From Muribaculaceae bacterium (GTDB lineage: Bacteria > Bacteroidota > Bacteroidia > Bacteroidales > Muribaculaceae): DNA of 64,000 bases. A program made the position numbers and the translations under genes. The stretch lies in the NCBI GenBank assembly GCA_017557425.1, contig JAFYYU010000004.1, positions 248,001-312,000 of the forward strand, in the 5' to 3' direction. Shown piece after piece: positions 1 to 64,000 of the stretch. Under the pieces are notes generated by a model that did not search any database, had not been told where the DNA came from, and saw nothing but the letters and a program-made list of their open reading frames with translations. Within the stretch, counting starts at the first letter, position 1; every line of letters begins with the position of its first letter.

Positions 1-1493
1 CAGTTCTTAACGGTGATTTTATATTTTTTCCCGGGTTCTTTTTCGGGCATCTCGTTCGGCGTTGACGGGATGAACTTGGCCAAGCGGTTGCTCTCGGCCA
101 CCGACAGGTCCTCGACACGCGCTACATCCCTGATTGCGCTCTTGGCGGCCATGGTGCCATAGGTAACGATGTGTGCCACTTTCTCTGCTCCGTATTTCTC
201 GGTCACATAGTTCAGCACTGCGGCGCGTCCATCGTCATCAAAGTCGGTATCAATATCAGGCAGCGAGATGCGGTCGGGATTGAGGAAGCGCTCAAAAAGC
301 AGGTCATACTTCATTGGGTCAATTTTAGTGATGCCCAAGCAATAGGCTACTGCCGAACCTGCAGCCGAACCACGACCCGGTCCTACCGAGCATCCCAGCT
401 TTGGAGCCATGCGGATGTAGTCCTGCACAATGAGGAAGTAGCCCGGGAAGCCCATGTTCTTGATAGTCTCCAGCTCAAAGTCGATGCGCTCGCGGTGTTC
501 ATCGTCCAGATCGGGCCAACGCTCTTTGGCGCCCTCATACACGAGATAGCGCAGGTAATCGTCCTCGTTGTCGAAGCCGTCGGGCAAGGGGAAATCAGGC
601 AGGATGGGTTTATGGTTAATGCTGTAAATCTCCACTTTGTCGAGAATCTCGTTGGTGTTCTGCAGTGCCTCGGGCACATCACCAAAGACCCCGTTCATCT
701 CCTCGGTGGTCTTGAACCATTCCTGCTTGCTGTAGAGCATGACATTCTCGTCAGTGAGTTTCCTGCCCGTTGAAACGCAGATAAGACGTTCATGGGCATC
801 GGCATCTTCCTCGTTGACAAAATGCACATCATTGGTACACACAACTTTGATGTCAAGCTCTCGGGCAAAACTCATCAGCGCCTCGTTGACTTCCACTTGG
901 CGTTCATAGGTTTCATGATTGGCACGGGCAACAGTCGCTTTGTGGCGCTGCAGCTCCAGATAATAGTCATCGCCAAAGACACTCTTGAACCACAGGATAG
1001 TCTCGCGAGCCTGATTCATCTGACCATTCATGATGAGTTGCGGCACCTCACCGCCCAGGCAAGCCGAGCAGCAGATGATACCCTCATGGTACTTTTCCAA
1101 CTCGCTGTGATCGGTGCGGGGATGGTAGTACATACCCTCGGTCCAAGCATGCGACACAATCTTAATCAGGTTCTTATAACCTTGCAGGTTCTTCGCCAGC
1201 AGAATCAGGTGGTTGCCGTTGTCGCGCTTGTCACTGCGGTCATGGCGGTCCTTATTGGCCACATATACCTCGCAGCCGAAAATGGGAACGAACTGATCGT
1301 TCTCGGCGCGATCCTTGTTGATTTTGGAGACGTAGTCGTGAAACTCCTTGATGCCGTACATGTTGCCATGGTCGGTAATGGCCATACCGCGCATACCGTC
1401 GGCTATAGCCTTATCAACCAATGACTTGATGGGCGCTTGTCCGTCAAGAATCGAATATTGTGAATGTACGTGAAGGTGTACAAATGGTATCAT
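1..1493 (-). CDS. dnaE: DNA polymerase III subunit alpha, N-terminal part (runs off the window)
   Basis: Catalytic subunit of the replicative DNA polymerase. The visible 497 residues begin MIPFVHLHVHSQYS, the start of the PHP domain with its metal-binding HxH motif and a following ITDHGNMYG segment. The polymerase catalytic motif PDIDTDF lies at about residues 412-418, and GPGRGSAAGS precedes it. The reading frame is open to the window edge, so the C-terminal fingers, OB and tau-binding parts are outside. The ATG at 1493 follows a promoter-like sequence by about 30 nt. Family assignment is secure; I cannot say which downstream genes share the transcript. Confidence 0.96.
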   Translation of the reverse strand, partial: MIPFVHLHVHSQYSILDGQAPIKSLVDKAIADGMRGMAITDHGNMYGIKEFHDYVSKINKDRAENDQFVPIFGCEVYVANKDRHDRSDKRDNGNHLILLAKNLQGYKNLIKIVSHAWTEGMYYHPRTDHSELEKYHEGIICCSACLGGEVPQLIMNGQMNQARETILWFKSVFGDDYYLELQRHKATVARANHETYERQVEVNEALMSFARELDIKVVCTNDVHFVNEEDADAHERLICVSTGRKLTDENVMLYSKQEWFKTTEEMNGVFGDVPEALQNTNEILDKVEIYSINHKPILPDFPLPDGFDNEDDYLRYLVYEGAKERWPDLDDEHRERIDFELETIKNMGFPGYFLIVQDYIRMAPKLGCSVGPGRGSAAGSAVAYCLGITKIDPMKYDLLFERFLNPDRISLPDIDTDFDDDGRAAVLNYVTEKYGAEKVAHIVTYGTMAAKSAIRDVARVEDLSVAESNRLAKFIPSTPNEMPEKEPGKKYKITVKN

Positions 1494-1528
1494 CGTTTTA
1501 TCTAAAATTTTGTAATGGAAACGGATTG

Positions 1529-1560
1529 TAAAATTACAGCAATTTTCCCAATCCACCAAA
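1529..1560 (-). promoter_or_regulatory. Probable dnaE promoter
   Basis: On the minus strand a -33 TTTG (1557-1560) is separated by 20 nt from TAATTTTA (1529-1536), one base off the Bacteroidetes -7 consensus TAnnTTTG. The expected start of transcription is near 1524, giving a leader of about 30 nt. Confidence 0.5.
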
Positions 1561-1606
1561 ATAAAGTTATTAACAAGTAATGGAAATCAGACGATTAACA
1601 AATGAC

Positions 1607-4141
1607 CTAAAAATTGAAGTGGAGTTGGATGCGGATGCCGTGGCGGTCGGTGCCGGCGTGATCGCGGTAGGTCAGTCGCCAGACGTAGTCGATACGTAAG
1701 ATGGTAAAAATGTTGTCGAGTCCCACTCCCGCCTCCAAATAGGGCTTGTCATCCATAGGCTGACAGAGGGCGTCTTCGGGGAAAAGGAAAACATCGTCAG
1801 TCAATGCGGGGTTGTTTTTATCGCTCAAACTGCCCCAGATGCCACGCAGGCTTAATACCTCGCGCAGTCGCAGCTTTTTAATCAGCGGCAAGCGGTTCAT
1901 CAAGATACCGTTGCCCCAATAGGTCAGATCCCATGACAATGCCTGGTCATTGATGAATTCCATGGGTTTCATCAGGGCGTAACTCTCGGGCTGGATGGTA
2001 TAAGAAAGGTTGACGTTGGGCATCAACAGGTCGGGATAAGCCACCTTACTCCACACCTTTTCACCCTTGACAATAACATCGGCATAGCCGAAAGCCGAGA
2101 ACCAGAAACGATTCTGCAGTCCCAACTCGGTTTTATTGATCTCATGCAGACTGCCCATGAAGCCTTTGGGCATATAAGTCTGAGTCAAAGTCATGATTGG
2201 CGCATCCATGTTGATGGGAATACGGTAGGAACGGGTCTGATAGAAGGTCTCACCAGGAGCAAAGCGCAACTGGGCCGTAAATCCCGCTTGTGTGTAACGC
2301 TGGCGTGAACGACCGTCAGCATAAGCAAACGGCACATACTGCGTTGCCTCGTGGATGTTATGCTCGATGCCAAGGGCGATAGAAAAATGGTTGTACCACT
2401 CATGGCGGTACTCCAAGCGTGTGGTGCGCAGGTACTGCATCCTCACGTCCTTGTGACGCCTGAGTGTCAGGAACATGTTGTCGGCATTGGTGTACAGGTA
2501 GTGTTGGGCCAACTTGTCCACATCATAGCGGTGGGTGAGGCGCAGGCTATGGATAGGAAACTCCTGATCGAGTGATTTCTTGGGCGTGAACGAGTATTCC
2601 AGCGAGCCCATATACTTGAATTTCTCGTCACGGAAGCCATAGGCTGCATAGCCTCGTGCAAACCAGTGACGGCTCAGGTTCACGGTCGTCATACCACCCA
2701 GACGCAAGCGCAGGCCTTCGAGCGAGTTGCCGCTGATAACGGTATTCAGGGGACCAATATCAAATTTGCTGACCTTTGCTGTGGGTACATAGCCGTTGAC
2801 CATGGCCACTACTACCTGTTCGGCCCAATAGAACAACTTTGAGCCACGCAGGCGTTTCATCAGCCCCTGCATCGTGGCCGTCGTCGTACGGAGTTCAGCA
2901 GGCCGGTATTCCTGCCAGAACTCGTCAGGCATGAAGGCAGCGCCGCTGCCGGTGGCCATCTCTCCCTTGAAATTGAATACACCGCCCTCAGGACGTTCAA
3001 AGTTGTGGTCGCGGTAGTTGGTCTCGCGACGCGCAAAGGCCTCGGGAACGCCAGGCATGATTTTGAAACTCACTTCAACATTGTCCCTAACCTTGAGGCG
3101 TGAACCATTGGGTGCTCGTTCAAAGTCCTGTAAAATACTCATCCGCTCCACATAGTTGAGGTTGATATCATACGGGACTCCCATCGACACCCGCTTGATA
3201 AACATGGTAGAGTCCTCAAGTGAAACATACAGGCGGCCCAAAAAGCCGAAAGTCTGCGGTGTGAACGGCACGAAACTCAGCACCGCGCAGCGCTCGCCAT
3301 CAACCTGGACCGTATCATTCAGATAAAACTTGTAGAAATCTACCGCAATGCGCGACAAGGGGCTGACAAAACGGTTGGTCAGCAGGGTGACATCATTCTG
3401 GAAGATGTCGATCTCGCCCATGAAGTCGTCCAGTATCTTTTTGATGTTCTCTTGGTCGATGTGCTCATCAATACCTGCACACTTAGTGCCAAGGATTAAA
3501 CGCTTGTGGTCGCCTTCGATGTACTGGTCACGCGCCACAGTCTCCTTGATTGAAATGGGAAGGATGCGCTTGCCAGTGAGCAGCGACGTGTCGGCATACT
3601 CGTCAATCCACGCCTGTTCCTCGGGACGGCTGATGATGTCGTCAAGGTTGCCAAACCCCAGCATCATGCGCTCATACTGCGAGTAGCCATAATGAGGAAA
3701 TCGTTTCGGATCATTGTCATCACGACGTTCCCGCAACTTCTTGATCATCTCAACGGCGGGGTTGTTTTTCTTGCTGTATTTCTCTTTACCCTTGTTGACG
3801 ATGACTTCTTCAAGCTCCACTCCTGTGGGAACCAGGTCAATCAGCACGACACTCCCCTGCCCCTGCTTGATCTCCACCTCCTTGGCCTTATATCCCATCG
3901 CGGTAACACGTAATCGTGAGAAGCGGGCACGGGAATTGATGGTGAAGCCGCCACGGTCAGTCGCCAATGTACCCTCGCTGGTGCCCATCAGGGTAATTGA
4001 CGCATAAGGAATACCCTCATGCGACAACGAGTCACGCACCATGCCGGTAATCTGCGTAACGGCAGCATTCTGGCCAAATGCGCTAATTGCAACGGCCAGC
4101 ATCACCACTAATGCCAATATGTGTCTGAAGCATTCCTTCAC
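1607..4141 (-). CDS. DUF5686 outer-membrane protein with carboxypeptidase-regulatory-like domain
   Basis: Predicted outer-membrane protein of unknown function. After a signal peptide ending near SAFGQ comes a carboxypeptidase-D-regulatory-like domain (GMVRDSLSHEGIPYASITL), then the long DUF5686 region rich in alternating beta-strand segments and ending in LHFNF, an aromatic C-terminus typical of beta-barrels. Length (844 aa) fits the family. I start it at the GTG at 4141 rather than the in-frame ATG at 4177: a TAATTTTG -7 element at 4147-4154 lies between the two, so a transcript from it cannot contain the ATG, and the GTG start yields a compact signal peptide. Transcript would be nearly leaderless. 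It is divergent from the GH20 gene. The ATG start remains possible if another promoter exists further upstream. Confidence 0.85.
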   Translation of the reverse strand: MKECFRHILALVVMLAVAISAFGQNAAVTQITGMVRDSLSHEGIPYASITLMGTSEGTLATDRGGFTINSRARFSRLRVTAMGYKAKEVEIKQGQGSVVLIDLVPTGVELEEVIVNKGKEKYSKKNNPAVEMIKKLRERRDDNDPKRFPHYGYSQYERMMLGFGNLDDIISRPEEQAWIDEYADTSLLTGKRILPISIKETVARDQYIEGDHKRLILGTKCAGIDEHIDQENIKKILDDFMGEIDIFQNDVTLLTNRFVSPLSRIAVDFYKFYLNDTVQVDGERCAVLSFVPFTPQTFGFLGRLYVSLEDSTMFIKRVSMGVPYDINLNYVERMSILQDFERAPNGSRLKVRDNVEVSFKIMPGVPEAFARRETNYRDHNFERPEGGVFNFKGEMATGSGAAFMPDEFWQEYRPAELRTTTATMQGLMKRLRGSKLFYWAEQVVVAMVNGYVPTAKVSKFDIGPLNTVISGNSLEGLRLRLGGMTTVNLSRHWFARGYAAYGFRDEKFKYMGSLEYSFTPKKSLDQEFPIHSLRLTHRYDVDKLAQHYLYTNADNMFLTLRRHKDVRMQYLRTTRLEYRHEWYNHFSIALGIEHNIHEATQYVPFAYADGRSRQRYTQAGFTAQLRFAPGETFYQTRSYRIPINMDAPIMTLTQTYMPKGFMGSLHEINKTELGLQNRFWFSAFGYADVIVKGEKVWSKVAYPDLLMPNVNLSYTIQPESYALMKPMEFINDQALSWDLTYWGNGILMNRLPLIKKLRLREVLSLRGIWGSLSDKNNPALTDDVFLFPEDALCQPMDDKPYLEAGVGLDNIFTILRIDYVWRLTYRDHAGTDRHGIRIQLHFNF

Positions 4142-4146
4142 GACGA

Positions 4147-4177
4147 CAAAATTACTATAAAATGAGTTACTCTCCAA
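4147..4177 (-). promoter_or_regulatory. Promoter of the DUF5686 gene
   Basis: Minus-strand TTGG (4174-4177), 19-nt spacer, then TAATTTTG (4147-4154). Transcription should begin about 4-6 nt further on, at or next to the GTG at 4141. Confidence 0.55.
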
Positions 4178-4234
4178 TTCACATTATAAAAATGCCGCAT
4201 AGTGCTTCGAGAGAGAGGATTTAAGGCACTATCG

Positions 4235-4266
4235 TTTGGCAGTTTGACCTTGTTGCACTATATTTG
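4235..4266 (+). promoter_or_regulatory. Promoter of the GH20 gene
   Basis: TTTG (4235-4238), 20-nt spacer, TATATTTG (4259-4266): a full match to the Bacteroidetes housekeeping consensus, about 25 nt before the GH20 start codon. Confidence 0.75.
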
Positions 4267-4292
4267 CCACAATTATTTACCAAACAAGAATC

Positions 4293-5981
4293 ATGATGAA
4301 GATTTTTAAACCCTTTCTGGCCGTATTTGTTTGTTGCCTCTCCGCCGTCGCCATGAATGCGGGTGATATCGCCGCAGTTGGAAAAACCCCTGTCTTTCGT
4401 GCTGATTATCGTGTGATTCCGTTACCTGATGCCATCAACGGCATAAAGAACACAAGTTTCGTACTCTCGCAAGAGAAGTTGATCAATTACCCCACCGGAA
4501 ACCGCGACATGGAACGCAATGCGATGTTCTTGAGTCAGTATATTGAAGATATGACGGGAATGCACCTGAGCATCCGCCCATCCCGCATTACCAAAGACCG
4601 TACCGATAACATCACCCTCCTGCTGGACAACGAAATGCAGCAGGAAGAGGGCTATCGCATCACGGTTACCAGTGAAGGTGTGGAGATTTCAGGAAAGACA
4701 CCTGAAGGAGTGTTCCAGGGCATACAGGTGCTGCGCAAGTCACTGCCAATCTGTAAGAATGTCAAAGTATTCTTACCAACCGCGCAGATTGAAGGACATC
4801 CTCGCTTCGGTTATCGCGGCATGCACCTGGACTGCGTGCGCCATTTCTTCAGCACCGAGATGGTGAAGCGCTATATCGATATCATGGCCCTTCACGGCAT
4901 GAACCGCCTGCACTGGCACTTGACCGATGACCAGGGGTGGCGCATCGAGATCAAAAAATATCCTCGCTTGACCGAAGTTGGCGCTTGGCGCAACGGAACC
5001 ACACTAGGCCACAACTCTCCTGTCAATGACGGCATTCGCTACGGTGGTTTCTATACCCAGGAAGAAATCCGCGACATTGTGAAATATGCCCAGGACCGTT
5101 ACATCACAATCATCCCCGAAATTGACATGCCAGGACACATGGTGGCTGCCCTTACTGCTTATCCCGAATTAGGCTGCACTGGAGGTCCTTACGAGGTATG
5201 GACAAAGTGGGGAGTGACCGACGACATCCTCTGCATGGGCAAGGACAACACTTTACGCTTCATCGAGGAAGTGCTTCGCGAAGTCGTTGATCTGTTTCCT
5301 GGCAAATATATCCATATTGGCGGTGATGAGTCGCCACGGGTGCGCTGGCAGACGTGTCCCTTGTGCCAACAGCGCATCAAGGATTTGGGCATCAAGGCTG
5401 AAGGCAACCAAAGCGCTGAAGCGAAATTGCAAGGGGTGCTTACTACCCATGTGCAACAATACCTGAGCAAATTCGGTAAGCGCATCATCGGTTGGGACGA
5501 GCTGCTGGGCTGCGACGTGGATAACACTGCCACCATTATGTCTTGGAGGGGTTCAGAGCCTGGTTCCAAAGGTGCCTTATTAGGTCATGACATCATCATG
5601 ACACCTGTTGACCCTCTCTATTTTGACTATTACCAGACCAGTAAAACCTGGAATGAACCTCAGGCATTTGGAGGCTGTAATACCCTCAAGAAAGTCTATG
5701 ATTTTGAACCTGTTGCACCCGAGCTCCCTGCCGACAAGCGACATCACATCCTTGGAGCACAGGCCAATGTGTGGACCGAATACATCACCTGTGAGCCGCA
5801 AGTCCAGTATCAGGTCCTTCCACGCATGGCAGCCCTTGCCGAGGTACTGTGGCTTGAACCTCAGGATAAGGACTTCAAGGACTTCAAAGCACGGTTGCAA
5901 TACTTGACAGAGATTTACAAACTGTATAACTGGACCTATCGTGCCAAGAGCCTTGTCGAGGAAGATGAAGAGAAGGAATAA
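4293..5981 (+). CDS. Beta-N-acetylhexosaminidase, GH20
   Basis: Exported glycoside hydrolase that removes terminal beta-linked GlcNAc or GalNAc from glycans. A signal peptide (about residues 1-23) is followed by a GH20b-type alpha/beta domain and the TIM-barrel. Catalytic Asp345-Glu346 lie in HIGGDESPR; the substrate-binding HGMNRLHWHLTDDQGW stretch is at about 201-216. No lipobox is visible, so it is probably periplasmic. Length (562 aa) is normal for Bacteroidetes members. It has its own promoter and is divergent from the DUF5686 gene. Substrate (mucin, chitobiose or N-glycan) cannot be decided from sequence; the fucosidase at 16.1 kb would fit a host-glycan diet. Confidence 0.94.
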   Translation: MMKIFKPFLAVFVCCLSAVAMNAGDIAAVGKTPVFRADYRVIPLPDAINGIKNTSFVLSQEKLINYPTGNRDMERNAMFLSQYIEDMTGMHLSIRPSRITKDRTDNITLLLDNEMQQEEGYRITVTSEGVEISGKTPEGVFQGIQVLRKSLPICKNVKVFLPTAQIEGHPRFGYRGMHLDCVRHFFSTEMVKRYIDIMALHGMNRLHWHLTDDQGWRIEIKKYPRLTEVGAWRNGTTLGHNSPVNDGIRYGGFYTQEEIRDIVKYAQDRYITIIPEIDMPGHMVAALTAYPELGCTGGPYEVWTKWGVTDDILCMGKDNTLRFIEEVLREVVDLFPGKYIHIGGDESPRVRWQTCPLCQQRIKDLGIKAEGNQSAEAKLQGVLTTHVQQYLSKFGKRIIGWDELLGCDVDNTATIMSWRGSEPGSKGALLGHDIIMTPVDPLYFDYYQTSKTWNEPQAFGGCNTLKKVYDFEPVAPELPADKRHHILGAQANVWTEYITCEPQVQYQVLPRMAALAEVLWLEPQDKDFKDFKARLQYLTEIYKLYNWTYRAKSLVEEDEEKE

Positions 5982-6017
5982 AGTTGTTTTATAATAAATA
6001 ATGAGAATTTCAGGATT

Positions 6018-6052
6018 TTTGGTTCATGCGAATAAAAATTGCATTACCTTTG
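6018..6052 (+). promoter_or_regulatory. Probable promoter of the flavodiiron-NfnAB operon
   Basis: TACCTTTG at 6045-6052 is a perfect -7 element. The nearest TTTG (6018-6021) is 23 nt upstream, slightly long. The leader would be about 55 nt. Confidence 0.5.
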
Positions 6053-6113
6053 CAAATTGTATGGATTTTAAATGAAAATGAACTATTAACCGACTATAAA
6101 CGACGACCTGACA

Positions 6114-7301
6114 ATGGCTAAAAAACTAACTGACCGAGTGACTTGGGTAGGAAAGGTGGACTGGGAACTGAAAACATTCCATGGTGACGAATTGTCCACC
6201 CACCGCGGCTCGAGTTACAACTCCTATTTGATCCGTGACAAGAAGAATGTCTTGATCGACACTTCATGGCTGCCTTACAGCCGTGAGTTCGTCAATAATC
6301 TCAAGAAAGAGATTGACCTCGACAAGATTGACTATATCGTGATGTGCCACAACGAGATTGACCACAGTGGCGCCCTCGTTGACCTCATGCGGGAAATCCC
6401 CGATACGCCCATTTATTGCACCGCTAAGGGTGAGGCAATCATCCGTGGGCATTATCATCAGGACTGGAATTTTGTCAATGTCAAGACTGGAGATAAGCTC
6501 GAACTGGGCGACACCACGCTGACGTTTATCGAGGCGACGATGTTGCACTGGCCTGACACGATGTTCTGCTACTTGAGCGAAGAGGAAATCCTGTTCAGCA
6601 ACGACGGTTTCGGTCAGCACTATGCCACCGAGTCGCTCTATGACGATCAAGTGTGCATGGCTGAGGTCTTACAGGAAGCCGAGAAATACTATGCCAATAT
6701 CATTGCACCTTTCAGCCCGTTGTGTAACCGCAAGGTGAAAGAAGTCGTTGGGATGAATTTGCCCTTGAAAATGATTTGCCCCAGCCATGGCATCATCTGG
6801 CGTAATAACCCGGGTCTGATTATCGAGAAATATCTGCAATGGAGTGATAACTATCAGGAGGATCAAGTAACCATCGTTTATGACACGATGTGGCAAAGCA
6901 CCCGACTGATGGCCCAAGCCATTGCTGAAGGCATCCGTGAGCAGTCGCCCACGACAACCGTCAAGATCTACAATGCGGCACTGAACGATAAGAACGACAT
7001 CCTCACCGAGGTGTTCCACTCGCGTGCCGTACTCGTGGGCTCTCCGACTATCAACAACGGCTACAGCTATGCCATTGCCGGCATTCTCGAGATGCTCAAG
7101 GGCATGAAGCTGAAGAAGAAAAAAGGCGCCGCATTCGGCAGCTACGGCTGGAGCGGTGAGGCCGCCAAACTCATAACCGAGCACCTCAAGGCCGCCGGAT
7201 TCGAGACGGTGAATGAAGGAATTCGAGCCCAGTGGGTTCCCGATCAGGATGCTTTGGAGCAGAGCCGCCAGTTCGGCAAGGAGTTTGCCGCTGCATTATA
7301 A
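6114..7301 (+). CDS. Flavodiiron protein (A-type flavoprotein, FprA family)
   Basis: Cytoplasmic four-electron O2 or NO reductase. The N-terminal metallo-beta-lactamase-like domain carries the di-iron ligands: H79-x-E81-x-D83-H84 in CHNEIDH, H145 in MLHWPD, D164 in SNDGFG and H225 in PSHGI. The flavodoxin-like FMN domain starts near residue 252 (TIVYDTMWQSTRLMAQAIAEG). No rubredoxin or flavin-reductase extension follows, so it must take electrons from a separate partner; the two flavoprotein genes immediately downstream are obvious candidates. Oxygen protection in an anaerobe is the likely role, inferred from the family and context. Confidence 0.95.
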   Translation: MAKKLTDRVTWVGKVDWELKTFHGDELSTHRGSSYNSYLIRDKKNVLIDTSWLPYSREFVNNLKKEIDLDKIDYIVMCHNEIDHSGALVDLMREIPDTPIYCTAKGEAIIRGHYHQDWNFVNVKTGDKLELGDTTLTFIEATMLHWPDTMFCYLSEEEILFSNDGFGQHYATESLYDDQVCMAEVLQEAEKYYANIIAPFSPLCNRKVKEVVGMNLPLKMICPSHGIIWRNNPGLIIEKYLQWSDNYQEDQVTIVYDTMWQSTRLMAQAIAEGIREQSPTTTVKIYNAALNDKNDILTEVFHSRAVLVGSPTINNGYSYAIAGILEMLKGMKLKKKKGAAFGSYGWSGEAAKLITEHLKAAGFETVNEGIRAQWVPDQDALEQSRQFGKEFAAAL

Positions 7302-7352
7302 GAATGAAAACAACAAGTACAAACTAATACAATTAACTAATTCACTGAACCA

Positions 7353-8135
7353 ATGAACAAAGTCGTTAGTAAAGAGCAGTTTTCTGCTAACGTGACCAAA
7401 CTTGTCGTTGAGGCTCCCCTCATCGCCAAGGCACGCCGTGCGGGCCACTTTGTGATTGTCCGTGCCGGCGAAAAAGGTGAACGCATTCCCCTGACCATCG
7501 CCGACAGCGACCCCAAGGCTGGTACCATCACGCTGGTTATCCAAAGTGTGGGTGACAGCACGCGCAAGATCTGCGCCCTGGAGCCTGGTGAGTACCTGAA
7601 TGACGTGGTGGGTCCCCTGGGTCAAGCCACTCATATCGAGAAATATGGCACGGTGCTTTGTGCCGGTGGTGGTGTGGGTACCGCTCCCCTGTTGCCCATC
7701 ATCCGTGCGATGAAAGAAGCTGGCAACCGCGTGATCAGCGTATTGGCTGGTCGTACCAAGGACCTCATCATCCTTGAGGACGAGGTACGCGCTTCGAGCG
7801 ATGAGACCATCATCATGACCGATGACGGCAGCTATGGCAACAAGGGTGTCGTTACCGTAGGTATGGAAGAGGTGCTCAAGCGTGAACATGTGGACTATTG
7901 CGTGACCATCGGTCCCGCCATCATGATGAAGTTCTGCGCCCTGTTGACCAAGAAGTATGAGGTGCCCACCGAGGCTTCGCTCAATGCCATCATGGTTGAC
8001 GGAACTGGCATGTGCGGCGCTTGCCGCGTGACTGTGGGCGGCAAGACACGCTTCGTGTGCGTCGAAGGTCCCGAGTTCAATGCCCATGAGATTGATTTTG
8101 ACGAGTTGATGATGCGCTTGAAAGGTGCGCAATAA
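7353..8135 (+). CDS. nfnA: FAD/NAD(P)-binding, [2Fe-2S] electron-transfer subunit (NfnA-like)
   Basis: Ferredoxin-NADP reductase-fold subunit. Residues about 1-100 form the FAD domain, 100-210 the NAD(P) domain (CAGGGVGTAPLLP), and the C-terminus has the [2Fe-2S] ligands in DGTGMCGACRVTV and FVCVEGPEF. It is 260 aa, the size of NfnA and of dihydroorotate-dehydrogenase electron-transfer subunits; pairing with the GltD-like gene 22 nt downstream favours NfnA. In NfnAB the complex couples NADH and ferredoxin oxidation to NADP+ reduction by flavin bifurcation. That biochemistry is known for other bacteria and inferred here. Confidence 0.88.
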   Translation: MNKVVSKEQFSANVTKLVVEAPLIAKARRAGHFVIVRAGEKGERIPLTIADSDPKAGTITLVIQSVGDSTRKICALEPGEYLNDVVGPLGQATHIEKYGTVLCAGGGVGTAPLLPIIRAMKEAGNRVISVLAGRTKDLIILEDEVRASSDETIIMTDDGSYGNKGVVTVGMEEVLKREHVDYCVTIGPAIMMKFCALLTKKYEVPTEASLNAIMVDGTGMCGACRVTVGGKTRFVCVEGPEFNAHEIDFDELMMRLKGAQ

Positions 8136-8157
8136 CCTATTAAATACTGAGAATACA

Positions 8158-9615
8158 ATGGAACAGAACAATATGGATTCGCGTAACGAACAATGGCGCA
8201 TTGACTTGCGTAATTCAAAGACTCCCAAAGAGCGCACCGCTATCCCCCGCGTGGAGATGCCGCAACTGGATCCCAAGTACCGCATCACCTGCAACGAGGA
8301 AGTAAATCAGGGCATCACTGCCGAGCAGGCTGTGGTTGAGGCCAGCCGTTGCTTGGACTGCGCCAACCCGCAGTGTGTGACTGGCTGCCCCGTGAACATC
8401 AATATTCCCAAATTCATCAAGAACATTGAGCGTGGTGAGTTCGGCCAAGCCGCTGCAACGCTCAAGGAGACTAGCTCGCTGCCCGCCGTGTGCGGCCGCG
8501 TTTGCCCGCAGGAGAAGCAGTGCGAGTCGCGGTGCATCCACACCAAGATGAATCACCCCGCAGTGGCCATCGGTTATCTGGAGCGCTTTGCCGCTGACTG
8601 GCAACGTGACAACCTACCCCAGGAAGTACCTGCTATGGCTCCTGCCAACGGCATCAAGGTTGCCGTCATTGGAAGTGGCCCCTCGGGATTGTCATTTGCC
8701 GGTGACATGGCCAAGAAGGGCTTCAGTGTGACGGTCTTTGAGGCTCTGCATGAGATTGGCGGTGTGTTGAAGTATGGTATTCCTGAATTCCGTCTGCCCA
8801 ACAACATCGTAGACTATGAGATTGAGGGTCTGAGGAAGATGGGCGTTGAATTTGTTAAGGACTGTCTTGTGGGTAAGACCATCAGCTACGAGGATCTGCA
8901 TGAGATGGGCTTCAAGGGCGTGTTTGTCGGCAGTGGTGCCGGTTTCCCGCGCTTCATGAACATTCCTGGCGAGAACCTGAACGGTATCATGTCCAGCAAC
9001 GAGTACCTCACTCGTATCAACCTCATGGAGGCTGGTCGCGGTGGTGATACCCCCGTGCTGCGTGGCAAGACCATCGCTGTCATTGGTGGAGGTAACACCG
9101 CTATGGACTCGACCCGCACGGCCCTGCGCATGGGTACCGAGCGTGTCATTCTCATCTATCGCCGCAGCGAGGAGGAGATGCCCGCACGTCGTGAAGAGGT
9201 AGGTCACGCCAAGGAAGAAGGCGTCGAGTTCAAGACCCTGCACAACCCCATCGAGTACATCGGTGACGAGACGGGCCGCGTGGTAGCTATGCGTGTACAG
9301 AAGATGGAACTGGGTGAGCCTGATGCTTCAGGTCGTCGCAGCCCTGTGCCTATCGAGGGCGCCATCGAAGAGATTCCCGTTGACCTGGTGGTTGTTGCTG
9401 TGGGTGTATCGCCCAATCAACTCGTTCCCCGCTCGATTCCCGGCTTGGACATCAGCAAGCGCAACACCATCGTTGTCAACGAGGAGACCATGCAATCGTC
9501 GGTGGGCGACCTCTATGCCGGTGGTGACATCGTGCGTGGCGGCGCCACGGTAATCCTTGCTATGGGCGACGGCCGCCGTGCCGCCCTCAATATGGCCAAC
9601 GCATTGCTTGGTTAA
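8158..9615 (+). CDS. nfnB: NfnB / glutamate-synthase small-subunit-like oxidoreductase
   Basis: Flavoprotein of the GltD family. N-terminal cysteines for two [4Fe-4S] clusters (CLDCANPQCVTGCP; CGRVCPQEKQCESRC) precede an FAD-binding GSGPSGLSFAGDMA motif and an NADPH-binding GGGNTAMDSTRTA motif. The ATG at 8158 is chosen; an in-frame GTG at 8125 would overlap the upstream gene and adds a non-conserved tail. No large glutamate synthase subunit is adjacent, while an NfnA-like gene is, so a transhydrogenase role is more likely than glutamate synthesis. Last gene of the operon, followed by a strong hairpin. Confidence 0.9.
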   Translation: MEQNNMDSRNEQWRIDLRNSKTPKERTAIPRVEMPQLDPKYRITCNEEVNQGITAEQAVVEASRCLDCANPQCVTGCPVNINIPKFIKNIERGEFGQAAATLKETSSLPAVCGRVCPQEKQCESRCIHTKMNHPAVAIGYLERFAADWQRDNLPQEVPAMAPANGIKVAVIGSGPSGLSFAGDMAKKGFSVTVFEALHEIGGVLKYGIPEFRLPNNIVDYEIEGLRKMGVEFVKDCLVGKTISYEDLHEMGFKGVFVGSGAGFPRFMNIPGENLNGIMSSNEYLTRINLMEAGRGGDTPVLRGKTIAVIGGGNTAMDSTRTALRMGTERVILIYRRSEEEMPARREEVGHAKEEGVEFKTLHNPIEYIGDETGRVVAMRVQKMELGEPDASGRRSPVPIEGAIEEIPVDLVVVAVGVSPNQLVPRSIPGLDISKRNTIVVNEETMQSSVGDLYAGGDIVRGGATVILAMGDGRRAALNMANALLG

Positions 9616-9644
9616 TTCTATCAGCTAGACAATAGAAGAAAGTA

Positions 9645-9683
9645 ATCGCCACGCTTCAATACTGAGGCGTGGCGATAATTTTG
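9645..9683 (+). terminator. Terminator of the flavodiiron-NfnAB operon
   Basis: Ten-bp perfect stem (ATCGCCACGC at 9645-9654 with 9667-9676), followed by AATTTT. It lies between convergent genes and may also stop minus-strand transcripts, though the T-tract is better on the plus strand. Confidence 0.75.
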
Positions 9684-9701
9684 CCGAATCAGGCAGATTT
9701 C

Positions 9702-10559
9702 TTACTTAACCATGATCTTCTTGCCATTGTGGATGTAGATGCCAGCAGGCAGATCATTTCCGTTGAATTTCTGACCCATCAGGTTGTAATAAACACCGTC
9801 CTGAGCGTTTGCAGCCTCGATTTCCTCTACGCTTGAGGGGGTATCCTCATAGGAGAAGTTGATGCGGGTAACGGGCAGTTCAACGTTGGTGCCGCAGCCC
9901 AGCATCGCGGTTGCATTGGGGAAGTCATTGCCCATAGCATAGTCAACAAAGCTGGTCCAGTTGTTGGTGTAAACCATAGCCTGGCTGCGGATGCCTGAGG
10001 TGTAGAATGGTGCATAGTCACTGCCCTCGGTGCAGTTGTCGTCATCTTGTGCGTCAAAGACTGCAGTAACGAGCAGGCCTTTACCCTTAGTGAGAGCGAA
10101 GGGTGCATTTGACAGGTCGAGCACTAACTCATAATCCTCATAGTAGAAGTCAAGCATCTCATAAACCTGAGTCTCCTGCAGGACAAGATTGTCGAATTCG
10201 AAGAACTGCTTAATGCCATCGTCATCCGTCTCAAATGCAGTAGCGTCAGTCTGCTGGAGGTAGAGCTTGATGTCACGGGTAATGTCCTCGTAAGCACCAG
10301 CATTGTTGAACTTGAACGACAACATGGTGATATTCACGTCTTTCTCGGCAATCTCGCCCAGCTCAGCGGGTGTGTAGATCATTTGAGCACCCGTGTGAGC
10401 AAGATAGAAGTTGGTGGGAGCCATGTCGAAATAGGAACCGTTGTAGGTCTCGGTAGCATTGTCAAAATCACCTACTTCAACAACGCCATAGTTTACATCG
10501 GCCTGAGCGGTAAACGTCATTGCAGCGATTGCTGCTAGAATCATGTAAAGTTTCTTCAT
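9702..10559 (-). CDS. Secreted protein with Prevotella-type C-terminal domain, function unknown
   Basis: A 285-residue exported protein. Signal peptide MKKLYMILAAIAAMTFTAQA; the acidic middle part looks like an all-beta domain but I recognise no catalytic motif. The last ~35 residues (VYYNLMGQKF...LPAGIYIHNGKKIMVK) are a short C-terminal domain common on secreted Prevotella and Muribaculaceae proteins, resembling type IX secretion sorting domains. It stands alone, with its own promoter and a ~100-nt leader. Surface or secreted location is inferred; no function is proposed. Confidence 0.85.
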   Translation of the reverse strand: MKKLYMILAAIAAMTFTAQADVNYGVVEVGDFDNATETYNGSYFDMAPTNFYLAHTGAQMIYTPAELGEIAEKDVNITMLSFKFNNAGAYEDITRDIKLYLQQTDATAFETDDDGIKQFFEFDNLVLQETQVYEMLDFYYEDYELVLDLSNAPFALTKGKGLLVTAVFDAQDDDNCTEGSDYAPFYTSGIRSQAMVYTNNWTSFVDYAMGNDFPNATAMLGCGTNVELPVTRINFSYEDTPSSVEEIEAANAQDGVYYNLMGQKFNGNDLPAGIYIHNGKKIMVK

Positions 10560-10663
10560 TGCACAAAAATTTTAATGGTTAATAAAAACAATATACTCAA
10601 ATAAAAATCTTTCGCGGCACAGGTATAAAAACCAAAGAGCAAAGGAACTCTTTATGAATGCTG

Positions 10664-10695
10664 CAAATATAAACAAAGAATCTTCATAAAACAAA
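10664..10695 (-). promoter_or_regulatory. Promoter of the secreted-protein gene
   Basis: Minus-strand TTTG (10692-10695), 20-nt spacer, TATATTTG (10664-10671). The ~100-nt leader starts with a small hairpin (AAAGAG/CTCTTT, 10634-10653), which may protect the 5' end. Confidence 0.7.
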
Positions 10696-10777
10696 CATAA
10701 GCATCAAAAAAACATGATTTTTTTAGCATCAAGCATGTTTTTGCCCGAAAGTCAAGTATAATTCTCTCATTTTTTTG

Positions 10778-10785
10778 TAGGTTTG
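10778..10785 (+). promoter_or_regulatory. -7 element upstream of the nhaC gene
   Basis: TAGGTTTG fits TAnnTTTG and lies 20 nt before the ATG at 10806. No clear -33 TTTG at the usual distance. Confidence 0.45.
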
Positions 10786-10805
10786 CAGACAAATTGAAGC
10801 AAGAT

Positions 10806-12278
10806 ATGAAGAATCCTGTAAATCCTCATCCTCTGGTAGCCATCATTCCTGTAGTGGTGCTTATTGCCTTGCTGGCCGTTGTCATTTCGTTGTTTGGAAG
10901 TGATTCGTTGAGTGGTGGCAGCCAGATAGCACTGATATTGGCCATGGCGGTTTGTGTACTCATTTCCACAGCATTCTATCATGTGCCATGGCGGGCGTTT
11001 GAGGAGCAGTTGAACAAGACGATGGGCGGTATCTTCATCACGTTGCTCATTTTGCTGTCGGTGGGTATGCTGGCAGGATCATGGATGATCAGCGGTGTCG
11101 TTCCAACCCTCATCTATTACGGTGTGCAGATTTTGTCGCCACGGTTTTTCCTGGTAAGCGCATGTCTCATCTGCGCATTGATTTCTCTGCTTTCGGGCAG
11201 TTCATGGACTACGATTGCCACCATTGGTGTGGCCTTGTTGGGCATTGGGCAGGCACTTGGGATGAGCGAAGCATGGACAGCGGGTGCCATTATTTCAGGC
11301 GCCTATTTCGGCGACAAGATGTCCCCGTTGAGCGACACGACGATATTGGCCTCGTCGGCAGCAAGGGTGGATATCTTCAAGCACATCCGTTACATGATGT
11401 ACACGACCGTTCCGACGATCACCATCACATTGATTATCTTCCTTATTGCAGGATTAGGGCTGCATAGTACGGGCACCCTTCACATCGAGGAATATACTAA
11501 GGGGCTTTCATCAACGTTCAATATTTCGGCATGGACATTACTTGTGCCTGTTGTGACAGGGGTGCTCATCGCACGGCAAGTTCCCTCCTGTATCGTATTG
11601 TTCATTTCTTCCATATTGGCCGGCGTAATGGCTCTTATCCTTCAACCGCACATCCTGTGTCAAATTGCTGATGATGCGTCATTAAGCCATGCCGCTGCCA
11701 TGGCAAAAGGCTTGGCCATTACCTTCTATGGCTCGACTGCTGTCGAGACAGGATCAGCGGCATTAAACGATTTGGTCTCGACAGGCGGTATGAAAGGCAT
11801 GCTGAATACCATTTGGCTGATTATCTGTGCCATGTGCTTCGGCGCCGCCATGGTTGCCAGTGGCATGATTTCCAGTATCACGCGTGTCATCATCCGTTGG
11901 GTACGCTCGCGTTTCACACTTGTTTCATCGACTGTGGGTACCGGTATTTTCCTGAACTTTACGACTGGAGACCAGTTCATCAGTATTGTCCTAACGGCCG
12001 ATATGTTCCGTGAAGTGTATCAACAAGAGGGCTATGAAGCGCGACTGCTGAGCCGAACGACCGAGGACGCTGCCACAGTCACATCGGTGCTTGTTCCCTG
12101 GAATACCTGCGGTATGACTCAGGCGACAGTGCTCGGGGTCCCCACCCTCACCTATCTGCCCTATTGTTTCTTCAATTACCTCAGCCCTCTGATGTCTATG
12201 TTTATTGCAGCCATCGGCTGGAAAATCAAGCGAGTTGCTTCCCAGCCGACGGAGTCTGAAGTATCTTTAGAAAACTGA
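10806..12278 (+). CDS. nhaC: Na+/H+ antiporter, NhaC family
   Basis: Inner-membrane antiporter exchanging Na+ for H+, or another NhaC-family exchange such as malate-Na+/lactate-H+. The 490 residues are almost entirely hydrophobic segments (about 11-12), with the family's conserved SGSSWTTIATIGVALLGIG and GAYFGDKMSPLSDTT motifs. Start set at ATG 10806; a TTG 12 nt upstream is in frame but less likely. It ends 8 nt from the convergent dipeptidase gene, with no room for a separate terminator. Confidence 0.93.
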   Translation: MKNPVNPHPLVAIIPVVVLIALLAVVISLFGSDSLSGGSQIALILAMAVCVLISTAFYHVPWRAFEEQLNKTMGGIFITLLILLSVGMLAGSWMISGVVPTLIYYGVQILSPRFFLVSACLICALISLLSGSSWTTIATIGVALLGIGQALGMSEAWTAGAIISGAYFGDKMSPLSDTTILASSAARVDIFKHIRYMMYTTVPTITITLIIFLIAGLGLHSTGTLHIEEYTKGLSSTFNISAWTLLVPVVTGVLIARQVPSCIVLFISSILAGVMALILQPHILCQIADDASLSHAAAMAKGLAITFYGSTAVETGSAALNDLVSTGGMKGMLNTIWLIICAMCFGAAMVASGMISSITRVIIRWVRSRFTLVSSTVGTGIFLNFTTGDQFISIVLTADMFREVYQQEGYEARLLSRTTEDAATVTSVLVPWNTCGMTQATVLGVPTLTYLPYCFFNYLSPLMSMFIAAIGWKIKRVASQPTESEVSLEN

Positions 12279-12286
12279 TTAATCTT

Positions 12287-13057
12287 TTATTTCCCCAGCA
12301 TCTTAACGGGAAAATTGAAGTAAGTGTCAGGGAACGGCTCATTGTCCAGGCGGAAGTGCCACCATTCATTATCCAACGGCAGGAAGCCGTGGCGCATCAT
12401 GGCCGAGCGCAACACCATGCGGTTGTAGAACTGAACCGACGTGAATGCGCTGTCGGTTTGCACAAAGTCCAGCGTCTCGGGATTGCCGCCACCATAGTCG
12501 GGATGACTCTCGGGCCCGAACCAGTCAAAAGTACCGCCCATATCCAGTTCCTTGCCGGTTTTCATGTCCACCAGCGTCAAATCGACTGTTGAGCCGCGTG
12601 AGTGCCCACTCTTCTCGGCAACATATTCTCCATCAAACACCTGTTTTTTAGTCAGATAAGGGTAGAAATAGGCCTTGGTGATGGTATCATTGGGATCCTG
12701 TGCCCATCGCAAGAAATGGTCCACGCCTCGTTGAGGGCGATAGGCATCATAAATCTTCAGGCAATAACCGTGATACCTCAGGTCGTCACTCACTGCCTTC
12801 AAGCTGTCGGCAGCGATTTTGGTCATCAGAGCAATCGGCTCCTCATAGCCGTCGATGCGTGCTCCCACAAAATTATAGGTGCTGTAGTAACGTATTTCCA
12901 AAATGACGTCGGGGATGACATCAGTGATGTTTACAAACTGGCTGGAGTCTAAAGTCTTGTCTTTCAATTGGGTTACATCCTGAGCACTCTTGCAGGAAGT
13001 CATCAAACTACCAATCAAGAGGGCTGCGACAAGAATCCTATAAGAAATATTCTTCAT
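12287..13057 (-). CDS. D-alanyl-D-alanine dipeptidase, VanX-like M15 family lipoprotein
   Basis: Zinc peptidase that cleaves D-Ala-D-Ala, probably for recycling wall-derived dipeptide. Lipobox LMTSC puts Cys22 at the mature N-terminus, so it is a periplasmic lipoprotein. Zinc ligands are visible: H152 and D159 in SGHSRGSTVDL and H234 in EWWHF, with catalytic E231. Last gene of the four-gene minus-strand operon from 15177. The genomic neighbourhood is housekeeping, so it is not evidence for vancomycin resistance; chromosomal DdpX/VanX-like enzymes are common. Confidence 0.92.
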   Translation of the reverse strand: MKNISYRILVAALLIGSLMTSCKSAQDVTQLKDKTLDSSQFVNITDVIPDVILEIRYYSTYNFVGARIDGYEEPIALMTKIAADSLKAVSDDLRYHGYCLKIYDAYRPQRGVDHFLRWAQDPNDTITKAYFYPYLTKKQVFDGEYVAEKSGHSRGSTVDLTLVDMKTGKELDMGGTFDWFGPESHPDYGGGNPETLDFVQTDSAFTSVQFYNRMVLRSAMMRHGFLPLDNEWWHFRLDNEPFPDTYFNFPVKMLGK

Positions 13058-13067
13058 TGTACAACTA

Positions 13068-13706
13068 TTAAAGAAATGGATTAAACAATTTTTCGTCGGC
13101 AACGGTGGTGGTGGGTCCATGACCTGATGCGATAACGGTCTCGTCAGGCAAAGTCATCACCTTTTCACGGATGCTGTTGAGTAGTTGCGCCATATCGCCA
13201 CCCATGAGGTCGGTGCGGCCAATACTGCGGTTGAAGATAGTGTCGCCCGAGATGAGCAGACTGCTCTCGGGCAGATAGAATGCCAGTCCGCCTGGAGAAT
13301 GCCCGGGAACATGCAGCACTTGGATGATTTCACTGCCCAAGGGGAGAGTATCACCATCCTTGAGGTTACGGTCGATGGTTAACGCATCACACTCGATCTT
13401 GAGATGGAAATATGACACTTGCTCAGGCAGTTCCATACCCAATGCAGCATCCAACTCGCTACCGCATACGTCAGCACCTGTCTGGTCTGCCAACCATCGG
13501 GCGCTGGTAACGTGATCAAGATGCAAGTGAGTGAGCAGGATATGCTTCACCTTTAATTCCTTTTCGTCTATAAACTTGGTCACCATCTCGCGCTCGGCAT
13601 CACGCATCATGCCCGGGTCAACAACCACGGCCTCGTGTGAAGCCTCGTCCCACAGGATATACATGTTCTCGCCAAACGGGTTGACGGTCATCATCGTTGC
13701 ATTCAT
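13068..13706 (-). CDS. MBL-fold metallo-hydrolase, glyoxalase II-like
   Basis: Cytoplasmic metallo-beta-lactamase-fold hydrolase of 212 aa. Metal ligands: H60-x-H62-x-D64-H65 in THLHLDHV, a histidine in PGHSPGG, aspartate in SGDTIF and a histidine in SGHGPTT. Similar short proteins are annotated as hydroxyacylglutathione hydrolase-like, but the substrate is unknown. The start codon overlaps the rsmG stop by 4 bp, so the two are translationally coupled. Confidence 0.9.
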   Translation of the reverse strand: MNATMMTVNPFGENMYILWDEASHEAVVVDPGMMRDAEREMVTKFIDEKELKVKHILLTHLHLDHVTSARWLADQTGADVCGSELDAALGMELPEQVSYFHLKIECDALTIDRNLKDGDTLPLGSEIIQVLHVPGHSPGGLAFYLPESSLLISGDTIFNRSIGRTDLMGGDMAQLLNSIREKVMTLPDETVIASGHGPTTTVADEKLFNPFL

Positions 13707-14323
13707 AATGGCAGATAGAGTATCTTTTTGGTTTTGAAAAAGTCTTCTTTAAAGTAGCTAGACAATTCGTCAATGAGCACTTGGTTGCGGTATTTGGCAA
13801 CCTCACCGCTCAAGTCACCACCCTTTAGGCAGATCAGTCCGTTGGGCACGGCATTGTGATCCTCACGAGCAATCAGTCGCTTAACCAGTGGCACCATGTC
13901 GCCCAAGTCCATTACCGCACGGCTCACCACGAAATCGAACTTGCCCTTCACTTCCTTGACGTCGCCATGCTGGAATGTGACATTGGTCAACCCGATGCGC
14001 TCAGCGATGTCCTGTGCCACTTTCAGCTTCTTGCCGATACGGTCCACCAGATGGAAGGTCACCTCAGGGTAATACACAGCCAGAGGAATGGCGGGAAAAC
14101 CGCCACCTGTTCCCAAATCCATAACCCGTGTTCCAGGGGTGAACTTGACAAACTTGACCAGTCCCAAGGAGTGCAGGATGTGGTTAATCTCCAGGTTTTC
14201 GATGTCCTTGCGTGAGATGACGTTAATTTTCGCGTTCCACTCGGGATAGAGCTCCTCAAGTTGAGCCATCTGCTCACGCTGTCGCTCATTCAGTTCAGGA
14301 AAATATTTGAGAATGTATTCCAT
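13703..14323 (-). CDS. rsmG: 16S rRNA (guanine-527 N7)-methyltransferase
   Basis: SAM-dependent methyltransferase that modifies G527 of 16S rRNA. The SAM motif VMDLGTGGGFPAIPLA and the family-typical FDFVVSRAV are both present; length 206 aa is typical. Start ATG 14323 gives the common N-terminus MEYILKYFPELNERQ. Second gene of the operon, 8 nt after the DUF3298 gene. Confidence 0.95.
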   Translation of the reverse strand: MEYILKYFPELNERQREQMAQLEELYPEWNAKINVISRKDIENLEINHILHSLGLVKFVKFTPGTRVMDLGTGGGFPAIPLAVYYPEVTFHLVDRIGKKLKVAQDIAERIGLTNVTFQHGDVKEVKGKFDFVVSRAVMDLGDMVPLVKRLIAREDHNAVPNGLICLKGGDLSGEVAKYRNQVLIDELSSYFKEDFFKTKKILYLPL

Positions 14324-14331
14324 CTCATGTG

Positions 14332-15177
14332 TTAATTCAGACGCTCGATAATGCTGTTGTCACACAGGAAGTCTCCCAGTTCACCATAAGGAATGGTGAT
14401 CTTGGGCTCGCCAACGGCCTCAACGGCCAACTCGTTAGGCAAGTAGCTCCATGTCACACCGTTATCTTCAAAATAGAAATTGCGCGACACGGTGATATTT
14501 TCCACATTGAAATAGCCCAAATCGTTCAACTGCTCATTTCCTGTGACATTGTTCTGTTTGAGCAATTGCTGCTTGAGCAGTTGGCACACGTCGGCGACAG
14601 CATCATCACGGAACAGGCGGTTCACATCGATAAACGTCTGAGTCTCTACATCAAAACTGTAATAACGGTGGGTTACCGAAGTCACCTTGCTGTTTTTCTT
14701 CACTACATCCACGCGCTCAAATGTCACCACCCCATTCTTGTTGTAGATAGGGGTGATACGAGTGCTGGTGGCATAGGTGAGCGTTGAAAACTCATCGACT
14801 TCTTCGGTTTCATTCTCATCCATGGGCTCATCCATAAAGTCATACTGGTGCATACTGTTGGCCACCACCTGACGCATGGCATCCTGCAGCGAAAGAGAGT
14901 CGCCGGATTCAAGCACATAAGCCGCAAACAATCGTTGCAAACTGTCCACCGCCATGTTATTCCACGTGGACACGGGATAATCGATGGTTGCATCGGCCAC
15001 AATCGTGCATCGCTCGCCATTCGAGAGTTTGAAAGTCGATTTGTCGTTTAATTGCTGTGTTTTCAGCGTTACGGCGGGTTTGCCATCACCGGTCTTGCCC
15101 TTGCCCGTCTTTCCGCACGAGCCAACTAACATTGTGAAAGACAGCAGTATAACTATTGAGAAGAAATTGATTTTCAT
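14332..15177 (-). CDS. DUF3298/DUF4163 (RsiV-like) lipoprotein
   Basis: Predicted lipoprotein: lipobox LVGSC after a hydrophobic segment. The N-terminal half matches the DUF4163 style and the C-terminal half the DUF3298 style (FIDVNRLFRDDAVADVCQLL; SYLPNELAVEAVGEPKITIPYGEL), the fold seen in the RsiV ectodomain. There is no transmembrane anchor or sigma factor gene nearby, so an anti-sigma role is unlikely. First gene of the operon; TACCTTAG upstream on the minus strand near 15211-15218 may be its -7 element. Confidence 0.85.
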   Translation of the reverse strand: MKINFFSIVILLSFTMLVGSCGKTGKGKTGDGKPAVTLKTQQLNDKSTFKLSNGERCTIVADATIDYPVSTWNNMAVDSLQRLFAAYVLESGDSLSLQDAMRQVVANSMHQYDFMDEPMDENETEEVDEFSTLTYATSTRITPIYNKNGVVTFERVDVVKKNSKVTSVTHRYYSFDVETQTFIDVNRLFRDDAVADVCQLLKQQLLKQNNVTGNEQLNDLGYFNVENITVSRNFYFEDNGVTWSYLPNELAVEAVGEPKITIPYGELGDFLCDNSIIERLN

Positions 15178-15295
15178 TCCAGTTCAGTTTAGTTTATCTA
15201 TATAATCACGCTAAGGTACGACAAAAATAACGAAAACCAAGTTGAGAAATGGTTTTTTTTACCGATATTTGCAAAAAATAATTCCAGCCAGAACT

Positions 15296-16126
15296 ATGAA
15301 GATTGGAGAATTCAACGAGTTACGCATCAGCCGAACGGTCGATTTCGGTGCCTATCTGACAGATGAGGACACCCATGAAGTGCTATTGCCCAAGCGATAC
15401 CTCACACCCGACATGAAGGTGGGCGACACCATCCGTGTGTTTGTGTACAACGACAGCGAGAACCGCCCTGTGGCGACGACCGAAGTTCCCAAAGCGGTTG
15501 TCGGCGATTTTGCGCTCATGCGCGTCAAGGCGGTGAACAAGGTGGGGGCCTTTCTGGATTGGGGCTTGGTAGCTAAAGACCTTCTCGTGCCCTTCAGCGA
15601 GCAGCGCGTGGACATGCAGGCAGGTCGCAGCTATATCGTGCGCGTTTATCTTGACCCTGCCAGCCAGCGCATCGTTGCAAGTGCCAAACTCGCCAAATTC
15701 CTTAACCAGACCGAGCCTGATTACTATCATCGTGAGCGCGTTGAGGTGCTTGTGGTACAGCGCAGCGACTTGGGCTATCGCGTCATCATCAATAACGAAC
15801 ACTGGGGGCAGATTTACCAGAACGAGATCTATCAGAATGTGAACATTGGAGACCGTCTGGAAGCCTATGTCAAGCAGGTGCGTCCTGACGGCAAGATCGA
15901 TGTCACCCTAGCCAAGATAGAAAAGATGCGCGTTGACGACCTCGCCGACCGCATTGAGGATTACCTCAAGAGCCATGGCGGTGAAATGACTCTCACCGAC
16001 AAAAGCTCACCTGAGGATATCAACAAAGCCTTTGAGTGCAGCAAGAAAGACTTCAAGAAAGCCCTTGGGCTGCTCTACAAGCAGCAGAAAGTCACCCTAG
16101 GCGATACCGTGAAACTGAATCAATGA
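15296..16126 (+). CDS. S1-domain RNA-binding protein, CvfB-like
   Basis: Cytoplasmic RNA-binding protein of 276 aa. Tandem S1-like OB folds (about residues 5-65, 70-130 and 140-215; note GDFALMRVKAVNKVGAFLDWG) are followed by a winged-helix segment at the C-terminus (about 220-276). This is the architecture of CvfB of Gram-positive bacteria; Bacteroidetes members are often mislabelled GntR regulators. Start ATG 15296 matches the family N-terminus MKIGEFNELRI. Upstream GATATTTG (15264-15271) is a near-consensus -7. The GH29 gene follows after 7 nt. Confidence 0.88.
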   Translation: MKIGEFNELRISRTVDFGAYLTDEDTHEVLLPKRYLTPDMKVGDTIRVFVYNDSENRPVATTEVPKAVVGDFALMRVKAVNKVGAFLDWGLVAKDLLVPFSEQRVDMQAGRSYIVRVYLDPASQRIVASAKLAKFLNQTEPDYYHRERVEVLVVQRSDLGYRVIINNEHWGQIYQNEIYQNVNIGDRLEAYVKQVRPDGKIDVTLAKIEKMRVDDLADRIEDYLKSHGGEMTLTDKSSPEDINKAFECSKKDFKKALGLLYKQQKVTLGDTVKLNQ

Positions 16127-16133
16127 TTGATAC

Positions 16134-17594
16134 ATGAAGCATCGTTTACTCTATATTATTGTTCTGGCATCTTGTTGCTTATCGGCGATGGCCGACAACA
16201 ATAGTGCGCCAGAGCCTTGTTATCCGATACCCTCACCCCAGCAGGTGGCTTGGCAGCAGTTGGAGATTTATGCCTTTATCCACTTCGGGCTCAACACGTT
16301 CAATGACATGGAATGGGGCTATGGCGACACGCCTGCAGCCACATTCAACCCTACCCGACTCGACTGTGAGCAATGGGTGCAGACCCTGGTCAAGGGCGGC
16401 ATGAAGGGCGTGATCCTCACGTGCAAGCACCATGACGGTTTTTGCCTGTGGCCTACAAAATACACCGATTACAATGTAGCCAATTCCCCTTACAAGGGCG
16501 ATGTGGTGCGGGAATTGTCGGACGCCTGCAAGAAATACGGCATCAAGTTCGGCGTTTACCTCTCGCCGTGGGATAGGCATCAGGCCAGCTACGGCACGCC
16601 CGAATATGTCACCTATTATTACAACCAGCTGGAGGAGCTGATGACGCAGTATGGGGACATTTTCGAGGTGTGGTTTGACGGAGCCAACGGCGGTGACGGC
16701 TGGTACGGCGGTGCCAACGAGAAGCGCGAGATTGACCGCAGCACCTATTATAACTATCCCAAGGCCTGGGGCATTGTCAATCGGCTGCAGCCCAATGCCA
16801 TCATCTTCTCGGACGGCGGTCCCGGTTGCCGTTGGGTGGGCAACGAGAAAGGCTTTGCCAACCCGACCAACTGGTCTTTTCTGCGCATGAAGGAAGTCTA
16901 TCCTGGCTACCCTGCCTATGAGGAACTGCAGTCGGGCCATGCCGATGGCGACGGCTGGTGTGCCAGTGAGTGCGACACCAGTATTCGTCCAGGGTGGTTC
17001 TATCACGAGAAAGAAGACACCCTGGTCAAGACGGTTGATCAACTGCTGGATTTGTACTATCGCAGCGTGGGCCACAACGGCACCTTGCTACTCAACTTCC
17101 CTGTAGATAAAGAAGGTTTGATCCACCCCACAGACTCGGCAACCCTTTCCGCATGGCGGGAGCGCATCGACAGTGAACTGGGCCATAACCTGTTGGCCGG
17201 AGCAAAATTCACGGCAACCGACACGCGCAACAACAATTATAGCGCTGCCTTGATGGGCGATGGCGATTATAATACCTATTGGGCGGCTAGCGATGATATT
17301 ACCGCTGCCGACATCATCATCAAGACGAAGAAGGATGTCACGCTCGACTGCATCATGCTGCAGGAGTATATTCCGCTAGGACAACGTGTCAAAGAGTTTG
17401 TCATCGAGTACAAGACATGCTGCGGCAAATGGGTGCCTGTCATCGTTGACGAGGAAACGACGACTATCGGCTATAAGCGCATCGTGCGCTTCCACGAGAA
17501 AACGGCCGACGAGTGGCGCATCCGCATCCTTGATGCCCGCGCCTGCCCATGCATCAACAACATCGAAGGGTATTATAGAGATAATAGAGATTAG
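16134..17594 (+). CDS. Alpha-L-fucosidase, GH29
   Basis: Exported exo-fucosidase releasing alpha-L-fucose from glycans. Signal peptide MKHRLLYIIVLASCCLSAMA; the catalytic barrel follows, with nucleophile D182 in FEVWFDGANG and the substrate-binding HFGLNTF and KHHDGFCLWPTKY motifs. A C-terminal beta-sandwich region (about 365-480) resembles a discoidin-like module. The last residues (YYRDNRD) are encoded by the start of an AT-rich repeat tract and look non-conserved. It follows the S1 gene by 7 nt, so it is probably co-transcribed. With the GH20 enzyme this suggests use of host or mucin-type glycans. Confidence 0.94.
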   Translation: MKHRLLYIIVLASCCLSAMADNNSAPEPCYPIPSPQQVAWQQLEIYAFIHFGLNTFNDMEWGYGDTPAATFNPTRLDCEQWVQTLVKGGMKGVILTCKHHDGFCLWPTKYTDYNVANSPYKGDVVRELSDACKKYGIKFGVYLSPWDRHQASYGTPEYVTYYYNQLEELMTQYGDIFEVWFDGANGGDGWYGGANEKREIDRSTYYNYPKAWGIVNRLQPNAIIFSDGGPGCRWVGNEKGFANPTNWSFLRMKEVYPGYPAYEELQSGHADGDGWCASECDTSIRPGWFYHEKEDTLVKTVDQLLDLYYRSVGHNGTLLLNFPVDKEGLIHPTDSATLSAWRERIDSELGHNLLAGAKFTATDTRNNNYSAALMGDGDYNTYWAASDDITAADIIIKTKKDVTLDCIMLQEYIPLGQRVKEFVIEYKTCCGKWVPVIVDEETTTIGYKRIVRFHEKTADEWRIRILDARACPCINNIEGYYRDNRD

Positions 17595-17624
17595 ATAATA
17601 GATATTAGATAGCAGATAATAGAT
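17570..17624. repeat. Degenerate AT-rich tandem repeat
   Basis: Imperfect repeats of the type GATAATAGATATTA span the end of the GH29 gene and the gap before the next gene. The GH29 stop codon lies inside it. Similar GATTAGTGATTAGAG repeats occur at 61420-61445. Confidence 0.6.
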
Positions 17625-18461
17625 ATGGAGAATGTGAGTGAACGTGCTTTGCGCATTGCTGAGGAGATTAACCGACGCACAACATGTGAGCATTACCGAC
17701 TGGTCTTGAACGAGGAGCGCCAACCTGCCATTACGGGCAGTAAGATTGGCGGTATTCCCTACTGGCCTGCCGATAAGGAGTTCCCTGTGGATGAAAAGGG
17801 TAATAAAATGCTCATGGTCATGCAGATTAACTGTGCCGAAGCGGGCTTGGGTTCTCCCCTGCCCCAACAAGGCCTGTTGCAGTGGTTTATCAGCCTGGAT
17901 TCTGAACTCATGTACGGCTGTAAGGGCAACTACGACGATGATGGCAAAGGCTTCAAGATCGTCTATCACGAGCGCATTGACGAGAACGTCGCTCCACTCG
18001 ATGTGCCCACCCACAACAGCGTGGAGGAACAACTCACACCCGTTAAGCGTGAGGTAGCTATTGATGTGGTGGCTGAAGAAACCTCGATGGGCGTGAATAA
18101 CGGTTTGTTTAATAATATGTTCTTTGATATCGTCAAGGAAATCACGGGCGTTGAGCACACCGACAAAATGTGGTATGAATATCTGGATAACGACGATTGC
18201 CTGTATTTTGAGAAGAACCTGGGCATGCCGCGTTCCCGTCATCAGATGCTAGGCTATCCAGTCTTTTCGCAGGATGACGCTCGTCGAAACATCTCCCGTG
18301 ACGACACCCTGCTGTTCCAGCTCGACTCGCAATTCTCCACCGTTGACCGCAAAGAAGTGGTCATGTGGGGAGATATGGGCAGCGGCTTCATCTTCATCAA
18401 CCGTGAAGACCTCGCCGCCCTCGACTTCTCACGCTGCTACTACTGCTGGGACTGCGGATAA
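17625..18461 (+). CDS. YwqG-family protein (DUF1963)
   Basis: Cytoplasmic 278-residue protein of the YwqG/DUF1963 family, function unknown. Typical features are the SKIGGIPYWPADKEFP entry, the MQINCAEAG strand, and the late LLFQLDSQ...WGDMGSGFIFINREDL region. It ends in CYYCWDCG, which holds three closely spaced cysteines. It lies 30 nt after the fucosidase gene across the AT-rich repeat, so co-transcription is plausible. Confidence 0.88.
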   Translation: MENVSERALRIAEEINRRTTCEHYRLVLNEERQPAITGSKIGGIPYWPADKEFPVDEKGNKMLMVMQINCAEAGLGSPLPQQGLLQWFISLDSELMYGCKGNYDDDGKGFKIVYHERIDENVAPLDVPTHNSVEEQLTPVKREVAIDVVAEETSMGVNNGLFNNMFFDIVKEITGVEHTDKMWYEYLDNDDCLYFEKNLGMPRSRHQMLGYPVFSQDDARRNISRDDTLLFQLDSQFSTVDRKEVVMWGDMGSGFIFINREDLAALDFSRCYYCWDCG

Positions 18462-18572
18462 ACTAAAAACTACGAATTTCACGAATTTGACTAATTAGCA
18501 TCCGCTTTCAATTGTTACGAATTCTGATTAGTCTGATTTTTCTGATCCTGGTGAGGGTGTGGTAAATATCGA

Positions 18573-18612
18573 GAGCGCCGTGACGTTGTTGTCGCGGCGC
18601 TCTTGATTATTT
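18573..18612 (+). terminator. Terminator after the YwqG gene
   Basis: GAGCGCCG (18573-18580) pairs with CGGCGCTC (18595-18602), followed by TTGATTATTTA. The preceding 100 nt contain short ACGAATTT-type repeats and no gene. Confidence 0.65.
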
Positions 18613-18640
18613 AGGGAATGCGTTTACTCAATCCAGGGGA

Positions 18641-20776
18641 TTATTCCTCGTCGAGGAGGATGTGCATCACCTCGATGGCACTCTTCATGACGTTGGTGCC
18701 GGGGCCGAAGATGGCGGCTACACCTGCCTTATAGAGGTAGTCGTAGTCCTGCATGGGGATCACACCGCCAGCGGTGACGATGATGTCCTCACGGCCTAAC
18801 TTCTTGAGCTCCTCGATCACAGCGGGCACGAGGGTCTTGTGACCAGCGGCAAGTGATGACACGCCGAGGACGTTCACGTCGTTCTCGACAGCCTCGCGAG
18901 CGCTCTCCTCGGGAGTCTGGAACAAGGGACCCATGTCCACGTCAAAGCCACAGTCGGCATAGCCGGTGGCAACAACCTTGGCGCCACGGTCATGACCGTC
19001 CTGACCCATCTTGGCAATCATGATACGGGGCTGACGGCCTTCCTTCTTGGCGAAGAGGGCGGTCAAGCGACGAGCCTCCTCAAGGTCGGGATCTGATTTG
19101 GTTTCTGCTGAATACACGCCTGAAATGGTTTTAACGACAGCTTTGTAACGTCCGACAACTTCCTCGCATGCGTCTGAGATTTCGCCCAGCGAAGCGCGGT
19201 CCTTGGCGGCCTCGACAGCGAGTTCGAGCAGGTTGCCCTCACCCGTCTTGACACACTCGGTGATGGCGGCGAGATCGGCCTTAACCTTAGCCTCGTCACG
19301 GTTGGCACGCAGTTTCTCAAGTCCTTCGACCTGTTCCTTGCGAACCTCGGTATTGTCAATCTCCAGGATATCGATGGGCGCCTCTTTCTCGAGGGCATAC
19401 TTGTTGATGCCAACGATGGTCTGGCGACCGCTGTCGATACGGGCCTGGGTGCGGGCTGCGGCTTCCTCGATGCGCATCTTGGGCACGCCGGTCTCGATTG
19501 CCTTGGCCATACCGCCAAGTTTCTCGATCTCCTCGATATGAGCCCATGCCTTCTGCACCAGTTCGTTGGTCAGTGCCTCTACATAGTAGGAACCTGCCCA
19601 CGGGTCGATAGCCTTGGTGGTATAAGTCTCCTGCTGGATGTAGATCTGGGTATTGCGGGCAATACGTGCCGAGAAGTCGGTGGGCAGTGCGATGGCCTCG
19701 TCGAGTGCGTTGGTATGCAGCGACTGGGTGTGACCCAGAGCGGCAGCCATTGCCTCGATACAAGTGCGGCCCACGTTGTTGAAGGGATCCTGAGCGGTCA
19801 GCGACCAGCCAGAGGTCTGGCTGTGGGTACGCAGCGACATCGACTTGGGATTCTCAGCGCCGAAGCTCTTCACGATCTTAGCCCACAACAGACGGCCTGC
19901 GCGCATCTTGGCAATCTCGGTAAAGAAGTTCATCGAAATGCCCCAGAAGAACGAAAGACGCGGAGCGAAGGCGTCAACCGACAGGCCAGCATTCACACCC
20001 GTGCGGATGTAGTCCATACCATCGGCCAGGGTGTAAGCCAGCTCGATATCGGCGGTAGCGCCGGCTTCCTGCATGTGGTAACCCGAGATGGAGATGGAGT
20101 TGAACTTGGGCATATACTTCGAGGTGTACTCAAAGATGCTGGCGATGATCTGCATCGAGAACTTGGGAGGATAAATGTAGGTGTTGCGCACCATGAACTC
20201 CTTCAAAATATCGTTCTGGATGGTACCTGCCATTTCCTCGAGCTTGGCACCCTGCTCCAGACCTGAAACGATGTAGAACGCCATTACGGGCAACACAGCA
20301 CCGTTCATGGTCATGGAAACCGACATCTTGTTCAAGGGAATACCGTCAAAGAGCACCTTCATATCCTCGACCGAGCAGATGGACACACCTGCCTTGCCGA
20401 CGTCACCGACCACGCGCTGGTTGTCGGCATTGTAGCCACGGTGGGTGGGAAGGTCAAAGGCCACGGAAAGACCCTTCTGACCTGATGCCAGGTTGCGGCG
20501 ATAAAAAGCGTTGGACTCAGCAGCAGTCGAGAAACCGGCGTACTGACGTACGGTCCACGGACGGAACGGGTACATCAGTGAATAAGGGCCACCCAGGAAG
20601 GGAGGAAGACCGGCAACGAACTCCAGGTGCTCCAGACCCTCGATGTCCTCATGCGTGTAGATGGGCTTGATGTCGATCAGCTCGGCATTTTTCCACACTT
20701 CGCCCTTGGGGAGCGGATTGTGCTTTACATTAAAAGCATCATTGGCAATATCTATATTCTTAAAATTCGGTCTCAT
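18641..20776 (-). CDS. mutB: Methylmalonyl-CoA mutase, large (catalytic) subunit
   Basis: Adenosylcobalamin enzyme interconverting succinyl-CoA and (R)-methylmalonyl-CoA, the key step of succinate-propionate metabolism. 711 aa, normal length. The TIM-barrel includes the substrate-binding [20 protein letters not shown] region; the C-terminal B12 domain has [13 protein letters not shown] (DxHxxG), [10 protein letters not shown] and VTAGGVIP. It follows mutA by 10 nt in one operon. No epimerase or decarboxylase genes are adjacent. Confidence 0.98.
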
Positions 20777-20786
20777 AGTCGTCTCG

Positions 20787-22625
20787 TCATTTTAAAAGTT
20801 TAGCGTTGAAGGCTTTTAACGTAGCAAGCACGTTGGTGCGCACATTGATGAAGTTGGTGATGCCCATAGCCTTGAATTCGTCGGTCTCGGGACCTGCGAG
20901 CACGAGCTCGGCACGTCCGTCGAGTTCCTTGACGGCCTCGGGAATGAGTTCGGGATACTCGTCGTCACTGGAGCAGAGCACGACAACGTCGGCTTTCTTC
21001 TCCATAGCGGCATCCATACCCTCCTTGACGGTCTTGAAGCCGTTGTTGTCGATGAGTTCATAGCCGGCGCAAGCGAAGAAGTTATCGCTGAACTGGGCAC
21101 GGGCAAGGCGCATAGCCAGGTTGCCGATAGTGAGCATAAACACCTTGGGCGTGTTAGCGGCATGTTCGGTCTGGAGACGGATCTCCTCGAACTGCTCGGC
21201 TAGACGCTTGTTGTTGAGCTTCACGGCACCCTCAGGCTCTTCGCCCTTGCAGCAGCAACAGCAACCTTGACGGGCGTCGGCCTTGTCGGCAGCCTTCTCG
21301 GTGAAGTTGGGGAACTGGTTGGTACCCAGCAACTGCTCACGACGCTTGGCCACCTTGTCGAAGCGCTCATTGGCGCTCTTGTTGACGGCTTCGATGATGT
21401 CACCGCTCTCCAGAGCAGCCTTGAAGCCACCCTTGTCCTCCACGTCGAGGAAGAGCTTCCAGCCCTGCTCGGCGAGGTTCTTGGTCAGCATCTCCACATA
21501 GTAGGAACCGCCAGCGGGGTCAACGACCTTGTCGAGGTGGCTCTCTTCCTTGAGCAGGATCTGCTGGTTGCGGGCGATGCGCTCGCTGAAGTCGTCGCCC
21601 TTCTTGTAAGGCGCGTCAAACGGAGTGACAACGATCGAATCAACACATGCGAGTGCTGCACTCATAGCCTCGGTCTGGGTGCGCAGCAGGTTCACATAGC
21701 TGTCATAGATCGTCATGTTGAAACGGCTGGTCTCGGCATTGACATTCATCATGCACGAGTAGTCGTTAGCGGGATTGAACTGCTTCACGATGAGAGCCCA
21801 GAGCTCGCGTGCAGCGCGGAACTTGGCAATTTCCATGAAGTAAACGGTCGAAACGCCCATGTTGAACTTGATGCGGTTGGCCACCTCGTCGGCGGTGAAA
21901 CCTGCTTCGGTCAGCATGGCCATCCATTCACATCCCCAAGCCAGGGCATAACCCAGCTCCTGATAGATGTAAGCACCGGCATTGTTGAGCATCAGCGAGT
22001 CCACGCTGAGCACGCGCAGGTGGGCGACGGGCTTGGCAACGTTCATCAATTCGGTAGCGATAGCGACGATGTCGCCGGGGAACGGCTGACCGTGCTTGAG
22101 CATGCGCTTGAACGGGTCAAAAGCGATGCTGCCCACGAAGGTGTCAACGCAACCATTCTCGTTACAGAGTTCCACAAGCTGCTTGGCATAGCCTACTGCA
22201 CACTTGGGACAGCAGTGGATGTTGATCTCGCAAGCGGGCAAGTTGATACCTGCCAGCAGAGCCTTCAGGTCAACATCACCACCGTGCATGTGGAAGCCAA
22301 TCGAGTTGATGCCCTTGTCGAGCACCTCCAGAGCCTTGGCATTGGCGGCACGAACATCGTCAACATCGATGTTCTGGCGCACCTTCCAGTCGTTGTTGTG
22401 GCGAGTACCGCGAACATAGGGGAATTCGCCAGGTAGAGATTTGGTTTGCTTGAGGTCGGCAATGTCCACGCTGCGATAGAGCGGCTGGGCACTGAATCCC
22501 TCGTTTGTCCGCCAAACCATTTTCTTTTCAAAGTCGGCCCCCTTGAGGTCAACTTCGGCCTTAGCACGCCACTCCTCGGGAGTGACCGGCGCGAATTGGT
22601 CGAACAATTTCTTTGATTCTGCCAT
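20787..22625 (-). CDS. mutA: Methylmalonyl-CoA mutase, small subunit
   Basis: Non-catalytic partner of MutB. Barrel-like N-terminal region and a degenerate B12-binding-like C-terminus ([21 protein letters not shown]) lacking DxHxxG, as usual for small subunits. ATG 22625 gives [13 protein letters not shown]. The odd feature is a linker at residues 455-459 with five consecutive cysteines (GCCCCCKG, codons 21249-21263), between the barrel and the C-terminal domain. First gene of the mut operon. Confidence 0.96.
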
Positions 22626-22680
22626 AAATAGTAAAATATATAGTAACCTTAAAAAATTATAGTCACTGTTGTTCAAAACC

Positions 22681-22710
22681 GGTTAGAAGTCTAACCAATC
22701 TGCAAAGGTA
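22681..22710 (-). promoter_or_regulatory. mutAB promoter and operator-like dyad
   Basis: TACCTTTG on the minus strand (22703-22710) is the -7 element. Immediately downstream, around the expected transcription start, is a 16-bp dyad GGTTAGA-nn-TCTAACC (22681-22696). The 2-nt centre is too small for an RNA hairpin loop, so it looks more like a protein-binding site. The ~73-nt leader is too short for a cobalamin riboswitch. Confidence 0.6.
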
Positions 22711-22810
22711 CAACCTTTTTGGTGAATTATCACAGATTTTAAAAATTATTCATTATATAAAAAGGAGCTGTGGTCCGCTCTGCGAATTTTATCCCACGCC
22801 ATGCCGCACA

Positions 22811-22846
22811 AAAAGTCAGGCGACTGCCGTTGAGACAGTCGCCTGA
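22811..22846 (-). terminator. Terminator of the TPR-protein gene
   Basis: An 11-bp perfect stem (TCAGGCGACTG, 22816-22826 with 22836-22846) followed on the minus strand by CTTTTTGTG. Confidence 0.85.
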
Positions 22847-22885
22847 TAGGGTTAGCCCACAGGGCTTTATGTCAAGTCACATCAA

Positions 22886-24511
22886 TTACTTCAAACTGTT
22901 GACGTAGTTGCGGAGTGACTCGTTCTCGGGATCATATTTCAGCCACTCCTGGTAGTAAGTCTTAGCTGTGGCCTTGTCACCCTTGGTGAAGTAGTAAGTA
23001 GCCAGGTAGTTGTAGGCATACTTGAAGTAGCGTGCGTATTCGTTCTTGTCAGGCTTGTTTTCGAGAATCTGCAGCAACTCGTTGTAAGCTGCCAGCGCGG
23101 CGCCATTATTATTGTCACCCTCGCGGAACTTGGCGATCTTGGCTTTTTGATTCACGATTCTCACGTTGCCGGGAACCAGCTCGTCCACCTCGTCAACATA
23201 CTTCTGTGCCTTGGCCAGTGCGTCAGCCTTGGTGGCGGCATCCAGATCTTCGGTGCTGGCGATACCCAGATAGTAGGTCGACAGCGTGTACAGGTCGTTG
23301 GCCTTATGGTTACCATCGTCCACGAGACGCTGATAGTACTCGGCTGCTTTCACATAATTCTCTGCGTCAGCATAGGTGTCACCCAGGTTGCGGATCAGGT
23401 CGGTATTTTTGGGATTGAGGTCAATGGCCTTGTTATAGGCATCGATAGCCTCCTCGGGATGACCTGCGGTCTGCAAAGCCTGGCCGTAGTCAGTATAATC
23501 GCGTACCTCATACCTGGAACCCTTGGGCAGCTGGTTGGCGAAGAAGGATTTACCTGCCTCAACAGCCTCGGGCCACTTCTCCAACTGTACCAGGTTATAA
23601 AGCTGCATGCGCTTCATGTAGAACACATTCTCGTCGTTAGGAGCGAGACGGTTAACGAGTTGGGTAGCCAGATTGTAAGAGTCCTGGTACTTCTCGCCGA
23701 AGAACAACAGCTGCACGTAACGCACCTCGTCCTGGGCAAAGTGGTTGGGGTTCTTGATGTACTTGCCGTACTGCTCGGCGGCCTTAGCGCCCAAGTTGTC
23801 GGCATAGTACTTCTCGGCGAGCTCACGCTGAACCAGAGCCGAGCTGGGAACCTTGGCCTGCAGCTCCTCAAGGCGCTCAATAGCCATCGTGGGGTTAACG
23901 TTGAAGTAAGTGTTGGCATACTTCACATAGGCCTCGATGTTATTGGGATCCTTGTCGAAAGCCAACTCGTAGATACCGGCTGCGTTACCCCAGTCCTTCT
24001 TGTCGGCCTTGGTGTCAGCCTCAAAGATGTAGCTGTCAGGATCATCGGGATTCCACTTACGGGCATTCTTGATGCATTTCTCAATATCCTTGGCATAGGT
24101 TGTTGGGTTGGCATCGTAGAAAGCGCGTGCAATCTCCATTTCCAGCTTGGCGTCCTTTTTGGTGAGTTTGCGAGCCTTCTCAAGCAGCGTCTTGACATCT
24201 CCACCGTTCTTGAGGGCGATAGCTGCTTGACCAACATAGTTGTAGGGATTCATGGCGTTAGCAGCGATACCTTTCTCAAAGTTGGCGGCAGCCTCAGATA
24301 CCTTGCCCTGATGCAAGGCGATCTGACCCAGATAGTAGAATGCCTCGGCCTTGTCGGTGCTGGGAGAGTTCAGGTTGCGCTCGAGCAGCTCCTTGGCATT
24401 GTCCAGTTTGTCAACTTTGTAGTACTCAATACCATCTTTGTAGCCTTGTGCGTTAGCTACCAGCGATGCACCCATTAACATGAGTGATGCTAAAAAGAAT
24501 TTCCGTTTCAT
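22886..24511 (-). CDS. Exported tetratricopeptide-repeat protein
   Basis: 541 aa, signal peptide MKRKFFLASLMLMGASLVANAQ, then a series of TPR units from about residue 25 to the end (e.g. AEAFYYLGQIALHQGKVSEA; NTDLIRNLGDTYADAENYVKAAEYY). Periplasmic scaffold of unknown partner. It sits 82 nt after the PstS-like gene and ends at a strong terminator, so it is the last gene of a three-gene unit. In many Bacteroidales a TPR gene of this kind follows TonB/ExbB/ExbD and PstS-like genes; the ExbBD part is absent here. Confidence 0.88.
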   Translation of the reverse strand: MKRKFFLASLMLMGASLVANAQGYKDGIEYYKVDKLDNAKELLERNLNSPSTDKAEAFYYLGQIALHQGKVSEAAANFEKGIAANAMNPYNYVGQAAIALKNGGDVKTLLEKARKLTKKDAKLEMEIARAFYDANPTTYAKDIEKCIKNARKWNPDDPDSYIFEADTKADKKDWGNAAGIYELAFDKDPNNIEAYVKYANTYFNVNPTMAIERLEELQAKVPSSALVQRELAEKYYADNLGAKAAEQYGKYIKNPNHFAQDEVRYVQLLFFGEKYQDSYNLATQLVNRLAPNDENVFYMKRMQLYNLVQLEKWPEAVEAGKSFFANQLPKGSRYEVRDYTDYGQALQTAGHPEEAIDAYNKAIDLNPKNTDLIRNLGDTYADAENYVKAAEYYQRLVDDGNHKANDLYTLSTYYLGIASTEDLDAATKADALAKAQKYVDEVDELVPGNVRIVNQKAKIAKFREGDNNNGAALAAYNELLQILENKPDKNEYARYFKYAYNYLATYYFTKGDKATAKTYYQEWLKYDPENESLRNYVNSLK

Positions 24512-24593
24512 TGCAGTAACAATTTAATGTTAATATTTATGAGTAAATTTTGTTTGATTATCTATTTTGCAAATTCCGTGCCAATCTTATAAT

Positions 24594-25577
24594 TTATTGA
24601 ACCTCAACGGTTCTCACAGGCTCTGCAGCGGGCAAAACGCCAGTTTGCAGGATTATCTTCTGGCCAATGACACCCGTCAGGAAGGCATAGAATCCATGGT
24701 CCAGGGTGCCGTTGTAGGAAGCGTCGATAGCCCAAATCTTGCGTACCAACGGATAGTCGCCACTACTAATGTGGGCCTGATAAGGCTTGACAGGCTTTAA
24801 CTGATCATCAGCCCTGAGCGGCATCACCTTGATACGATCGGTGAAATCGATGACGCTCACCTCGTTTTTAGTTTTAAGTTCTTCATATTTATCCGCAATC
24901 GGTTTCTCGATAGATTTGAGGTCACTGGTAATCCAGCTCACACCGATGAAACCAATGACATTCTTGTACTTTTCGACCGCATCAAACACCTCAGTGCTCG
25001 ATTTCTTAGCATAAACATTAGGTCCGAATTTGGCATTACCCAAGAATTTCTCTTTCATATAATTCACGACACCGGTTCCCGAACCGTCAAACATCACCTT
25101 GATGGTGTCGTTCTTGAGTTTTGTGGGATACACCTCACCCCATCGTTTTACCTTTCCAGTGAAAATCTCACGCAGGTCCCCTATCGACAAGTCACTGATA
25201 TCATTCTGCTTGTTGACAATGACGGCGATGGCATCGACGGCAATCATCCTGGAGCGGTAACCGCGGCCCAGTTTCTTGAGGCTCTCTTTTTGTTCTTTAG
25301 TCAGGTCATGTGATATGATAATCAGGTCCACCTTGTTTTTAAAGAGAGAATCCAGGGCATCATGCTCATTGATGTAATCGGGCATGATACTGGCCTCGGG
25401 ATATTGGTACTCAAACACAGCGATTTCCTGTTCCAGCACACTCTGGAAGGATTCGTCACACATGATTTTGGCAATGCCACGTGTACTTGTGCTCTTGGGA
25501 CGCTGATCACCGCAAGAGGGCAACAGCAACATAGCTGCCATAACCACAAGTAACCCTATTATAAACTGCTTTTTCAT
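24594..25577 (-). CDS. PstS-like substrate-binding lipoprotein
   Basis: Periplasmic binding protein of the phosphate-binding (PstS/PBP-like) superfamily. Lipobox LLPSC places Cys22 first in the mature protein; the phosphate-loop-like GSGTGVVNYMKEKFLG and the VEKYKNVIGFIGVSWI segment are typical. ATG 25577 starts the signal peptide; any longer frame upstream runs through the preceding gene. No Pst permease or ATPase gene is nearby, so it may not be an ABC transporter component; a role in envelope sensing or phosphate scavenging is open. Confidence 0.85.
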   Translation of the reverse strand: MKKQFIIGLLVVMAAMLLLPSCGDQRPKSTSTRGIAKIMCDESFQSVLEQEIAVFEYQYPEASIMPDYINEHDALDSLFKNKVDLIIISHDLTKEQKESLKKLGRGYRSRMIAVDAIAVIVNKQNDISDLSIGDLREIFTGKVKRWGEVYPTKLKNDTIKVMFDGSGTGVVNYMKEKFLGNAKFGPNVYAKKSSTEVFDAVEKYKNVIGFIGVSWITSDLKSIEKPIADKYEELKTKNEVSVIDFTDRIKVMPLRADDQLKPVKPYQAHISSGDYPLVRKIWAIDASYNGTLDHGFYAFLTGVIGQKIILQTGVLPAAEPVRTVEVQ

Positions 25578-25596
25578 ATTGGTCAAAAATTCGTTC

Positions 25597-25857
25597 TTAA
25601 GAGTTGTTCTTATCCTGGTCATCGTAGCGGCGCATGCCGTAGGTGTGCTCACCCTTAATCTCGCGATAGCCTCGATAAAGGCCGTAAGCGGCAAAGACGA
25701 TAGCGAATAGCCACCTGAGGGCCTTCCATAAGGGCGCGTTGGACCAATCAAAGTAATTCACTGCCAATAAAGCGGCCATTCCCAGATACACAAAAACCAT
25801 AAAGATGCCGAAGAACATCTTCACAACTCGATTTATGCCTGTTTGATTATTGTTCAT
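25597..25857 (-). CDS. Small two-helix membrane protein, unknown
   Basis: 86 aa with two hydrophobic segments (about residues 13-34 and 44-62) and a charged C-terminal tail (EIKGEHTYGMRRYDDQDKNNS). No family recognised with confidence. It has its own promoter and is 19 nt before the PstS-like gene, so it opens that operon. Conserved placement next to PstS-like genes is my recollection of Bacteroidales order, not shown by this sequence. Confidence 0.75.
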   Translation of the reverse strand: MNNNQTGINRVVKMFFGIFMVFVYLGMAALLAVNYFDWSNAPLWKALRWLFAIVFAAYGLYRGYREIKGEHTYGMRRYDDQDKNNS

Positions 25858-25921
25858 GCTAAAAGTCTTTTAACTACCGTTAGACTGCCGTCACCAAAAT
25901 TGGTTTATAACAATCAAACGA

Positions 25922-25929
25922 CAAAATTA
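25922..25929 (-). promoter_or_regulatory. -7 element of the membrane protein-PstS-TPR operon
   Basis: TAATTTTG on the minus strand, about 65 nt before the start codon at 25857. Confidence 0.55.
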
Positions 25930-26022
25930 ACTATTTATCCTCACAAAGAAAACAATGTAGCAAAAAAATATTCTGCTTTTTTTCAAAAAGCCTATTGGAT
26001 AAGTCGTTTTTGGGCTAAATCA

Positions 26023-26130
26023 TTGGCCAAATCAAAAAAATCAAGTAATTTTGCGATACCTTAAATCAACTTTTATTCATACTATTTTTTCCTAGGGCAC
26101 CTCGTTGCGAAACGAAGTGCTTTTATTATT
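26023..26130 (+). ncRNA. Candidate small RNA with its own promoter and terminator
   Basis: In a 374-nt gap between two minus-strand genes, the plus strand has TTGG (26023-26026), a 19-nt spacer and TAATTTTG (26046-26053). About 45 nt further lies a hairpin with 10-bp stem (26097-26106 with 26111-26120, one G-T pair, GCGA loop) followed by TTTTATTATT. This predicts a transcript of about 70 nt from ~26058 to ~26128. It contains no ATG. No known RNA family recognised. Confidence 0.45.
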
Positions 26131-26144
26131 CCTCAGAAATATAG

Positions 26145-26179
26145 AAAAAGGTCACGGGAATCATCAGACTCCCGTGACC
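26145..26179 (-). terminator. Terminator of proS
   Basis: Ten-bp stem GGTCACGGGA (26150-26159) with 26170-26179; the minus strand continues CTTTTTCTAT. Confidence 0.85.
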
Positions 26180-26231
26180 AACCTATTAATATCAATACTC
26201 TACTCTCAAATAAACGCCGATTACAACTTTT

Positions 26232-27713
26232 TTAGTAGTTGCGTGCGAAGATTACGCGGCGGGGGCTAGGCTTGCCAGTGTAGATGCACTTGCCCTCCTC
26301 GTCCGGAGCATCCAGCGGGATGCAACGAATCGTCGCCTTGGTCTCTTCCTTGATTTTCTCCTCGGTCTCGGTGGTTCCGTCCCAATGTGCCAGGATAAAG
26401 CCACCCTTCTCGATCTGCTCCTTGAATTCGTCCCAGGTATCCACCTTGAAAGTCATCTCTTCGCGGTGACGCAGGGCTTTAGTGTAGATGTTCTGCTGGA
26501 TTTCCTCGAGCAGGTCTTTGACACGGTTCTCAATGCCGGCGAGTTGCTCGCTGGACTTTTCGAGCGTGTCACGACGCATTACCTCGACGGTGCCGTTCTC
26601 GATGTCGCGTGCACCCAGCACGAGACGCACGGGCACACCCTTAAGCTCGTAGTCGGCAAACTTGAAGCCCGGTCGCTTGTTGTCAGCATTGTCATACTTC
26701 ACCGAGATGCCCATGCCACGCAGGTTGTTGACGATGGGTTCTACCACCTTGTTCACTTCCTGAAGTTGGTCATCGGTCTTATAGACGGGAACAATGACAA
26801 CCTGAATAGGAGCCAAATGCGGGGGCAGCACCAGGCCGTTATCGTCGCTGTGGGTCATGATCAGAGCACCCATCAGTCGTGTGGAAACGCCCCATGAGGT
26901 TGCCCAAACATCCTGCAGCTTGTTTTCCTTGTCGATGAACTTCACGTCAAATGCCTTGGCGAAATTCTGACCCAAGAAGTGGCTGGTACCTGACTGCAGA
27001 GCCTTTCCGTCCTGCATCATTGCCTCGATGGTATAGGTCTCCAGTGCGCCGGCAAAGCGCTCGTTGGCGGTCTTGATGCCCTTGATGACGGGCAGAGCCA
27101 TGTATTTCTCGGCAAATTCGGCATATACATTCAGCATCTCGATAGCCTTTGCTTCGGCCTCTTCCTTTGTAGCATGGGCCGTGTGTCCCTCTTGCCACAG
27201 GAACTCTGCCGTACGCAGGAACATGCGGGTGCGCATCTCCCAACGGAAGACGTTGGCCCACTGATTGATGAGCAATGGCAGGTCACGATAGCTATTGATC
27301 CAGTTGCGGTATGTGTTCCAGATAATCGTCTCACTGGTGGGCCGGATAACCAGTTCCTCCTCAAGACGGGCAGCGGGATCGACAACAACACCATTGCCAC
27401 CGGGGTCATTCATCAGGCGGTAATGGGTGACAACAGCACACTCCTTAGCAAAGCCCTCGACGTGGTCGGCCTCACGGCTGAGAAACGACTTGGGAATAAG
27501 CAAGGGGAAATAGGCATTCTGCACTCCCGTAGCCTTGAACATGTCATCAAGCCTGCGTTGCATCTTTTCCCAAATGGCATAGCCATAGGGTTTGATGACC
27601 ATGCAGCCGCGCACTGCTGACTGTTCGGCGAGGTCTGCTTTCACCACAAGTTCATTATACCATTGAGAGTAATTATCAGCTCTCTTAGTTAAATCTTTAA
27701 GCTCTTTAGCCAT
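26232..27713 (-). CDS. proS: Prolyl-tRNA synthetase, archaeal/eukaryote-like type
   Basis: Class II aminoacyl-tRNA synthetase charging tRNA-Pro. 493 aa, the short form without the bacterial editing insertion. Visible: motif 1 region ([20 protein letters not shown]), motif 2 ([24 protein letters not shown]), motif 3 ([24 protein letters not shown]) and the C-terminal domain ending ARNY. Last gene of the unit that starts with DUF4290, 34 nt after the OmpA-like gene, and followed by a strong terminator. Confidence 0.97.
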
Positions 27714-27747
27714 TGTAACGTTTATAAATCTGTTATTTATATATGTA

Positions 27748-28395
27748 TTATTTTTTACTTGTTTGGCTCATGTTGATGCGGCCCTTTTTTGCCTGCTGTA
27801 ACATAACCTGCTCGGGTATGAGGAAAATCTCCAGCCTACGGTTGGCTTTACGGTTCTCCACCGAATTGTTGTCCACGACAGGGTCGGTCTCACCCAGAGC
27901 GTATGGCACCACATAATCCACACTGCCATTCTCGTCAAACCAGTCAAATATGGCATTCACGCGCTGGCGGGTGAGATTGAGGGTGTACTCGGAACTGCCG
28001 GTGTTGTCACTATGCATGACCAGCAGCATCTTGTAAAAGCCTGGGTTACTGAGCATTCGCAGGAACGGTTTGAGTTGCTCTTCACCCAATTTGTTCAACA
28101 CGGTGTCGTTGGGGTCAAAAAGCTGGCTGGCGGGAATGGTGACCACGATCACCTCGTCGTCACGCATGATTTCCACGTCATAGTTCGCCTGCTTGAAAGC
28201 GACTGCCATATTGTACTGGAATTCCTGAATCTTGTCGGCCTGCTTGTCGTTCTTGATTTCAGGGGACATCAGATTCTCGTCGAGCGACATATCATAGATG
28301 TCCTCGACATGAACCTTTGCTGACAGTGGCTGTGTCCAAGCCGCTGCCATCAGCAACAAGGTAATCTGGAAAATATGTGATACACGTCGCATCAT
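27748..28395 (-). CDS. OmpA-like domain protein, exported
   Basis: 215 aa; signal peptide ending near PLSA, then an OmpA C-terminal peptidoglycan-binding-like domain (about residues 95-195): [24 protein letters not shown] and [14 protein letters not shown] are the typical strand-helix segments. No beta-barrel or lipobox is visible. It probably acts in the periplasm, possibly holding the wall. Sits between rimM (13 nt) and proS (34 nt) in one operon. Confidence 0.88.
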
Positions 28396-28408
28396 GTTTT
28401 TACTTCAT

Positions 28409-28945
28409 TTATTGGTTCAAATCAAGGATTCCTTGCGGCAAATCCATGACGATCTCTTTCTTGTCAAGATCAAATTCCACAATAAGTTCGTCGGTGGCCG
28501 GCAACAAATACTCCTGGTCATTATCCTCGACAATGAAAATAGCATTCTCGGTCTGCTCATCCACATCAACGATTTCTCCTACTCTTGTTCCGTCACTACC
28601 CTTAAGTGTGAAGCCGATAAAGAAATCCAGCGGATAACCGTCAGCATCCATGTTTTCGCTCTCGAGACGGAAATCATGCTTAAGGGCAAAAATCTCATGA
28701 TTGGTTAAGCGTGCCGCTTCTTGTTCGTTGTCGATACCATCTATTGTCAGTAGCACCGTTTCACCGGTCTTAGGCCGAGAAGAATTAACGAAGAAGGGCA
28801 CAAAGATGCCTTCCATCTCGCTCACCAGGCAAGTCAGGCTTTCAAACAATTCAAGCTCAACATCGACAGTGGCCGATATCTCGCCTGAAAGGCCGTGTGG
28901 CTTGTTGAAATGCCCTATGGCAATGAGTTCCTCTCGCGTTATCAT
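28409..28945 (-). CDS. rimM: Ribosome maturation factor RimM
   Basis: Assists 30S maturation by binding S19 and the 16S 3' domain. 178 aa with the N-terminal RimM barrel (IAIGHFNKPHGLSGEISATV) and a C-terminal PRC-barrel (YPLDFFIGFTLKGSDGTRVGEIVDVDEQTEN...EYLLPATDELIVEFD). 26 nt after the DUF4290 gene, 13 nt before the OmpA-like gene. Confidence 0.96.
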   Translation of the reverse strand: MITREELIAIGHFNKPHGLSGEISATVDVELELFESLTCLVSEMEGIFVPFFVNSSRPKTGETVLLTIDGIDNEQEAARLTNHEIFALKHDFRLESENMDADGYPLDFFIGFTLKGSDGTRVGEIVDVDEQTENAIFIVEDNDQEYLLPATDELIVEFDLDKKEIVMDLPQGILDLNQ

Positions 28946-28971
28946 GATCTCGGTAGCAAGTCAACTTAACG

Positions 28972-29568
28972 TCACTTTTTCTTTTTCTTTTTACTTGCCG
29001 GTTGGGCGGGCTTTACGATCTGGTACTCATGCAGATGATGGGTCTCAGGATCCAATCTGATGGCGCCATGGCTATAACGCTCCAGATCCTTGAAAATCTT
29101 GGCATCTTCCACATCCTCATTATTGATTTGGAAAATCAGTTTCTTCATGTGGTTAGCCAGGAGCATTACCAGGGCATCGCGCTCCTCACCTTCGGGATAA
29201 GCGGCCGCACGCTCGATCATGCGCTCAATGTTCTTGCCGTAATGGCGGTATTGAATGGGTTCCAACTCATATTGAATCGGAATGGGCTTAGTGTCCAGAC
29301 TCTCTTCCTTGATAATATCGTCGAAGGGGGCGTCCACGTCGAGTTGGAAGCCGCTCATGATCATCAGGTGATCCCACAGCTTGTGCTGGTAATCAGACTC
29401 GGCACGAAGCTGAGGGAACATGTTGGCCATGTTTTGCACTATAGTATAGGCACAACGCGTACGCTCATCGCGGTCTTCAATCGTCAAGCAGTGGTCAACC
29501 ATCTGCTGGATGTTGCGGCCGTATTCGGGCAACACCAGTTTCTTGAGTTGTGAATTATATGTCAACAT
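28972..29568 (-). CDS. DUF4290 protein (Bacteroidetes-specific)
   Basis: 198 aa, almost all helical, conserved across Bacteroidetes next to rimM; function unknown. N-terminus MLTYNSQLKKLVLPEYGRNI fits the family; the C-terminus ends in a poly-lysine tail (SKKKKKK). ATG 29568 is chosen over ATG 29577, because the latter lies inside the TACTTTTG -7 element (29575-29582) and could not be transcribed from it. The mRNA would be nearly leaderless. First gene of the DUF4290-rimM-OmpA-proS unit. Confidence 0.92.
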   Translation of the reverse strand: MLTYNSQLKKLVLPEYGRNIQQMVDHCLTIEDRDERTRCAYTIVQNMANMFPQLRAESDYQHKLWDHLMIMSGFQLDVDAPFDDIIKEESLDTKPIPIQYELEPIQYRHYGKNIERMIERAAAYPEGEERDALVMLLANHMKKLIFQINNEDVEDAKIFKDLERYSHGAIRLDPETHHLHEYQIVKPAQPASKKKKKK

Positions 29569-29574
29569 AATCGG

Positions 29575-29582
29575 CAAAAGTA
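29575..29582 (-). promoter_or_regulatory. -7 element of the DUF4290-rimM-ompA-proS operon
   Basis: TACTTTTG on the minus strand; only 6 nt separate it from the start codon at 29568. Confidence 0.6.
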
Positions 29583-29633
29583 CTACATTTTTTTGAATGA
29601 CGAAAATCCATCAGCTCAATCCCCTACCTCACC

Positions 29634-30347
29634 CTATAAGTTAAGGATGGGATTTCGGGGCTTAGTCGCCTGGAATTCTTTAAGATAGAGAGGTGTGCTA
29701 TAGGCCACATCGATGAAATTCTGTTCCCGAAAGGCTTTCTCGGCTAGGGCCATCATATCGACGGCAACCGGCTTGACACCCTCGACAAAGCGAACTCCAT
29801 CACAGGTCAACACCTGGCGGGCCTTATCGCTGCCATTTCCCATGAGCACAAGTTCATAGCCCTGTCCCACGAGATTCTCGAATGAATGCTCATCCAGAAT
29901 CATCGCCTGGGGCTCCAAGACGGCTTCAAGAGCAGAGTTGTAAGCAGCAGTATAAACTTCCATGCGCCGGGCATCAATCATCGGTACATAAAGAATACCT
30001 TTCTCACCACTCTCCTCGATAAAGTGGTTGAACATGGTGCTGACCGTGAGCAATTGGAGGGTATTTACCCCTATCAGCGGCACGTTCAGACCAAAGGCCA
30101 GCCCCTTGGCCTCACTCAGCCCGATACGCAGGCCAGTATAGGATCCAGGACCGATGCTGACAGCGATGGCATCAATAGTCATCTCGCGGGAGCAGGCGTA
30201 GTCCAGCATCTCTTTCACGTACTGGCTCAAGAGCGTGGCATGGGTTTGACCATCGTAATTCTCACGATGATCCAGCACCTGGCCTTCGCTGGTCAAAGCC
30301 ACCGAACACACCTCGGTCGAAGTCTCTATGTTCAAGATTGTTGCCAT
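29634..30347 (-). CDS. tsaB: tRNA threonylcarbamoyladenosine biosynthesis protein TsaB
   Basis: Partner of TsaD in making t6A37 on ANN-decoding tRNAs; ASKHA-fold pseudo-enzyme. Start MATILNIETSTEVCSVAL is the family N-terminus, and SIGPGSYTGLRIGLSEAKGLAFGL is the signature. ATG 30347 is preferred over an in-frame start at 30371, since a TACCTTTG element (30369-30376) covers the latter. 237 aa, normal length. Confidence 0.95.
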   Translation of the reverse strand: MATILNIETSTEVCSVALTSEGQVLDHRENYDGQTHATLLSQYVKEMLDYACSREMTIDAIAVSIGPGSYTGLRIGLSEAKGLAFGLNVPLIGVNTLQLLTVSTMFNHFIEESGEKGILYVPMIDARRMEVYTAAYNSALEAVLEPQAMILDEHSFENLVGQGYELVLMGNGSDKARQVLTCDGVRFVEGVKPVAVDMMALAEKAFREQNFIDVAYSTPLYLKEFQATKPRNPILNL

Positions 30348-30368
30348 CTCATCTATCCTAAAAACGTG

Positions 30369-30376
30369 CAAAGGTA
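30369..30376 (-). promoter_or_regulatory. -7 element of tsaB
   Basis: Minus-strand TACCTTTG, about 21 nt before the ATG at 30347; decides the start codon. Confidence 0.6.
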
Positions 30377-30420
30377 GTCAAAATTGTTGAGATAGCCGTT
30401 AAATGCCATTAAAAGCAGCT

Positions 30421-31443
30421 TTACAGAGCGGCAATCAGGGCGTCCACGTCATCGGGGCTGGTAGCCCAACTGGTGACGAAGCGGCAATTCATCAAGTCGC
30501 CCACCGGGAACCATTGCTCGAAAACGAAGTCTTTCTCCAGCCGTGCAATGGTAGTCTTGTCCAAGAGAACGAACTGTTGGTTTGTGGGAGAATTGCTGTA
30601 CATCTTATATCCCTTGGCAATAAAAGCGTCACGCAAACGAATTGCCAGTTCTACGGCATGACGGGCAATCTTAAAGTAGAGCCCGTCATGCATCAGGGTA
30701 TCGAACTGGATGCCCAACAAGCGCCCCTTGGCCAACAGAGCGCCATGCTGTTTGATAATCGTGAAAAAATGGGCCGGTGCGTTATGTTTTGTGAACACCA
30801 CCGCCTCGCCGCAGTAGGCACCACACTTGCTCCCACCCAAGTAAAACACGTCGCACAAGTCGGCCAACTGAGGAAGTGTCACGTCACAACCTTCGGCCAT
30901 GAGGCCGTAACCCAAGCGCGCACCATCAATAAATAAAGGCAACTCGTATGACTTGCACACGTCACTGATGGTCTGCAGCTCGGCTAATGAATAAATCGTG
31001 CCCATCTCGGTGGCGAAAGTGATGTAAACAATGCCCGGGAACACCATGTGATCATAGGTGGGATCGGCATAGAAATCGTGGAGCCATTGATCCAGTTCGC
31101 CCGCATCCATCTTGCCATCGTGTGAGGGTAAAGTCAACACTTTGTGGCCGCCGAACTCGATGGCGCCCGACTCGTGGACATTGATATGACCGGTTTCAAC
31201 CGTCAAAACCCCTTGATAGGATTTCAGCATGGCGTCAATGACAGTGGCGTTGGTCTGTGTTCCGCCGACAAGGAAGAAAACGTCGGCATCAGGCTTGCCG
31301 CATGCCTGGCGGATTTTTACTTTAGCAGATGCGCAGTAATCATCCAGGCCGTATCCTGTTGCCCGTTCGTCGTTGGTCTCGAAAAGCCTCTTTAGGATAG
31401 CCTCATGGCAACCATTGTTGTAATCGCTTTCGAAAGAAATCAT
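30421..31443 (-). CDS. Low-specificity threonine aldolase / beta-eliminating lyase
   Basis: PLP enzyme that cleaves threonine to glycine and acetaldehyde. 340 aa; N-terminus FESDYNNGCHEAILKRL, active-site lysine in YLGGSKCGAYCGEAVVF, aspartate for the pyridine ring in LFIDGARLGYGL. These match the LtaE-type family of Bacteroidetes. Monocistronic; promoter TACCTTTG at 31473-31480, overlapping the region of the divergent GH13 promoter. Confidence 0.93.
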   Translation of the reverse strand: MISFESDYNNGCHEAILKRLFETNDERATGYGLDDYCASAKVKIRQACGKPDADVFFLVGGTQTNATVIDAMLKSYQGVLTVETGHINVHESGAIEFGGHKVLTLPSHDGKMDAGELDQWLHDFYADPTYDHMVFPGIVYITFATEMGTIYSLAELQTISDVCKSYELPLFIDGARLGYGLMAEGCDVTLPQLADLCDVFYLGGSKCGAYCGEAVVFTKHNAPAHFFTIIKQHGALLAKGRLLGIQFDTLMHDGLYFKIARHAVELAIRLRDAFIAKGYKMYSNSPTNQQFVLLDKTTIARLEKDFVFEQWFPVGDLMNCRFVTSWATSPDDVDALIAAL

Positions 31444-31472
31444 AATTGTCTTTGCTTTAGTTTTTTATTGCG

Positions 31473-31511
31473 CAAAGGTAGTTTAAAAAACGGGAAAAAT
31501 AAGTATCTTTG
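31473..31511. promoter_or_regulatory. Divergent -7 elements for threonine aldolase and GH13 genes
   Basis: Minus strand: TACCTTTG at 31473-31480. Plus strand: TATCTTTG at 31504-31511, only 4 nt before the GH13 ATG at 31516. The two promoters must overlap in their upstream parts, so they may exclude each other. Confidence 0.6.
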
Positions 31512-31515
31512 CCCC

Positions 31516-33195
31516 ATGAAAAAGGATAAAAAGACAATAATCTACCAGTTGATGCCACGTTGGTTCACGAACATGAACTCTCGCTGTGTGCCTGACGGCA
31601 CCATTCAACAGAACGGCTGCGGCAAATTCAACGACATCGACCTGAGCAAGTTGCGGTCAATTCGCTCGCTGGGTGCGACTCACATATGGTATACCGGGGT
31701 CATTGAACATGCCTCCACAACCGACTATTCAAATCAGGGCATCACTCCTTGCAACCCCCATGTGGTGAAAGGGAAGGCCGGCTCGCCATACGCCATCCGC
31801 GACTACTATGATGTTTGTCCTGACCTGGCTATTAACGTAACAGAACGCATGGCGGAGTTTGAGGCTCTGGTCGAGCGTACTCACCTTGCCGGGCTCAAGG
31901 TAATCATTGACTTTGTGCCCAATCACGTGGCCCGCGAGTATGAGAGCGACGCAAAGCCTGCTGGCATCCAGGATTTGGGAGAGGGCGACAACCTCATGAT
32001 GTTCTTTGATCCTAGAAACAATTTTTACTACATCACTGGACAGGAGTTTGCCCCCAATGGAGTTGACCTGGGCACAGGGTCAGAAGCCTATCGCGAATTT
32101 CCAGCCCGAGCCACGGGAAATGACTGCTATACCGCCTCGCCTAGCCGTGACGACTGGTATGAGACTGTTAAATTGAACTATGGTGTTGATCCATGGAACG
32201 GCAGCACGCATTTCGACCCCATCCCACCCACCTGGATAAAAATGCTTGAGATTCTCAAGTTCTGGACATCCAAAGGCATCGACGGCTTCCGCTGCGATAT
32301 GGCACACATGGTGCCGGTAGCGTTCTGGCACTGGGCCATCAGGCAAATCAAGGAAATCAACCCTGACATCATCTTCATTGCCGAGATTTATGATGTGGCT
32401 TTGTACCGCAGCTATATCGATGACGGCGGTTTTGACTACCTGTATGACAAGGTGACACTCTATGATACGTTGCGTGGAATCCTGTGCAACGGTTGGCCCG
32501 CCAGTGACCTGACCTGCTGTTGGCAGACGGTGGAAGGCATTGCTGATCACATGCTCAACTTCCTGGAAAACCATGATGAACAGCGCATTGCGTCCCGTCA
32601 GTTCTATGGCGACCCGTTCAAGGCATTTCCTGCTCTGGTGGTGAGCGCCACGATGTCACAAGGTCCGTTTATGGTCTATGCAGGTCAAGAACTCGGCGAG
32701 TCCGCTGCTGACGCCGAGGGCTTCAGCGGCCATGACGGCCACACAACCATCTTTGACTACTGGAGCGTCCCCACCCTGCGCCGCTGGCATCAGGGCAAAC
32801 CGACGGCCGATGAGCGCCGCTTGCGCAACATTTACCGCCAGCTGCTGCGATTATGTAACAGTGAGAAGACACTGTCACACGGTCAGTTTTTCGATTTGAT
32901 GTATGTCAACCAGGAAACGCTCAACACCAGCCGCCAGTATGCCTATCTGCGGCACTGCGATGGTGAAATGACCGTAGTGGTTGCCAATTTCGGTGATGAT
33001 GCTATCGATACAAGCATCTGTATTCCCCAACACGCCCTCGACTGTGCCCAGATGACTCACGGTTCTTACCAGTGCAAGAATCTGCTCACCGACGACACTG
33101 TTGCCGTCAGTCTTAGCTCTCATACGACTCTTCCCGTCCACATTAACCCAAACGACGCCATCCTCGTAAAAATCCACAAAAACAACAAACAATGA
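31516..33195 (+). CDS. Alpha-amylase-family glycoside hydrolase (GH13), cytoplasmic
   Basis: 559 aa. The TIM-barrel has the three GH13 catalytic acids: D261 (GFRCDMAH), E290 (IFIAEIYD), D354 (FLENHDEQR), and the first conserved region DFVPNH at 132-137. No signal peptide, so it acts in the cytoplasm on imported maltodextrin or glycogen-derived substrates. ATG 31516 follows the -7 element by 4 nt; longer in-frame starts lie upstream of the promoter. The last codons and stop are part of a terminator stem. Subfamily not resolved. Confidence 0.92.
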   Translation: MKKDKKTIIYQLMPRWFTNMNSRCVPDGTIQQNGCGKFNDIDLSKLRSIRSLGATHIWYTGVIEHASTTDYSNQGITPCNPHVVKGKAGSPYAIRDYYDVCPDLAINVTERMAEFEALVERTHLAGLKVIIDFVPNHVAREYESDAKPAGIQDLGEGDNLMMFFDPRNNFYYITGQEFAPNGVDLGTGSEAYREFPARATGNDCYTASPSRDDWYETVKLNYGVDPWNGSTHFDPIPPTWIKMLEILKFWTSKGIDGFRCDMAHMVPVAFWHWAIRQIKEINPDIIFIAEIYDVALYRSYIDDGGFDYLYDKVTLYDTLRGILCNGWPASDLTCCWQTVEGIADHMLNFLENHDEQRIASRQFYGDPFKAFPALVVSATMSQGPFMVYAGQELGESAADAEGFSGHDGHTTIFDYWSVPTLRRWHQGKPTADERRLRNIYRQLLRLCNSEKTLSHGQFFDLMYVNQETLNTSRQYAYLRHCDGEMTVVVANFGDDAIDTSICIPQHALDCAQMTHGSYQCKNLLTDDTVAVSLSSHTTLPVHINPNDAILVKIHKNNKQ

Positions 33196-33224
33196 CTCGT
33201 AAATACTAAGTCATTGTTTGTTTT
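33184..33224 (+). terminator. Terminator overlapping the GH13 stop codon
   Basis: Fourteen-bp perfect stem (AACAAACAATGACT, 33184-33197, with 33209-33222), 11-nt loop, then TTTTAG. The GH13 TGA (33193-33195) lies within the left arm, so a ribosome reaching the stop would cover it. Confidence 0.75.
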
Positions 33225-33279
33225 AGAGTATCTTATCACGACTGATCCTCAAAGAGGACGCGGCTCATTGTTGCGCCGT

Positions 33280-35040
33280 TTAATTCTGCAAGATCATATC
33301 GATGACATCTACCACATCTGTTATATCAATCTTGTGGTCTTGGTTTACATCGGCCCGTACTGTATTAATTGTAGTTGTCCGATCACCTAACAGATAATCT
33401 ATCAGCAAGGTGACATCAGTAATGGTTACATCACGGTCAAAATCCAAATCTCCCATCGGATAGGGGGCGAAGACAGTATTGTCAAGATAGGCACTGTGAT
33501 AGGTCCACCAGTAACGCAGGTATTGTATCTCATTGGTGAAGTTCAGTTCATATCCACCCAGATCACTGCTATTACTCCATCGCGCGATTTCACGCTTATC
33601 TGCGCCACAAATCTTCATGTCGTTGATATAAGCCTTGAATCGTGCCACGATACTGTCAGGATGGAAGATGCTGTTACGTAATTCCCAATAACGCTCGGTG
33701 GCTAAGCCATGGAAGGTCGGGTCAAGCTCATCTAAACGATGAAGGACCTTGTGACTGGCCAATTCGTGAGTCCTGAGGCTGCGCTGAGGCCCTACCCATG
33801 CATGGTGGTAACCTTCCAAGTTGTCATAGAACTGCCCTTGTGTACAGTCCAAATCCCAAACGGCCAATGTCAACTTCTTGTCGGTAGCCACATCATAGCA
33901 CGCGAAATACACGTTCTTGCCAATATTGTCTATTCCCTGTAACAATATAGTGAACAGGTAGTAGTCGCGGAACACTGGAATATCGAAATAATAAGCTGCA
34001 CTGTCAAGGAATTCCTGATCTGACGAATTCTTGGCGAACTTCACAGCCTGATACAGTGTTTTGAAGTTGGTGGGCGACACATCATCAATATTGGGATACT
34101 TCACATAGAATTCATCCCAGTACTTCCGTCGTGCATTAAGGCCAGGCAAATTGTCAAACAATGTGGTGTTCGTCCACTTCATCGGTTTCCACAAGCCGCC
34201 ATGAAACACTTTGTTCTCATAGTCATATTGTTTGAGCTTAAGCTGTTGACGGTCCATGTGCTCATTCAGGCAGTAAATGCCCATGTAATTGTCGTTGAGG
34301 AACACCTCGACAAAATCACCGCGCACATAGTTGCGAACGGTCTTGGGCTCTTGTTCGGCATAATACGGAGGAGTGGAGAACGCGGCCCAGATGTCTTTGG
34401 AAACACGGTTACGCACTCTCGAGAAATCGATCTGTCCGGCATCAAGGCGCCAATGGAAATCGCTGCGCAAGCCAAAGAAAGACATGTTCTTTTTGGTTCC
34501 ATCCTCATTATAAAATTTGAGGTGGAAATTATGCTTCTCACGGAAAGGTTCGGCCGTTGAGCTGCCAGCCCACCGTACCCGGGACTTGATTGTTTCTTGA
34601 TAAGACGAATCAGGGATTGTAATGGTAACCGTACCCTCTTCATAGGGTCTCTTGACAAACTCATCTTCACCATAGATCTGAATCACTGGCCAATAAGTGC
34701 ACTTAATAACAGCATCCACCGTCTCGGTCCCGATCACCATCTGTAAGTTATAGGAGGCAGCTGGATTAACGAAGGCAAAGGTGTACTGACCCGTCTCTGT
34801 TACATCCACGCCATTGATAGAGCATGAAGTAACGTCATCATCTAACGTTACCGTTGCTTGATAACTCTTGCCATACACTGATTTGGGAACAGAGAGCAAC
34901 CAGTCACCGGTCAAGTTGTCGACAGCTGGCTTAATTCCATTAAATGCCACTTGCGCCCCTGCGTTTACACTCAAAAAGCCGCAAAGCAGGCACAACATCA
35001 GTTTCATTCTAACAATTTTGGAAGCCATAGTTCTAAACAT
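33280..35040 (-). CDS. Secreted CotH-kinase-family protein with C-terminal dockerin-like repeats
   Basis: Exported protein, 586 aa from ATG 35040. Signal peptide MKLMLCLLCGFLSVNAGAQ (residues ~12-30), an N-terminal beta domain, then a CotH-like kinase fold from about residue 140 to 500 (ETIKSRVRWAGSS; YVRGDFVEVFLNDNYMGIYCLNEHMDR; LAVWDLDCTQGQFYD). CotH proteins phosphorylate proteins or protect spores; function in Bacteroidetes is unknown. The last ~60 residues hold two Ca-binding dockerin-type repeats (GDLDFDRDVTITDVTLLIDYLLG and ADVNQDHKIDITDVV). Starts at 35028 or 35007 are also possible; those above 35077 are excluded by the promoter. Confidence 0.88.
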   Translation of the reverse strand: MFRTMASKIVRMKLMLCLLCGFLSVNAGAQVAFNGIKPAVDNLTGDWLLSVPKSVYGKSYQATVTLDDDVTSCSINGVDVTETGQYTFAFVNPAASYNLQMVIGTETVDAVIKCTYWPVIQIYGEDEFVKRPYEEGTVTITIPDSSYQETIKSRVRWAGSSTAEPFREKHNFHLKFYNEDGTKKNMSFFGLRSDFHWRLDAGQIDFSRVRNRVSKDIWAAFSTPPYYAEQEPKTVRNYVRGDFVEVFLNDNYMGIYCLNEHMDRQQLKLKQYDYENKVFHGGLWKPMKWTNTTLFDNLPGLNARRKYWDEFYVKYPNIDDVSPTNFKTLYQAVKFAKNSSDQEFLDSAAYYFDIPVFRDYYLFTILLQGIDNIGKNVYFACYDVATDKKLTLAVWDLDCTQGQFYDNLEGYHHAWVGPQRSLRTHELASHKVLHRLDELDPTFHGLATERYWELRNSIFHPDSIVARFKAYINDMKICGADKREIARWSNSSDLGGYELNFTNEIQYLRYWWTYHSAYLDNTVFAPYPMGDLDFDRDVTITDVTLLIDYLLGDRTTTINTVRADVNQDHKIDITDVVDVIDMILQN

Positions 35041-35081
35041 GTGATTTCTATTTTTCAAATCCAGGTGTTCTATAGAGGCAA

Positions 35082-35089
35082 CAAAGGTA
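35082..35089 (-). promoter_or_regulatory. -7 element of the CotH-dockerin gene
   Basis: Minus-strand TACCTTTG; predicted transcription start near 35077, leader about 37 nt to ATG 35040. Confidence 0.55.
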
Positions 35090-35262
35090 GCTACTTTTTT
35101 TGACAAACACATCATATTGACGCAATTATTTTAAAAAAAGGCATAAAAACTTTATTGATGATGAGCTACAGGCGCTCTAAAATGATCTGCAAACCCTTTC
35201 TAGATGGATAATCGAACCATTACATATTTAATAATAGATGCAAGCCAAATATTTAGAATAAT

Positions 35263-35294
35263 TTTGATTGGTATATAAAAAATGATTATCTTTG
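35263..35294 (+). promoter_or_regulatory. Promoter of prs
   Basis: TTTG (35263-35266), 20-nt spacer, TATCTTTG (35287-35294): full consensus, 28 nt before the start codon. Confidence 0.75.
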
Positions 35295-35322
35295 CCGATA
35301 GTTTTTAAAGATATCTCTTGTT

Positions 35323-36258
35323 ATGGCAGAAATGAAGGTTTTCTCGGGCACGAACTCTCGTTATGTAGCCCAACGGATTGCGAAACAACTTGGTGTGGAA
35401 CTAGGCAGAATCAATATTTCGCATTTTGCCGACGGTGAGTTTGAGGTGTGCTACGAGGAGCCCGTGCGCGGTGCCGAAGTCTATCTCGTGCAGTCAACGT
35501 TCAATGCCAGCGAGAACCTGATGGAACTGCTGCTCATGATTGACGCCGCCAAGCGCGCGTCGGCCCAGACGGTGATTGCCGTCATCCCCTATTTCGGATG
35601 GGCGCGACAGGATCGTAAGGACAAACCCCGTGTGTCCATTGCCGCCAAGCTGGTAGCCAATATCCTGATTGCCGCCGGCATCGACCGCCTGATCACGATG
35701 GACCTGCATGCCGACCAGATCCAGGGATTCTTTGACATTCCCGTGGACCACCTGTATGCCTCGACGATGTTTGTCCCCGACATCGCGTCGCTCAACCTCG
35801 AGAACCTGGTTATCGCCTCGCCCGACGTGGGTGGTGCAAAGCGCGCCAACTCTTATGCCAAATATTTCAATGCCCCGCTCGTGCTGTGCCACAAGCACCG
35901 CCTGCAGGCCAACGTGGTTGAATCTATGACCATCATCGGCGACGTGAAGGGCAAGGATGTCATCCTCATCGACGACATGGTGGACACGGCAGGCACCATC
36001 TGCAAGGCAGCATCATTGATGAAGGACAACGGCGCCAACAGCGTGCGCGCCTACATCTCCCACGCCGTGATGAGCGACCCTGCCAGTGAAAGAGTCATGG
36101 CCAGCGGTCTGGATGAACTGGTCATCAGCGACAGTATCCCCTTTGACACCAAAAAATGCCCTAAGGTCAGGATTCTGAGCCTGGACAAGATGTTTGCCCA
36201 TGCCATTAAACATGTCAATATCAAGCAGTCCATCAACGACCTCTTCCTCTTCAAATAA
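35323..36258 (+). CDS. prs: Ribose-phosphate pyrophosphokinase
   Basis: Makes PRPP from ribose 5-phosphate and ATP for nucleotide, histidine and tryptophan synthesis. 311 aa; N-terminal FSGTNSRYVAQRIAKQLGVELG, the ATP-binding YFGWARQDRK flexible loop, and the PRPP-binding DVILIDDMVDTAGTICKAA. Class I enzyme. Monocistronic, bounded by a full promoter and a strong terminator. Confidence 0.97.
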   Translation: MAEMKVFSGTNSRYVAQRIAKQLGVELGRINISHFADGEFEVCYEEPVRGAEVYLVQSTFNASENLMELLLMIDAAKRASAQTVIAVIPYFGWARQDRKDKPRVSIAAKLVANILIAAGIDRLITMDLHADQIQGFFDIPVDHLYASTMFVPDIASLNLENLVIASPDVGGAKRANSYAKYFNAPLVLCHKHRLQANVVESMTIIGDVKGKDVILIDDMVDTAGTICKAASLMKDNGANSVRAYISHAVMSDPASERVMASGLDELVISDSIPFDTKKCPKVRILSLDKMFAHAIKHVNIKQSINDLFLFK

Positions 36259-36296
36259 TCCTTAATCGATTAATAATAATTTCTACAATATTTTTT

Positions 36297-36330
36297 GGGG
36301 CTGCGCTTTGCGGCCCCGTTTTTCATTTTC
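36297..36330 (+). terminator. Terminator of prs
   Basis: GGGGCTGC pairs with GCGGCCCC (36297-36317) followed by GTTTTTCATTTT. Confidence 0.8.
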
Positions 36331-36407
36331 CTCAGTTCGGCGGAAATTCATACATCAACTAATATCCTATTCATTTATTTACAGTTTGATTTTTTTAAAA
36401 GTATTTA

Positions 36408-36439
36408 TTTGTTGTTTACATTTTTTTCAATTATCTTCG
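36408..36439 (+). promoter_or_regulatory. Promoter of the propeller-amidase operon
   Basis: TTTG (36408-36411), 20-nt spacer, TATCTTCG (36432-36439), one base off consensus. The leader of about 72 nt is AT-rich with no obvious structure. Confidence 0.55.
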
Positions 36440-36515
36440 CCGCTGAATACATAAGTATGGATATATTTATTCGTTTTAATAACCTATATTGTTTAACTTC
36501 AACCATTTAACAATC

Positions 36516-37412
36516 ATGATGAGAAAACTTCTTTTCGTACTCGCGTTAGGTTTCTCGATGAGCGCAATGGGTCAGGTATTGAATGTGACCTCGATCGACA
36601 AGGTCAATATACCTGAAAATGCTGCAGTAGCGGCAATCAGCCCCCAAGGCGATTACCTGCTGCTGACCAGTTCTACCAACCAGGGCCTCACCAAGTTAGA
36701 CCTGACAAGTGGCCAGACACAAGTGCTGAGCACCGCTCCCAGCGCCGGCCATAACGTGAAGATTTCGCCCGACGGCCAGACGGTCGTTTACCGCGAAGGC
36801 TCGTTCAATGAGAAGCACCTGCGCATGTCCACGCTCAAGAGCGTGAACTTGACAACGGGTGCCAGCCAAGTGCTGGTAAAACCTACTCGTGACCTGCAGG
36901 GCTATGCTGTTGACGCTACCAGCGTTGGCGCCGTTAACAAGGGCAAGTTCAGCAACAAGGCTATTGGCACCGCCAAGGCCCAAAAGTTGCCCGTGCTCTC
37001 GATCAACAAGGGTCAGCTGATGATCACCATCAACGGCAAGACCCGCCAGCTGTCACCCAACGGCACCCAGTTCAGCTACATGTGGGCATCGCTGTCACCC
37101 GACGGCAGCAAGGTGCTCTACTATCAGGCCGCTCACGGTACCTACGTGTGCAACCTTGATGGCAGCAATGTGCGCAAGGTGGGCCAGATGCGTGCTCCGG
37201 TATGGTATGACGACAATACCGTAGTGGGCATGATGGATCTGGACGACGGCGAATTCATTTATGCTTCGACCATCGTTGCAGCCACTCTCGACGGCACCAC
37301 TCAGGTGCTCACCGACGATTCCACCGTCGCCATGTATCCCCACGCCACGTCCGGCAAGATTGTTTTCAGCACTCCCGCCGGCGAGGCTTATATGATTAAC
37401 GTAACCAAATGA
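36516..37412 (+). CDS. Secreted beta-propeller (PD40/TolB-like) protein
   Basis: 298 aa; signal peptide MMRKLLFVLALGFSMSAMGQ. The rest consists of propeller blades with PD40-like phrases (AAISPQGDYLLLTSS; NVKISPDGQTVVYREG; WASLSPDGSKVLYYQ; KIVFSTPAGEAYMINV). No enzyme motif. The stop overlaps ATGs of the next gene, so the two are coupled; the partner is a wall-amidase-like protein, which suggests a joint envelope role. Start is ATG 36516 (or 36519). Confidence 0.82.
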   Translation: MMRKLLFVLALGFSMSAMGQVLNVTSIDKVNIPENAAVAAISPQGDYLLLTSSTNQGLTKLDLTSGQTQVLSTAPSAGHNVKISPDGQTVVYREGSFNEKHLRMSTLKSVNLTTGASQVLVKPTRDLQGYAVDATSVGAVNKGKFSNKAIGTAKAQKLPVLSINKGQLMITINGKTRQLSPNGTQFSYMWASLSPDGSKVLYYQAAHGTYVCNLDGSNVRKVGQMRAPVWYDDNTVVGMMDLDDGEFIYASTIVAATLDGTTQVLTDDSTVAMYPHATSGKIVFSTPAGEAYMINVTK

Positions 37413-37420
37413 TGACCGCT

Positions 37421-40400
37421 ATGAAAAAGATTTTATTACTTGCCGTAGCTGCCATCATGGCAGTCGGCGCAATGCAGGCTAAGACGGCCGACGAATTACG
37501 CATCTATCTGAATCCTGGTCACGGTAGCTGGGGTCCCAATGACCGTCCGATGGCGACGATCTCCTACCCGATGCTGCCCGAGACGGGACGCCCCGACACC
37601 AACGGTTTCTATGAGTCGAACACCAACTTGTGGAAATCGATTGAGACCTATCATGCCCTCATCAAAATGGGCGTGAAAGCCGAAAACATCACCTTGTCAA
37701 GGTGGTTCAATGGCCCGTATCCTTATGTATCAGGAGCACCTGACGCCGAAATCTACAACCGTCCGTTGTCAGAAATCTGCGAGGAAGTGGAAATAGGCAA
37801 CTACGACATGTTCCTGTCGCACCACTCCAATGCTTTAACCGACGGCACCGCTACCAACTACCCGCTGATCCTGTATCGCGGCAATGATGGTGAAGGCGGT
37901 GACCTGGCACCGGGCAGCCGTGCCATGGGACAGACCTGCTGGCCCATCTTCTACACCAACGAGATCGACCCGATGACGAACTATAGCCCCGCAAGTCCCA
38001 ACATCCGTGGTGACATCAACTTCTATGGCAGTTCATCGACCCGTGTTGACCCGAATACCGGTATTGCTTATACAGGCTATCTGGGTGTGCTGAAACATGG
38101 TGCACCGGGCTTCCTGATTGAGGGCTATTTCCACACTTATCAGCCAGCACGCCACCGTGCGCTGAACATGGATTATTGCCATCAGGAGGGTATCCGCATC
38201 GCCCGCGGTATCGGTGAGTACTTCGGTCTCACTCCCTATAACAAGGGCTATATCATGGGTACCGTTAAGGATATCCACAACCACCTTGTTCACAACCTGT
38301 ACAATTACAATGCAACGTCGATGGACCAGTGGTATCCCATCAACGGCGCTGTTGTCATCCTGTACAAGAACGGTCAGGAAGTGGCACGTTACACCACCGA
38401 CCAGAACTACAATGGTGTGTTCGTGTTTGAAGACCTGGATCCCGGCACATACACCCTGAGCGTTGAGGCCGAAGGCTTCAAGCCGCTGGGCGAGTACACT
38501 GCCGAGACCGTTGACAGCCAGTGGAGAGATCTTATCAATGCCGCTGCAGGAGAAATTGTGGTAGAGGCCAACAAGACGACCTATGCCGTTCCCATGCTTG
38601 AGGCCACAGACTATGTGATCCCGACCGACTTGTATCAGAACTATCCCGAGCCCGAACTGCCCGGTTACGTTACCGCTCCCACTAAGCTTGATCTGACCCG
38701 TGACGAGGGCACCGAGTATGACCTCGTGGGCACCATCAAGCGTATGCTCGTGCGTGGTGACAGCACTGTTGTCCTGACCAATGCCGAGGACGGTACGCCC
38801 CACGTTTACCTGATCAACAACATTGACAAGGTGATCGTTAAGGAACTGAGCATCGAAGGCATCGCTGACGTTGAGCCCAACAATGCCGGCTTCTACAGCC
38901 GTCTGAACGACATCGCCTTCACTGCCGACGACCAGCTCGTGGGTATCAACTGCGTACAGACCCAGTATGGCGCTGGCCAGGTTAACGAAGGATATGAGCG
39001 TGGCACGCTGCGCCTCTACAAGTGGGCTGACTTCGACAGTGATCCTATCCAGTGGGTAACCACCCAGAGTTCAGCCAACTTCTACTACTATCGTGCCCAG
39101 TCGTTGACCATTGACGGTTATTCAGCAGACTGCACCGTTAACATCATTGGAACCAACGATGCTGCAAGCAGCGCAGGTGGCATGAGGTTCTTGAGATTGA
39201 ACATCATCAACAACACGATTGTCAGCACAGTTTATACCGAGAAGACCATCAGCGCCCAGAGTAACTTCACCAAGGCCAAGATCGGTGAGCCGCAACTCGT
39301 TCTCTCACCGCGCAGCGATGACCAAGTCATGCTTGACGGTGAAAGCACTCTGCTCATGGAGGTTGCTCCCGCCAACGTTAACGGCACCGACAGTGAAGTT
39401 GTGGGACGCTTCGCCGGCGATGAGGCCGACACCCCCGTGAAGGGTACCTCCTTCTTCAAGTATGCTCAGCACCAGTTCATGGTAACTCCTTATGTTGCTG
39501 TCGACAGGGATGACGTCGTCAACGTGGGTGGTATCAAGCTCTATGATATCACTGCTGGTCTGGATCAAGCCGCATTGGTTGCAACTACCAATACCGAGAT
39601 TGCTCCGCTTGCCACCACATTCATGGCAACTGGCGCCAACGTCGATGGTGAGGAAATCTACCTCTACCTGATGCAGGACAACAAGATCACCAAGTGGCAG
39701 ACCGATATTGCTAACCAAGCCGGCGTTCCCGGAATCTACGCTTATGGTCTTAGCAACGATGGTGATCATTTCACCTTCAATGCCAACGTTGCAGCCAATA
39801 ATGCCTACATCACGTTCTACAACGAGGAAGGCACTGCAGTGGCTACTGTTAACGTTCCTAATGTTCAAGAAGGCGAAAACACTGCCACTATCAACGTTAG
39901 CGAACTCGAAGGCGTTGAGCCTGGCAGCACGCTGACCTGGGCAGTAACCGTTGAGGGTGAACCCATCAACACCATCAACCGCATCAACCCGATTGGCCAG
40001 AGCTATAGCGGACAGTTGTTCGTTGCGGTCGACAAGTCGCCTGAGAGCCCCAAGATGGGTACCATCTATGCCGGTAACCGTGTCGCTAATCTCAATGCTG
40101 GTAACGGTGTCTATCTGTATGATGTCAACGGTGTGCGTGTGAGCGATCAGGTTTATAACGGTAACCGCACTTGGCGCGCTAACTACCGCATGGGCATTGA
40201 CAGCCAAGGTAAGCTCTATGTTCCTGATTGGGGCGATCCCACCTCGGGCGTATTCATTGCCGATCCTAACGACCTGGGAGGCACATGGACTGAGTTCTTT
40301 ATCGGTGAGCGCAATGGCGATGGTCTGATTTCTAACAACGGCGTTAATGTCGGTTCTTCGACGCCTGGCGTAGGCATCGGCGGCAAGGGCGCAGACACCA

Positions 40401-41167
40401 AGCTGTATGTGTATCTTGAGGACTTTGGCAACGGTGTGGGTGTTTACAACATCGGCCAGCCCGACGGCACAATCGTTGACACCTGGGATACCGCTCCTAG
40501 CCAGTACTATGATGTAGGCTACCTGCAGGCTAACACCAATGGTAACGTTGTAGCTGATCCTCTGGGCCGCGGTGTCTGGATATCGCAATACCGCAGTACG
40601 GGCAATAATGCCGCTGGCGTTCCCTCGCTTATCTTCGTTGACAATGATGGCAATTTGACATTCAATTCCGGCAGAACGCCCTACAACGAGATGCTCAACG
40701 GTAGCGACCGTGCGGGCTTCACCGTCAGCGATGATGCAAGCATTCTTGTCGTTAACGACGGCAATGATGAACTCCAGTTCTTTGATGTAACTTGGGATGG
40801 CACCACGCCCGACATCACGCCAAAGTATTCATACAAGACCGGTCAAGGCCCCATCTTCCAGATGGCATTCGACTATGCTGGCAACCTGGTTTGCGCCGGT
40901 GGCAACATCGGTATGTACTCAATACCTACCGACGAGAACGTCCACACCACTCCCGCTATGGGCACCATCACCGTTCCCGGTGGCGATACGACCTATGATG
41001 TGGATTGCAACGGCAAGACCGATATCGCCGATGTAACTACATTGATCGACTACCTGCTGGGTGCCAATCCCGAGCCCTTCAACTCAGATGCTGCTGACGT
41101 TGACAAGGATGGTAAGATTAACATTAGTGACGTGACCGACTTAATTGACTACCTGCTCACCCACTAA
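37421..41167 (+). CDS. Very large secreted N-acetylmuramoyl-L-alanine amidase-like protein with dockerin repeats
   Basis: 1,248 aa. Signal peptide MKKILLLAVAAIMAVGAMQA, then an Amidase_3-like domain (about 25-255) with the zinc and catalytic residues H34 (LNPGHG), E65 (GFYESN), H134/H135 (SHHSN) and E234 (FLIEGYFHT). Next is a carboxypeptidase-regulatory-like sandwich (about 260-350), a ~750-residue region with repeated beta-strand units like a propeller, and at the C-terminus two dockerin-type Ca-binding repeats (DCNGKTDIADVTTLIDYLLG, DKDGKINISDVTDLIDYLL). ATGs at 37409/37412 overlap the upstream stop and are alternative starts. Whether it cuts peptidoglycan is inferred from conserved residues only. 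Confidence 0.88.
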   Translation: MKKILLLAVAAIMAVGAMQAKTADELRIYLNPGHGSWGPNDRPMATISYPMLPETGRPDTNGFYESNTNLWKSIETYHALIKMGVKAENITLSRWFNGPYPYVSGAPDAEIYNRPLSEICEEVEIGNYDMFLSHHSNALTDGTATNYPLILYRGNDGEGGDLAPGSRAMGQTCWPIFYTNEIDPMTNYSPASPNIRGDINFYGSSSTRVDPNTGIAYTGYLGVLKHGAPGFLIEGYFHTYQPARHRALNMDYCHQEGIRIARGIGEYFGLTPYNKGYIMGTVKDIHNHLVHNLYNYNATSMDQWYPINGAVVILYKNGQEVARYTTDQNYNGVFVFEDLDPGTYTLSVEAEGFKPLGEYTAETVDSQWRDLINAAAGEIVVEANKTTYAVPMLEATDYVIPTDLYQNYPEPELPGYVTAPTKLDLTRDEGTEYDLVGTIKRMLVRGDSTVVLTNAEDGTPHVYLINNIDKVIVKELSIEGIADVEPNNAGFYSRLNDIAFTADDQLVGINCVQTQYGAGQVNEGYERGTLRLYKWADFDSDPIQWVTTQSSANFYYYRAQSLTIDGYSADCTVNIIGTNDAASSAGGMRFLRLNIINNTIVSTVYTEKTISAQSNFTKAKIGEPQLVLSPRSDDQVMLDGESTLLMEVAPANVNGTDSEVVGRFAGDEADTPVKGTSFFKYAQHQFMVTPYVAVDRDDVVNVGGIKLYDITAGLDQAALVATTNTEIAPLATTFMATGANVDGEEIYLYLMQDNKITKWQTDIANQAGVPGIYAYGLSNDGDHFTFNANVAANNAYITFYNEEGTAVATVNVPNVQEGENTATINVSELEGVEPGSTLTWAVTVEGEPINTINRINPIGQSYSGQLFVAVDKSPESPKMGTIYAGNRVANLNAGNGVYLYDVNGVRVSDQVYNGNRTWRANYRMGIDSQGKLYVPDWGDPTSGVFIADPNDLGGTWTEFFIGERNGDGLISNNGVNVGSSTPGVGIGGKGADTKLYVYLEDFGNGVGVYNIGQPDGTIVDTWDTAPSQYYDVGYLQANTNGNVVADPLGRGVWISQYRSTGNNAAGVPSLIFVDNDGNLTFNSGRTPYNEMLNGSDRAGFTVSDDASILVVNDGNDELQFFDVTWDGTTPDITPKYSYKTGQGPIFQMAFDYAGNLVCAGGNIGMYSIPTDENVHTTPAMGTITVPGGDTTYDVDCNGKTDIADVTTLIDYLLGANPEPFNSDAADVDKDGKINISDVTDLIDYLLTH

Positions 41168-41199
41168 TCGTCAATCGAGTTAATCAATTCTCATTACAG

Positions 41200-41236
41200 G
41201 CGACCCGTGTCATGCGGGTCGCTTGTTTTGTTTTTT
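41200..41236 (+). terminator. Terminator of the propeller-amidase operon
   Basis: GCGACCCG (41200-41207) pairs with CGGGTCGC (41215-41222), followed by TTGTTTTGTTTTTTTT. Confidence 0.85.
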
Positions 41237-41314
41237 TTCTATAAATGATGTGATGATTGGGGCAGCAATTCGAGTGTTTTGTATAAATTTGGCGGCGCCT
41301 AAACAAAACTCAAA

Positions 41315-41360
41315 ATAATTTGGTTTTGTGTTCGGCTTGCACAATTTTTTTGTAATTTTG
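41315..41360 (+). promoter_or_regulatory. Promoter region of lon carrying the TTCGGCTTGCAC repeat
   Basis: TTTG (41319-41322) begins a GTTTTGTGTTCGGCTTGCAC block (41323-41342) almost identical to the spacer of the lolE promoter at 48830-48849. The base positions expected for a -7 box after it are AATTTTTT; a better TAATTTTG lies at 41353-41360. A weak inverted copy (ACAAAAC) precedes it at about 41303-41309. Confidence 0.5.
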
Positions 41361-41409
41361 GCACCCAATTTGTGTATATTACCCCTATACACCCATCAAC
41401 AATAGAAAT

Positions 41410-43854
41410 ATGATCGATTTTTTAGATAATATAGATGCCGAAATGAATGATGGAGGAGCCCGTGTGCTTCCCATCATCACCGAGATTCACGAGGTGAGCG
41501 ACGGTACTGATATTCACGATAATAAGGCTGATGACATCCCTATCCTGCCCTTGCGCAACATGGTATTATTCCCCATGATGACCATGCCGGTATCGGTAGG
41601 TCGCGACAAGTCCATGCGCCTGATTAAAGATGTCGAGGAGAGTCATTCTTCAATTGCGGTCTTCTGCCAATATGACAGCCACGTTGAGGACCCTGCCGAA
41701 AAAGATTTGTACCGTTATGGCACCATTGCCACCATCATCAAGGTGCTGGAACTGCCCGATGGCTCGACCAATGTCATCCTGCAGGGCCGATCGGCTTGCC
41801 AGCTGGACCATATATCCCAAACCGCACCTTACATGCGAGGCTCTGTCACCCTGGTGGAAGACAGACTGCCGCTGGCAGGAGACAAGGAATTTGAGATTCT
41901 GATGCAGTCCATTGCCGAAGTCACCCTGCGCATGCTGCGCAACATGGGACAGAATGGCCGCGATCTGGCATTCGCCATGAAAAACATCGACAATCCCATG
42001 TATCTGATGAATTTCTTGGCCACCAACATCGCTTTTGACCCGGATCAAAAGCAACACATGCTGGAGGAGCGTGACATCAAGAAACGGGGCTATCTCCTTT
42101 ACTCGATGCTCATGCGCGAGGAACAATTGGTCGAGATCAAGGCCAATATCCAGTCGCGCACACGTGAAGAGTTGTCACAGCAGCAACGAGACCACTTCCT
42201 GCAACAGCAAATCCGCACCATCCAGGAAGAGCTGGGTACTGACATTGACGATATCGAGGAACTACAGGAACGGTCCACCAAAATGAAGTGGAGCGAGGAG
42301 GTTCAGAAGCAATTCGACAAAGAGCTCAGGAAACTAGAACGGCTGAATCCCCAGTCTCCCGACTACTCGGTACAATATGCCTATCTGGACAATATGCTCA
42401 ACCTGCCGTGGGACACCTATACTGAGGATAATTTCGACCTCAAGAAGGTCGAGGAGAAACTCAATGCCGACCACTACGGCCTGGAGAAAGTAAAAGACCG
42501 CATTCTGGAGCATCTTTCCGTGCTCAAGTTGCGTGGAGACCTCAAAGCGCCCATCCTTTGCCTGTATGGTCCTCCGGGCGTGGGTAAAACTTCTTTGGGA
42601 AAATCCATTGCCGACGCGTTGCATCGTGAATATGCCCGCATCTCGTTGGGCGGACTTCATGACGAGGCCGAGATACGCGGTCACCGCCGCACCTACATCG
42701 GCGCTATGCCTGGCCGCATCATCGCTGCACTGGCCAAGTGCGGAAGCAACAATCCGGTCATTGTCCTTGACGAGATTGACAAGGTGGGACAAGATTTCAA
42801 GGGAGATCCGTCATCGGCATTGCTCGAGGTATTGGATCCCGAGCAGAACGGTCACTTCCATGACAATTATCTTGACATCGATTATGACTTGTCCAAAATC
42901 CTGTTCATCGCCACAGCCAACAGCCTGGCCACCGTGAGCCGTCCCTTGCTGGACCGTATGGAGGTTATCGAGATCAACGGATATATCCCTGAAGAGAAAC
43001 TGGAAATCGCCAAACGTCACCTTGTTCCCAAGGAATTGGAAAACAACGGTTTCAAGAAGAATGAAATCAAGTTCGGCAAGCAGGTAATGCTCAAGATCAT
43101 CGAGGATTATACCCGCGAGTCGGGCGTCCGCCAGTTGGAGAAGAAAATCGCTACCGTGCTGCGCCGTGTGGCACGTCATAAGGCTAGCGGTGATACCTAC
43201 CCTACCAGTATCAAGATTGAAGACCTGAAAGAATACCTGGGAGCACCTGATTACAGCCGTGACAAGTATGAGGGCAACGAGTTCGCAGGCGTTGTGACAG
43301 GCCTTGCATGGACTGCCGTGGGAGGCGAAATCCTGTTTGTGGAATCGTCGCTGGCGCGTGGCAAGGGCGAAAAACTAACGCTGACGGGCAATCTGGGTGA
43401 CGTGATGAAGGAATCGGCAGTGATTGCGCTCCAATACCTGCGCTCGCACTGCTCGATTATCGGCATCGACCCGGAATTGTTTGACAAGTATAATATCCAC
43501 ATCCATGTGCCCGAGGGTGCCATACCAAAGGATGGCCCATCGGCAGGTGTAACGATGGTGACCTCGCTCGCCTCGTCGTTCACCCAGCGCAAGGTCAGGG
43601 ACCACTTGGCCATGACCGGTGAAATCACCCTGCGCGGCAAAGTGTTGCCCGTGGGTGGCATTAAGGACAAAATCCTTGCTGCCAAACGTGCCGGAATCAC
43701 CGACATCATCCTGTGTGAAGCCAACCGCAAGGATATTAACGAAATCAACGAGATGTACCTTAATGGTCTGACGTTCCATTATGTCAACACCATCAAGGAC
43801 GTCCTTGACCTGGCTCTCCTTCCCGAAAAGGTGAAAGATGCCATTGAGTTATAA
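41410..43854 (+). CDS. lon: ATP-dependent protease Lon
   Basis: AAA+ serine protease for damaged and regulatory proteins. 814 aa with N-terminal substrate-binding domain (about 45-240), coiled coil, Walker A GPPGVGKTS, Walker B NPVIVLDEIDK, and the protease domain with catalytic S711 (KDGPSAGVT) and K754 (GGIKDKILAAKR). An acidic N-terminal extension of about 40 residues is usual in Bacteroidetes. It converges on the M1 peptidase gene with only 2 nt between the stop codons. Confidence 0.98.
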   Translation: MIDFLDNIDAEMNDGGARVLPIITEIHEVSDGTDIHDNKADDIPILPLRNMVLFPMMTMPVSVGRDKSMRLIKDVEESHSSIAVFCQYDSHVEDPAEKDLYRYGTIATIIKVLELPDGSTNVILQGRSACQLDHISQTAPYMRGSVTLVEDRLPLAGDKEFEILMQSIAEVTLRMLRNMGQNGRDLAFAMKNIDNPMYLMNFLATNIAFDPDQKQHMLEERDIKKRGYLLYSMLMREEQLVEIKANIQSRTREELSQQQRDHFLQQQIRTIQEELGTDIDDIEELQERSTKMKWSEEVQKQFDKELRKLERLNPQSPDYSVQYAYLDNMLNLPWDTYTEDNFDLKKVEEKLNADHYGLEKVKDRILEHLSVLKLRGDLKAPILCLYGPPGVGKTSLGKSIADALHREYARISLGGLHDEAEIRGHRRTYIGAMPGRIIAALAKCGSNNPVIVLDEIDKVGQDFKGDPSSALLEVLDPEQNGHFHDNYLDIDYDLSKILFIATANSLATVSRPLLDRMEVIEINGYIPEEKLEIAKRHLVPKELENNGFKKNEIKFGKQVMLKIIEDYTRESGVRQLEKKIATVLRRVARHKASGDTYPTSIKIEDLKEYLGAPDYSRDKYEGNEFAGVVTGLAWTAVGGEILFVESSLARGKGEKLTLTGNLGDVMKESAVIALQYLRSHCSIIGIDPELFDKYNIHIHVPEGAIPKDGPSAGVTMVTSLASSFTQRKVRDHLAMTGEITLRGKVLPVGGIKDKILAAKRAGITDIILCEANRKDINEINEMYLNGLTFHYVNTIKDVLDLALLPEKVKDAIEL

Positions 43855-43856
43855 AC

Positions 43857-46307
43857 TCAGCGCAACAGCCAATAGGCATTTTCCTTGAGTTTGTTCATCA
43901 AGGCCGGTTCAAGGCCAGGATGTGTGTCAATCCATTGGCGCACCAGTTGCTTGGCCTCATCGCTCATGTGGCCTGCCAGCAGGCCTGTCAGCCAATAACC
44001 GGGGAAGAAAATGTCACCCGTGCGTTGCACATCTTCAAGCGCATCAAGGCCGGGAATCAGGTAACGGTTGGAGATAGACTCCCTCGTCGGGTCATTGAGC
44101 AGAGCCAGCATATCCCGTGCCCATGGTTCCACACGACGGTTTTCGGCCTGCAGTAAGTCATTGAACAACTGTTGCTGGACTTGGGTATCAGGGTTGCAGG
44201 CACGGGAGATGAAGTCAAACTCCCGCCGTTGGTCAGTGGTCAACTGGCGTCCGCGCTGATCATCAAGGATACTGTTCCACATATCGGGTCGCATAATGGC
44301 CAAGTGATAGGCCAATCGCATGTAGTCGCGGTTATTGAAAAATGAGGCGCTCTGGTCTTTCCATATATCATAAAGCTTGTTGACGACATCCCGCGAAACA
44401 GCCGTGAGTGAAAGTTGCCGCAGCAAGGCCTGTCTTACTGACTGCAGGCTGTGCTTTTGCATCATCTCAAACAACTGCCGTTCGGTCTTTGACCGCATCT
44501 TACGGTCAAGTCTAGGCATCAGATTGTTGATAAAACTGCATGTCGTGGAGGCAATGAGTTCGTTATTCTCATGGTAGAGGAAGTCAAGCAGCATCTTCAT
44601 CAGATTCTCTGCTGTAATATTGCCCAGATGGTAGTTTTCATAAAGGTTGAGCACAGCAGCATAGCGTACCATATCATTGTCGGGCATCGTTTTCCAGGTC
44701 TTAGCCAAGAATGATATCGCTTTCTCGTCAAGGGCAAATTGTCCATACCCCTCACCATTGCTGTTGAGAATCTGGTTCTCATAATCAGAGAGAACTATTT
44801 CATCGTCATTCATATAAACCGGCTTTTGGCAAAATGTTCCTTCTTGATCAAGAAAACCGATATTAAAGCCCTGTTTCCATGCTATATTGCGCCCATAAGG
44901 ATCAGACTGTGTCACCTTGATGACAGCATCCATCTCCTTGGCGGCCTTAACGACTGGCATACCTTTCTGTTTTACCCACACATCGCTGAAAGATTGGGCG
45001 CTGTGTTCAGGAGCGAAACGGTCCAATTCAACAACCAGGTCATCCCATGTAGCGTTACCATAAGCATACCGGTTCAGGTAGCTGCGCAAACCGTCCCGCA
45101 GGTTTTCCTCCCCTTTCTCTTTCTCGAGTTTGCTCATCATGATGGGTGCCTTGTGATAAATGATGTTGCCGTAAAGCAACCCTGCCTTATTCAAGTTGTC
45201 CAAGGGTTGCTGTATGGGGTGTGTGCCCTGTGTGCGGTCAACGCTCATTGCCAACGGGTAATGCGCCTTGATGAAGGCCAGGTCGTGGTCCAGGTCAGGG
45301 AATTGTTCACGGGCGATTTTGTCGGCCATGAAGTTGGCAAACACTTCCTTGGTCCAAACATCGTCGAACCAGCGCATCGTGACCAAGTCGCCGAACCACA
45401 TGTGTGACGTTTCGTGAGCAATCAGGTTGAGGCGTGACATTTCCTCATCAGGCGTTGGTTCAGGGCCGAGGAAGATGCGCTGGTCGTTATACTGGATGCA
45501 GCCAGGGTGCTCCATCCCGCCGAACTGGTAGCCTGGAAGCACGACAAAGCCATAGTTTTCAAATGGATATGGGATTCCCGTATATTCCTCCATCCACCGC
45601 AATGACAAGGCCACCTGATCAAATACAATGGGCAACTGTGCCACCTTGGCAGGATCAGTCTCGCGGTAGAGGGCTGTCAATAGTCGGCCATCACGGATAT
45701 CCCTCTTGACTTGGAACTTTCCAGCCGTGAACGAGAACAGGTAGGTAGGAATGGGTTTACTGGTCTGGTTGCTGATGCTCACCCACCCCTCTGGAATGTC
45801 AAGTTTAAGGCTGAAAACAGCTTTCAGGTCAGGCTGGTCAAAACACGGGAAGACGCTCCTGGCATGATCAGGGACAAACAAAGTGTAGAGGTATTCATCG
45901 CTGCGATTCAACGCTTTGTCGCCGCTATAGCCACTCAATATCACCGAGTTCTCACCCTGAACAAGAAATTGAGCCGGGATAATGATGTGCTCATTCATCA
46001 AGACGGTCTTCATGGTCTTGTCATTAACCATCAGCTCACGAGACAACTGACTGGCATCACCTTGAAAGTCAATCTGTAGGTCTTCATCACCAGTCCAATC
46101 AAACATTATCGTTTCCTCAAAATGGACTGGCTTGGACTTTTCTTCGGGCACTGTGAACGACAAGTCGTAAGATACCTGGCTGATATGGTTTGTGCGGTAA
46201 ACTGCCAACTCACGGGACACGCCGTCCACAACGGGCACAGCTGCTCCCATCAGCAGAGAGAACCACGCAAACATGATGACAAATGATAATCTAACACACT
46301 GTTTCAT
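43857..46307 (-). CDS. M1-family metallo-aminopeptidase, exported
   Basis: Zinc aminopeptidase of 816 aa. Signal peptide (about 1-24), then the M1 N-terminal saddle, exopeptidase motif GGMEHPG and catalytic H298-E299-x-x-H302 plus E321 in the HETSHMWFGDLVTM...KEVFANF region. The C-terminal half is helical (ERAP1_C-like). ATG 46307 is preferred: the promoter TATCTTTG (46347-46354) lies just before it. Probably periplasmic peptide digestion. Its 3' end meets lon with no terminator between. Confidence 0.94.
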   Translation of the reverse strand: MKQCVRLSFVIMFAWFSLLMGAAVPVVDGVSRELAVYRTNHISQVSYDLSFTVPEEKSKPVHFEETIMFDWTGDEDLQIDFQGDASQLSRELMVNDKTMKTVLMNEHIIIPAQFLVQGENSVILSGYSGDKALNRSDEYLYTLFVPDHARSVFPCFDQPDLKAVFSLKLDIPEGWVSISNQTSKPIPTYLFSFTAGKFQVKRDIRDGRLLTALYRETDPAKVAQLPIVFDQVALSLRWMEEYTGIPYPFENYGFVVLPGYQFGGMEHPGCIQYNDQRIFLGPEPTPDEEMSRLNLIAHETSHMWFGDLVTMRWFDDVWTKEVFANFMADKIAREQFPDLDHDLAFIKAHYPLAMSVDRTQGTHPIQQPLDNLNKAGLLYGNIIYHKAPIMMSKLEKEKGEENLRDGLRSYLNRYAYGNATWDDLVVELDRFAPEHSAQSFSDVWVKQKGMPVVKAAKEMDAVIKVTQSDPYGRNIAWKQGFNIGFLDQEGTFCQKPVYMNDDEIVLSDYENQILNSNGEGYGQFALDEKAISFLAKTWKTMPDNDMVRYAAVLNLYENYHLGNITAENLMKMLLDFLYHENNELIASTTCSFINNLMPRLDRKMRSKTERQLFEMMQKHSLQSVRQALLRQLSLTAVSRDVVNKLYDIWKDQSASFFNNRDYMRLAYHLAIMRPDMWNSILDDQRGRQLTTDQRREFDFISRACNPDTQVQQQLFNDLLQAENRRVEPWARDMLALLNDPTRESISNRYLIPGLDALEDVQRTGDIFFPGYWLTGLLAGHMSDEAKQLVRQWIDTHPGLEPALMNKLKENAYWLLR

Positions 46308-46346
46308 GACCTGTTCATTATTGGGGTTGCGGCATTGCAACAGGTG

Positions 46347-46354
46347 CAAAGATA
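46347..46354 (-). promoter_or_regulatory. -7 element of the M1 aminopeptidase gene
   Basis: Minus-strand TATCTTTG, about 40 nt before ATG 46307, directly downstream of the groEL terminator. Confidence 0.6.
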
Positions 46355-46366
46355 ATCATTATTTCC

Positions 46367-46406
46367 CAAAAAAACCTCCTGCATGGCACTATAGCCTTGC
46401 AGGAGG
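46367..46406 (-). terminator. Terminator of groES-groEL
   Basis: CCTCCTGCA (46375-46383) pairs with TGCAGGAGG (46398-46406); the minus strand continues with seven Ts. Confidence 0.9.
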
Positions 46407-46442
46407 TCATCAATGTATTATTTAATGTACTATGGTCGATGA

Positions 46443-48379
<1,937 letters not shown>

Positions 48380-48785
48380 GATTTCTTTTAATGTTTATAA
48401 CGTTAATTGTTGAATTATTTGTCTTCAGTGTTAGGATGCAACGAGTGTGCCAATGCCGTAAAACCGACATTTTGTCACCCGGTACTGCCACTTCAATCTA
48501 TCAACATATCATTATGAAGACAAATGCGCCTGCGAATCGGGCATCGCTATAAACGGTGGCCGTGGCAACAGCATTGACGCATTAGGATGACAGGCATGCG
48601 GAGGGAGTTGACCCTTACGGGGGTTGGGGGTATTCTTGTTAGACTTATCCATAATATACATTTCTATTAAATGTTCTTCCAGTGTAATTACCTGAAAGGA
48701 ACCTAAAACAATCCATTAATAATAAAACAATCTAGGAATTGAAAAGCAAATAATGTGCCAACTGTTCCAATGCACGGATATTGGC
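48380..48785. other. Long intergenic region upstream of groES
   Basis: About 400 nt with no recognised gene. The minus strand has a 46-codon open frame (48512-48652, starting MDKSNKNTPNPRKGQLPPHA) with unusual Pro/His-rich content; I do not accept it as a gene without homologues. Short G-runs near 48618-48630 (GGGGGTTGGGGG). The groES promoter must lie in the part nearest 48380 but is not obvious. Confidence 0.5.
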
Positions 48786-48870
48786 TTCATTCAGGCTACA
48801 AGCCGAGCACAAAAGCAAATGATAATTTGGTTTTGTGCTCGGCTTGCACTACCTTTGTAGCCTGAATGAA
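48786..48870. repeat. Quasi-palindrome around the lolE promoter
   Basis: 48786-48800 is the exact reverse complement of 48856-48870, and 48801-48814 of 48831-48844. The right arm has 11 extra nt (48845-48855) containing most of the -7 box; they are bounded by TTG on both sides. Central loop 16 nt. The right arm includes the first bases of the lolE gene. Confidence 0.85.
48826..48857 (+). promoter_or_regulatory. Promoter of the LolC/E-type gene
   Basis: TTTG (48826-48829), 20-nt spacer, TACCTTTG (48850-48857): full consensus. The spacer is the repeated GTTTTGTGCTCGGCTTGCAC block. Only 8 nt separate the -7 box from the ATG. Confidence 0.75.
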
Positions 48871-50122
48871 TCATGAATTGTACATAGCACGGCGCATGTC
48901 GCTGCGTGGCGGTCGTCAAGGTAAAGTATCTCCTAGCTTGACGGTGGCTTTGGTGGGCATTGTGCTTGCGGTAGTAATCATGATACTGTCCATCGCCATC
49001 GTGATGGGTTTCAAGGGAGAAATCTCCGGAAAAATCATGCACCTTGACGCACACTTGCGTGTGAGCAATGCGGCCCTGGGCATTGACGAGAATTATGCCA
49101 CGGTTAACGGTCGTGAGGTGCGTGAAACCATAGCGGGCGACAGTGCCTTTGCCCCGATGATCGAGAGCGTGAGCCTGATAGCCGACAAGAGCGCCATTCT
49201 CAAGACCGAAAATGATTTCATGGGCATCATCCTGCGCGGAGTGGACAAGGGTTACGACTGGCGTTACCTCCATTCAAGGTTAATCGATGGCAATACCCTT
49301 GACGTGCCCGATACGACCTCATCACAGCGGATCGTTATCTCGAAGACGGTCGCAGACCGCTTGCAACTGCACACGGGTGACAAGGTGATGACCTATTTCA
49401 TCGACAACAGCATCAAAGCCAGGAACCTGACCGTGAGCGGCATCTTCAAGACCGACCTTGATGCCTTTGACGGGGCCTACATCGTGGGTGACATCGACAT
49501 TGTGCAGGGTGTGAACGGCTGGAATGGTGATACGGGAACCCAGGTGGCCGTGAATCTGAAAGATACGCGCAATCTGGAAGGCGACGGTTACCAGCTCTAT
49601 TCCCTGATGGCACAAGGCACCGTGAAACACGAGAGCAAAAACTTGTTTGTCGTTTCTACTACTCATCAGAACAACGTTGCGTTCTTCGCTTGGCTTGACA
49701 TGCTCAACATGAATGTCGCCGTTATTCTCACACTGATGATGATTGTAGCAGCCTTCACACTAATATCGGCCATGTTGATGATCGTGTTGGAGCGCATCCG
49801 TGTAATCGGCAATTTCAAGGCCATGGGAGCAACCAACGGAACGATCCGCCGTGTCTTTATCTTCTTGACGGGTAAACTCATCCTCAAAGCCCTCATTATT
49901 GGCAACATCATCGGCATTGGTCTGGCCTTGATCCAGAAGTATTGTCACATTGTGCGCCTTGACCCCGCTTCTTACTATATGCCCTATGTACCCATCCATT
50001 TGAGCATCCCTGCCCTGCTATTGCTCAATGTCGGCATCATTGTCGTCTCCTATTTGACATTGCTCGGCACAAGCCACATCATCTCGACCATCAAGCCCAC
50101 TGCTACGATGCGCTTTGAGTAA
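48866..50122 (+). CDS. ABC transporter permease, LolC/LolE-like
   Basis: Inner-membrane permease of the FtsX/MacB family, 418 aa, with one N-terminal helix (about 24-46), a ~220-residue periplasmic MacB-type domain, and three C-terminal helices (about 277-300, 325-350, 375-400). N-terminus FIARR-like (YIARRMSLRGGRQGKVSPSLTVALVGI) is typical of lipoprotein-releasing LolC/E in Bacteroidetes. The ATPase partner is not adjacent. Confidence 0.9.
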   Translation: MNHELYIARRMSLRGGRQGKVSPSLTVALVGIVLAVVIMILSIAIVMGFKGEISGKIMHLDAHLRVSNAALGIDENYATVNGREVRETIAGDSAFAPMIESVSLIADKSAILKTENDFMGIILRGVDKGYDWRYLHSRLIDGNTLDVPDTTSSQRIVISKTVADRLQLHTGDKVMTYFIDNSIKARNLTVSGIFKTDLDAFDGAYIVGDIDIVQGVNGWNGDTGTQVAVNLKDTRNLEGDGYQLYSLMAQGTVKHESKNLFVVSTTHQNNVAFFAWLDMLNMNVAVILTLMMIVAAFTLISAMLMIVLERIRVIGNFKAMGATNGTIRRVFIFLTGKLILKALIIGNIIGIGLALIQKYCHIVRLDPASYYMPYVPIHLSIPALLLLNVGIIVVSYLTLLGTSHIISTIKPTATMRFE

Positions 50123-50211
50123 TTGGCTGATTGAAGGGATATAACGATAAAGACGGATGGCGGATGAAACAGGGCGAAATCAAAAAAAATGAAAAAAAGT
50201 TACGATTTTTC

Positions 50212-50241
50212 TTGCCAGTAAGAAAAAAAGCAGTACCTTTG
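50212..50241 (+). promoter_or_regulatory. Promoter of tRNA-Gln
   Basis: TTG (50212-50214), 19-nt spacer, TACCTTTG (50234-50241), 18 nt before the mature tRNA. Confidence 0.65.
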
Positions 50242-50259
50242 CAGTCGCAATAAAGGAAT

Positions 50260-50330
50260 TGTCCTGTGGTGTAATGGTAGCACATCGGATTCTGGTTCCG
50301 CTTGCGAGGGTTCGAATCCTTCCAGGACAA
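50260..50330 (+). tRNA. tRNA-Gln (anticodon CTG)
   Basis: 71-nt cloverleaf: 7-bp acceptor TGTCCTG/CAGGACA, D-arm TGGTGTAATGGTAGCACA, anticodon loop TTCTGGT with CTG at 50292-50294, T-arm GAGGGTTCGAATCCTTC. CCA is not encoded. Confidence 0.93.
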
Positions 50331-50337
50331 CAAAGAG

Positions 50338-50364
50338 AAGTGACCCTTAAACAAGGTCACTTTT
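50338..50364 (+). terminator. Hairpin after tRNA-Gln
   Basis: AAGTGACC (50338-50345) with GGTCACTT (50355-50362), then TT. The short T-run suggests partial read-through into rpsP, for which no separate promoter is seen. Confidence 0.6.
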
Positions 50365-50371
50365 CATGTGA

Positions 50372-50439
50372 AATCTCGTGCAAACCGAATGCCATGAAAG
50401 TCTGCTTTCAAATGGCTGAGGTGCAGCCGAGATTGCACG
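50372..50439 (+). promoter_or_regulatory. Structured element upstream of rpsP
   Basis: Long imperfect hairpin: AATCTCG/CGAGATT (50372-50378 with 50428-50434), TGCA/TGCA, GCCAT/ATGGC and GAAAG/CTTTC, capped by TCTG. The alternative outer pair CGTGCAA (50377-50383) with TTGCACG (50433-50439) also exists. It shares GTGCAA-n-CCGA with the lon and lolE promoter repeats. Either a leader RNA for S16 or a copy of a dispersed repeat. Confidence 0.5.
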
Positions 50440-50484
50440 TAAGTGAAAATTAATAACTTATTAAAAAATTTAAACTGTTTTATT

Positions 50485-51093
50485 ATGGCAACTAAGATCA
50501 GATTGCAGCGCCATGGTCACAAGGACTACGCGTTCTATCCCATTGTTATTGCCGATAGCAGGGCACCACGAGATGGTAGATTTATTGAGAGGATTGGTTC
50601 TTATAACCCCAACACTAATCCTGCTACCATCAGTTTGAATTTCGAGCGTGCACTCTATTGGATCAACGTAGGTGCAATTCCCACCGACACTGTACGTAAC
50701 ATTCTCTCTCGCGAGGGTGTGATGCTGATGAAGCACCTCCAGGGCGGCGTCAAGAAGGGCGCTTTCACCGAGGAAGAGGCTCAGAAGCGTTTCGAGGCCT
50801 GGAAGGCTGAGAAGCAGGCTAAGCTCGACGCTATCCGCAACAAGGATCGCGACGACAAGAAGGCTGCCGACAAGAAGACCATCGCCGAGGAGACCAAGAA
50901 GAACGAGGCAAAGGCTGAGGCCGTAGCCAAGAAGAAAGCCGAGATCGCTGCCGCTAAGGCTGCTGCCGAGGCTGAGGCCGCCAAGGCCGCTCAAGAGGCT
51001 GCTGCCGCTGAAGCTCCTGCTGAGGAGGCACCTGCCGCTGAGGCTCCCGCTGAAGAAGCTCCCGCCGCTGAGGAGGCTGCTCCCGAGGCATAA
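50485..51093 (+). CDS. rpsP: 30S ribosomal protein S16 with long Ala/Glu-rich tail
   Basis: 202 aa; the S16 core is residues 1 to about 85 ([31 protein letters not shown]...), usual total length 80-90. The rest is a Lys/Ala/Glu-rich helix followed by [10 protein letters not shown]-type tandem repeats. Tails of this kind are known in Bacteroidetes S16. ATG 50485 is the family start. Followed by a clear terminator. Confidence 0.95.
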
Positions 51094-51127
51094 GAAGAAC
51101 CCCGTTCTTTTTACTATTCATCAAATG

Positions 51128-51168
51128 CTGGCTCCCTACCCACAGAGGTATGGGAGCCAGTCTTATAT
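51128..51168 (+). terminator. Terminator of rpsP
   Basis: CTGGCTCCC (51128-51136) pairs with GGGAGCCAG (51152-51160), extended by TA/TA pairs; TCTTATAT follows. Confidence 0.75.
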
Positions 51169-51280
51169 CCTGTCGTTTCTTTCTCATCATCATGGTAGCC
51201 ATCAATTATCATCTGAATATTTTTTTTAATAAAAAACAATCATTACTTTTGCGCAAAGAAATCACCATTTAATCAATGAT

Positions 51281-52252
51281 ATGAGTATGGGCAATATCGT
51301 TAAAATCATTCGGCATGAAGATATAGTCAAGGCTGCCATTTCGCCAAAACAATGCCTGGAATGGATAGAGGAATCATTCAGCATTAAATATGAATCTGAT
51401 CTTCCGCCTAAAATCAGCCTTCATCCTCAAGGAGACGATTTTTTCAACACCATGCCGTGCCTTTTACCTAAACGATTTGGCCGTTTCTCGATGAAAGAAG
51501 TTCATCGCATAGCCGGACAAGTTCCGTCTTTGGGAAGTGACATATTGCTTTATGATTCAAGGCTGGGTAACCTTTTAGCTATTATAGACGGAGACTGGAT
51601 CACGACCATGAGAACAGGTGCGGTTGCCGCATTAGCCTCAAGGCTTCTTAAACCATCGTTTGCCCATGATTACTCATTTATCGGCTTGGGTAATACAGCC
51701 CGAGCAACCGCGTTATGCATTCTTGAAGACAATAAAGACCAGCAGATCACATTCCGTTTGCTAAAATACAAGAATCAAGCAGATCTCTTCATTGATCGTT
51801 TCAAAGATTACAGCAATCTAACGATTAAAGTGATAGATGATATTGAAACACTTGTCAAAGAATCGAATGTGCTCATATCTTGTATCACTTCGGCAGACGG
51901 CATTTTGTGCCCAAATGACAAGTTATTCAATCCCGGAATATTGCTTATTCCTGTACATACCCGAGGTTTTCAAAACTGCGACCTTTTCTTTGATAAGGTT
52001 TATGGAGATGATACTGGCCACATTCAAGGATTCAAATACTTTTCACGTTTCAAAAAGTATAATGAGCTAAGTCAAGTATTGTTAGGAAATGATCCGGGCA
52101 GAGAGAGTGATTCTGAGAGAATCATAGCCTACAACATCGGATTGGGACTTCACGACGCAGTTTTTGCTAGCCACATCTATGATTGCCTGAAGGATAAAGA
52201 TGACATTACATTCTTTATCCAAGATAAAGAAGCCTCAAAGTTTTGGTTATAA
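51281..52252 (+). CDS. Ornithine cyclodeaminase / mu-crystallin family protein
   Basis: NAD(P)-dependent enzyme, 323 aa. Rossmann motif SFIGLGNTARATAL, the family's MRTGAVAALASRLL segment, a lysine in RFSMKEVHR and aspartates in FFDKVYGDDTGH. The family includes ornithine cyclodeaminases, ketimine reductases and siderophore enzymes such as SbnB; the substrate here is unknown. The gene is more AT-rich than its neighbours. TACTTTTG at 51244-51251 is a -7 box. It converges on the fusion gene and might share its pathway, but that is only a guess. Confidence 0.87.
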   Translation: MSMGNIVKIIRHEDIVKAAISPKQCLEWIEESFSIKYESDLPPKISLHPQGDDFFNTMPCLLPKRFGRFSMKEVHRIAGQVPSLGSDILLYDSRLGNLLAIIDGDWITTMRTGAVAALASRLLKPSFAHDYSFIGLGNTARATALCILEDNKDQQITFRLLKYKNQADLFIDRFKDYSNLTIKVIDDIETLVKESNVLISCITSADGILCPNDKLFNPGILLIPVHTRGFQNCDLFFDKVYGDDTGHIQGFKYFSRFKKYNELSQVLLGNDPGRESDSERIIAYNIGLGLHDAVFASHIYDCLKDKDDITFFIQDKEASKFWL

Positions 52253-52293
52253 AACTGGGTGTGTTATCAGCAACCCTTCGCAGTTCATTTTTT
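52253..52293 (+). terminator. Hairpin between convergent genes
   Basis: AACTG (52253-52257) with CAGTT (52281-52285), extended imperfectly by GGT/ACC, then CATTTTTT. The T-run runs into the last codons of the convergent gene. Confidence 0.5.
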
Positions 52294-54112
52294 AAAGCCT
52301 TTTTAGGGCTTCCACAAGGATATCGTTATCCCGTTGGTCACGAATGGCAATTCTGATATAGTTCTTGCCCTCAAGTCCCGTCTTACTATCACAGTTCTTG
52401 ATGAGTATGTTGTAGTCCTTTAACAATAATACCGTCAGTTGGTGTGACGTGTACTTTGATATCACTTGGCATAGGAAGAAATTGGCCTGAGTTGGAATCA
52501 CACGTAGATACGGGATCAATGATAACTGTTTGGCGAAACGGTCACGTTCATTGACAAATTCTTGGCAAGCGACCTTATAGAAAGACTCATATTTGTTGAA
52601 AATCTGCATATAGAACTCTGCGAATGAGTTGATGTTCCATATAGCCACATCTTTCTTCATCTTATCAAGCAAATCAGTATTCACACCAGCGAGAACGCCC
52701 AATCTGAGTCCAGGCACACCATAGGACTTGCTGATGCTCTTCATCACAAGCAGTTGGGGATGAGTCTCCAAAATGCTATCATCCAGAAGTGAATTGGTCG
52801 GGCCATCGTCAGAAAAGTCTACAAACGATTCATCAACCAGCAAACTGATTTCACGTTCAGCACACCAGTCGGCCAATGATAAGACATCTTCTCTTGGTAT
52901 GAAATTTCCTGAAGGATTATCAGGATTAATCATCAACAATGCTTTGATATCCTTAGAGCCAAAAAATGATTTTAAATCATCGGCGGTATAATGCAAATCC
53001 TCATTGTCGGGGAAGAATGGCACGATGGCATCCTTAGTCAAGCGATTCGGATATTCTTCAAAAGTTGGATAAACTACTCCTATTTTGCTGCCATTATCCA
53101 TCAAATGACTCATCAGACTCTTAATCAACTCGGCAGCCCCATTTCCAACAACGATATATTGGCTACTGATCCCAAAATACTTGCCCGCTAACAACGAATT
53201 GATAGCCATACCGCTAGGATACTGGGTCAAAAGCACATCAAAGTTGGCACGCATTTCTTCACGCATGCGCTTGGTCGGAAAAAATGGATTGACGAGATAA
53301 CAAAAGTCCAGCATCTGCGGGAAACGCCAGTACCCTCCATACCTAATGTGATACTTGTATAACTTATCTTTTTCAGGAGAGAATATTGTCTCAGCTATAT
53401 CCTTGTCTTGAACATCATCTATCTCATACCATGGTTTATTGCCAATAGGCAAAGCCTTAAGATTAGCCTGATCAAGCAATGTTATGACCCTCAGTACCTG
53501 CTCATAATACTCATTATCACCCATTACCTTGCAGTACGCATCAAGGAAGGGAACATACACTTTGGTAGAAAACTCTTTACTGAATTTGTAAACATTCACG
53601 GTTTTATAATAAGTGTCCACCTCCGAGTACCTGAAAGCTTTTTTGGGTACAAAATTGACAATGTTATTATCCTTATCGATACGAACCATTGTTCCATCCA
53701 TCCATGTTTCATACTTAGCCACCAATGCTAAATTGGGGAACGGATCGTCAAGAATCATTTTGAAGAGGCTATCATCAAGAATCAAGTCACTCTCGATAAG
53801 CAATGTATCGTCTTCTGTCAACTTGTCTTTCACCAATGCCAGAGAATAGATATTGTTGGTCTTATCATAGATGGGGTTCATGGCATACTCTATGGTCAAA
53901 CGATCGTCATAACGGTTACCGATATGATCCATCAATTCTTGACCTTTATACCCCACTACAATCACCAAACGTGACAACTTCAACTGACACAACTGTTCCA
54001 GCATCCTATCAATAAGCCTAACGCCATTGACAGGCAACATGCACTTGGTGTTATCGCGAGTATATTTACCTAAACGACGGCCCATTCCAGCCGCTAAAAT
54101 GATTGCTTGCAT
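52292..54112 (-). CDS. Fusion of LicC-type nucleotidyltransferase and CobD/HisC-like PLP enzyme
   Basis: 606 aa, two enzymes in one chain. Residues 1 to about 235 are a sugar/choline-phosphate nucleotidyltransferase (AIILAAGMGRRLGKYTRDNTKCMLPVNG; acidic IESDLILDD). Residues about 252-606 are a class I/II aminotransferase fold: YGGYWRFPQMLDFCYLVNP, VVGNGAAELIKSL, NPDNPSG, LLVDESFVDF (D427) and PLP lysine K462 in SISKSYGVPGLRLG. These phrases resemble CobD (threonine-phosphate decarboxylase) at least as much as HisC. Inference: the second half makes a phospho-amino-alcohol and the first half activates it with CTP, for the adjacent LicD. Last gene of the glycan operon; AT-rich. Confidence 0.85.
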   Translation of the reverse strand: MQAIILAAGMGRRLGKYTRDNTKCMLPVNGVRLIDRMLEQLCQLKLSRLVIVVGYKGQELMDHIGNRYDDRLTIEYAMNPIYDKTNNIYSLALVKDKLTEDDTLLIESDLILDDSLFKMILDDPFPNLALVAKYETWMDGTMVRIDKDNNIVNFVPKKAFRYSEVDTYYKTVNVYKFSKEFSTKVYVPFLDAYCKVMGDNEYYEQVLRVITLLDQANLKALPIGNKPWYEIDDVQDKDIAETIFSPEKDKLYKYHIRYGGYWRFPQMLDFCYLVNPFFPTKRMREEMRANFDVLLTQYPSGMAINSLLAGKYFGISSQYIVVGNGAAELIKSLMSHLMDNGSKIGVVYPTFEEYPNRLTKDAIVPFFPDNEDLHYTADDLKSFFGSKDIKALLMINPDNPSGNFIPREDVLSLADWCAEREISLLVDESFVDFSDDGPTNSLLDDSILETHPQLLVMKSISKSYGVPGLRLGVLAGVNTDLLDKMKKDVAIWNINSFAEFYMQIFNKYESFYKVACQEFVNERDRFAKQLSLIPYLRVIPTQANFFLCQVISKYTSHQLTVLLLKDYNILIKNCDSKTGLEGKNYIRIAIRDQRDNDILVEALKRL

Positions 54113-54143
54113 ATGAAGTTAATCTATCATGAGTAAAAACGAG

Positions 54144-54953
54144 TTAATCGAAGAATTCCAGACGCTTGACATGGTGATTAACGTTGTCGAGGTCAGCAGG
54201 TAGTTGCATATAATCGCCAAACATCGTCTGTAACATATTATGGCTATTGCCAGGTACAGGGAGTTGAACGCCCTCGAAATCGTGGGTTGTCAGGTGGACG
54301 ATATCGTTCAAATTATAGATGTTGTGAAACGGAATTCCATAGTCGCACATGAGGGCTTTGGTGCCACTTAATCGGCTGATGCCGCGAAGCAGCGGGAATG
54401 AAACATGACGATTGAACCAAGTCAAAGCTCTTATTTTCCTCATTGCCGAAACACTGGCACCACCCTTGCGAAAAAAGTTATAAGCAAGACTTTGGAAACG
54501 TAACTTCTGAGTCCAAGGCAAAAGCCTGTCCAAAGGAAAGATGTCAATGAAGACACCCCGTTCCTTGAAAACACTGTCGAAACCACCCTCATCGAGAAAA
54601 GAGCGCTTATCTCTCAGTTTACCGACAAAAAAGAAGTAATTCTTGTCGGTATCGTTTGTCTGGAGAACGATGTGCTCAGGCAACTCATCCGGCAAGACCT
54701 TTAATAACCGCTTATAATCGTTACGCAACATCGCCACATCCAAATCATCGTCCCATGGAATAAATCCATTGTGACGAATTGCGCCCAGCAAAGTACCGCC
54801 ATAGAGGAAGTAAGGTATATCGTACTTTTTGCAGATTGAATCAAGTACTTTTACCATCTCCAACATGACCATCTGTTGACGACGCAACGGAGAACCTTCA
54901 GGGTTGAATCTGGCCCTTAGTTCTTCCTGATTGAATGTAGGATTGGTGTTCAT
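54144..54953 (-). CDS. LicD-family phosphotransferase
   Basis: 269 aa; LicD proteins transfer phosphocholine or a similar group from a CDP-carrier to surface glycans. Typical core: FLYGGTLLGAIRHNGFIPWDDDLDVAM with D68-D69-D70-x-D72. No membrane segment, so it acts on the cytoplasmic side before export. ATG 54953 chosen; an in-frame TTG upstream is unlikely. 15 nt after galE and 31 nt before the fusion gene. AT-rich like the fusion gene. Confidence 0.93.
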   Translation of the reverse strand: MNTNPTFNQEELRARFNPEGSPLRRQQMVMLEMVKVLDSICKKYDIPYFLYGGTLLGAIRHNGFIPWDDDLDVAMLRNDYKRLLKVLPDELPEHIVLQTNDTDKNYFFFVGKLRDKRSFLDEGGFDSVFKERGVFIDIFPLDRLLPWTQKLRFQSLAYNFFRKGGASVSAMRKIRALTWFNRHVSFPLLRGISRLSGTKALMCDYGIPFHNIYNLNDIVHLTTHDFEGVQLPVPGNSHNMLQTMFGDYMQLPADLDNVNHHVKRLEFFD

Positions 54954-54968
54954 TCTGAATAATATCAA

Positions 54969-56003
54969 TTACATGATGCCGCGCTCGCGGAGGCGTTTTT
55001 GCCAGTTCCAGGCGCTGAGCATGGTGTCGTCGAGGGATATCTCGGCATGCCAGCCCAGGACTTCGTTGGCGCGCTTGGGATCAGCCCATATTTGGACGAT
55101 GTCACCGGCACGGCGCGGTGCAATCTTGTGAGGCACCTTCACACCAGTGGCACGCTCAAACGAGTGCAGCAATTCGAGCACCGAGGCACCGTTACCTGTA
55201 CCGATATTGAAAATCTCGAGTGATTCTTCGCTCTTGTCTTCCAGCATCCGCTCCAAGGCCTTGACGTGGGCCTTGGCCAAGTCAACGACATTGATGAAGT
55301 CGCGGATACACGAGCCGTCGCGTGTAGGATAGTCGTCGCCGAAGATGCTCAACTCCTTGCGCACGCCGATGGCGGTCTGTGTCAGATAAGGCACGAGATT
55401 CTGGGGTACACCGTTGGGTAACTCGCCGATTTCGGCACTGGGATGGGCACCGATGGGATTGAAGTAGCGCAACAGGATGGCCTTGATGGGACTGCCGCTG
55501 CGGATAACATCGGTGATGATGTCCTCACAAATCTGCTTGGTGGCACCGTAGGGCGAGGTGGCCTTCTTGGTGGGCGCGTCCTCAGTAATGGGGTTCTTGT
55601 CGGGTTCGCCATAAACCGTGCACGAGGAAGAGAACACAAAGCCCTTCACGCCGAACTCGGGCATCAGGTCCAGCAGATTGAGCAGAATGTTGATATTGTT
55701 GCGGTAGTACATGATGGGCTTCTCGATGCTCTCGCCCACAGCCTTGCTGGCCGCGAAGTTGATGATTCCGCTGATGCCGGGATTGTCCTCGAACAACTTG
55801 CGCACGACAGCCCGGTCGGTGCAGTCCCCCTTGACAAACACAGGGCGCACGCCAGTGATGCGCTCGATACCGTCCAGCACATCGATGTTACTGTTGCTCA
55901 AGTCATCAATGATGACCACCTCGTAACCTGCCTGTTGCAATTCAACCGTGGTGTGTGAACCGATGAACCCGGTTCCGCCAGTCACTAATATTTTACCTTT
56001 CAT
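54969..56003 (-). CDS. galE: UDP-glucose 4-epimerase
   Basis: NAD-dependent SDR enzyme interconverting UDP-Glc and UDP-Gal (often the N-acetyl forms too). 344 aa; NAD motif TGGTGFIGS, catalytic Ser in SSSCTVYG and YxxxK in SPYGATKQ. It is GC-richer than licD, its downstream neighbour. Supplies galactose units for the surface glycan. 11 nt after the flippase gene. Confidence 0.97.
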   Translation of the reverse strand: MKGKILVTGGTGFIGSHTTVELQQAGYEVVIIDDLSNSNIDVLDGIERITGVRPVFVKGDCTDRAVVRKLFEDNPGISGIINFAASKAVGESIEKPIMYYRNNINILLNLLDLMPEFGVKGFVFSSSCTVYGEPDKNPITEDAPTKKATSPYGATKQICEDIITDVIRSGSPIKAILLRYFNPIGAHPSAEIGELPNGVPQNLVPYLTQTAIGVRKELSIFGDDYPTRDGSCIRDFINVVDLAKAHVKALERMLEDKSEESLEIFNIGTGNGASVLELLHSFERATGVKVPHKIAPRRAGDIVQIWADPKRANEVLGWHAEISLDDTMLSAWNWQKRLRERGIM

Positions 56004-56014
56004 TGTAATAGTAT

Positions 56015-57490
56015 TTATAATGTTGTTGATTTTGATTTCTTAGAACGGATAAACTCGATACATTCCTCAAGGATTCGCGCGCGCAGCAGTTTCATCACCA
56101 TAAAATAGAGTGCAGCAGCGAGTAGCAGGCGTGACGCCAACAGCATCCACATGTTGCTGATGTACAGGGTGACAAAATAGGTCAAAGCCATCACAGCCAA
56201 TGCAATTCCCATGAACGGCAACAGGTCACGCAACATCGTCAGGAATCGGTAACCAATGAGCCGATAGGCAAACACCTGCCATGCCAATAGCCAAAAGATA
56301 TTGATGCAGGCAAAAGCAATGACCATCGCCTTGATGCCCAAGGAATGACAAGCAAGCACGGCGATGAGCATGACAGCAATCTGGCCTATTGTGAGCCACA
56401 TGTAGGTGCCTGATTTACCTTGACTCAAAAACAGATTCTGATAAATTGTGTACAGGGGAATGAAGGCTCCGCTGACGCACAGGATCTGCAGCAACGGTAT
56501 GCTGTCGATCCACTTGTCGCCGATGGCCAACAAGATGACCTGAGGCGCCACCAGCGCCAAGCCGAACAACGCGGGAAACGACAGGAATGCCGTGAAACGC
56601 AACATCTTGCCAAAAATGCGGCGCTGACGCTCGTTGTTGTCTGTAACACGGGTGAGCACTGGCTGAGCCACCTGGGCTACCGTATTGGTCACCAACTGAT
56701 TGGCCATTGTGTTCCACTTATTCGCCTGGGTGAAGTTACCCACTGACTGGGCAGGAAACAAGCGGCCGAAAATGACCGTCAACACATTGTTGTTGATTGT
56801 AGTCAATACTGCCGTTATCAGCACCTTGTAGCTGAACGAGAACATCTGCTTCACAGGGGTGAAATCCACCTTGAAAGTAGGACACCATTTTGTATAATAG
56901 AAACGACCTATACTGATGACCACATTATATAACACTTGCTGTGTCGCAAGGCTCCAATAAGAAAAACCTTTGAAAGCCATTATCACTCCCACTGTGCCCG
57001 AGATGACCAATGCCGAAAGCGAGGTAATCGCTTTCTCCTTCATCTTCAGGCTCCTCACAAGCATCGCATTGGGCGAAATGCCTACCGCAGCAAATATGAT
57101 TGCCAAGAAAACAAACCTTGACAACGAGACGAGACATGGCTGATGGAAAAACGCGGCTATCAACGGCGCGCACAGGAACAGTATTAAGTACAGGAGCAAA
57201 CTCATGGCGATGTTGAACCAGAACACCGCATTATAATCGTTGTGCTTGATGTCCTTGATGTTGACCAGTGCTACGCCAAAGCCGCTCTCCTGCAGGTTAT
57301 TAGCCAATAGGGTGAAAATGGCCAGCATGCCTACGATGCCGTACTCTCCAGGCGATAGCAGGCGTGCCAGGAAAATACCGATAATCAGGTTGAGCAACTG
57401 CATGCCGCCGCTGCTCAGAAAACCCCAGAACAAACCCTGGGCCGTTTTCTGCTTCAAATTCTGATTATCGACACCCTCGTTGATCATCAC
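56015..57490 (-). CDS. Polysaccharide flippase (Wzx/MOP superfamily)
   Basis: Multi-helix membrane protein of 491 aa, likely flipping lipid-linked oligosaccharides to the periplasm. About 12-14 hydrophobic segments; the N-terminal KTAQGLFWGFLSSGGMQLLNLIIGIFLARLLSPGEYGI stretch is characteristic of WzxC-like proteins. The start overlaps the phosphatase stop by 4 bp. No polymerase (Wzy) gene lies in this cluster. Confidence 0.93.
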   Translation of the reverse strand: MMINEGVDNQNLKQKTAQGLFWGFLSSGGMQLLNLIIGIFLARLLSPGEYGIVGMLAIFTLLANNLQESGFGVALVNIKDIKHNDYNAVFWFNIAMSLLLYLILFLCAPLIAAFFHQPCLVSLSRFVFLAIIFAAVGISPNAMLVRSLKMKEKAITSLSALVISGTVGVIMAFKGFSYWSLATQQVLYNVVISIGRFYYTKWCPTFKVDFTPVKQMFSFSYKVLITAVLTTINNNVLTVIFGRLFPAQSVGNFTQANKWNTMANQLVTNTVAQVAQPVLTRVTDNNERQRRIFGKMLRFTAFLSFPALFGLALVAPQVILLAIGDKWIDSIPLLQILCVSGAFIPLYTIYQNLFLSQGKSGTYMWLTIGQIAVMLIAVLACHSLGIKAMVIAFACINIFWLLAWQVFAYRLIGYRFLTMLRDLLPFMGIALAVMALTYFVTLYISNMWMLLASRLLLAAALYFMVMKLLRARILEECIEFIRSKKSKSTTL

Positions 57491-57987
57491 TCACCCAAAA
57501 TCTGGTCGATCCACTCGCGCACACAGGCATCACCGCCCCGGCGCTCAAGAACATGTATGCCAGATATGGCCTTGACCTTGTCGCAGGCATCGGCAGGACA
57601 AGCCGCCCACCCCACAGCCGCGAGCAGGTCGTAACAGTTGACGTCATCGCCCACGTAGGCAACCTCTTTCAGAGTGATACCCATCTCATCACAAATCTCT
57701 TGCGTTGCAGCCAACTTGCCGCCGTCGCGGGCACTCTGCTTGAGGTAGTCAAGGCCAAGTTTACGGGCACGGTTCACATTGATGGGTGTATTCTCGCTCG
57801 TGATGATGCCCACCTTTACGCCCGTGCGCTGGAGCATTTGCAGGCCCATGCCGTCACGTGTGTTGAATTTCTTGAATTCGGTGCCGTCGGTGCCGTAGTA
57901 CATTCCGCCGTCGGTAAGCGTTCCATCCACGTCAGTGAGGAAAAGACGGATGTCGGCTGGAGTCGGTATCTGTTGATCGGTATTCAT
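57487..57987 (-). CDS. KdsC-like HAD phosphatase
   Basis: 166 aa, cap-less C0-type HAD hydrolase of the KDO-8-phosphate phosphatase family. Nucleophile motif FLTDVDGTLTDGGMYY, GIITSEN, the lysine in SARDGGKLAA, and VAYVGDDVNCYDLL. KdsC dephosphorylates KDO-8-P for lipopolysaccharide; relatives act on other sugar acids. The site in a surface-glycan operon fits either. 3 nt after the GT2 gene. Confidence 0.9.
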   Translation of the reverse strand: MNTDQQIPTPADIRLFLTDVDGTLTDGGMYYGTDGTEFKKFNTRDGMGLQMLQRTGVKVGIITSENTPINVNRARKLGLDYLKQSARDGGKLAATQEICDEMGITLKEVAYVGDDVNCYDLLAAVGWAACPADACDKVKAISGIHVLERRGGDACVREWIDQILGE

Positions 57988-57990
57988 CGT

Positions 57991-58938
57991 TTATTTCAGG
58001 TATTTCTCGATGTTGTAACGGGGACGGTGTTTATCCTCGGTATAGATACGGCCGATGTAGGCAGCAATGATACTCAGGCAAATGAGGACACAACCGCCCA
58101 CAAACCAGATGGACAACATTAGCGACGCCCAACCTTGCACCCCATTACCCTTGCACAGTGCCACAATGACATAGACTAAAATGGCAAGACTGATAAACAG
58201 GAATATGACGCCCAGGTCAAAGATCAGGCGTAAGGGCTTGACACTGAATGAGGTGATGCCATCGACGGCAAAGGACAACATCTTGCTCAACGGGTATTTA
58301 CTCACTCCCGCCTGGCGCTCCAACCGGTCGTAATAGACCGAATCGGTCTTATAGCCCAACAACGGCACAAGTCCACGCAGGAACAGGTTGCGCTCCTCAT
58401 ACTGGCACAGCGCGTCAACAGCCCGTTGGCTCATCAGCCTGAAATCGGCATGGTTATAGATCGACTTCACGCCCATTCCAGTCATGAATTTATAGAACAT
58501 CTGAGCCGTAGTGCGCTTGAAGAACGTGTCGGTCGTGCGTTTGCGGCGCACACCGTAAACGATATCGCAGCCGTCGTTATACTTTTTCACCATCTCGGGG
58601 ATGGCGTTGATATCGTCTTGCAGGTCTGCATCGATCGAGACAGTCACATCAGCATCCTCACGAGCGGTTTCCAGGCCAGCCATGAGGGCATTCTGGTGAC
58701 CCACATTGCCGGCCAGCTTGAGGCCGCGCACGTGGGCATCACCAGTGCCATAGGACTCAATGAGCTGCCATGTGCGGTCGCGGGAGCCATCGTTCACATA
58801 GAGTATGTAACTCCCCTCGCCCACCAACTTCTCGCGCATCATGCCATCCAGTAATGCACGTAACTGCTGGTTGGTCTGTGGCAACACTTCCTCCTCGTTG
58901 TAGCAAGGCACCACTATCGCTAAAACAGAATTTTCCAT
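57991..58938 (-). CDS. Glycosyltransferase family 2, GtrB/ArnC-like
   Basis: 315 aa. GT2 catalytic domain (IVVPCYNEEEVLPQ; VNDGSRDRTW; metal-binding SIDADLQDD) followed by two C-terminal helices (about residues 228-255 and 268-292). Such proteins load a sugar onto polyprenyl phosphate for use on the outer face. First gene of the six-gene minus-strand operon. ATG 58938; a GTG upstream is in frame but unlikely. Confidence 0.93.
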   Translation of the reverse strand: MENSVLAIVVPCYNEEEVLPQTNQQLRALLDGMMREKLVGEGSYILYVNDGSRDRTWQLIESYGTGDAHVRGLKLAGNVGHQNALMAGLETAREDADVTVSIDADLQDDINAIPEMVKKYNDGCDIVYGVRRKRTTDTFFKRTTAQMFYKFMTGMGVKSIYNHADFRLMSQRAVDALCQYEERNLFLRGLVPLLGYKTDSVYYDRLERQAGVSKYPLSKMLSFAVDGITSFSVKPLRLIFDLGVIFLFISLAILVYVIVALCKGNGVQGWASLMLSIWFVGGCVLICLSIIAAYIGRIYTEDKHRPRYNIEKYLK

Positions 58939-58980
58939 ATCACACGTAATTATCACGGGGAACCATTATTCCCCAAATTG

Positions 58981-58988
58981 CAAAGGTA
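58981..58988 (-). promoter_or_regulatory. -7 element of the surface-glycan operon
   Basis: Minus-strand TACCTTTG; leader of about 38 nt to ATG 58938. All six genes down to 52292 are spaced by 31 nt or less, so this may drive them all. Confidence 0.6.
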
Positions 58989-59114
58989 CAGTTTAAAAAC
59001 GTAATGTGCAACACAAATCCCGCAAACAGACGCATTTTTCTTTACAAGAGCCATTATAGCAAGCAGTATGCATGTTTTTGAGGGCATGAAATGACTATGG
59101 ATTGAATTTTTTTG

Positions 59115-59122
59115 TAATTTTG
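59115..59122 (+). promoter_or_regulatory. -7 element of yicC
   Basis: TAATTTTG, 26 nt before ATG 59149. Confidence 0.5.
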
Positions 59123-59148
59123 CAGAGATATAGTTAATCTAGTTGACA

Positions 59149-60030
59149 ATGATACTATCGATGACCGGATTTGGCAAGGCCGTGAAAGTCTATAACAACA
59201 AGAAAATCACTGCTGAAGTCAAGTCCCTGAACAGTAAACAGCTGGACTTTGGGGTTCGGACGCCTCAGAGTCACCGTGAGATTGAGATGGAACTGCGCAA
59301 CAGCGTCTCGCAGGCGCTGAAACGCGGTAAGATTGACCTGTTTGTCTATTGTGAGCCCATTGAGGGAGCAACATCGGGAACGATCAACATCCCGATGCTG
59401 AAACAATACAAGGCACAAATCGAGGAAATGGCGAAACAATTAGACCTGCCAGAACCCGAGGACTGGTATGCCACCCTGCTGCGCATGCCCGACGCTCTCA
59501 AGACCGATGCCAAAGCCACCGAAGCCGATGAAGAGGAATTGGACATCGTGAAGGAAGTCGTTGCTCAGGCCACTGAACAACTGATTGAGTTCCGCCGCCA
59601 GGAGGGCGCAAGGCTGGAAGCTTTCTTTGAAGAGAAAATCCTCGCGATCCAGGCCCTGCTCGACGAGGTGCCACGATATGAAGAGCCCCGCATCCAGAAG
59701 ATCAAGGCACGCATTCTCGATTCACTGGCCAAGATTAAAGAGATGGACTACGACAAGAACCGCTTTGAGCAGGAACTCATCTATTATATTGAGAAACTGG
59801 ATATCACTGAGGAAAAAATCCGCCTGCAGAACCACCTGAACTACTTCCTGGAGACCATGCGAAGCGAGGAACCCGGCCAGGGCAAGAAACTGGGATTCAT
59901 CAGCCAGGAAATCGGTCGCGAAGTGAACACGATGGGCTCTAAAGCCAACCAAGCTGACCTGCAGAATCTTGTTGTGCACATGAAGGACCACCTGGAACAG
60001 ATCAAAGAGCAGGTGCTTAACGTGCTTTAG
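59149..60030 (+). CDS. yicC: YicC-family protein (endoribonuclease)
   Basis: 293 aa; the N-terminus MILSMTGFGKA and the C-terminal GKKLGFISQEIGREVNTMGSKA are the family signatures. YicC/RicT-like members in other bacteria are RNA endonucleases. ATG 59149 gives the conserved start; TTG 59143 is also in frame. Next to gmk, a conserved pairing. The 30-nt gap holds a TTTAGG-type short repeat. Confidence 0.94.
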   Translation: MILSMTGFGKAVKVYNNKKITAEVKSLNSKQLDFGVRTPQSHREIEMELRNSVSQALKRGKIDLFVYCEPIEGATSGTINIPMLKQYKAQIEEMAKQLDLPEPEDWYATLLRMPDALKTDAKATEADEEELDIVKEVVAQATEQLIEFRRQEGARLEAFFEEKILAIQALLDEVPRYEEPRIQKIKARILDSLAKIKEMDYDKNRFEQELIYYIEKLDITEEKIRLQNHLNYFLETMRSEEPGQGKKLGFISQEIGREVNTMGSKANQADLQNLVVHMKDHLEQIKEQVLNVL

Positions 60031-60060
60031 GCTTTAGGTTTTAGGTAAAACGTTTATGAG

Positions 60061-60636
60061 ATGAAAAAGGAACAAGGTAAACTGATTATCATATCGGCGC
60101 CGTCGGGTTCTGGTAAATCGACCATCATCGGGCGCATCATGCAGGACGAGTCGCTAAGGCTGGCCTTCTCGGTTTCGGCGACTACCCGCCCCCGCCGCGG
60201 CCAGGAAGTGCACGGTGTGGATTACTACTACAAGACGCTCGAGGAGTTCGAACAGATGATTGAGAATGATGAGCTGGTAGAGTATCAAGAAGTGTATGAG
60301 GGACGTTACTACGGTACTCCCAAGAGCGAGGTAGAACGCATCACGGCCATGGGCATGAATGTGGTGCTCGACCTCGACGTATTGGGCGGCGTGAACGTCA
60401 AGCAGATGTATGGCGACCGTGCCTTGTCCATCTTTATCCAGCCACCTAGCGTGGAGGTGTTGCGACAGCGGCTCATCAAGCGCGGTACCGACAGTATGGA
60501 GGATATTCAGGCCCGCGTGGACAAAGCCGAGTTTGAGATTTCCATCGGTCCGCAGTTTGACTACACGGTCATCAATGATGACCTGGACACCGCAGTCAAC
60601 GAGGTGCATCAGCTCATCGAAGACTTCATCAACTGA
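60061..60636 (+). CDS. gmk: Guanylate kinase
   Basis: Phosphorylates GMP to GDP. 191 aa; P-loop SAPSGSGKSTI, GMP-binding STTRPRRGQEVHGVDYYY-type region (here SATTRPRRGQEV), and the lid region VDKAEFEIS. Same operon as yicC. Confidence 0.97.
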   Translation: MKKEQGKLIIISAPSGSGKSTIIGRIMQDESLRLAFSVSATTRPRRGQEVHGVDYYYKTLEEFEQMIENDELVEYQEVYEGRYYGTPKSEVERITAMGMNVVLDLDVLGGVNVKQMYGDRALSIFIQPPSVEVLRQRLIKRGTDSMEDIQARVDKAEFEISIGPQFDYTVINDDLDTAVNEVHQLIEDFIN

Positions 60637-60668
60637 TAGATTAATCAGCTCATGATAGCATAACAAAA

Positions 60669-60690
60669 ACCCCCGACTATTGCCGGGGGC
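60669..60690. terminator. Bidirectional terminator between gmk and the tRNAs
   Basis: CCCCCG (60670-60675) with CGGGGG (60684-60689). On the minus strand TTTTTGTT follows (tRNA end), on the plus strand TTTGTTT (gmk end). Confidence 0.8.
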
Positions 60691-60696
60691 TTTGTT

Positions 60697-60772
60697 TGGT
60701 AGAGAAACAGGGACTCGAACCCTGGTTTCCGCCGTGAGAGGGCGGCGTCCTAGACCACTAGACGATATCTCC
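60697..60772 (-). tRNA. tRNA-Glu (anticodon CTC), copy 1
   Basis: 76 nt with encoded CCA. Anticodon loop CTCTCAC, anticodon at 60736-60738 (read CTC on the minus strand). The acceptor stem has a G-U pair and one U-U mismatch. Identical in sequence to the second copy 120 nt away. Confidence 0.93.
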
Positions 60773-60781
60773 GTCGATTTA

Positions 60782-60815
60782 AAAAGCCCTCGCTCGTGGT
60801 TGGGTGAAGGCTTTG
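60782..60815 (-). terminator. Hairpin between the two tRNA-Glu genes
   Basis: Minus-strand AAAGCCTTC and GAGGGCTTTT form an imperfect stem ending in a T-run. It may lower expression of copy 1, for which no separate promoter is visible. Confidence 0.5.
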
Positions 60816-60816
60816 C

Positions 60817-60892
60817 TGGTAGAGAAACAGGGACTCGAACCCTGGTTTCCGCCGTGAGAGGGCGGCGTCCTAGACCACTAGACGATATCTCC
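60817..60892 (-). tRNA. tRNA-Glu (anticodon CTC), copy 2
   Basis: Identical to copy 1, transcribed first. CCA encoded at 60817-60819 (as TGG on the plus strand). Confidence 0.93.
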
Positions 60893-60906
60893 TTTCAAAA
60901 GCGTTG

Positions 60907-60914
60907 CAAAATTA
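60907..60914 (-). promoter_or_regulatory. -7 element of the tRNA-Glu pair
   Basis: Minus-strand TAATTTTG, 14 nt upstream of the mature 5' end of copy 2. Confidence 0.6.
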
Positions 60915-61089
60915 CTGCCATTTTTTGAACTGGCAAATTTTTTGAGCACTTTTTTTCTAAATAAAACCTAAAAAGGTCATTTTTGACATTTTTCGGCATT
61001 TTTCTGTTCACAAAAAGTGTTTAACTAAGATATATTTTGTACCTTAGCGCATTGTTACAAACATTAATTGTTATCACATTTATATCATT

Positions 61090-61422
61090 ATGGCAAGTAA
61101 ACGACAGATTAAGAAAGCTATCCAGAATGCCTGTGGCGACATCGCAGGCGAGTGCATTTTTGCAGAATCCGCATTCGGCGAGAACAAGCTTGAGGAATGG
61201 GACAGCATCATCATCGATACCGCCCTGTTGCAGCAGGAGGCCGTTAACCGCGTGAACAACAAGTTCGGCAAGAAGGTAAAAGACTTTGCCAACCGCAAAG
61301 AGTACAACAAGGCGCGCCGCGCTTTTTTCAAGCAGTGCGAGAAGGAGCTGAGCGAATACTTCACTGCCGAGGTGAACAACATCGCCAAGCGCATGAACGA
61401 GCTCATGCCTTCGAATAAATGA
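61090..61422 (+). CDS. Small conserved-looking hypothetical protein
   Basis: 110 aa, charged and mostly helical (MASKRQIKKAIQNACGDIAGEC...), no signal or membrane segment. A C-terminal coiled-coil-like stretch runs from about residue 50 to 105. I do not recognise the family. TACCTTAG at about 61041-61048 may be its -7 box. Strong codon pattern and clean boundaries support a real gene. Confidence 0.8.
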   Translation: MASKRQIKKAIQNACGDIAGECIFAESAFGENKLEEWDSIIIDTALLQQEAVNRVNNKFGKKVKDFANRKEYNKARRAFFKQCEKELSEYFTAEVNNIAKRMNELMPSNK

Positions 61423-61466
61423 TTAGTGATTAGAGATTAGTGATCATTGGTGTTTGGATTTAGAGA

Positions 61467-62015
61467 ATGAACCTCTCTGGTTGGATATTGAAGAAAGCCG
61501 GTTGGACCTTTAAAGTCAACCTGACGATGCCTGACAAGTGCATCATCGTCATTGCGCCCCATACCAGCAATTGGGATTTCATTTTGGGAGAGCTGGGCAT
61601 CCACTCGGTGGGGATGAAGGCCGGATTTCTGATGAAGGACACTTGGTTCTTCTTCCCTATGGGGTATCTGCTCAAGGGACTGGGCGGGATTCCCGTCAAC
61701 CGCCGTCAGCACGGCAACCTCACCCAATCGATTGTCGAGGCATACAACACAACCCCTAAACTGGCTATCGGCGTTACTCCAGAGGGCACCCGCAGTCCCA
61801 ATCCCAACTGGCATAAGGGCGCCATTTTCATGGCCCGTGATGCCCACGTGCCCGCGGTGCTGGCCTACTTTGACTACGAGAAGAAGGTGGTGTGCATCGA
61901 CCGGGAATTTGAGCTCAGCGACGATGCCGATGCCGACCTGTTGCGCATCAAGCAGTACTTCCAAGAGCACGGCAGAGGTAAATATCCCGAGAAGTTCGTC
62001 ACCGGACTTGAATAA
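61467..62015 (+). CDS. PlsC-like 1-acyl-glycerol-phosphate acyltransferase
   Basis: 182 aa, short member. Motif I HX4D is H32-TSNW-D37, motif III-type GVTPEGTRS holds E106-G107-T108-R109. The family transfers acyl groups to lysophosphatidic acid or similar acceptors; with this size the acceptor is uncertain. The 44-nt gap before it has a GATTAGTGATTAGAG repeat. A terminator follows. Confidence 0.9.
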   Translation: MNLSGWILKKAGWTFKVNLTMPDKCIIVIAPHTSNWDFILGELGIHSVGMKAGFLMKDTWFFFPMGYLLKGLGGIPVNRRQHGNLTQSIVEAYNTTPKLAIGVTPEGTRSPNPNWHKGAIFMARDAHVPAVLAYFDYEKKVVCIDREFELSDDADADLLRIKQYFQEHGRGKYPEKFVTGLE

Positions 62016-62022
62016 TCTCACA

Positions 62023-62062
62023 GGAATTGCGGACTCTCTTGGCCCGCAATTCCTCATTTTCT
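62023..62062 (+). terminator. Terminator after the acyltransferase gene
   Basis: Eleven-bp perfect stem AGGAATTGCGG (62023-62033) with 62045-62055, then CATTTTCTT. Confidence 0.85.
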
Positions 62063-62087
62063 TACTCTTAATTCATTATTATTGAAT

Positions 62088-62888
62088 ATGATTTCCCGCA
62101 ACCTGCGCGTCACGCTCATCGAGGACGACATCGTCTGGGGCGACCGCGAAGCCAATATCAAGCAACTGGAGCGCAACCTGCGCAACATGCCCGACGATAC
62201 CGACCTGGTTATCCTGCCGGAACTGTTCACCACCGGATTCATGACCGGTGACCGCGAGCAGGCCACTGCAGTGGCGGAGTGGAACAGCGGCGACACGCTG
62301 CATACCCTGCGCAAACTGGCTGCCGAGTACCATGTGGGCATCATCGGCAGTTTCCTGGCCAACACTGCGGCACAGCTTTATAACCGCGCTTTTATTATCG
62401 AGCCTAACGGTGACGAGACCTATTACGATAAGCGTCACCTGTTCTCGTTTGGTGGCGAGGACAAGGTGTTCAACCAGGGACTGACTGCGGCTCCCATTGT
62501 GCGTTTTCGCGGTTTCAACATCAAGTTGGTGGTGTGCTATGACCTGCGTTTCCCGGTATTTTGCCGTAACGTGAACAACAACTACGACCTGTTGGTGGTT
62601 ATTGCCAACTGGCCCAAATCCCGCGAGAAGGTGTGGCGCACGCTGCTGGCGGCCCGCGCCATGGAGAACGAGTGCTATGTGTGCGGCGTGAACCGCTGCG
62701 GCACCGACCCCGCCGGCGTGGAGTATCCCGAGGGCTCGTCGCTGATCATAGACTTCAAGGGCAAGGTCATTGCCCAGCGCATGACCAGTCCTGTCATCAC
62801 TGCCGACCTCTCCCCAGCCCAGCTGGCCCAATTCAGGGAGAAATTCCCTGCCTGGCGTGACGCCGACAAGTTCACTCTCCACATTTGA
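62088..62888 (+). CDS. Nitrilase-superfamily amidohydrolase (omega-amidase-like)
   Basis: 266 aa. Catalytic triad E45 (LPELF), K115 (YYDKRHLF) and C150 (VVCYDLRFP) of the carbon-nitrogen hydrolase fold. Closest in style to YafV/omega-amidase (2-oxoglutaramate clearance), inferred from phrases such as RHLFSFGGED. Start ATG 62088; TTG 62082 also in frame. Confidence 0.92.
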   Translation: MISRNLRVTLIEDDIVWGDREANIKQLERNLRNMPDDTDLVILPELFTTGFMTGDREQATAVAEWNSGDTLHTLRKLAAEYHVGIIGSFLANTAAQLYNRAFIIEPNGDETYYDKRHLFSFGGEDKVFNQGLTAAPIVRFRGFNIKLVVCYDLRFPVFCRNVNNNYDLLVVIANWPKSREKVWRTLLAARAMENECYVCGVNRCGTDPAGVEYPEGSSLIIDFKGKVIAQRMTSPVITADLSPAQLAQFREKFPAWRDADKFTLHI

Positions 62889-62895
62889 GAATAGT

Positions 62896-62914
62896 ACTGC
62901 GGCATAGCCGCAGT
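62896..62914. repeat. Perfect intercistronic hairpin
   Basis: ACTGCGGC-ATA-GCCGCAGT, 8-bp stem with 3-nt loop, no T-run. It lies in the 35-nt gap between the amidase and U32 genes; possibly an mRNA stability element. Confidence 0.6.
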
Positions 62915-62923
62915 CCACGTGAC

Positions 62924-64000
62924 ATGCTCAAACCGGTTGACATAGAGTTGCTGGCGCCCGCCCGTGACGCCGACATTGCCATCGCCGCCATCGACCATGG
63001 CGCCGATGCCGTGTATATGGGCGCGTCCCATCACGGGGCTCGTGCCGATGCCACTAACACGTTGGATGACGTGCGACGGGCCTGCGAGCATGCGCACCGG
63101 TTCGGGGCCAGAATCTATGCTACGGTCAATACACTGGTTTATGATGATGAGCTGAAGGAGGTGGAACGCCTGATCCATGACCTGTACCGTATCGGAGTGG
63201 ATGCGCTCATTGTACAGGACTTGGGACTGTTGAGGATGGATCTGCCGCCCATCGCGCTGCATGCCAGCACACAATGTGACTTGCGCACACCTGACAAGGC
63301 GCGTTTCCTTGAAGCTCTGGGATTCTCTCAGTTGGTCATGGCACGCGAACTCACCCTTGACGAAATCGCGGCCATCCGTAAAGTGACGACAGTACCGCTT
63401 GAGGCATTTGTCCATGGGGCGCTGTGTGTGAGCTACAGTGGCCGTTGCGCTATCAGCCAGGCACTTAAGGGCCGCAGTGCCAACCGCGGCGAGTGTGCTC
63501 AATTGTGTCGGCTGCCCTACGATTTGGTCGATGGAAAGGGAAATATTCTTGTCGAGGGGAAACATCTGCTCTCGCTGCGCGACATGGCTCAACACGACCG
63601 CTTGGAGCAGATGATGGCAGCTGGCGTGACTTCGTTCAAAATCGAGGGACGCCTTAAGGACGTGGGCTATGTCAATAATGTGGTGGCTTACTACCGCCGT
63701 GCCATCGATAAGGTCATTGCCCGCCACCCCGAGCGCTACCGCCGTGCCTCGTATGGCAACGTGGACTTGACATTTGAACCCGCGATTGAAAAAAGCTTCA
63801 ACCGCGGCTTCACCCATTATTTCCTTGACCAAAGGCAGCCGAAAGACGGCACTGCCATGGCTTCGATTGACACGCCCAAATCACAAGGCGAGTATTTGGG
63901 ACGAGCCCTGCGCTGCAGCGGTAACCGCCTCACCATCGACACCCGCGCCGCCCTTGCCAATGGCGACGGCTTGAGTTTTGTTGACAACAAGGGACAATTC
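62924..64000 (+). CDS. U32-family peptidase, N-terminal part (runs off the window)
   Basis: The visible 359 residues start MLKPVDIELLAPARDADIAI and contain the U32 signature EAFVHGALCVSYSGRCAIS, followed by the cysteines of RGECAQLCR that can hold an Fe-S cluster. The frame stays open to the end. U32 proteins include collagenase-like peptidases and tRNA/ubiquinone hydroxylases (RlhA, TrhP, UbiU). This one is closest in look to the large RlhA/TrhP-like group, but I cannot decide. Confidence 0.92.
   Translation, partial: MLKPVDIELLAPARDADIAIAAIDHGADAVYMGASHHGARADATNTLDDVRRACEHAHRFGARIYATVNTLVYDDELKEVERLIHDLYRIGVDALIVQDLGLLRMDLPPIALHASTQCDLRTPDKARFLEALGFSQLVMARELTLDEIAAIRKVTTVPLEAFVHGALCVSYSGRCAISQALKGRSANRGECAQLCRLPYDLVDGKGNILVEGKHLLSLRDMAQHDRLEQMMAAGVTSFKIEGRLKDVGYVNNVVAYYRRAIDKVIARHPERYRRASYGNVDLTFEPAIEKSFNRGFTHYFLDQRQPKDGTAMASIDTPKSQGEYLGRALRCSGNRLTIDTRAALANGDGLSFVDNKGQF

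Follow-up and report, generated by a model that had tools for sequence, protein, structure and literature searches.

A nucleotidyltransferase-PLP fusion gene beside licD in a Muribaculaceae genome is linked to two repeatedly exchanged reductases and may supply an opine-type CDP-ethanolamine surface tag

The window analyzed here is a 64,000-nucleotide stretch of a Muribaculaceae contig (JAFYYU010000004.1, assembly GCA_017557425.1) that contains the following genes, the last-listed being the first gene of a tight minus-strand run:

51281..52252, plus strand: OCD/mu-crystallin-family NAD(P)H reductase, convergent with the fusion (PF02423, 86.7 bits, E 1.9e-24, cut-off 24)
52292..54112, minus strand: nucleotidyltransferase (NTase)-PLP fusion of 606 aa with an ATG start (NTase at residues 1-~240, CobD-like PLP domain at ~253-606)
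54144..54968, minus strand: LicD-family phosphotransferase with a DDDLD motif (PF04991, 142.6 bits, cut-off 22.6)
54969..56003, minus strand: GalE-like UDP-sugar 4-epimerase in the same run (NCBIfam TIGR01179, 398.4 bits, above cut-off)
56015..57490, minus strand: Wzx-type flippase, nearest to an O-glycosylation flippase model (NF058658, 657 bits, under the cut-off of 720)
57487..57987, minus strand: KdsC / KDN-9-phosphatase-like HAD phosphatase (NF058599, 162.1 bits, cut-off 180; TIGR01670, 117.7 bits, above cut-off)
57991..58956, minus strand: family 2 glycosyltransferase (PF00535, E 3.2e-24)

The ORF and its Pfam domains agree with the first-pass annotation, which had described one NTase and PLP fusion protein next to a LicD with DDDLD; that motif is present, as are the CobD-like phrases quoted for the 606-residue protein. 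The span it gave covered the fusion and LicD, both of which stand, but did not extend to the OCD gene that converges on the fusion. For LicD, the ORF begins with a TTG (54968), and an in-frame ATG at 54953, the one used in the first-pass annotation, is the likely start.

Pfam assigns the N-terminal half of the fusion to NTP_transferase (residues 3-120, E 2.2e-10) and the C-terminal half to Aminotran_1_2 (residues 311-603, E 2.1e-34). The ORF is not a chance reading frame, since it has 307 relatives in genome contigs (the best 80 of the 307 being 63-86% identical), R13, K23, E107, and K462 are invariant across 28 aligned fusion rows, and comparison with the relative at locus L008 gave a dN of 0.107 at saturated dS. 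The fusion occurred in 45 of 198 genomes of a family sample and in 8 of 198 genomes of an order sample, two of these 8 also belonging to the family sample; a phylum sample of 395 genomes held one distant full fusion (G143) besides that of the window, and single domains only in 14 genomes. Our literature search, which mostly covered papers outside subscription journals, returned no account of this NTase-PLP fusion, or of its link to octopine-dehydrogenase (ODH) or OCD reductases, among the matches listed.

The N-terminal half had been called LicC-like, and its top two PDB matches are LicC (1jyk) and PntC (6pd1). R13 and K23 align with Tde-PntC residues R15 and K25; changing these to alanine left less than 10% of activity, according to a passage of the PntC study (PMC6697681). 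E107 aligns with Tde-PntC Glu104, placed in another passage at the primary amine and replaced by Asp in LicC (PMC6697681), a comparison that covers one of two amine-facing acidic residues (the other being E196 / D192). Models of sugar-1-phosphate NTases also match this half, every one far below its cut-off. These results support a LicC/PntC-type nucleotidyltransferase, predicted to use CTP.

The best PDB match of the PLP domain is 6oux (E 1.7e-41), which we take to be SMUL_1544, a serine-phosphate decarboxylase; 3ftb and CobD (1lc5) follow. The phylogeny against CobD and HisC that the first-pass annotation had proposed does not place the domain within HisC: the PLP domain and 6oux share one side of a 100/99 branch, and HisC and canonical CobD lie opposite, including 38 HisC-type rows of the first PLP tree as well as 1lc5 with Bacteroidota CobD-like rows. 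That first tree omitted 5 of 69 rows (faulty ORFs and a duplicate of the window), and the second combined 28 chosen rows of the first with 8 added ones. K462, named as the PLP lysine in the first-pass annotation, aligns with CobD K216, the PLP lysine of that enzyme, and N399, D427, R470, and R587 align with CobD N157, D185, R224, and R337; all five are common to HisC too. S429 and K577 are common to 6oux and absent from HisC, and W492 is CobD-like, unlike HisC. Two annotations were tried and rejected, with the trees also against both: canonical CobD (threonine-phosphate decarboxylase, TIGR01140), at 180.6 bits below a cut-off of 290.55, and histidinol-phosphate aminotransferase (TIGR01141), at 141.9 bits against 276.55. 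Five CobD-like rows from Bacteroidota accompanied 1lc5 in the comparison, and these too score below the TIGR01140 cut-off, at 240-266 bits. A decarboxylase-type PLP domain, neither HisC nor canonical CobD, is supported by these sequence comparisons, and the grouping with 6oux would favor phosphoserine over phosphothreonine, provided that 6oux is a serine-phosphate decarboxylase.

A PLP domain that uses threonine phosphate or another phospho-amino acid would instead lead to CDP-1-amino-2-propanol or similar, with the remaining steps as proposed below. Although CobD is the best NCBIfam model for the domain, this seems unlikely given the sub-threshold score, the position with 6oux across the 100/99 branch from CobD, and a Pfam and NCBIfam scan of seven window proteins that turned up no cobamide gene. 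Less probable again is an aminotransferase, converting for example dihydroxyacetone phosphate to serinol phosphate, in which case the tag would be serinol or another amino-polyol phosphate. Cj1437 forms serinol phosphate in a similar locus, as stated in part of one report (PMC12409886), and PntC is described as fused to an aminotransferase in part of another (PMC6697681), but the 6oux grouping and the CobD-type residues set our domain apart from HisC-type aminotransferases, in trees that were built without Cj1437. The case named in the first-pass annotation as refuting its scheme, a HisC-like aminotransferase or a nucleotidyltransferase for sugar phosphates, here taken as the two together, would suit the generic Pfam names of both halves and the weak sugar-1-phosphate NTase matches; the branch separating the HisC-type rows and the rank of LicC and PntC as top PDB matches make it highly improbable.

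The window's OCD gene occupies the place taken by an ODH domain or gene in relatives, is under purifying selection, and appears to belong to the fusion's system. Downstream of the fusion, an ODH homologue was present at 57 of 79 loci, an OCD homologue at 19 (window included), and neither at 3; these rows comprise the window and 78 of the best 80 of the 307 loci, with L034 (fusion split over two ORFs, ODH after) and L045 (contig end) omitted. Reductase labels were checked by blastx on DNA, that of the window's OCD gene being assigned by hand. One locus with an ODH partner, L075, is that of the cultivable Prevotella ruminicola KHT3. Among the best 80 of 307 relatives, a triple NTase-PLP-ODH fusion occurs in 8 loci, which are near relatives of the window, and ODH is fused to LicD in 2. 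On the tree of 76 labelled fusions, the partner changed between ODH and OCD at least 14 times, the window's close relatives included.

This linkage extends to whole genomes. A reductase was found in 43 of the 45 family-sample genomes with the fusion versus 1 of the 153 without it, a count that includes two OCD matches weaker than the others (238 bits in G533, 280 bits in G548) and excludes two ODH-like matches of lower score (110 bits in G473; a second copy at 166 bits in G454). The order sample gave 6 of 8 fusion genomes versus 0 of 190 others. Twelve of 51 strong reductase copies lie more than 2.5 kb from a fusion or on another contig, and 11 of these 12 are in fusion-bearing genomes. One genome (G559) carries an ODH without the fusion; a hidden variant fusion beside it was considered and rejected, the neighbor turning out to be a citrate-type transporter. 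The genome that the window comes from is 85% complete; searches found no ODH in it, and the OCD gene is there instead. OCD and ODH stand in tandem after the fusion in three genomes (G453, G485, G579), so the two reductases may not be equivalent. Domain composition, gene linkage, co-occurrence, fusions, and repeated swapping are shown by the genomes themselves.

All five ODH partners scanned match PF02317 (102.0-121.8 bits, cut-off 30), and ODH relatives match octopine dehydrogenase 3c7a with E 1.3e-35 (9.4e-31 when the fused domain is compared). All 17 rows aligned keep residues H194, D301, and R296, which align with His212, Asp329, and Arg324 of octopine dehydrogenase; we take the Asp of its dyad to be number 329. 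The positions of T143 and Q118, presumably functional in octopine dehydrogenase, are occupied in the ODH clade by Arg and by Ser or Asn, respectively, so that its substrates are probably other than arginine and pyruvate. The homology to the Pecten enzyme, whose His-Asp dyad and Arg324 are described in part of the structural study (3c7a; PMC2924402), is full-length, with those three residues kept; unlike that enzyme, the ODH partners have T143 and Q118 replaced and are either part of a CDP-alcohol enzyme or its neighbor. An alignment that combined triple and double fusions with lone ODH proteins was discarded because the lone ODH rows were only 22-26% identical to an ODH-containing row and so had seemingly been set against the wrong domain; many alignment rows were short of one end residue, with the residues discussed here unaffected. 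The text of a paper on opine-like zincophores (PMC7438024) contains none of the terms Bacteroid, Prevotella, LicD, and ornithine cyclodeaminase.

Among OCD relatives of solved structure are pyrroline-carboxylate and iminosuccinate reductases, mu-crystallin, and alanine dehydrogenase (1omo, 1vll). Some relatives are cyclodeaminases, which counts against the condensation proposed below. The alanine dehydrogenases and iminosuccinate reductases raise the alternative that the reductase makes an amino acid for the PLP domain from a 2-keto acid and ammonia, but we consider this quite improbable: the enzyme that replaces OCD in relatives belongs to the octopine dehydrogenases, members of which take an organic amine and not ammonia, and ordinary serine synthesis already yields phosphoserine.

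A plain phosphoethanolamine product, as in the first-pass scheme, with ODH or OCD acting in some other step or on a different sugar of these loci, is rather unlikely; exceptions to the linkage speak for it. Seven fusions stand without a reductase: none lies within the 1,400 bases tested after the fusion at L058, L063, and L079, and none was found in genome-wide searches of G449, G576 (fusion at a contig end), G690, and G738. LicD adjoins the reductase-less fusion in L058, L079, G449, and G690. In two further genomes (G640, G678), split NTase and PLP genes adjoin a CDP-alcohol phosphotransferase (Pfam), with no ODH or OCD at E 1e-60. The nearest solved relative of the G640 phosphotransferase is phosphatidylserine synthase; the CDP-alcohol motif was missed by a pattern scan and by eye has one gap of 12 residues, compared with the 8-9 that we take to be usual. 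These neighbors support a predicted role in lipid head-group chemistry, short of proof for CDP-ethanolamine use. Against plain phosphoethanolamine stand the fusions of the reductase to NTase-PLP (8 loci) and to LicD (2 loci), the 43/45 against 1/153 co-occurrence, and the 11 reductase copies retained in fusion genomes at a distance from the fusion.

The CDP-amino-alcohol route put forward in the first-pass annotation is supported by the LicC/PntC-like NTase, the decarboxylase-type PLP domain, and the adjoining LicD, and since the PLP domain groups with 6oux, the route likely yields CDP-ethanolamine or something closely related. That LicD and the fusion make up the whole pathway, as the first-pass annotation took them to do, is not supported: an ODH or OCD reductase nearly always accompanies the fusion, and a tag of phosphoethanolamine with a further addition is therefore probable. 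The best explanation, to which we give roughly even credence, is a route from phosphoserine to CDP-ethanolamine, with a keto acid added by the reductase and LicD transfer to a surface glycan. The PLP domain would decarboxylate L-serine-O-phosphate to ethanolamine phosphate (a close analogue such as threonine phosphate being less likely), and the NTase domain of the same chain would convert this with CTP to CDP-ethanolamine. A separate reductase (OCD here, ODH in many relatives) would act on ethanolamine phosphate or CDP-ethanolamine, join its primary amine to a 2-keto acid, for which pyruvate is a first guess, and reduce the imine to an N-(1-carboxyalkyl)ethanolamine unit, as in opine chemistry. 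LicD would then move the phosphate-linked unit onto a glycan built by the Wzx/GT2/GalE genes of the run. We infer every substrate, the step order, the keto acid, and the acceptor glycan. Somewhat more tentatively, we suggest an opine-type tailoring in which CDP-ethanolamine from phosphoserine becomes CDP-N-(1-carboxyalkyl)ethanolamine for LicD by way of either unrelated reductase; the swap at one site is so frequent that ODH and OCD cassettes may be alternative versions, perhaps with different stereoisomers or keto-acid arms, that switch a surface epitope.

Phosphatidyl-N-(2-hydroxyethyl)alanine occurs in rumen protozoa, and our literature search gave no match for it among the matches listed. 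With pyruvate as the keto acid and R as the configuration of the new center, the expected substituent would be N-[(R)-1-carboxyethyl]ethanolamine phosphate, which we take to belong to Proteus (O14). A figure legend lists this compound for Klebsiella capsules and Proteus mirabilis O-polysaccharides together (PMC9630907); it is thus known as a structure, and the portion of that text available describes no biosynthesis. The first step has a precedent in Cj1436, which decarboxylates serine phosphate to ethanolamine phosphate and is encoded in a capsule locus, according to part of the report on it (PMC12409886). Arguing against the proposed tag, the O-glycan of P. intermedia, one Prevotella case in which the glycan alone was compared, carries HPO3-C6H12O5 and not an amino-alcohol in the relevant part of its description (PMC10897501).

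Several known systems resemble the proposed one in part. The Tde-PntC/AEPT fusion (6pd1) also has a LicC-type cytidylyltransferase N-terminal to a PLP enzyme; its neighborhoods include LicD-like genes, and it serves a CMP-linked amino-alkyl surface tag, as outlined in passages of PMC6697681. Its PLP half, however, is an aminoethylphosphonate transaminase ('aminotransferase, class V' in the PDB list), whereas ours is class I/II and CobD-like, and the tag of the window system would be a phosphate ester. The lic system is similar to what we propose in that a phospho-amino-alcohol is activated with CTP and LicD attaches it to glycans of the surface, and its choline is imported and acted on by a kinase; in the window system an amino acid would instead be the source of the alcohol, and the pathway comes with a reductase. 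Cj1436 of Campylobacter jejuni shares the conversion of serine phosphate to ethanolamine phosphate proposed here, a likeness by description and not by sequence (PMC12409886, in part), and SMUL_1544 of Sulfurospirillum is presented in part of PMC4585668 as a distant CobD homologue that might make ethanolamine phosphate. Unlike the window fusion, both are separate enzymes, and their ethanolamine phosphate goes, in the passages concerned, to a capsule-sugar amide or norpseudo-B12 and not to CDP-ethanolamine (PMC12409886, PMC4585668).

Annotation by the nearest models calls for caution, since it would label these proteins CobD or histidinol-phosphate aminotransferase, octopine dehydrogenase, and ornithine cyclodeaminase, and their roles are likely different from all of these. 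If the proposed route is correct, these genes would form a set that carries an intermediate of central amino-acid metabolism through to a CDP-activated tag on the surface. They would also be a candidate pathway for N-carboxyalkyl-ethanolamine phosphate, which is known as a substituent of polysaccharides. Two unrelated reductases that repeatedly take each other's place at a single site would represent either a clean non-homologous replacement or a chemical switch on the cell surface.

The first-pass annotation had reported a nucleotidyltransferase-PLP fusion beside LicD, which the gene run and domain composition bear out. Both genes are real and belong to a tight run on the minus strand (58956 to 52292) of GT2, a KdsC-like phosphatase, a Wzx flippase, GalE, LicD and the fusion, a 606-aa protein that starts with a nucleotidyltransferase and ends in a class I/II PLP domain. 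The accompanying interpretation, a one-operon CDP-amino-alcohol surface tag made from phosphoserine or phosphothreonine, is partly supported, by the architecture and the placement of both halves, but was incomplete, having left out a reductase partner. In the window this partner belongs to the OCD/mu-crystallin family (hereafter OCD):

51281-52252, plus strand: OCD/mu-crystallin-family gene, convergent with the fusion gene, the gene ends 39 bases apart

Reductases beside the fusion were surveyed by blastx over ~1,400 bases 3' of it in 78 usable loci from the best 80 of 307, a non-random sample weighted by likeness to the protein of the window; L034, whose fusion lies in two ORFs, and L045, at a contig end, were left out. 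Together with the window (79 rows), an octopine-dehydrogenase homologue (ODH) lies downstream in 57 rows and OCD in 19, window included, and neither was found in three (L058, L063, L079). Among these best 80 of 307 loci, separate same-strand reductase genes overlap the fusion stop codon in the ATGA manner in 32/47 cases for ODH and 3/13 for OCD, while OCD is convergent with the fusion in five loci and the window. In eight loci, all near relatives of the window (L001, L003, L005, L006, L007, L009, L011, L012), ODH is the third domain of a 943-953-aa triple fusion, and in L032 and L042 it is joined to LicD. At L034 (4902-7854), an ODH gene of 336 aa follows the two fusion ORFs.

The association extends to whole genomes. 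Among 198 genomes of the window's family (ODH and OCD counted at E 1e-30), 45 carry the fusion, 22 a strong ODH and 25 OCD. Eighteen fusion genomes have ODH only, 22 OCD only and three both; two (G449 and G576, the latter with its fusion at a contig end) have neither at E 1e-30. The 153 fusion-free genomes yielded ODH once (G559, 84% complete) and OCD never (Fisher p 6e-40, uncorrected for kinship). Weaker ODH-like matches in G473 (110 bits) and G454 (a second match, 166 bits) were kept out of this count. The counted reductase copies number 51: 39 are no more than 2.5 kb from a fusion, and the other 12 are farther off or on a different contig, 11 of them in fusion-bearing genomes. In the genome from which the window comes (85% complete), OCD is present and ODH was not found. 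Among 198 genomes of the order (E 1e-60), ODH or OCD is present in six of the eight with the full fusion (four of six without G000 and G416, common to both samples) versus 0/190 others. The two fusion genomes with no ODH or OCD at E 1e-60 are G690, where LicD adjoins the fusion, and G738.

The best NCBIfam models for the PLP half were CobD (180.6 bits, cut-off 290.55) and hisC (141.9 bits, cut-off 276.55), and neither cut-off was passed. Its best solved relative is 6oux, a 'threonine phosphate decarboxylase-like enzyme' (E 1.7e-41) that we take to be SMUL_1544 of Sulfurospirillum. Set against CobD and HisC, as the first-pass annotation had proposed, the domain groups with 6oux, outside the HisC-type rows, on a 100/99 branch in both trees. 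In the 64-row tree this branch parts the fusion rows, 6oux, the lone protein G192 and G143 (a distant fusion from another class, on a long branch of uncertain exact position) from 38 HisC-type rows and the CobD rows, and the split recurred in a second tree, built from 36 selected rows that included additional relatives. Ser429 and Lys577 are common to 6oux and absent from HisC, Lys577 also from six CobD rows; Arg591 is common to 6oux and 1lc5, Trp492 is as in CobD, and K462 aligns with K216 of CobD. SMUL_1544 has been described as a remote homologue of CobD, possibly producing ethanolamine phosphate (PMC4585668), and Cj1436, from a capsule locus, decarboxylates serine phosphate to ethanolamine phosphate (PMC12409886). 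From the trees, the residues and these two papers, we infer that phosphoserine decarboxylation would be the likeliest reaction of the PLP half.

Relatives of the PLP domain also occur in other settings. The G192 protein, which pairs with 6oux in the trees, directly adjoins a HAD phosphatase gene (L158 8096-9912), and lone relatives in three genomes adjoin a class-I amidotransferase (Peptidase_C26) gene (L167 7075-8896, L168 6459-8299, L169 6277-8201). The G738 fusion (L164 7682-9421) is 69% identical to the window's in its nucleotidyltransferase half and only 41% in its PLP half; this divergence, in a genome where neither reductase was found at E 1e-60, possibly reflects a change of substrate.

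The two top solved relatives of the nucleotidyltransferase half are LicC (1jyk, E 1.2e-11) and PntC (6pd1, E 5.2e-10). Arg13 and Lys23, invariant across 28 aligned fusions, correspond in the alignment to Arg15 and Lys25 of Tde-PntC, where substitution by alanine leaves <10% activity (PMC6697681). The likewise invariant Glu107 matches Glu104 of Tde-PntC in the alignment, and Glu104 is one of a pair of glutamates near the substrate's primary amine; in LicC this position is taken by the smaller Asp, perhaps leaving space for choline (PMC6697681). This one aligned residue favours a primary-amine alcohol over choline as the putative substrate.

The ODH partners match octopine dehydrogenase over their full length (3c7a, E 1.3e-35; fused domain 9.4e-31), and all five scanned pass PF02317. 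Residues aligned with His212, Arg324 and Asp329 (presumably the relay Asp) are kept in 17/17 ODH rows. At T143 and Q118, which we take to be positions with known roles, the aligned residues are replaced by Arg and by Ser or Asn, respectively, so the partners' substrates probably differ from those of octopine dehydrogenase. That enzyme condenses arginine and pyruvate with NADH; a His-Asp pair relays protons and Arg324 senses NADH (PMC2924402). The solved relatives of OCD include pyrroline-carboxylate reductase, mu-crystallin, thiomorpholine-carboxylate dehydrogenase, alanine dehydrogenase, iminosuccinate reductase and cyclodeaminases, and its NCBIfam matches include an SbnB-type dehydrogenase. 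Both families carry out NAD(P)H-dependent C=N chemistry. Because the amine at hand is the PLP domain's product, the simplest joint function would be N-carboxyalkylation of ethanolamine phosphate or CDP-ethanolamine by the reductase, with a keto acid as co-substrate. N-[(R)-1-carboxyethyl]ethanolamine phosphate belongs to Proteus. It is named in the legend of a figure that covers the capsules of Klebsiella and the O-polysaccharides of P. mirabilis (PMC9630907).

The reductases have been swapped repeatedly. The 79-row fusion tree requires at least 14 ODH/OCD interchanges (the three rows with neither uncounted), and well-supported branches alone force at least 10 OCD changes. Shuffled labels gave a mean of 17.5 OCD changes, with 7/500 as low as 14; the spread of labels is thus close to random scatter. 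The window's 14-row clade mixes both states, the triple fusion L001 groups with L002 and L004, both carrying OCD (support 89), and L010 (OCD) pairs with L011 (triple fusion; support 96). Exchange is local, since DNA homology between L009 or L011 and L010 restarts just past the exchanged stretch on the rpsP side. Purifying selection acts on OCD (window versus L008: dN 0.134, dS saturated). Three genomes carry fusion, OCD and ODH in one run (L152 in G453, 5296-9076; L153 in G485, 8432-12285; L154 in G579, 4962-8783); these tandem operons are either replacement intermediates or a sign that the two reductases perform different steps, and they speak against simple ODH/OCD equivalence.

Two genomes (G640, G678), without ODH or OCD at E 1e-60, have adjacent unfused genes for the nucleotidyltransferase (36-37% identity) and the PLP protein (32%), and after these comes a CDP-alcohol phosphotransferase gene (for G640, the enzyme's nearest solved relative is phosphatidylserine synthase):

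L165, 6622-9506: unfused nucleotidyltransferase and PLP genes by the CDP-alcohol phosphotransferase gene
L166, 1922-4486: the same arrangement

This arrangement fits, and does not prove, a role for the pair in CDP-alcohol or lipid head-group chemistry, and the split form may perhaps be a phospholipid head-group version of the fusion's route.

Among the best 80 of 307 loci, some of them short, 62 contain LicD-like genes and 43 a Wzx sharing at least 38% identity with that of the window; the window's Wzx is nearest to an O-glycosylation flippase model, below its cut-off. Bacteroidota O-glycans carry phosphate, amino or other groups in rare cases (PMC12871550), and the P. intermedia O-glycan has a different phosphate substituent (PMC10897501). 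The literature matches listed contain no description of a nucleotidyltransferase-PLP-reductase system. We infer a pathway in which serine phosphate would lead to CDP-ethanolamine, an opine-type step would add a keto acid, and the product would pass to a surface acceptor. This would be a novel version of CDP-alcohol surface tailoring, extended by an opine-type reaction as its third step.
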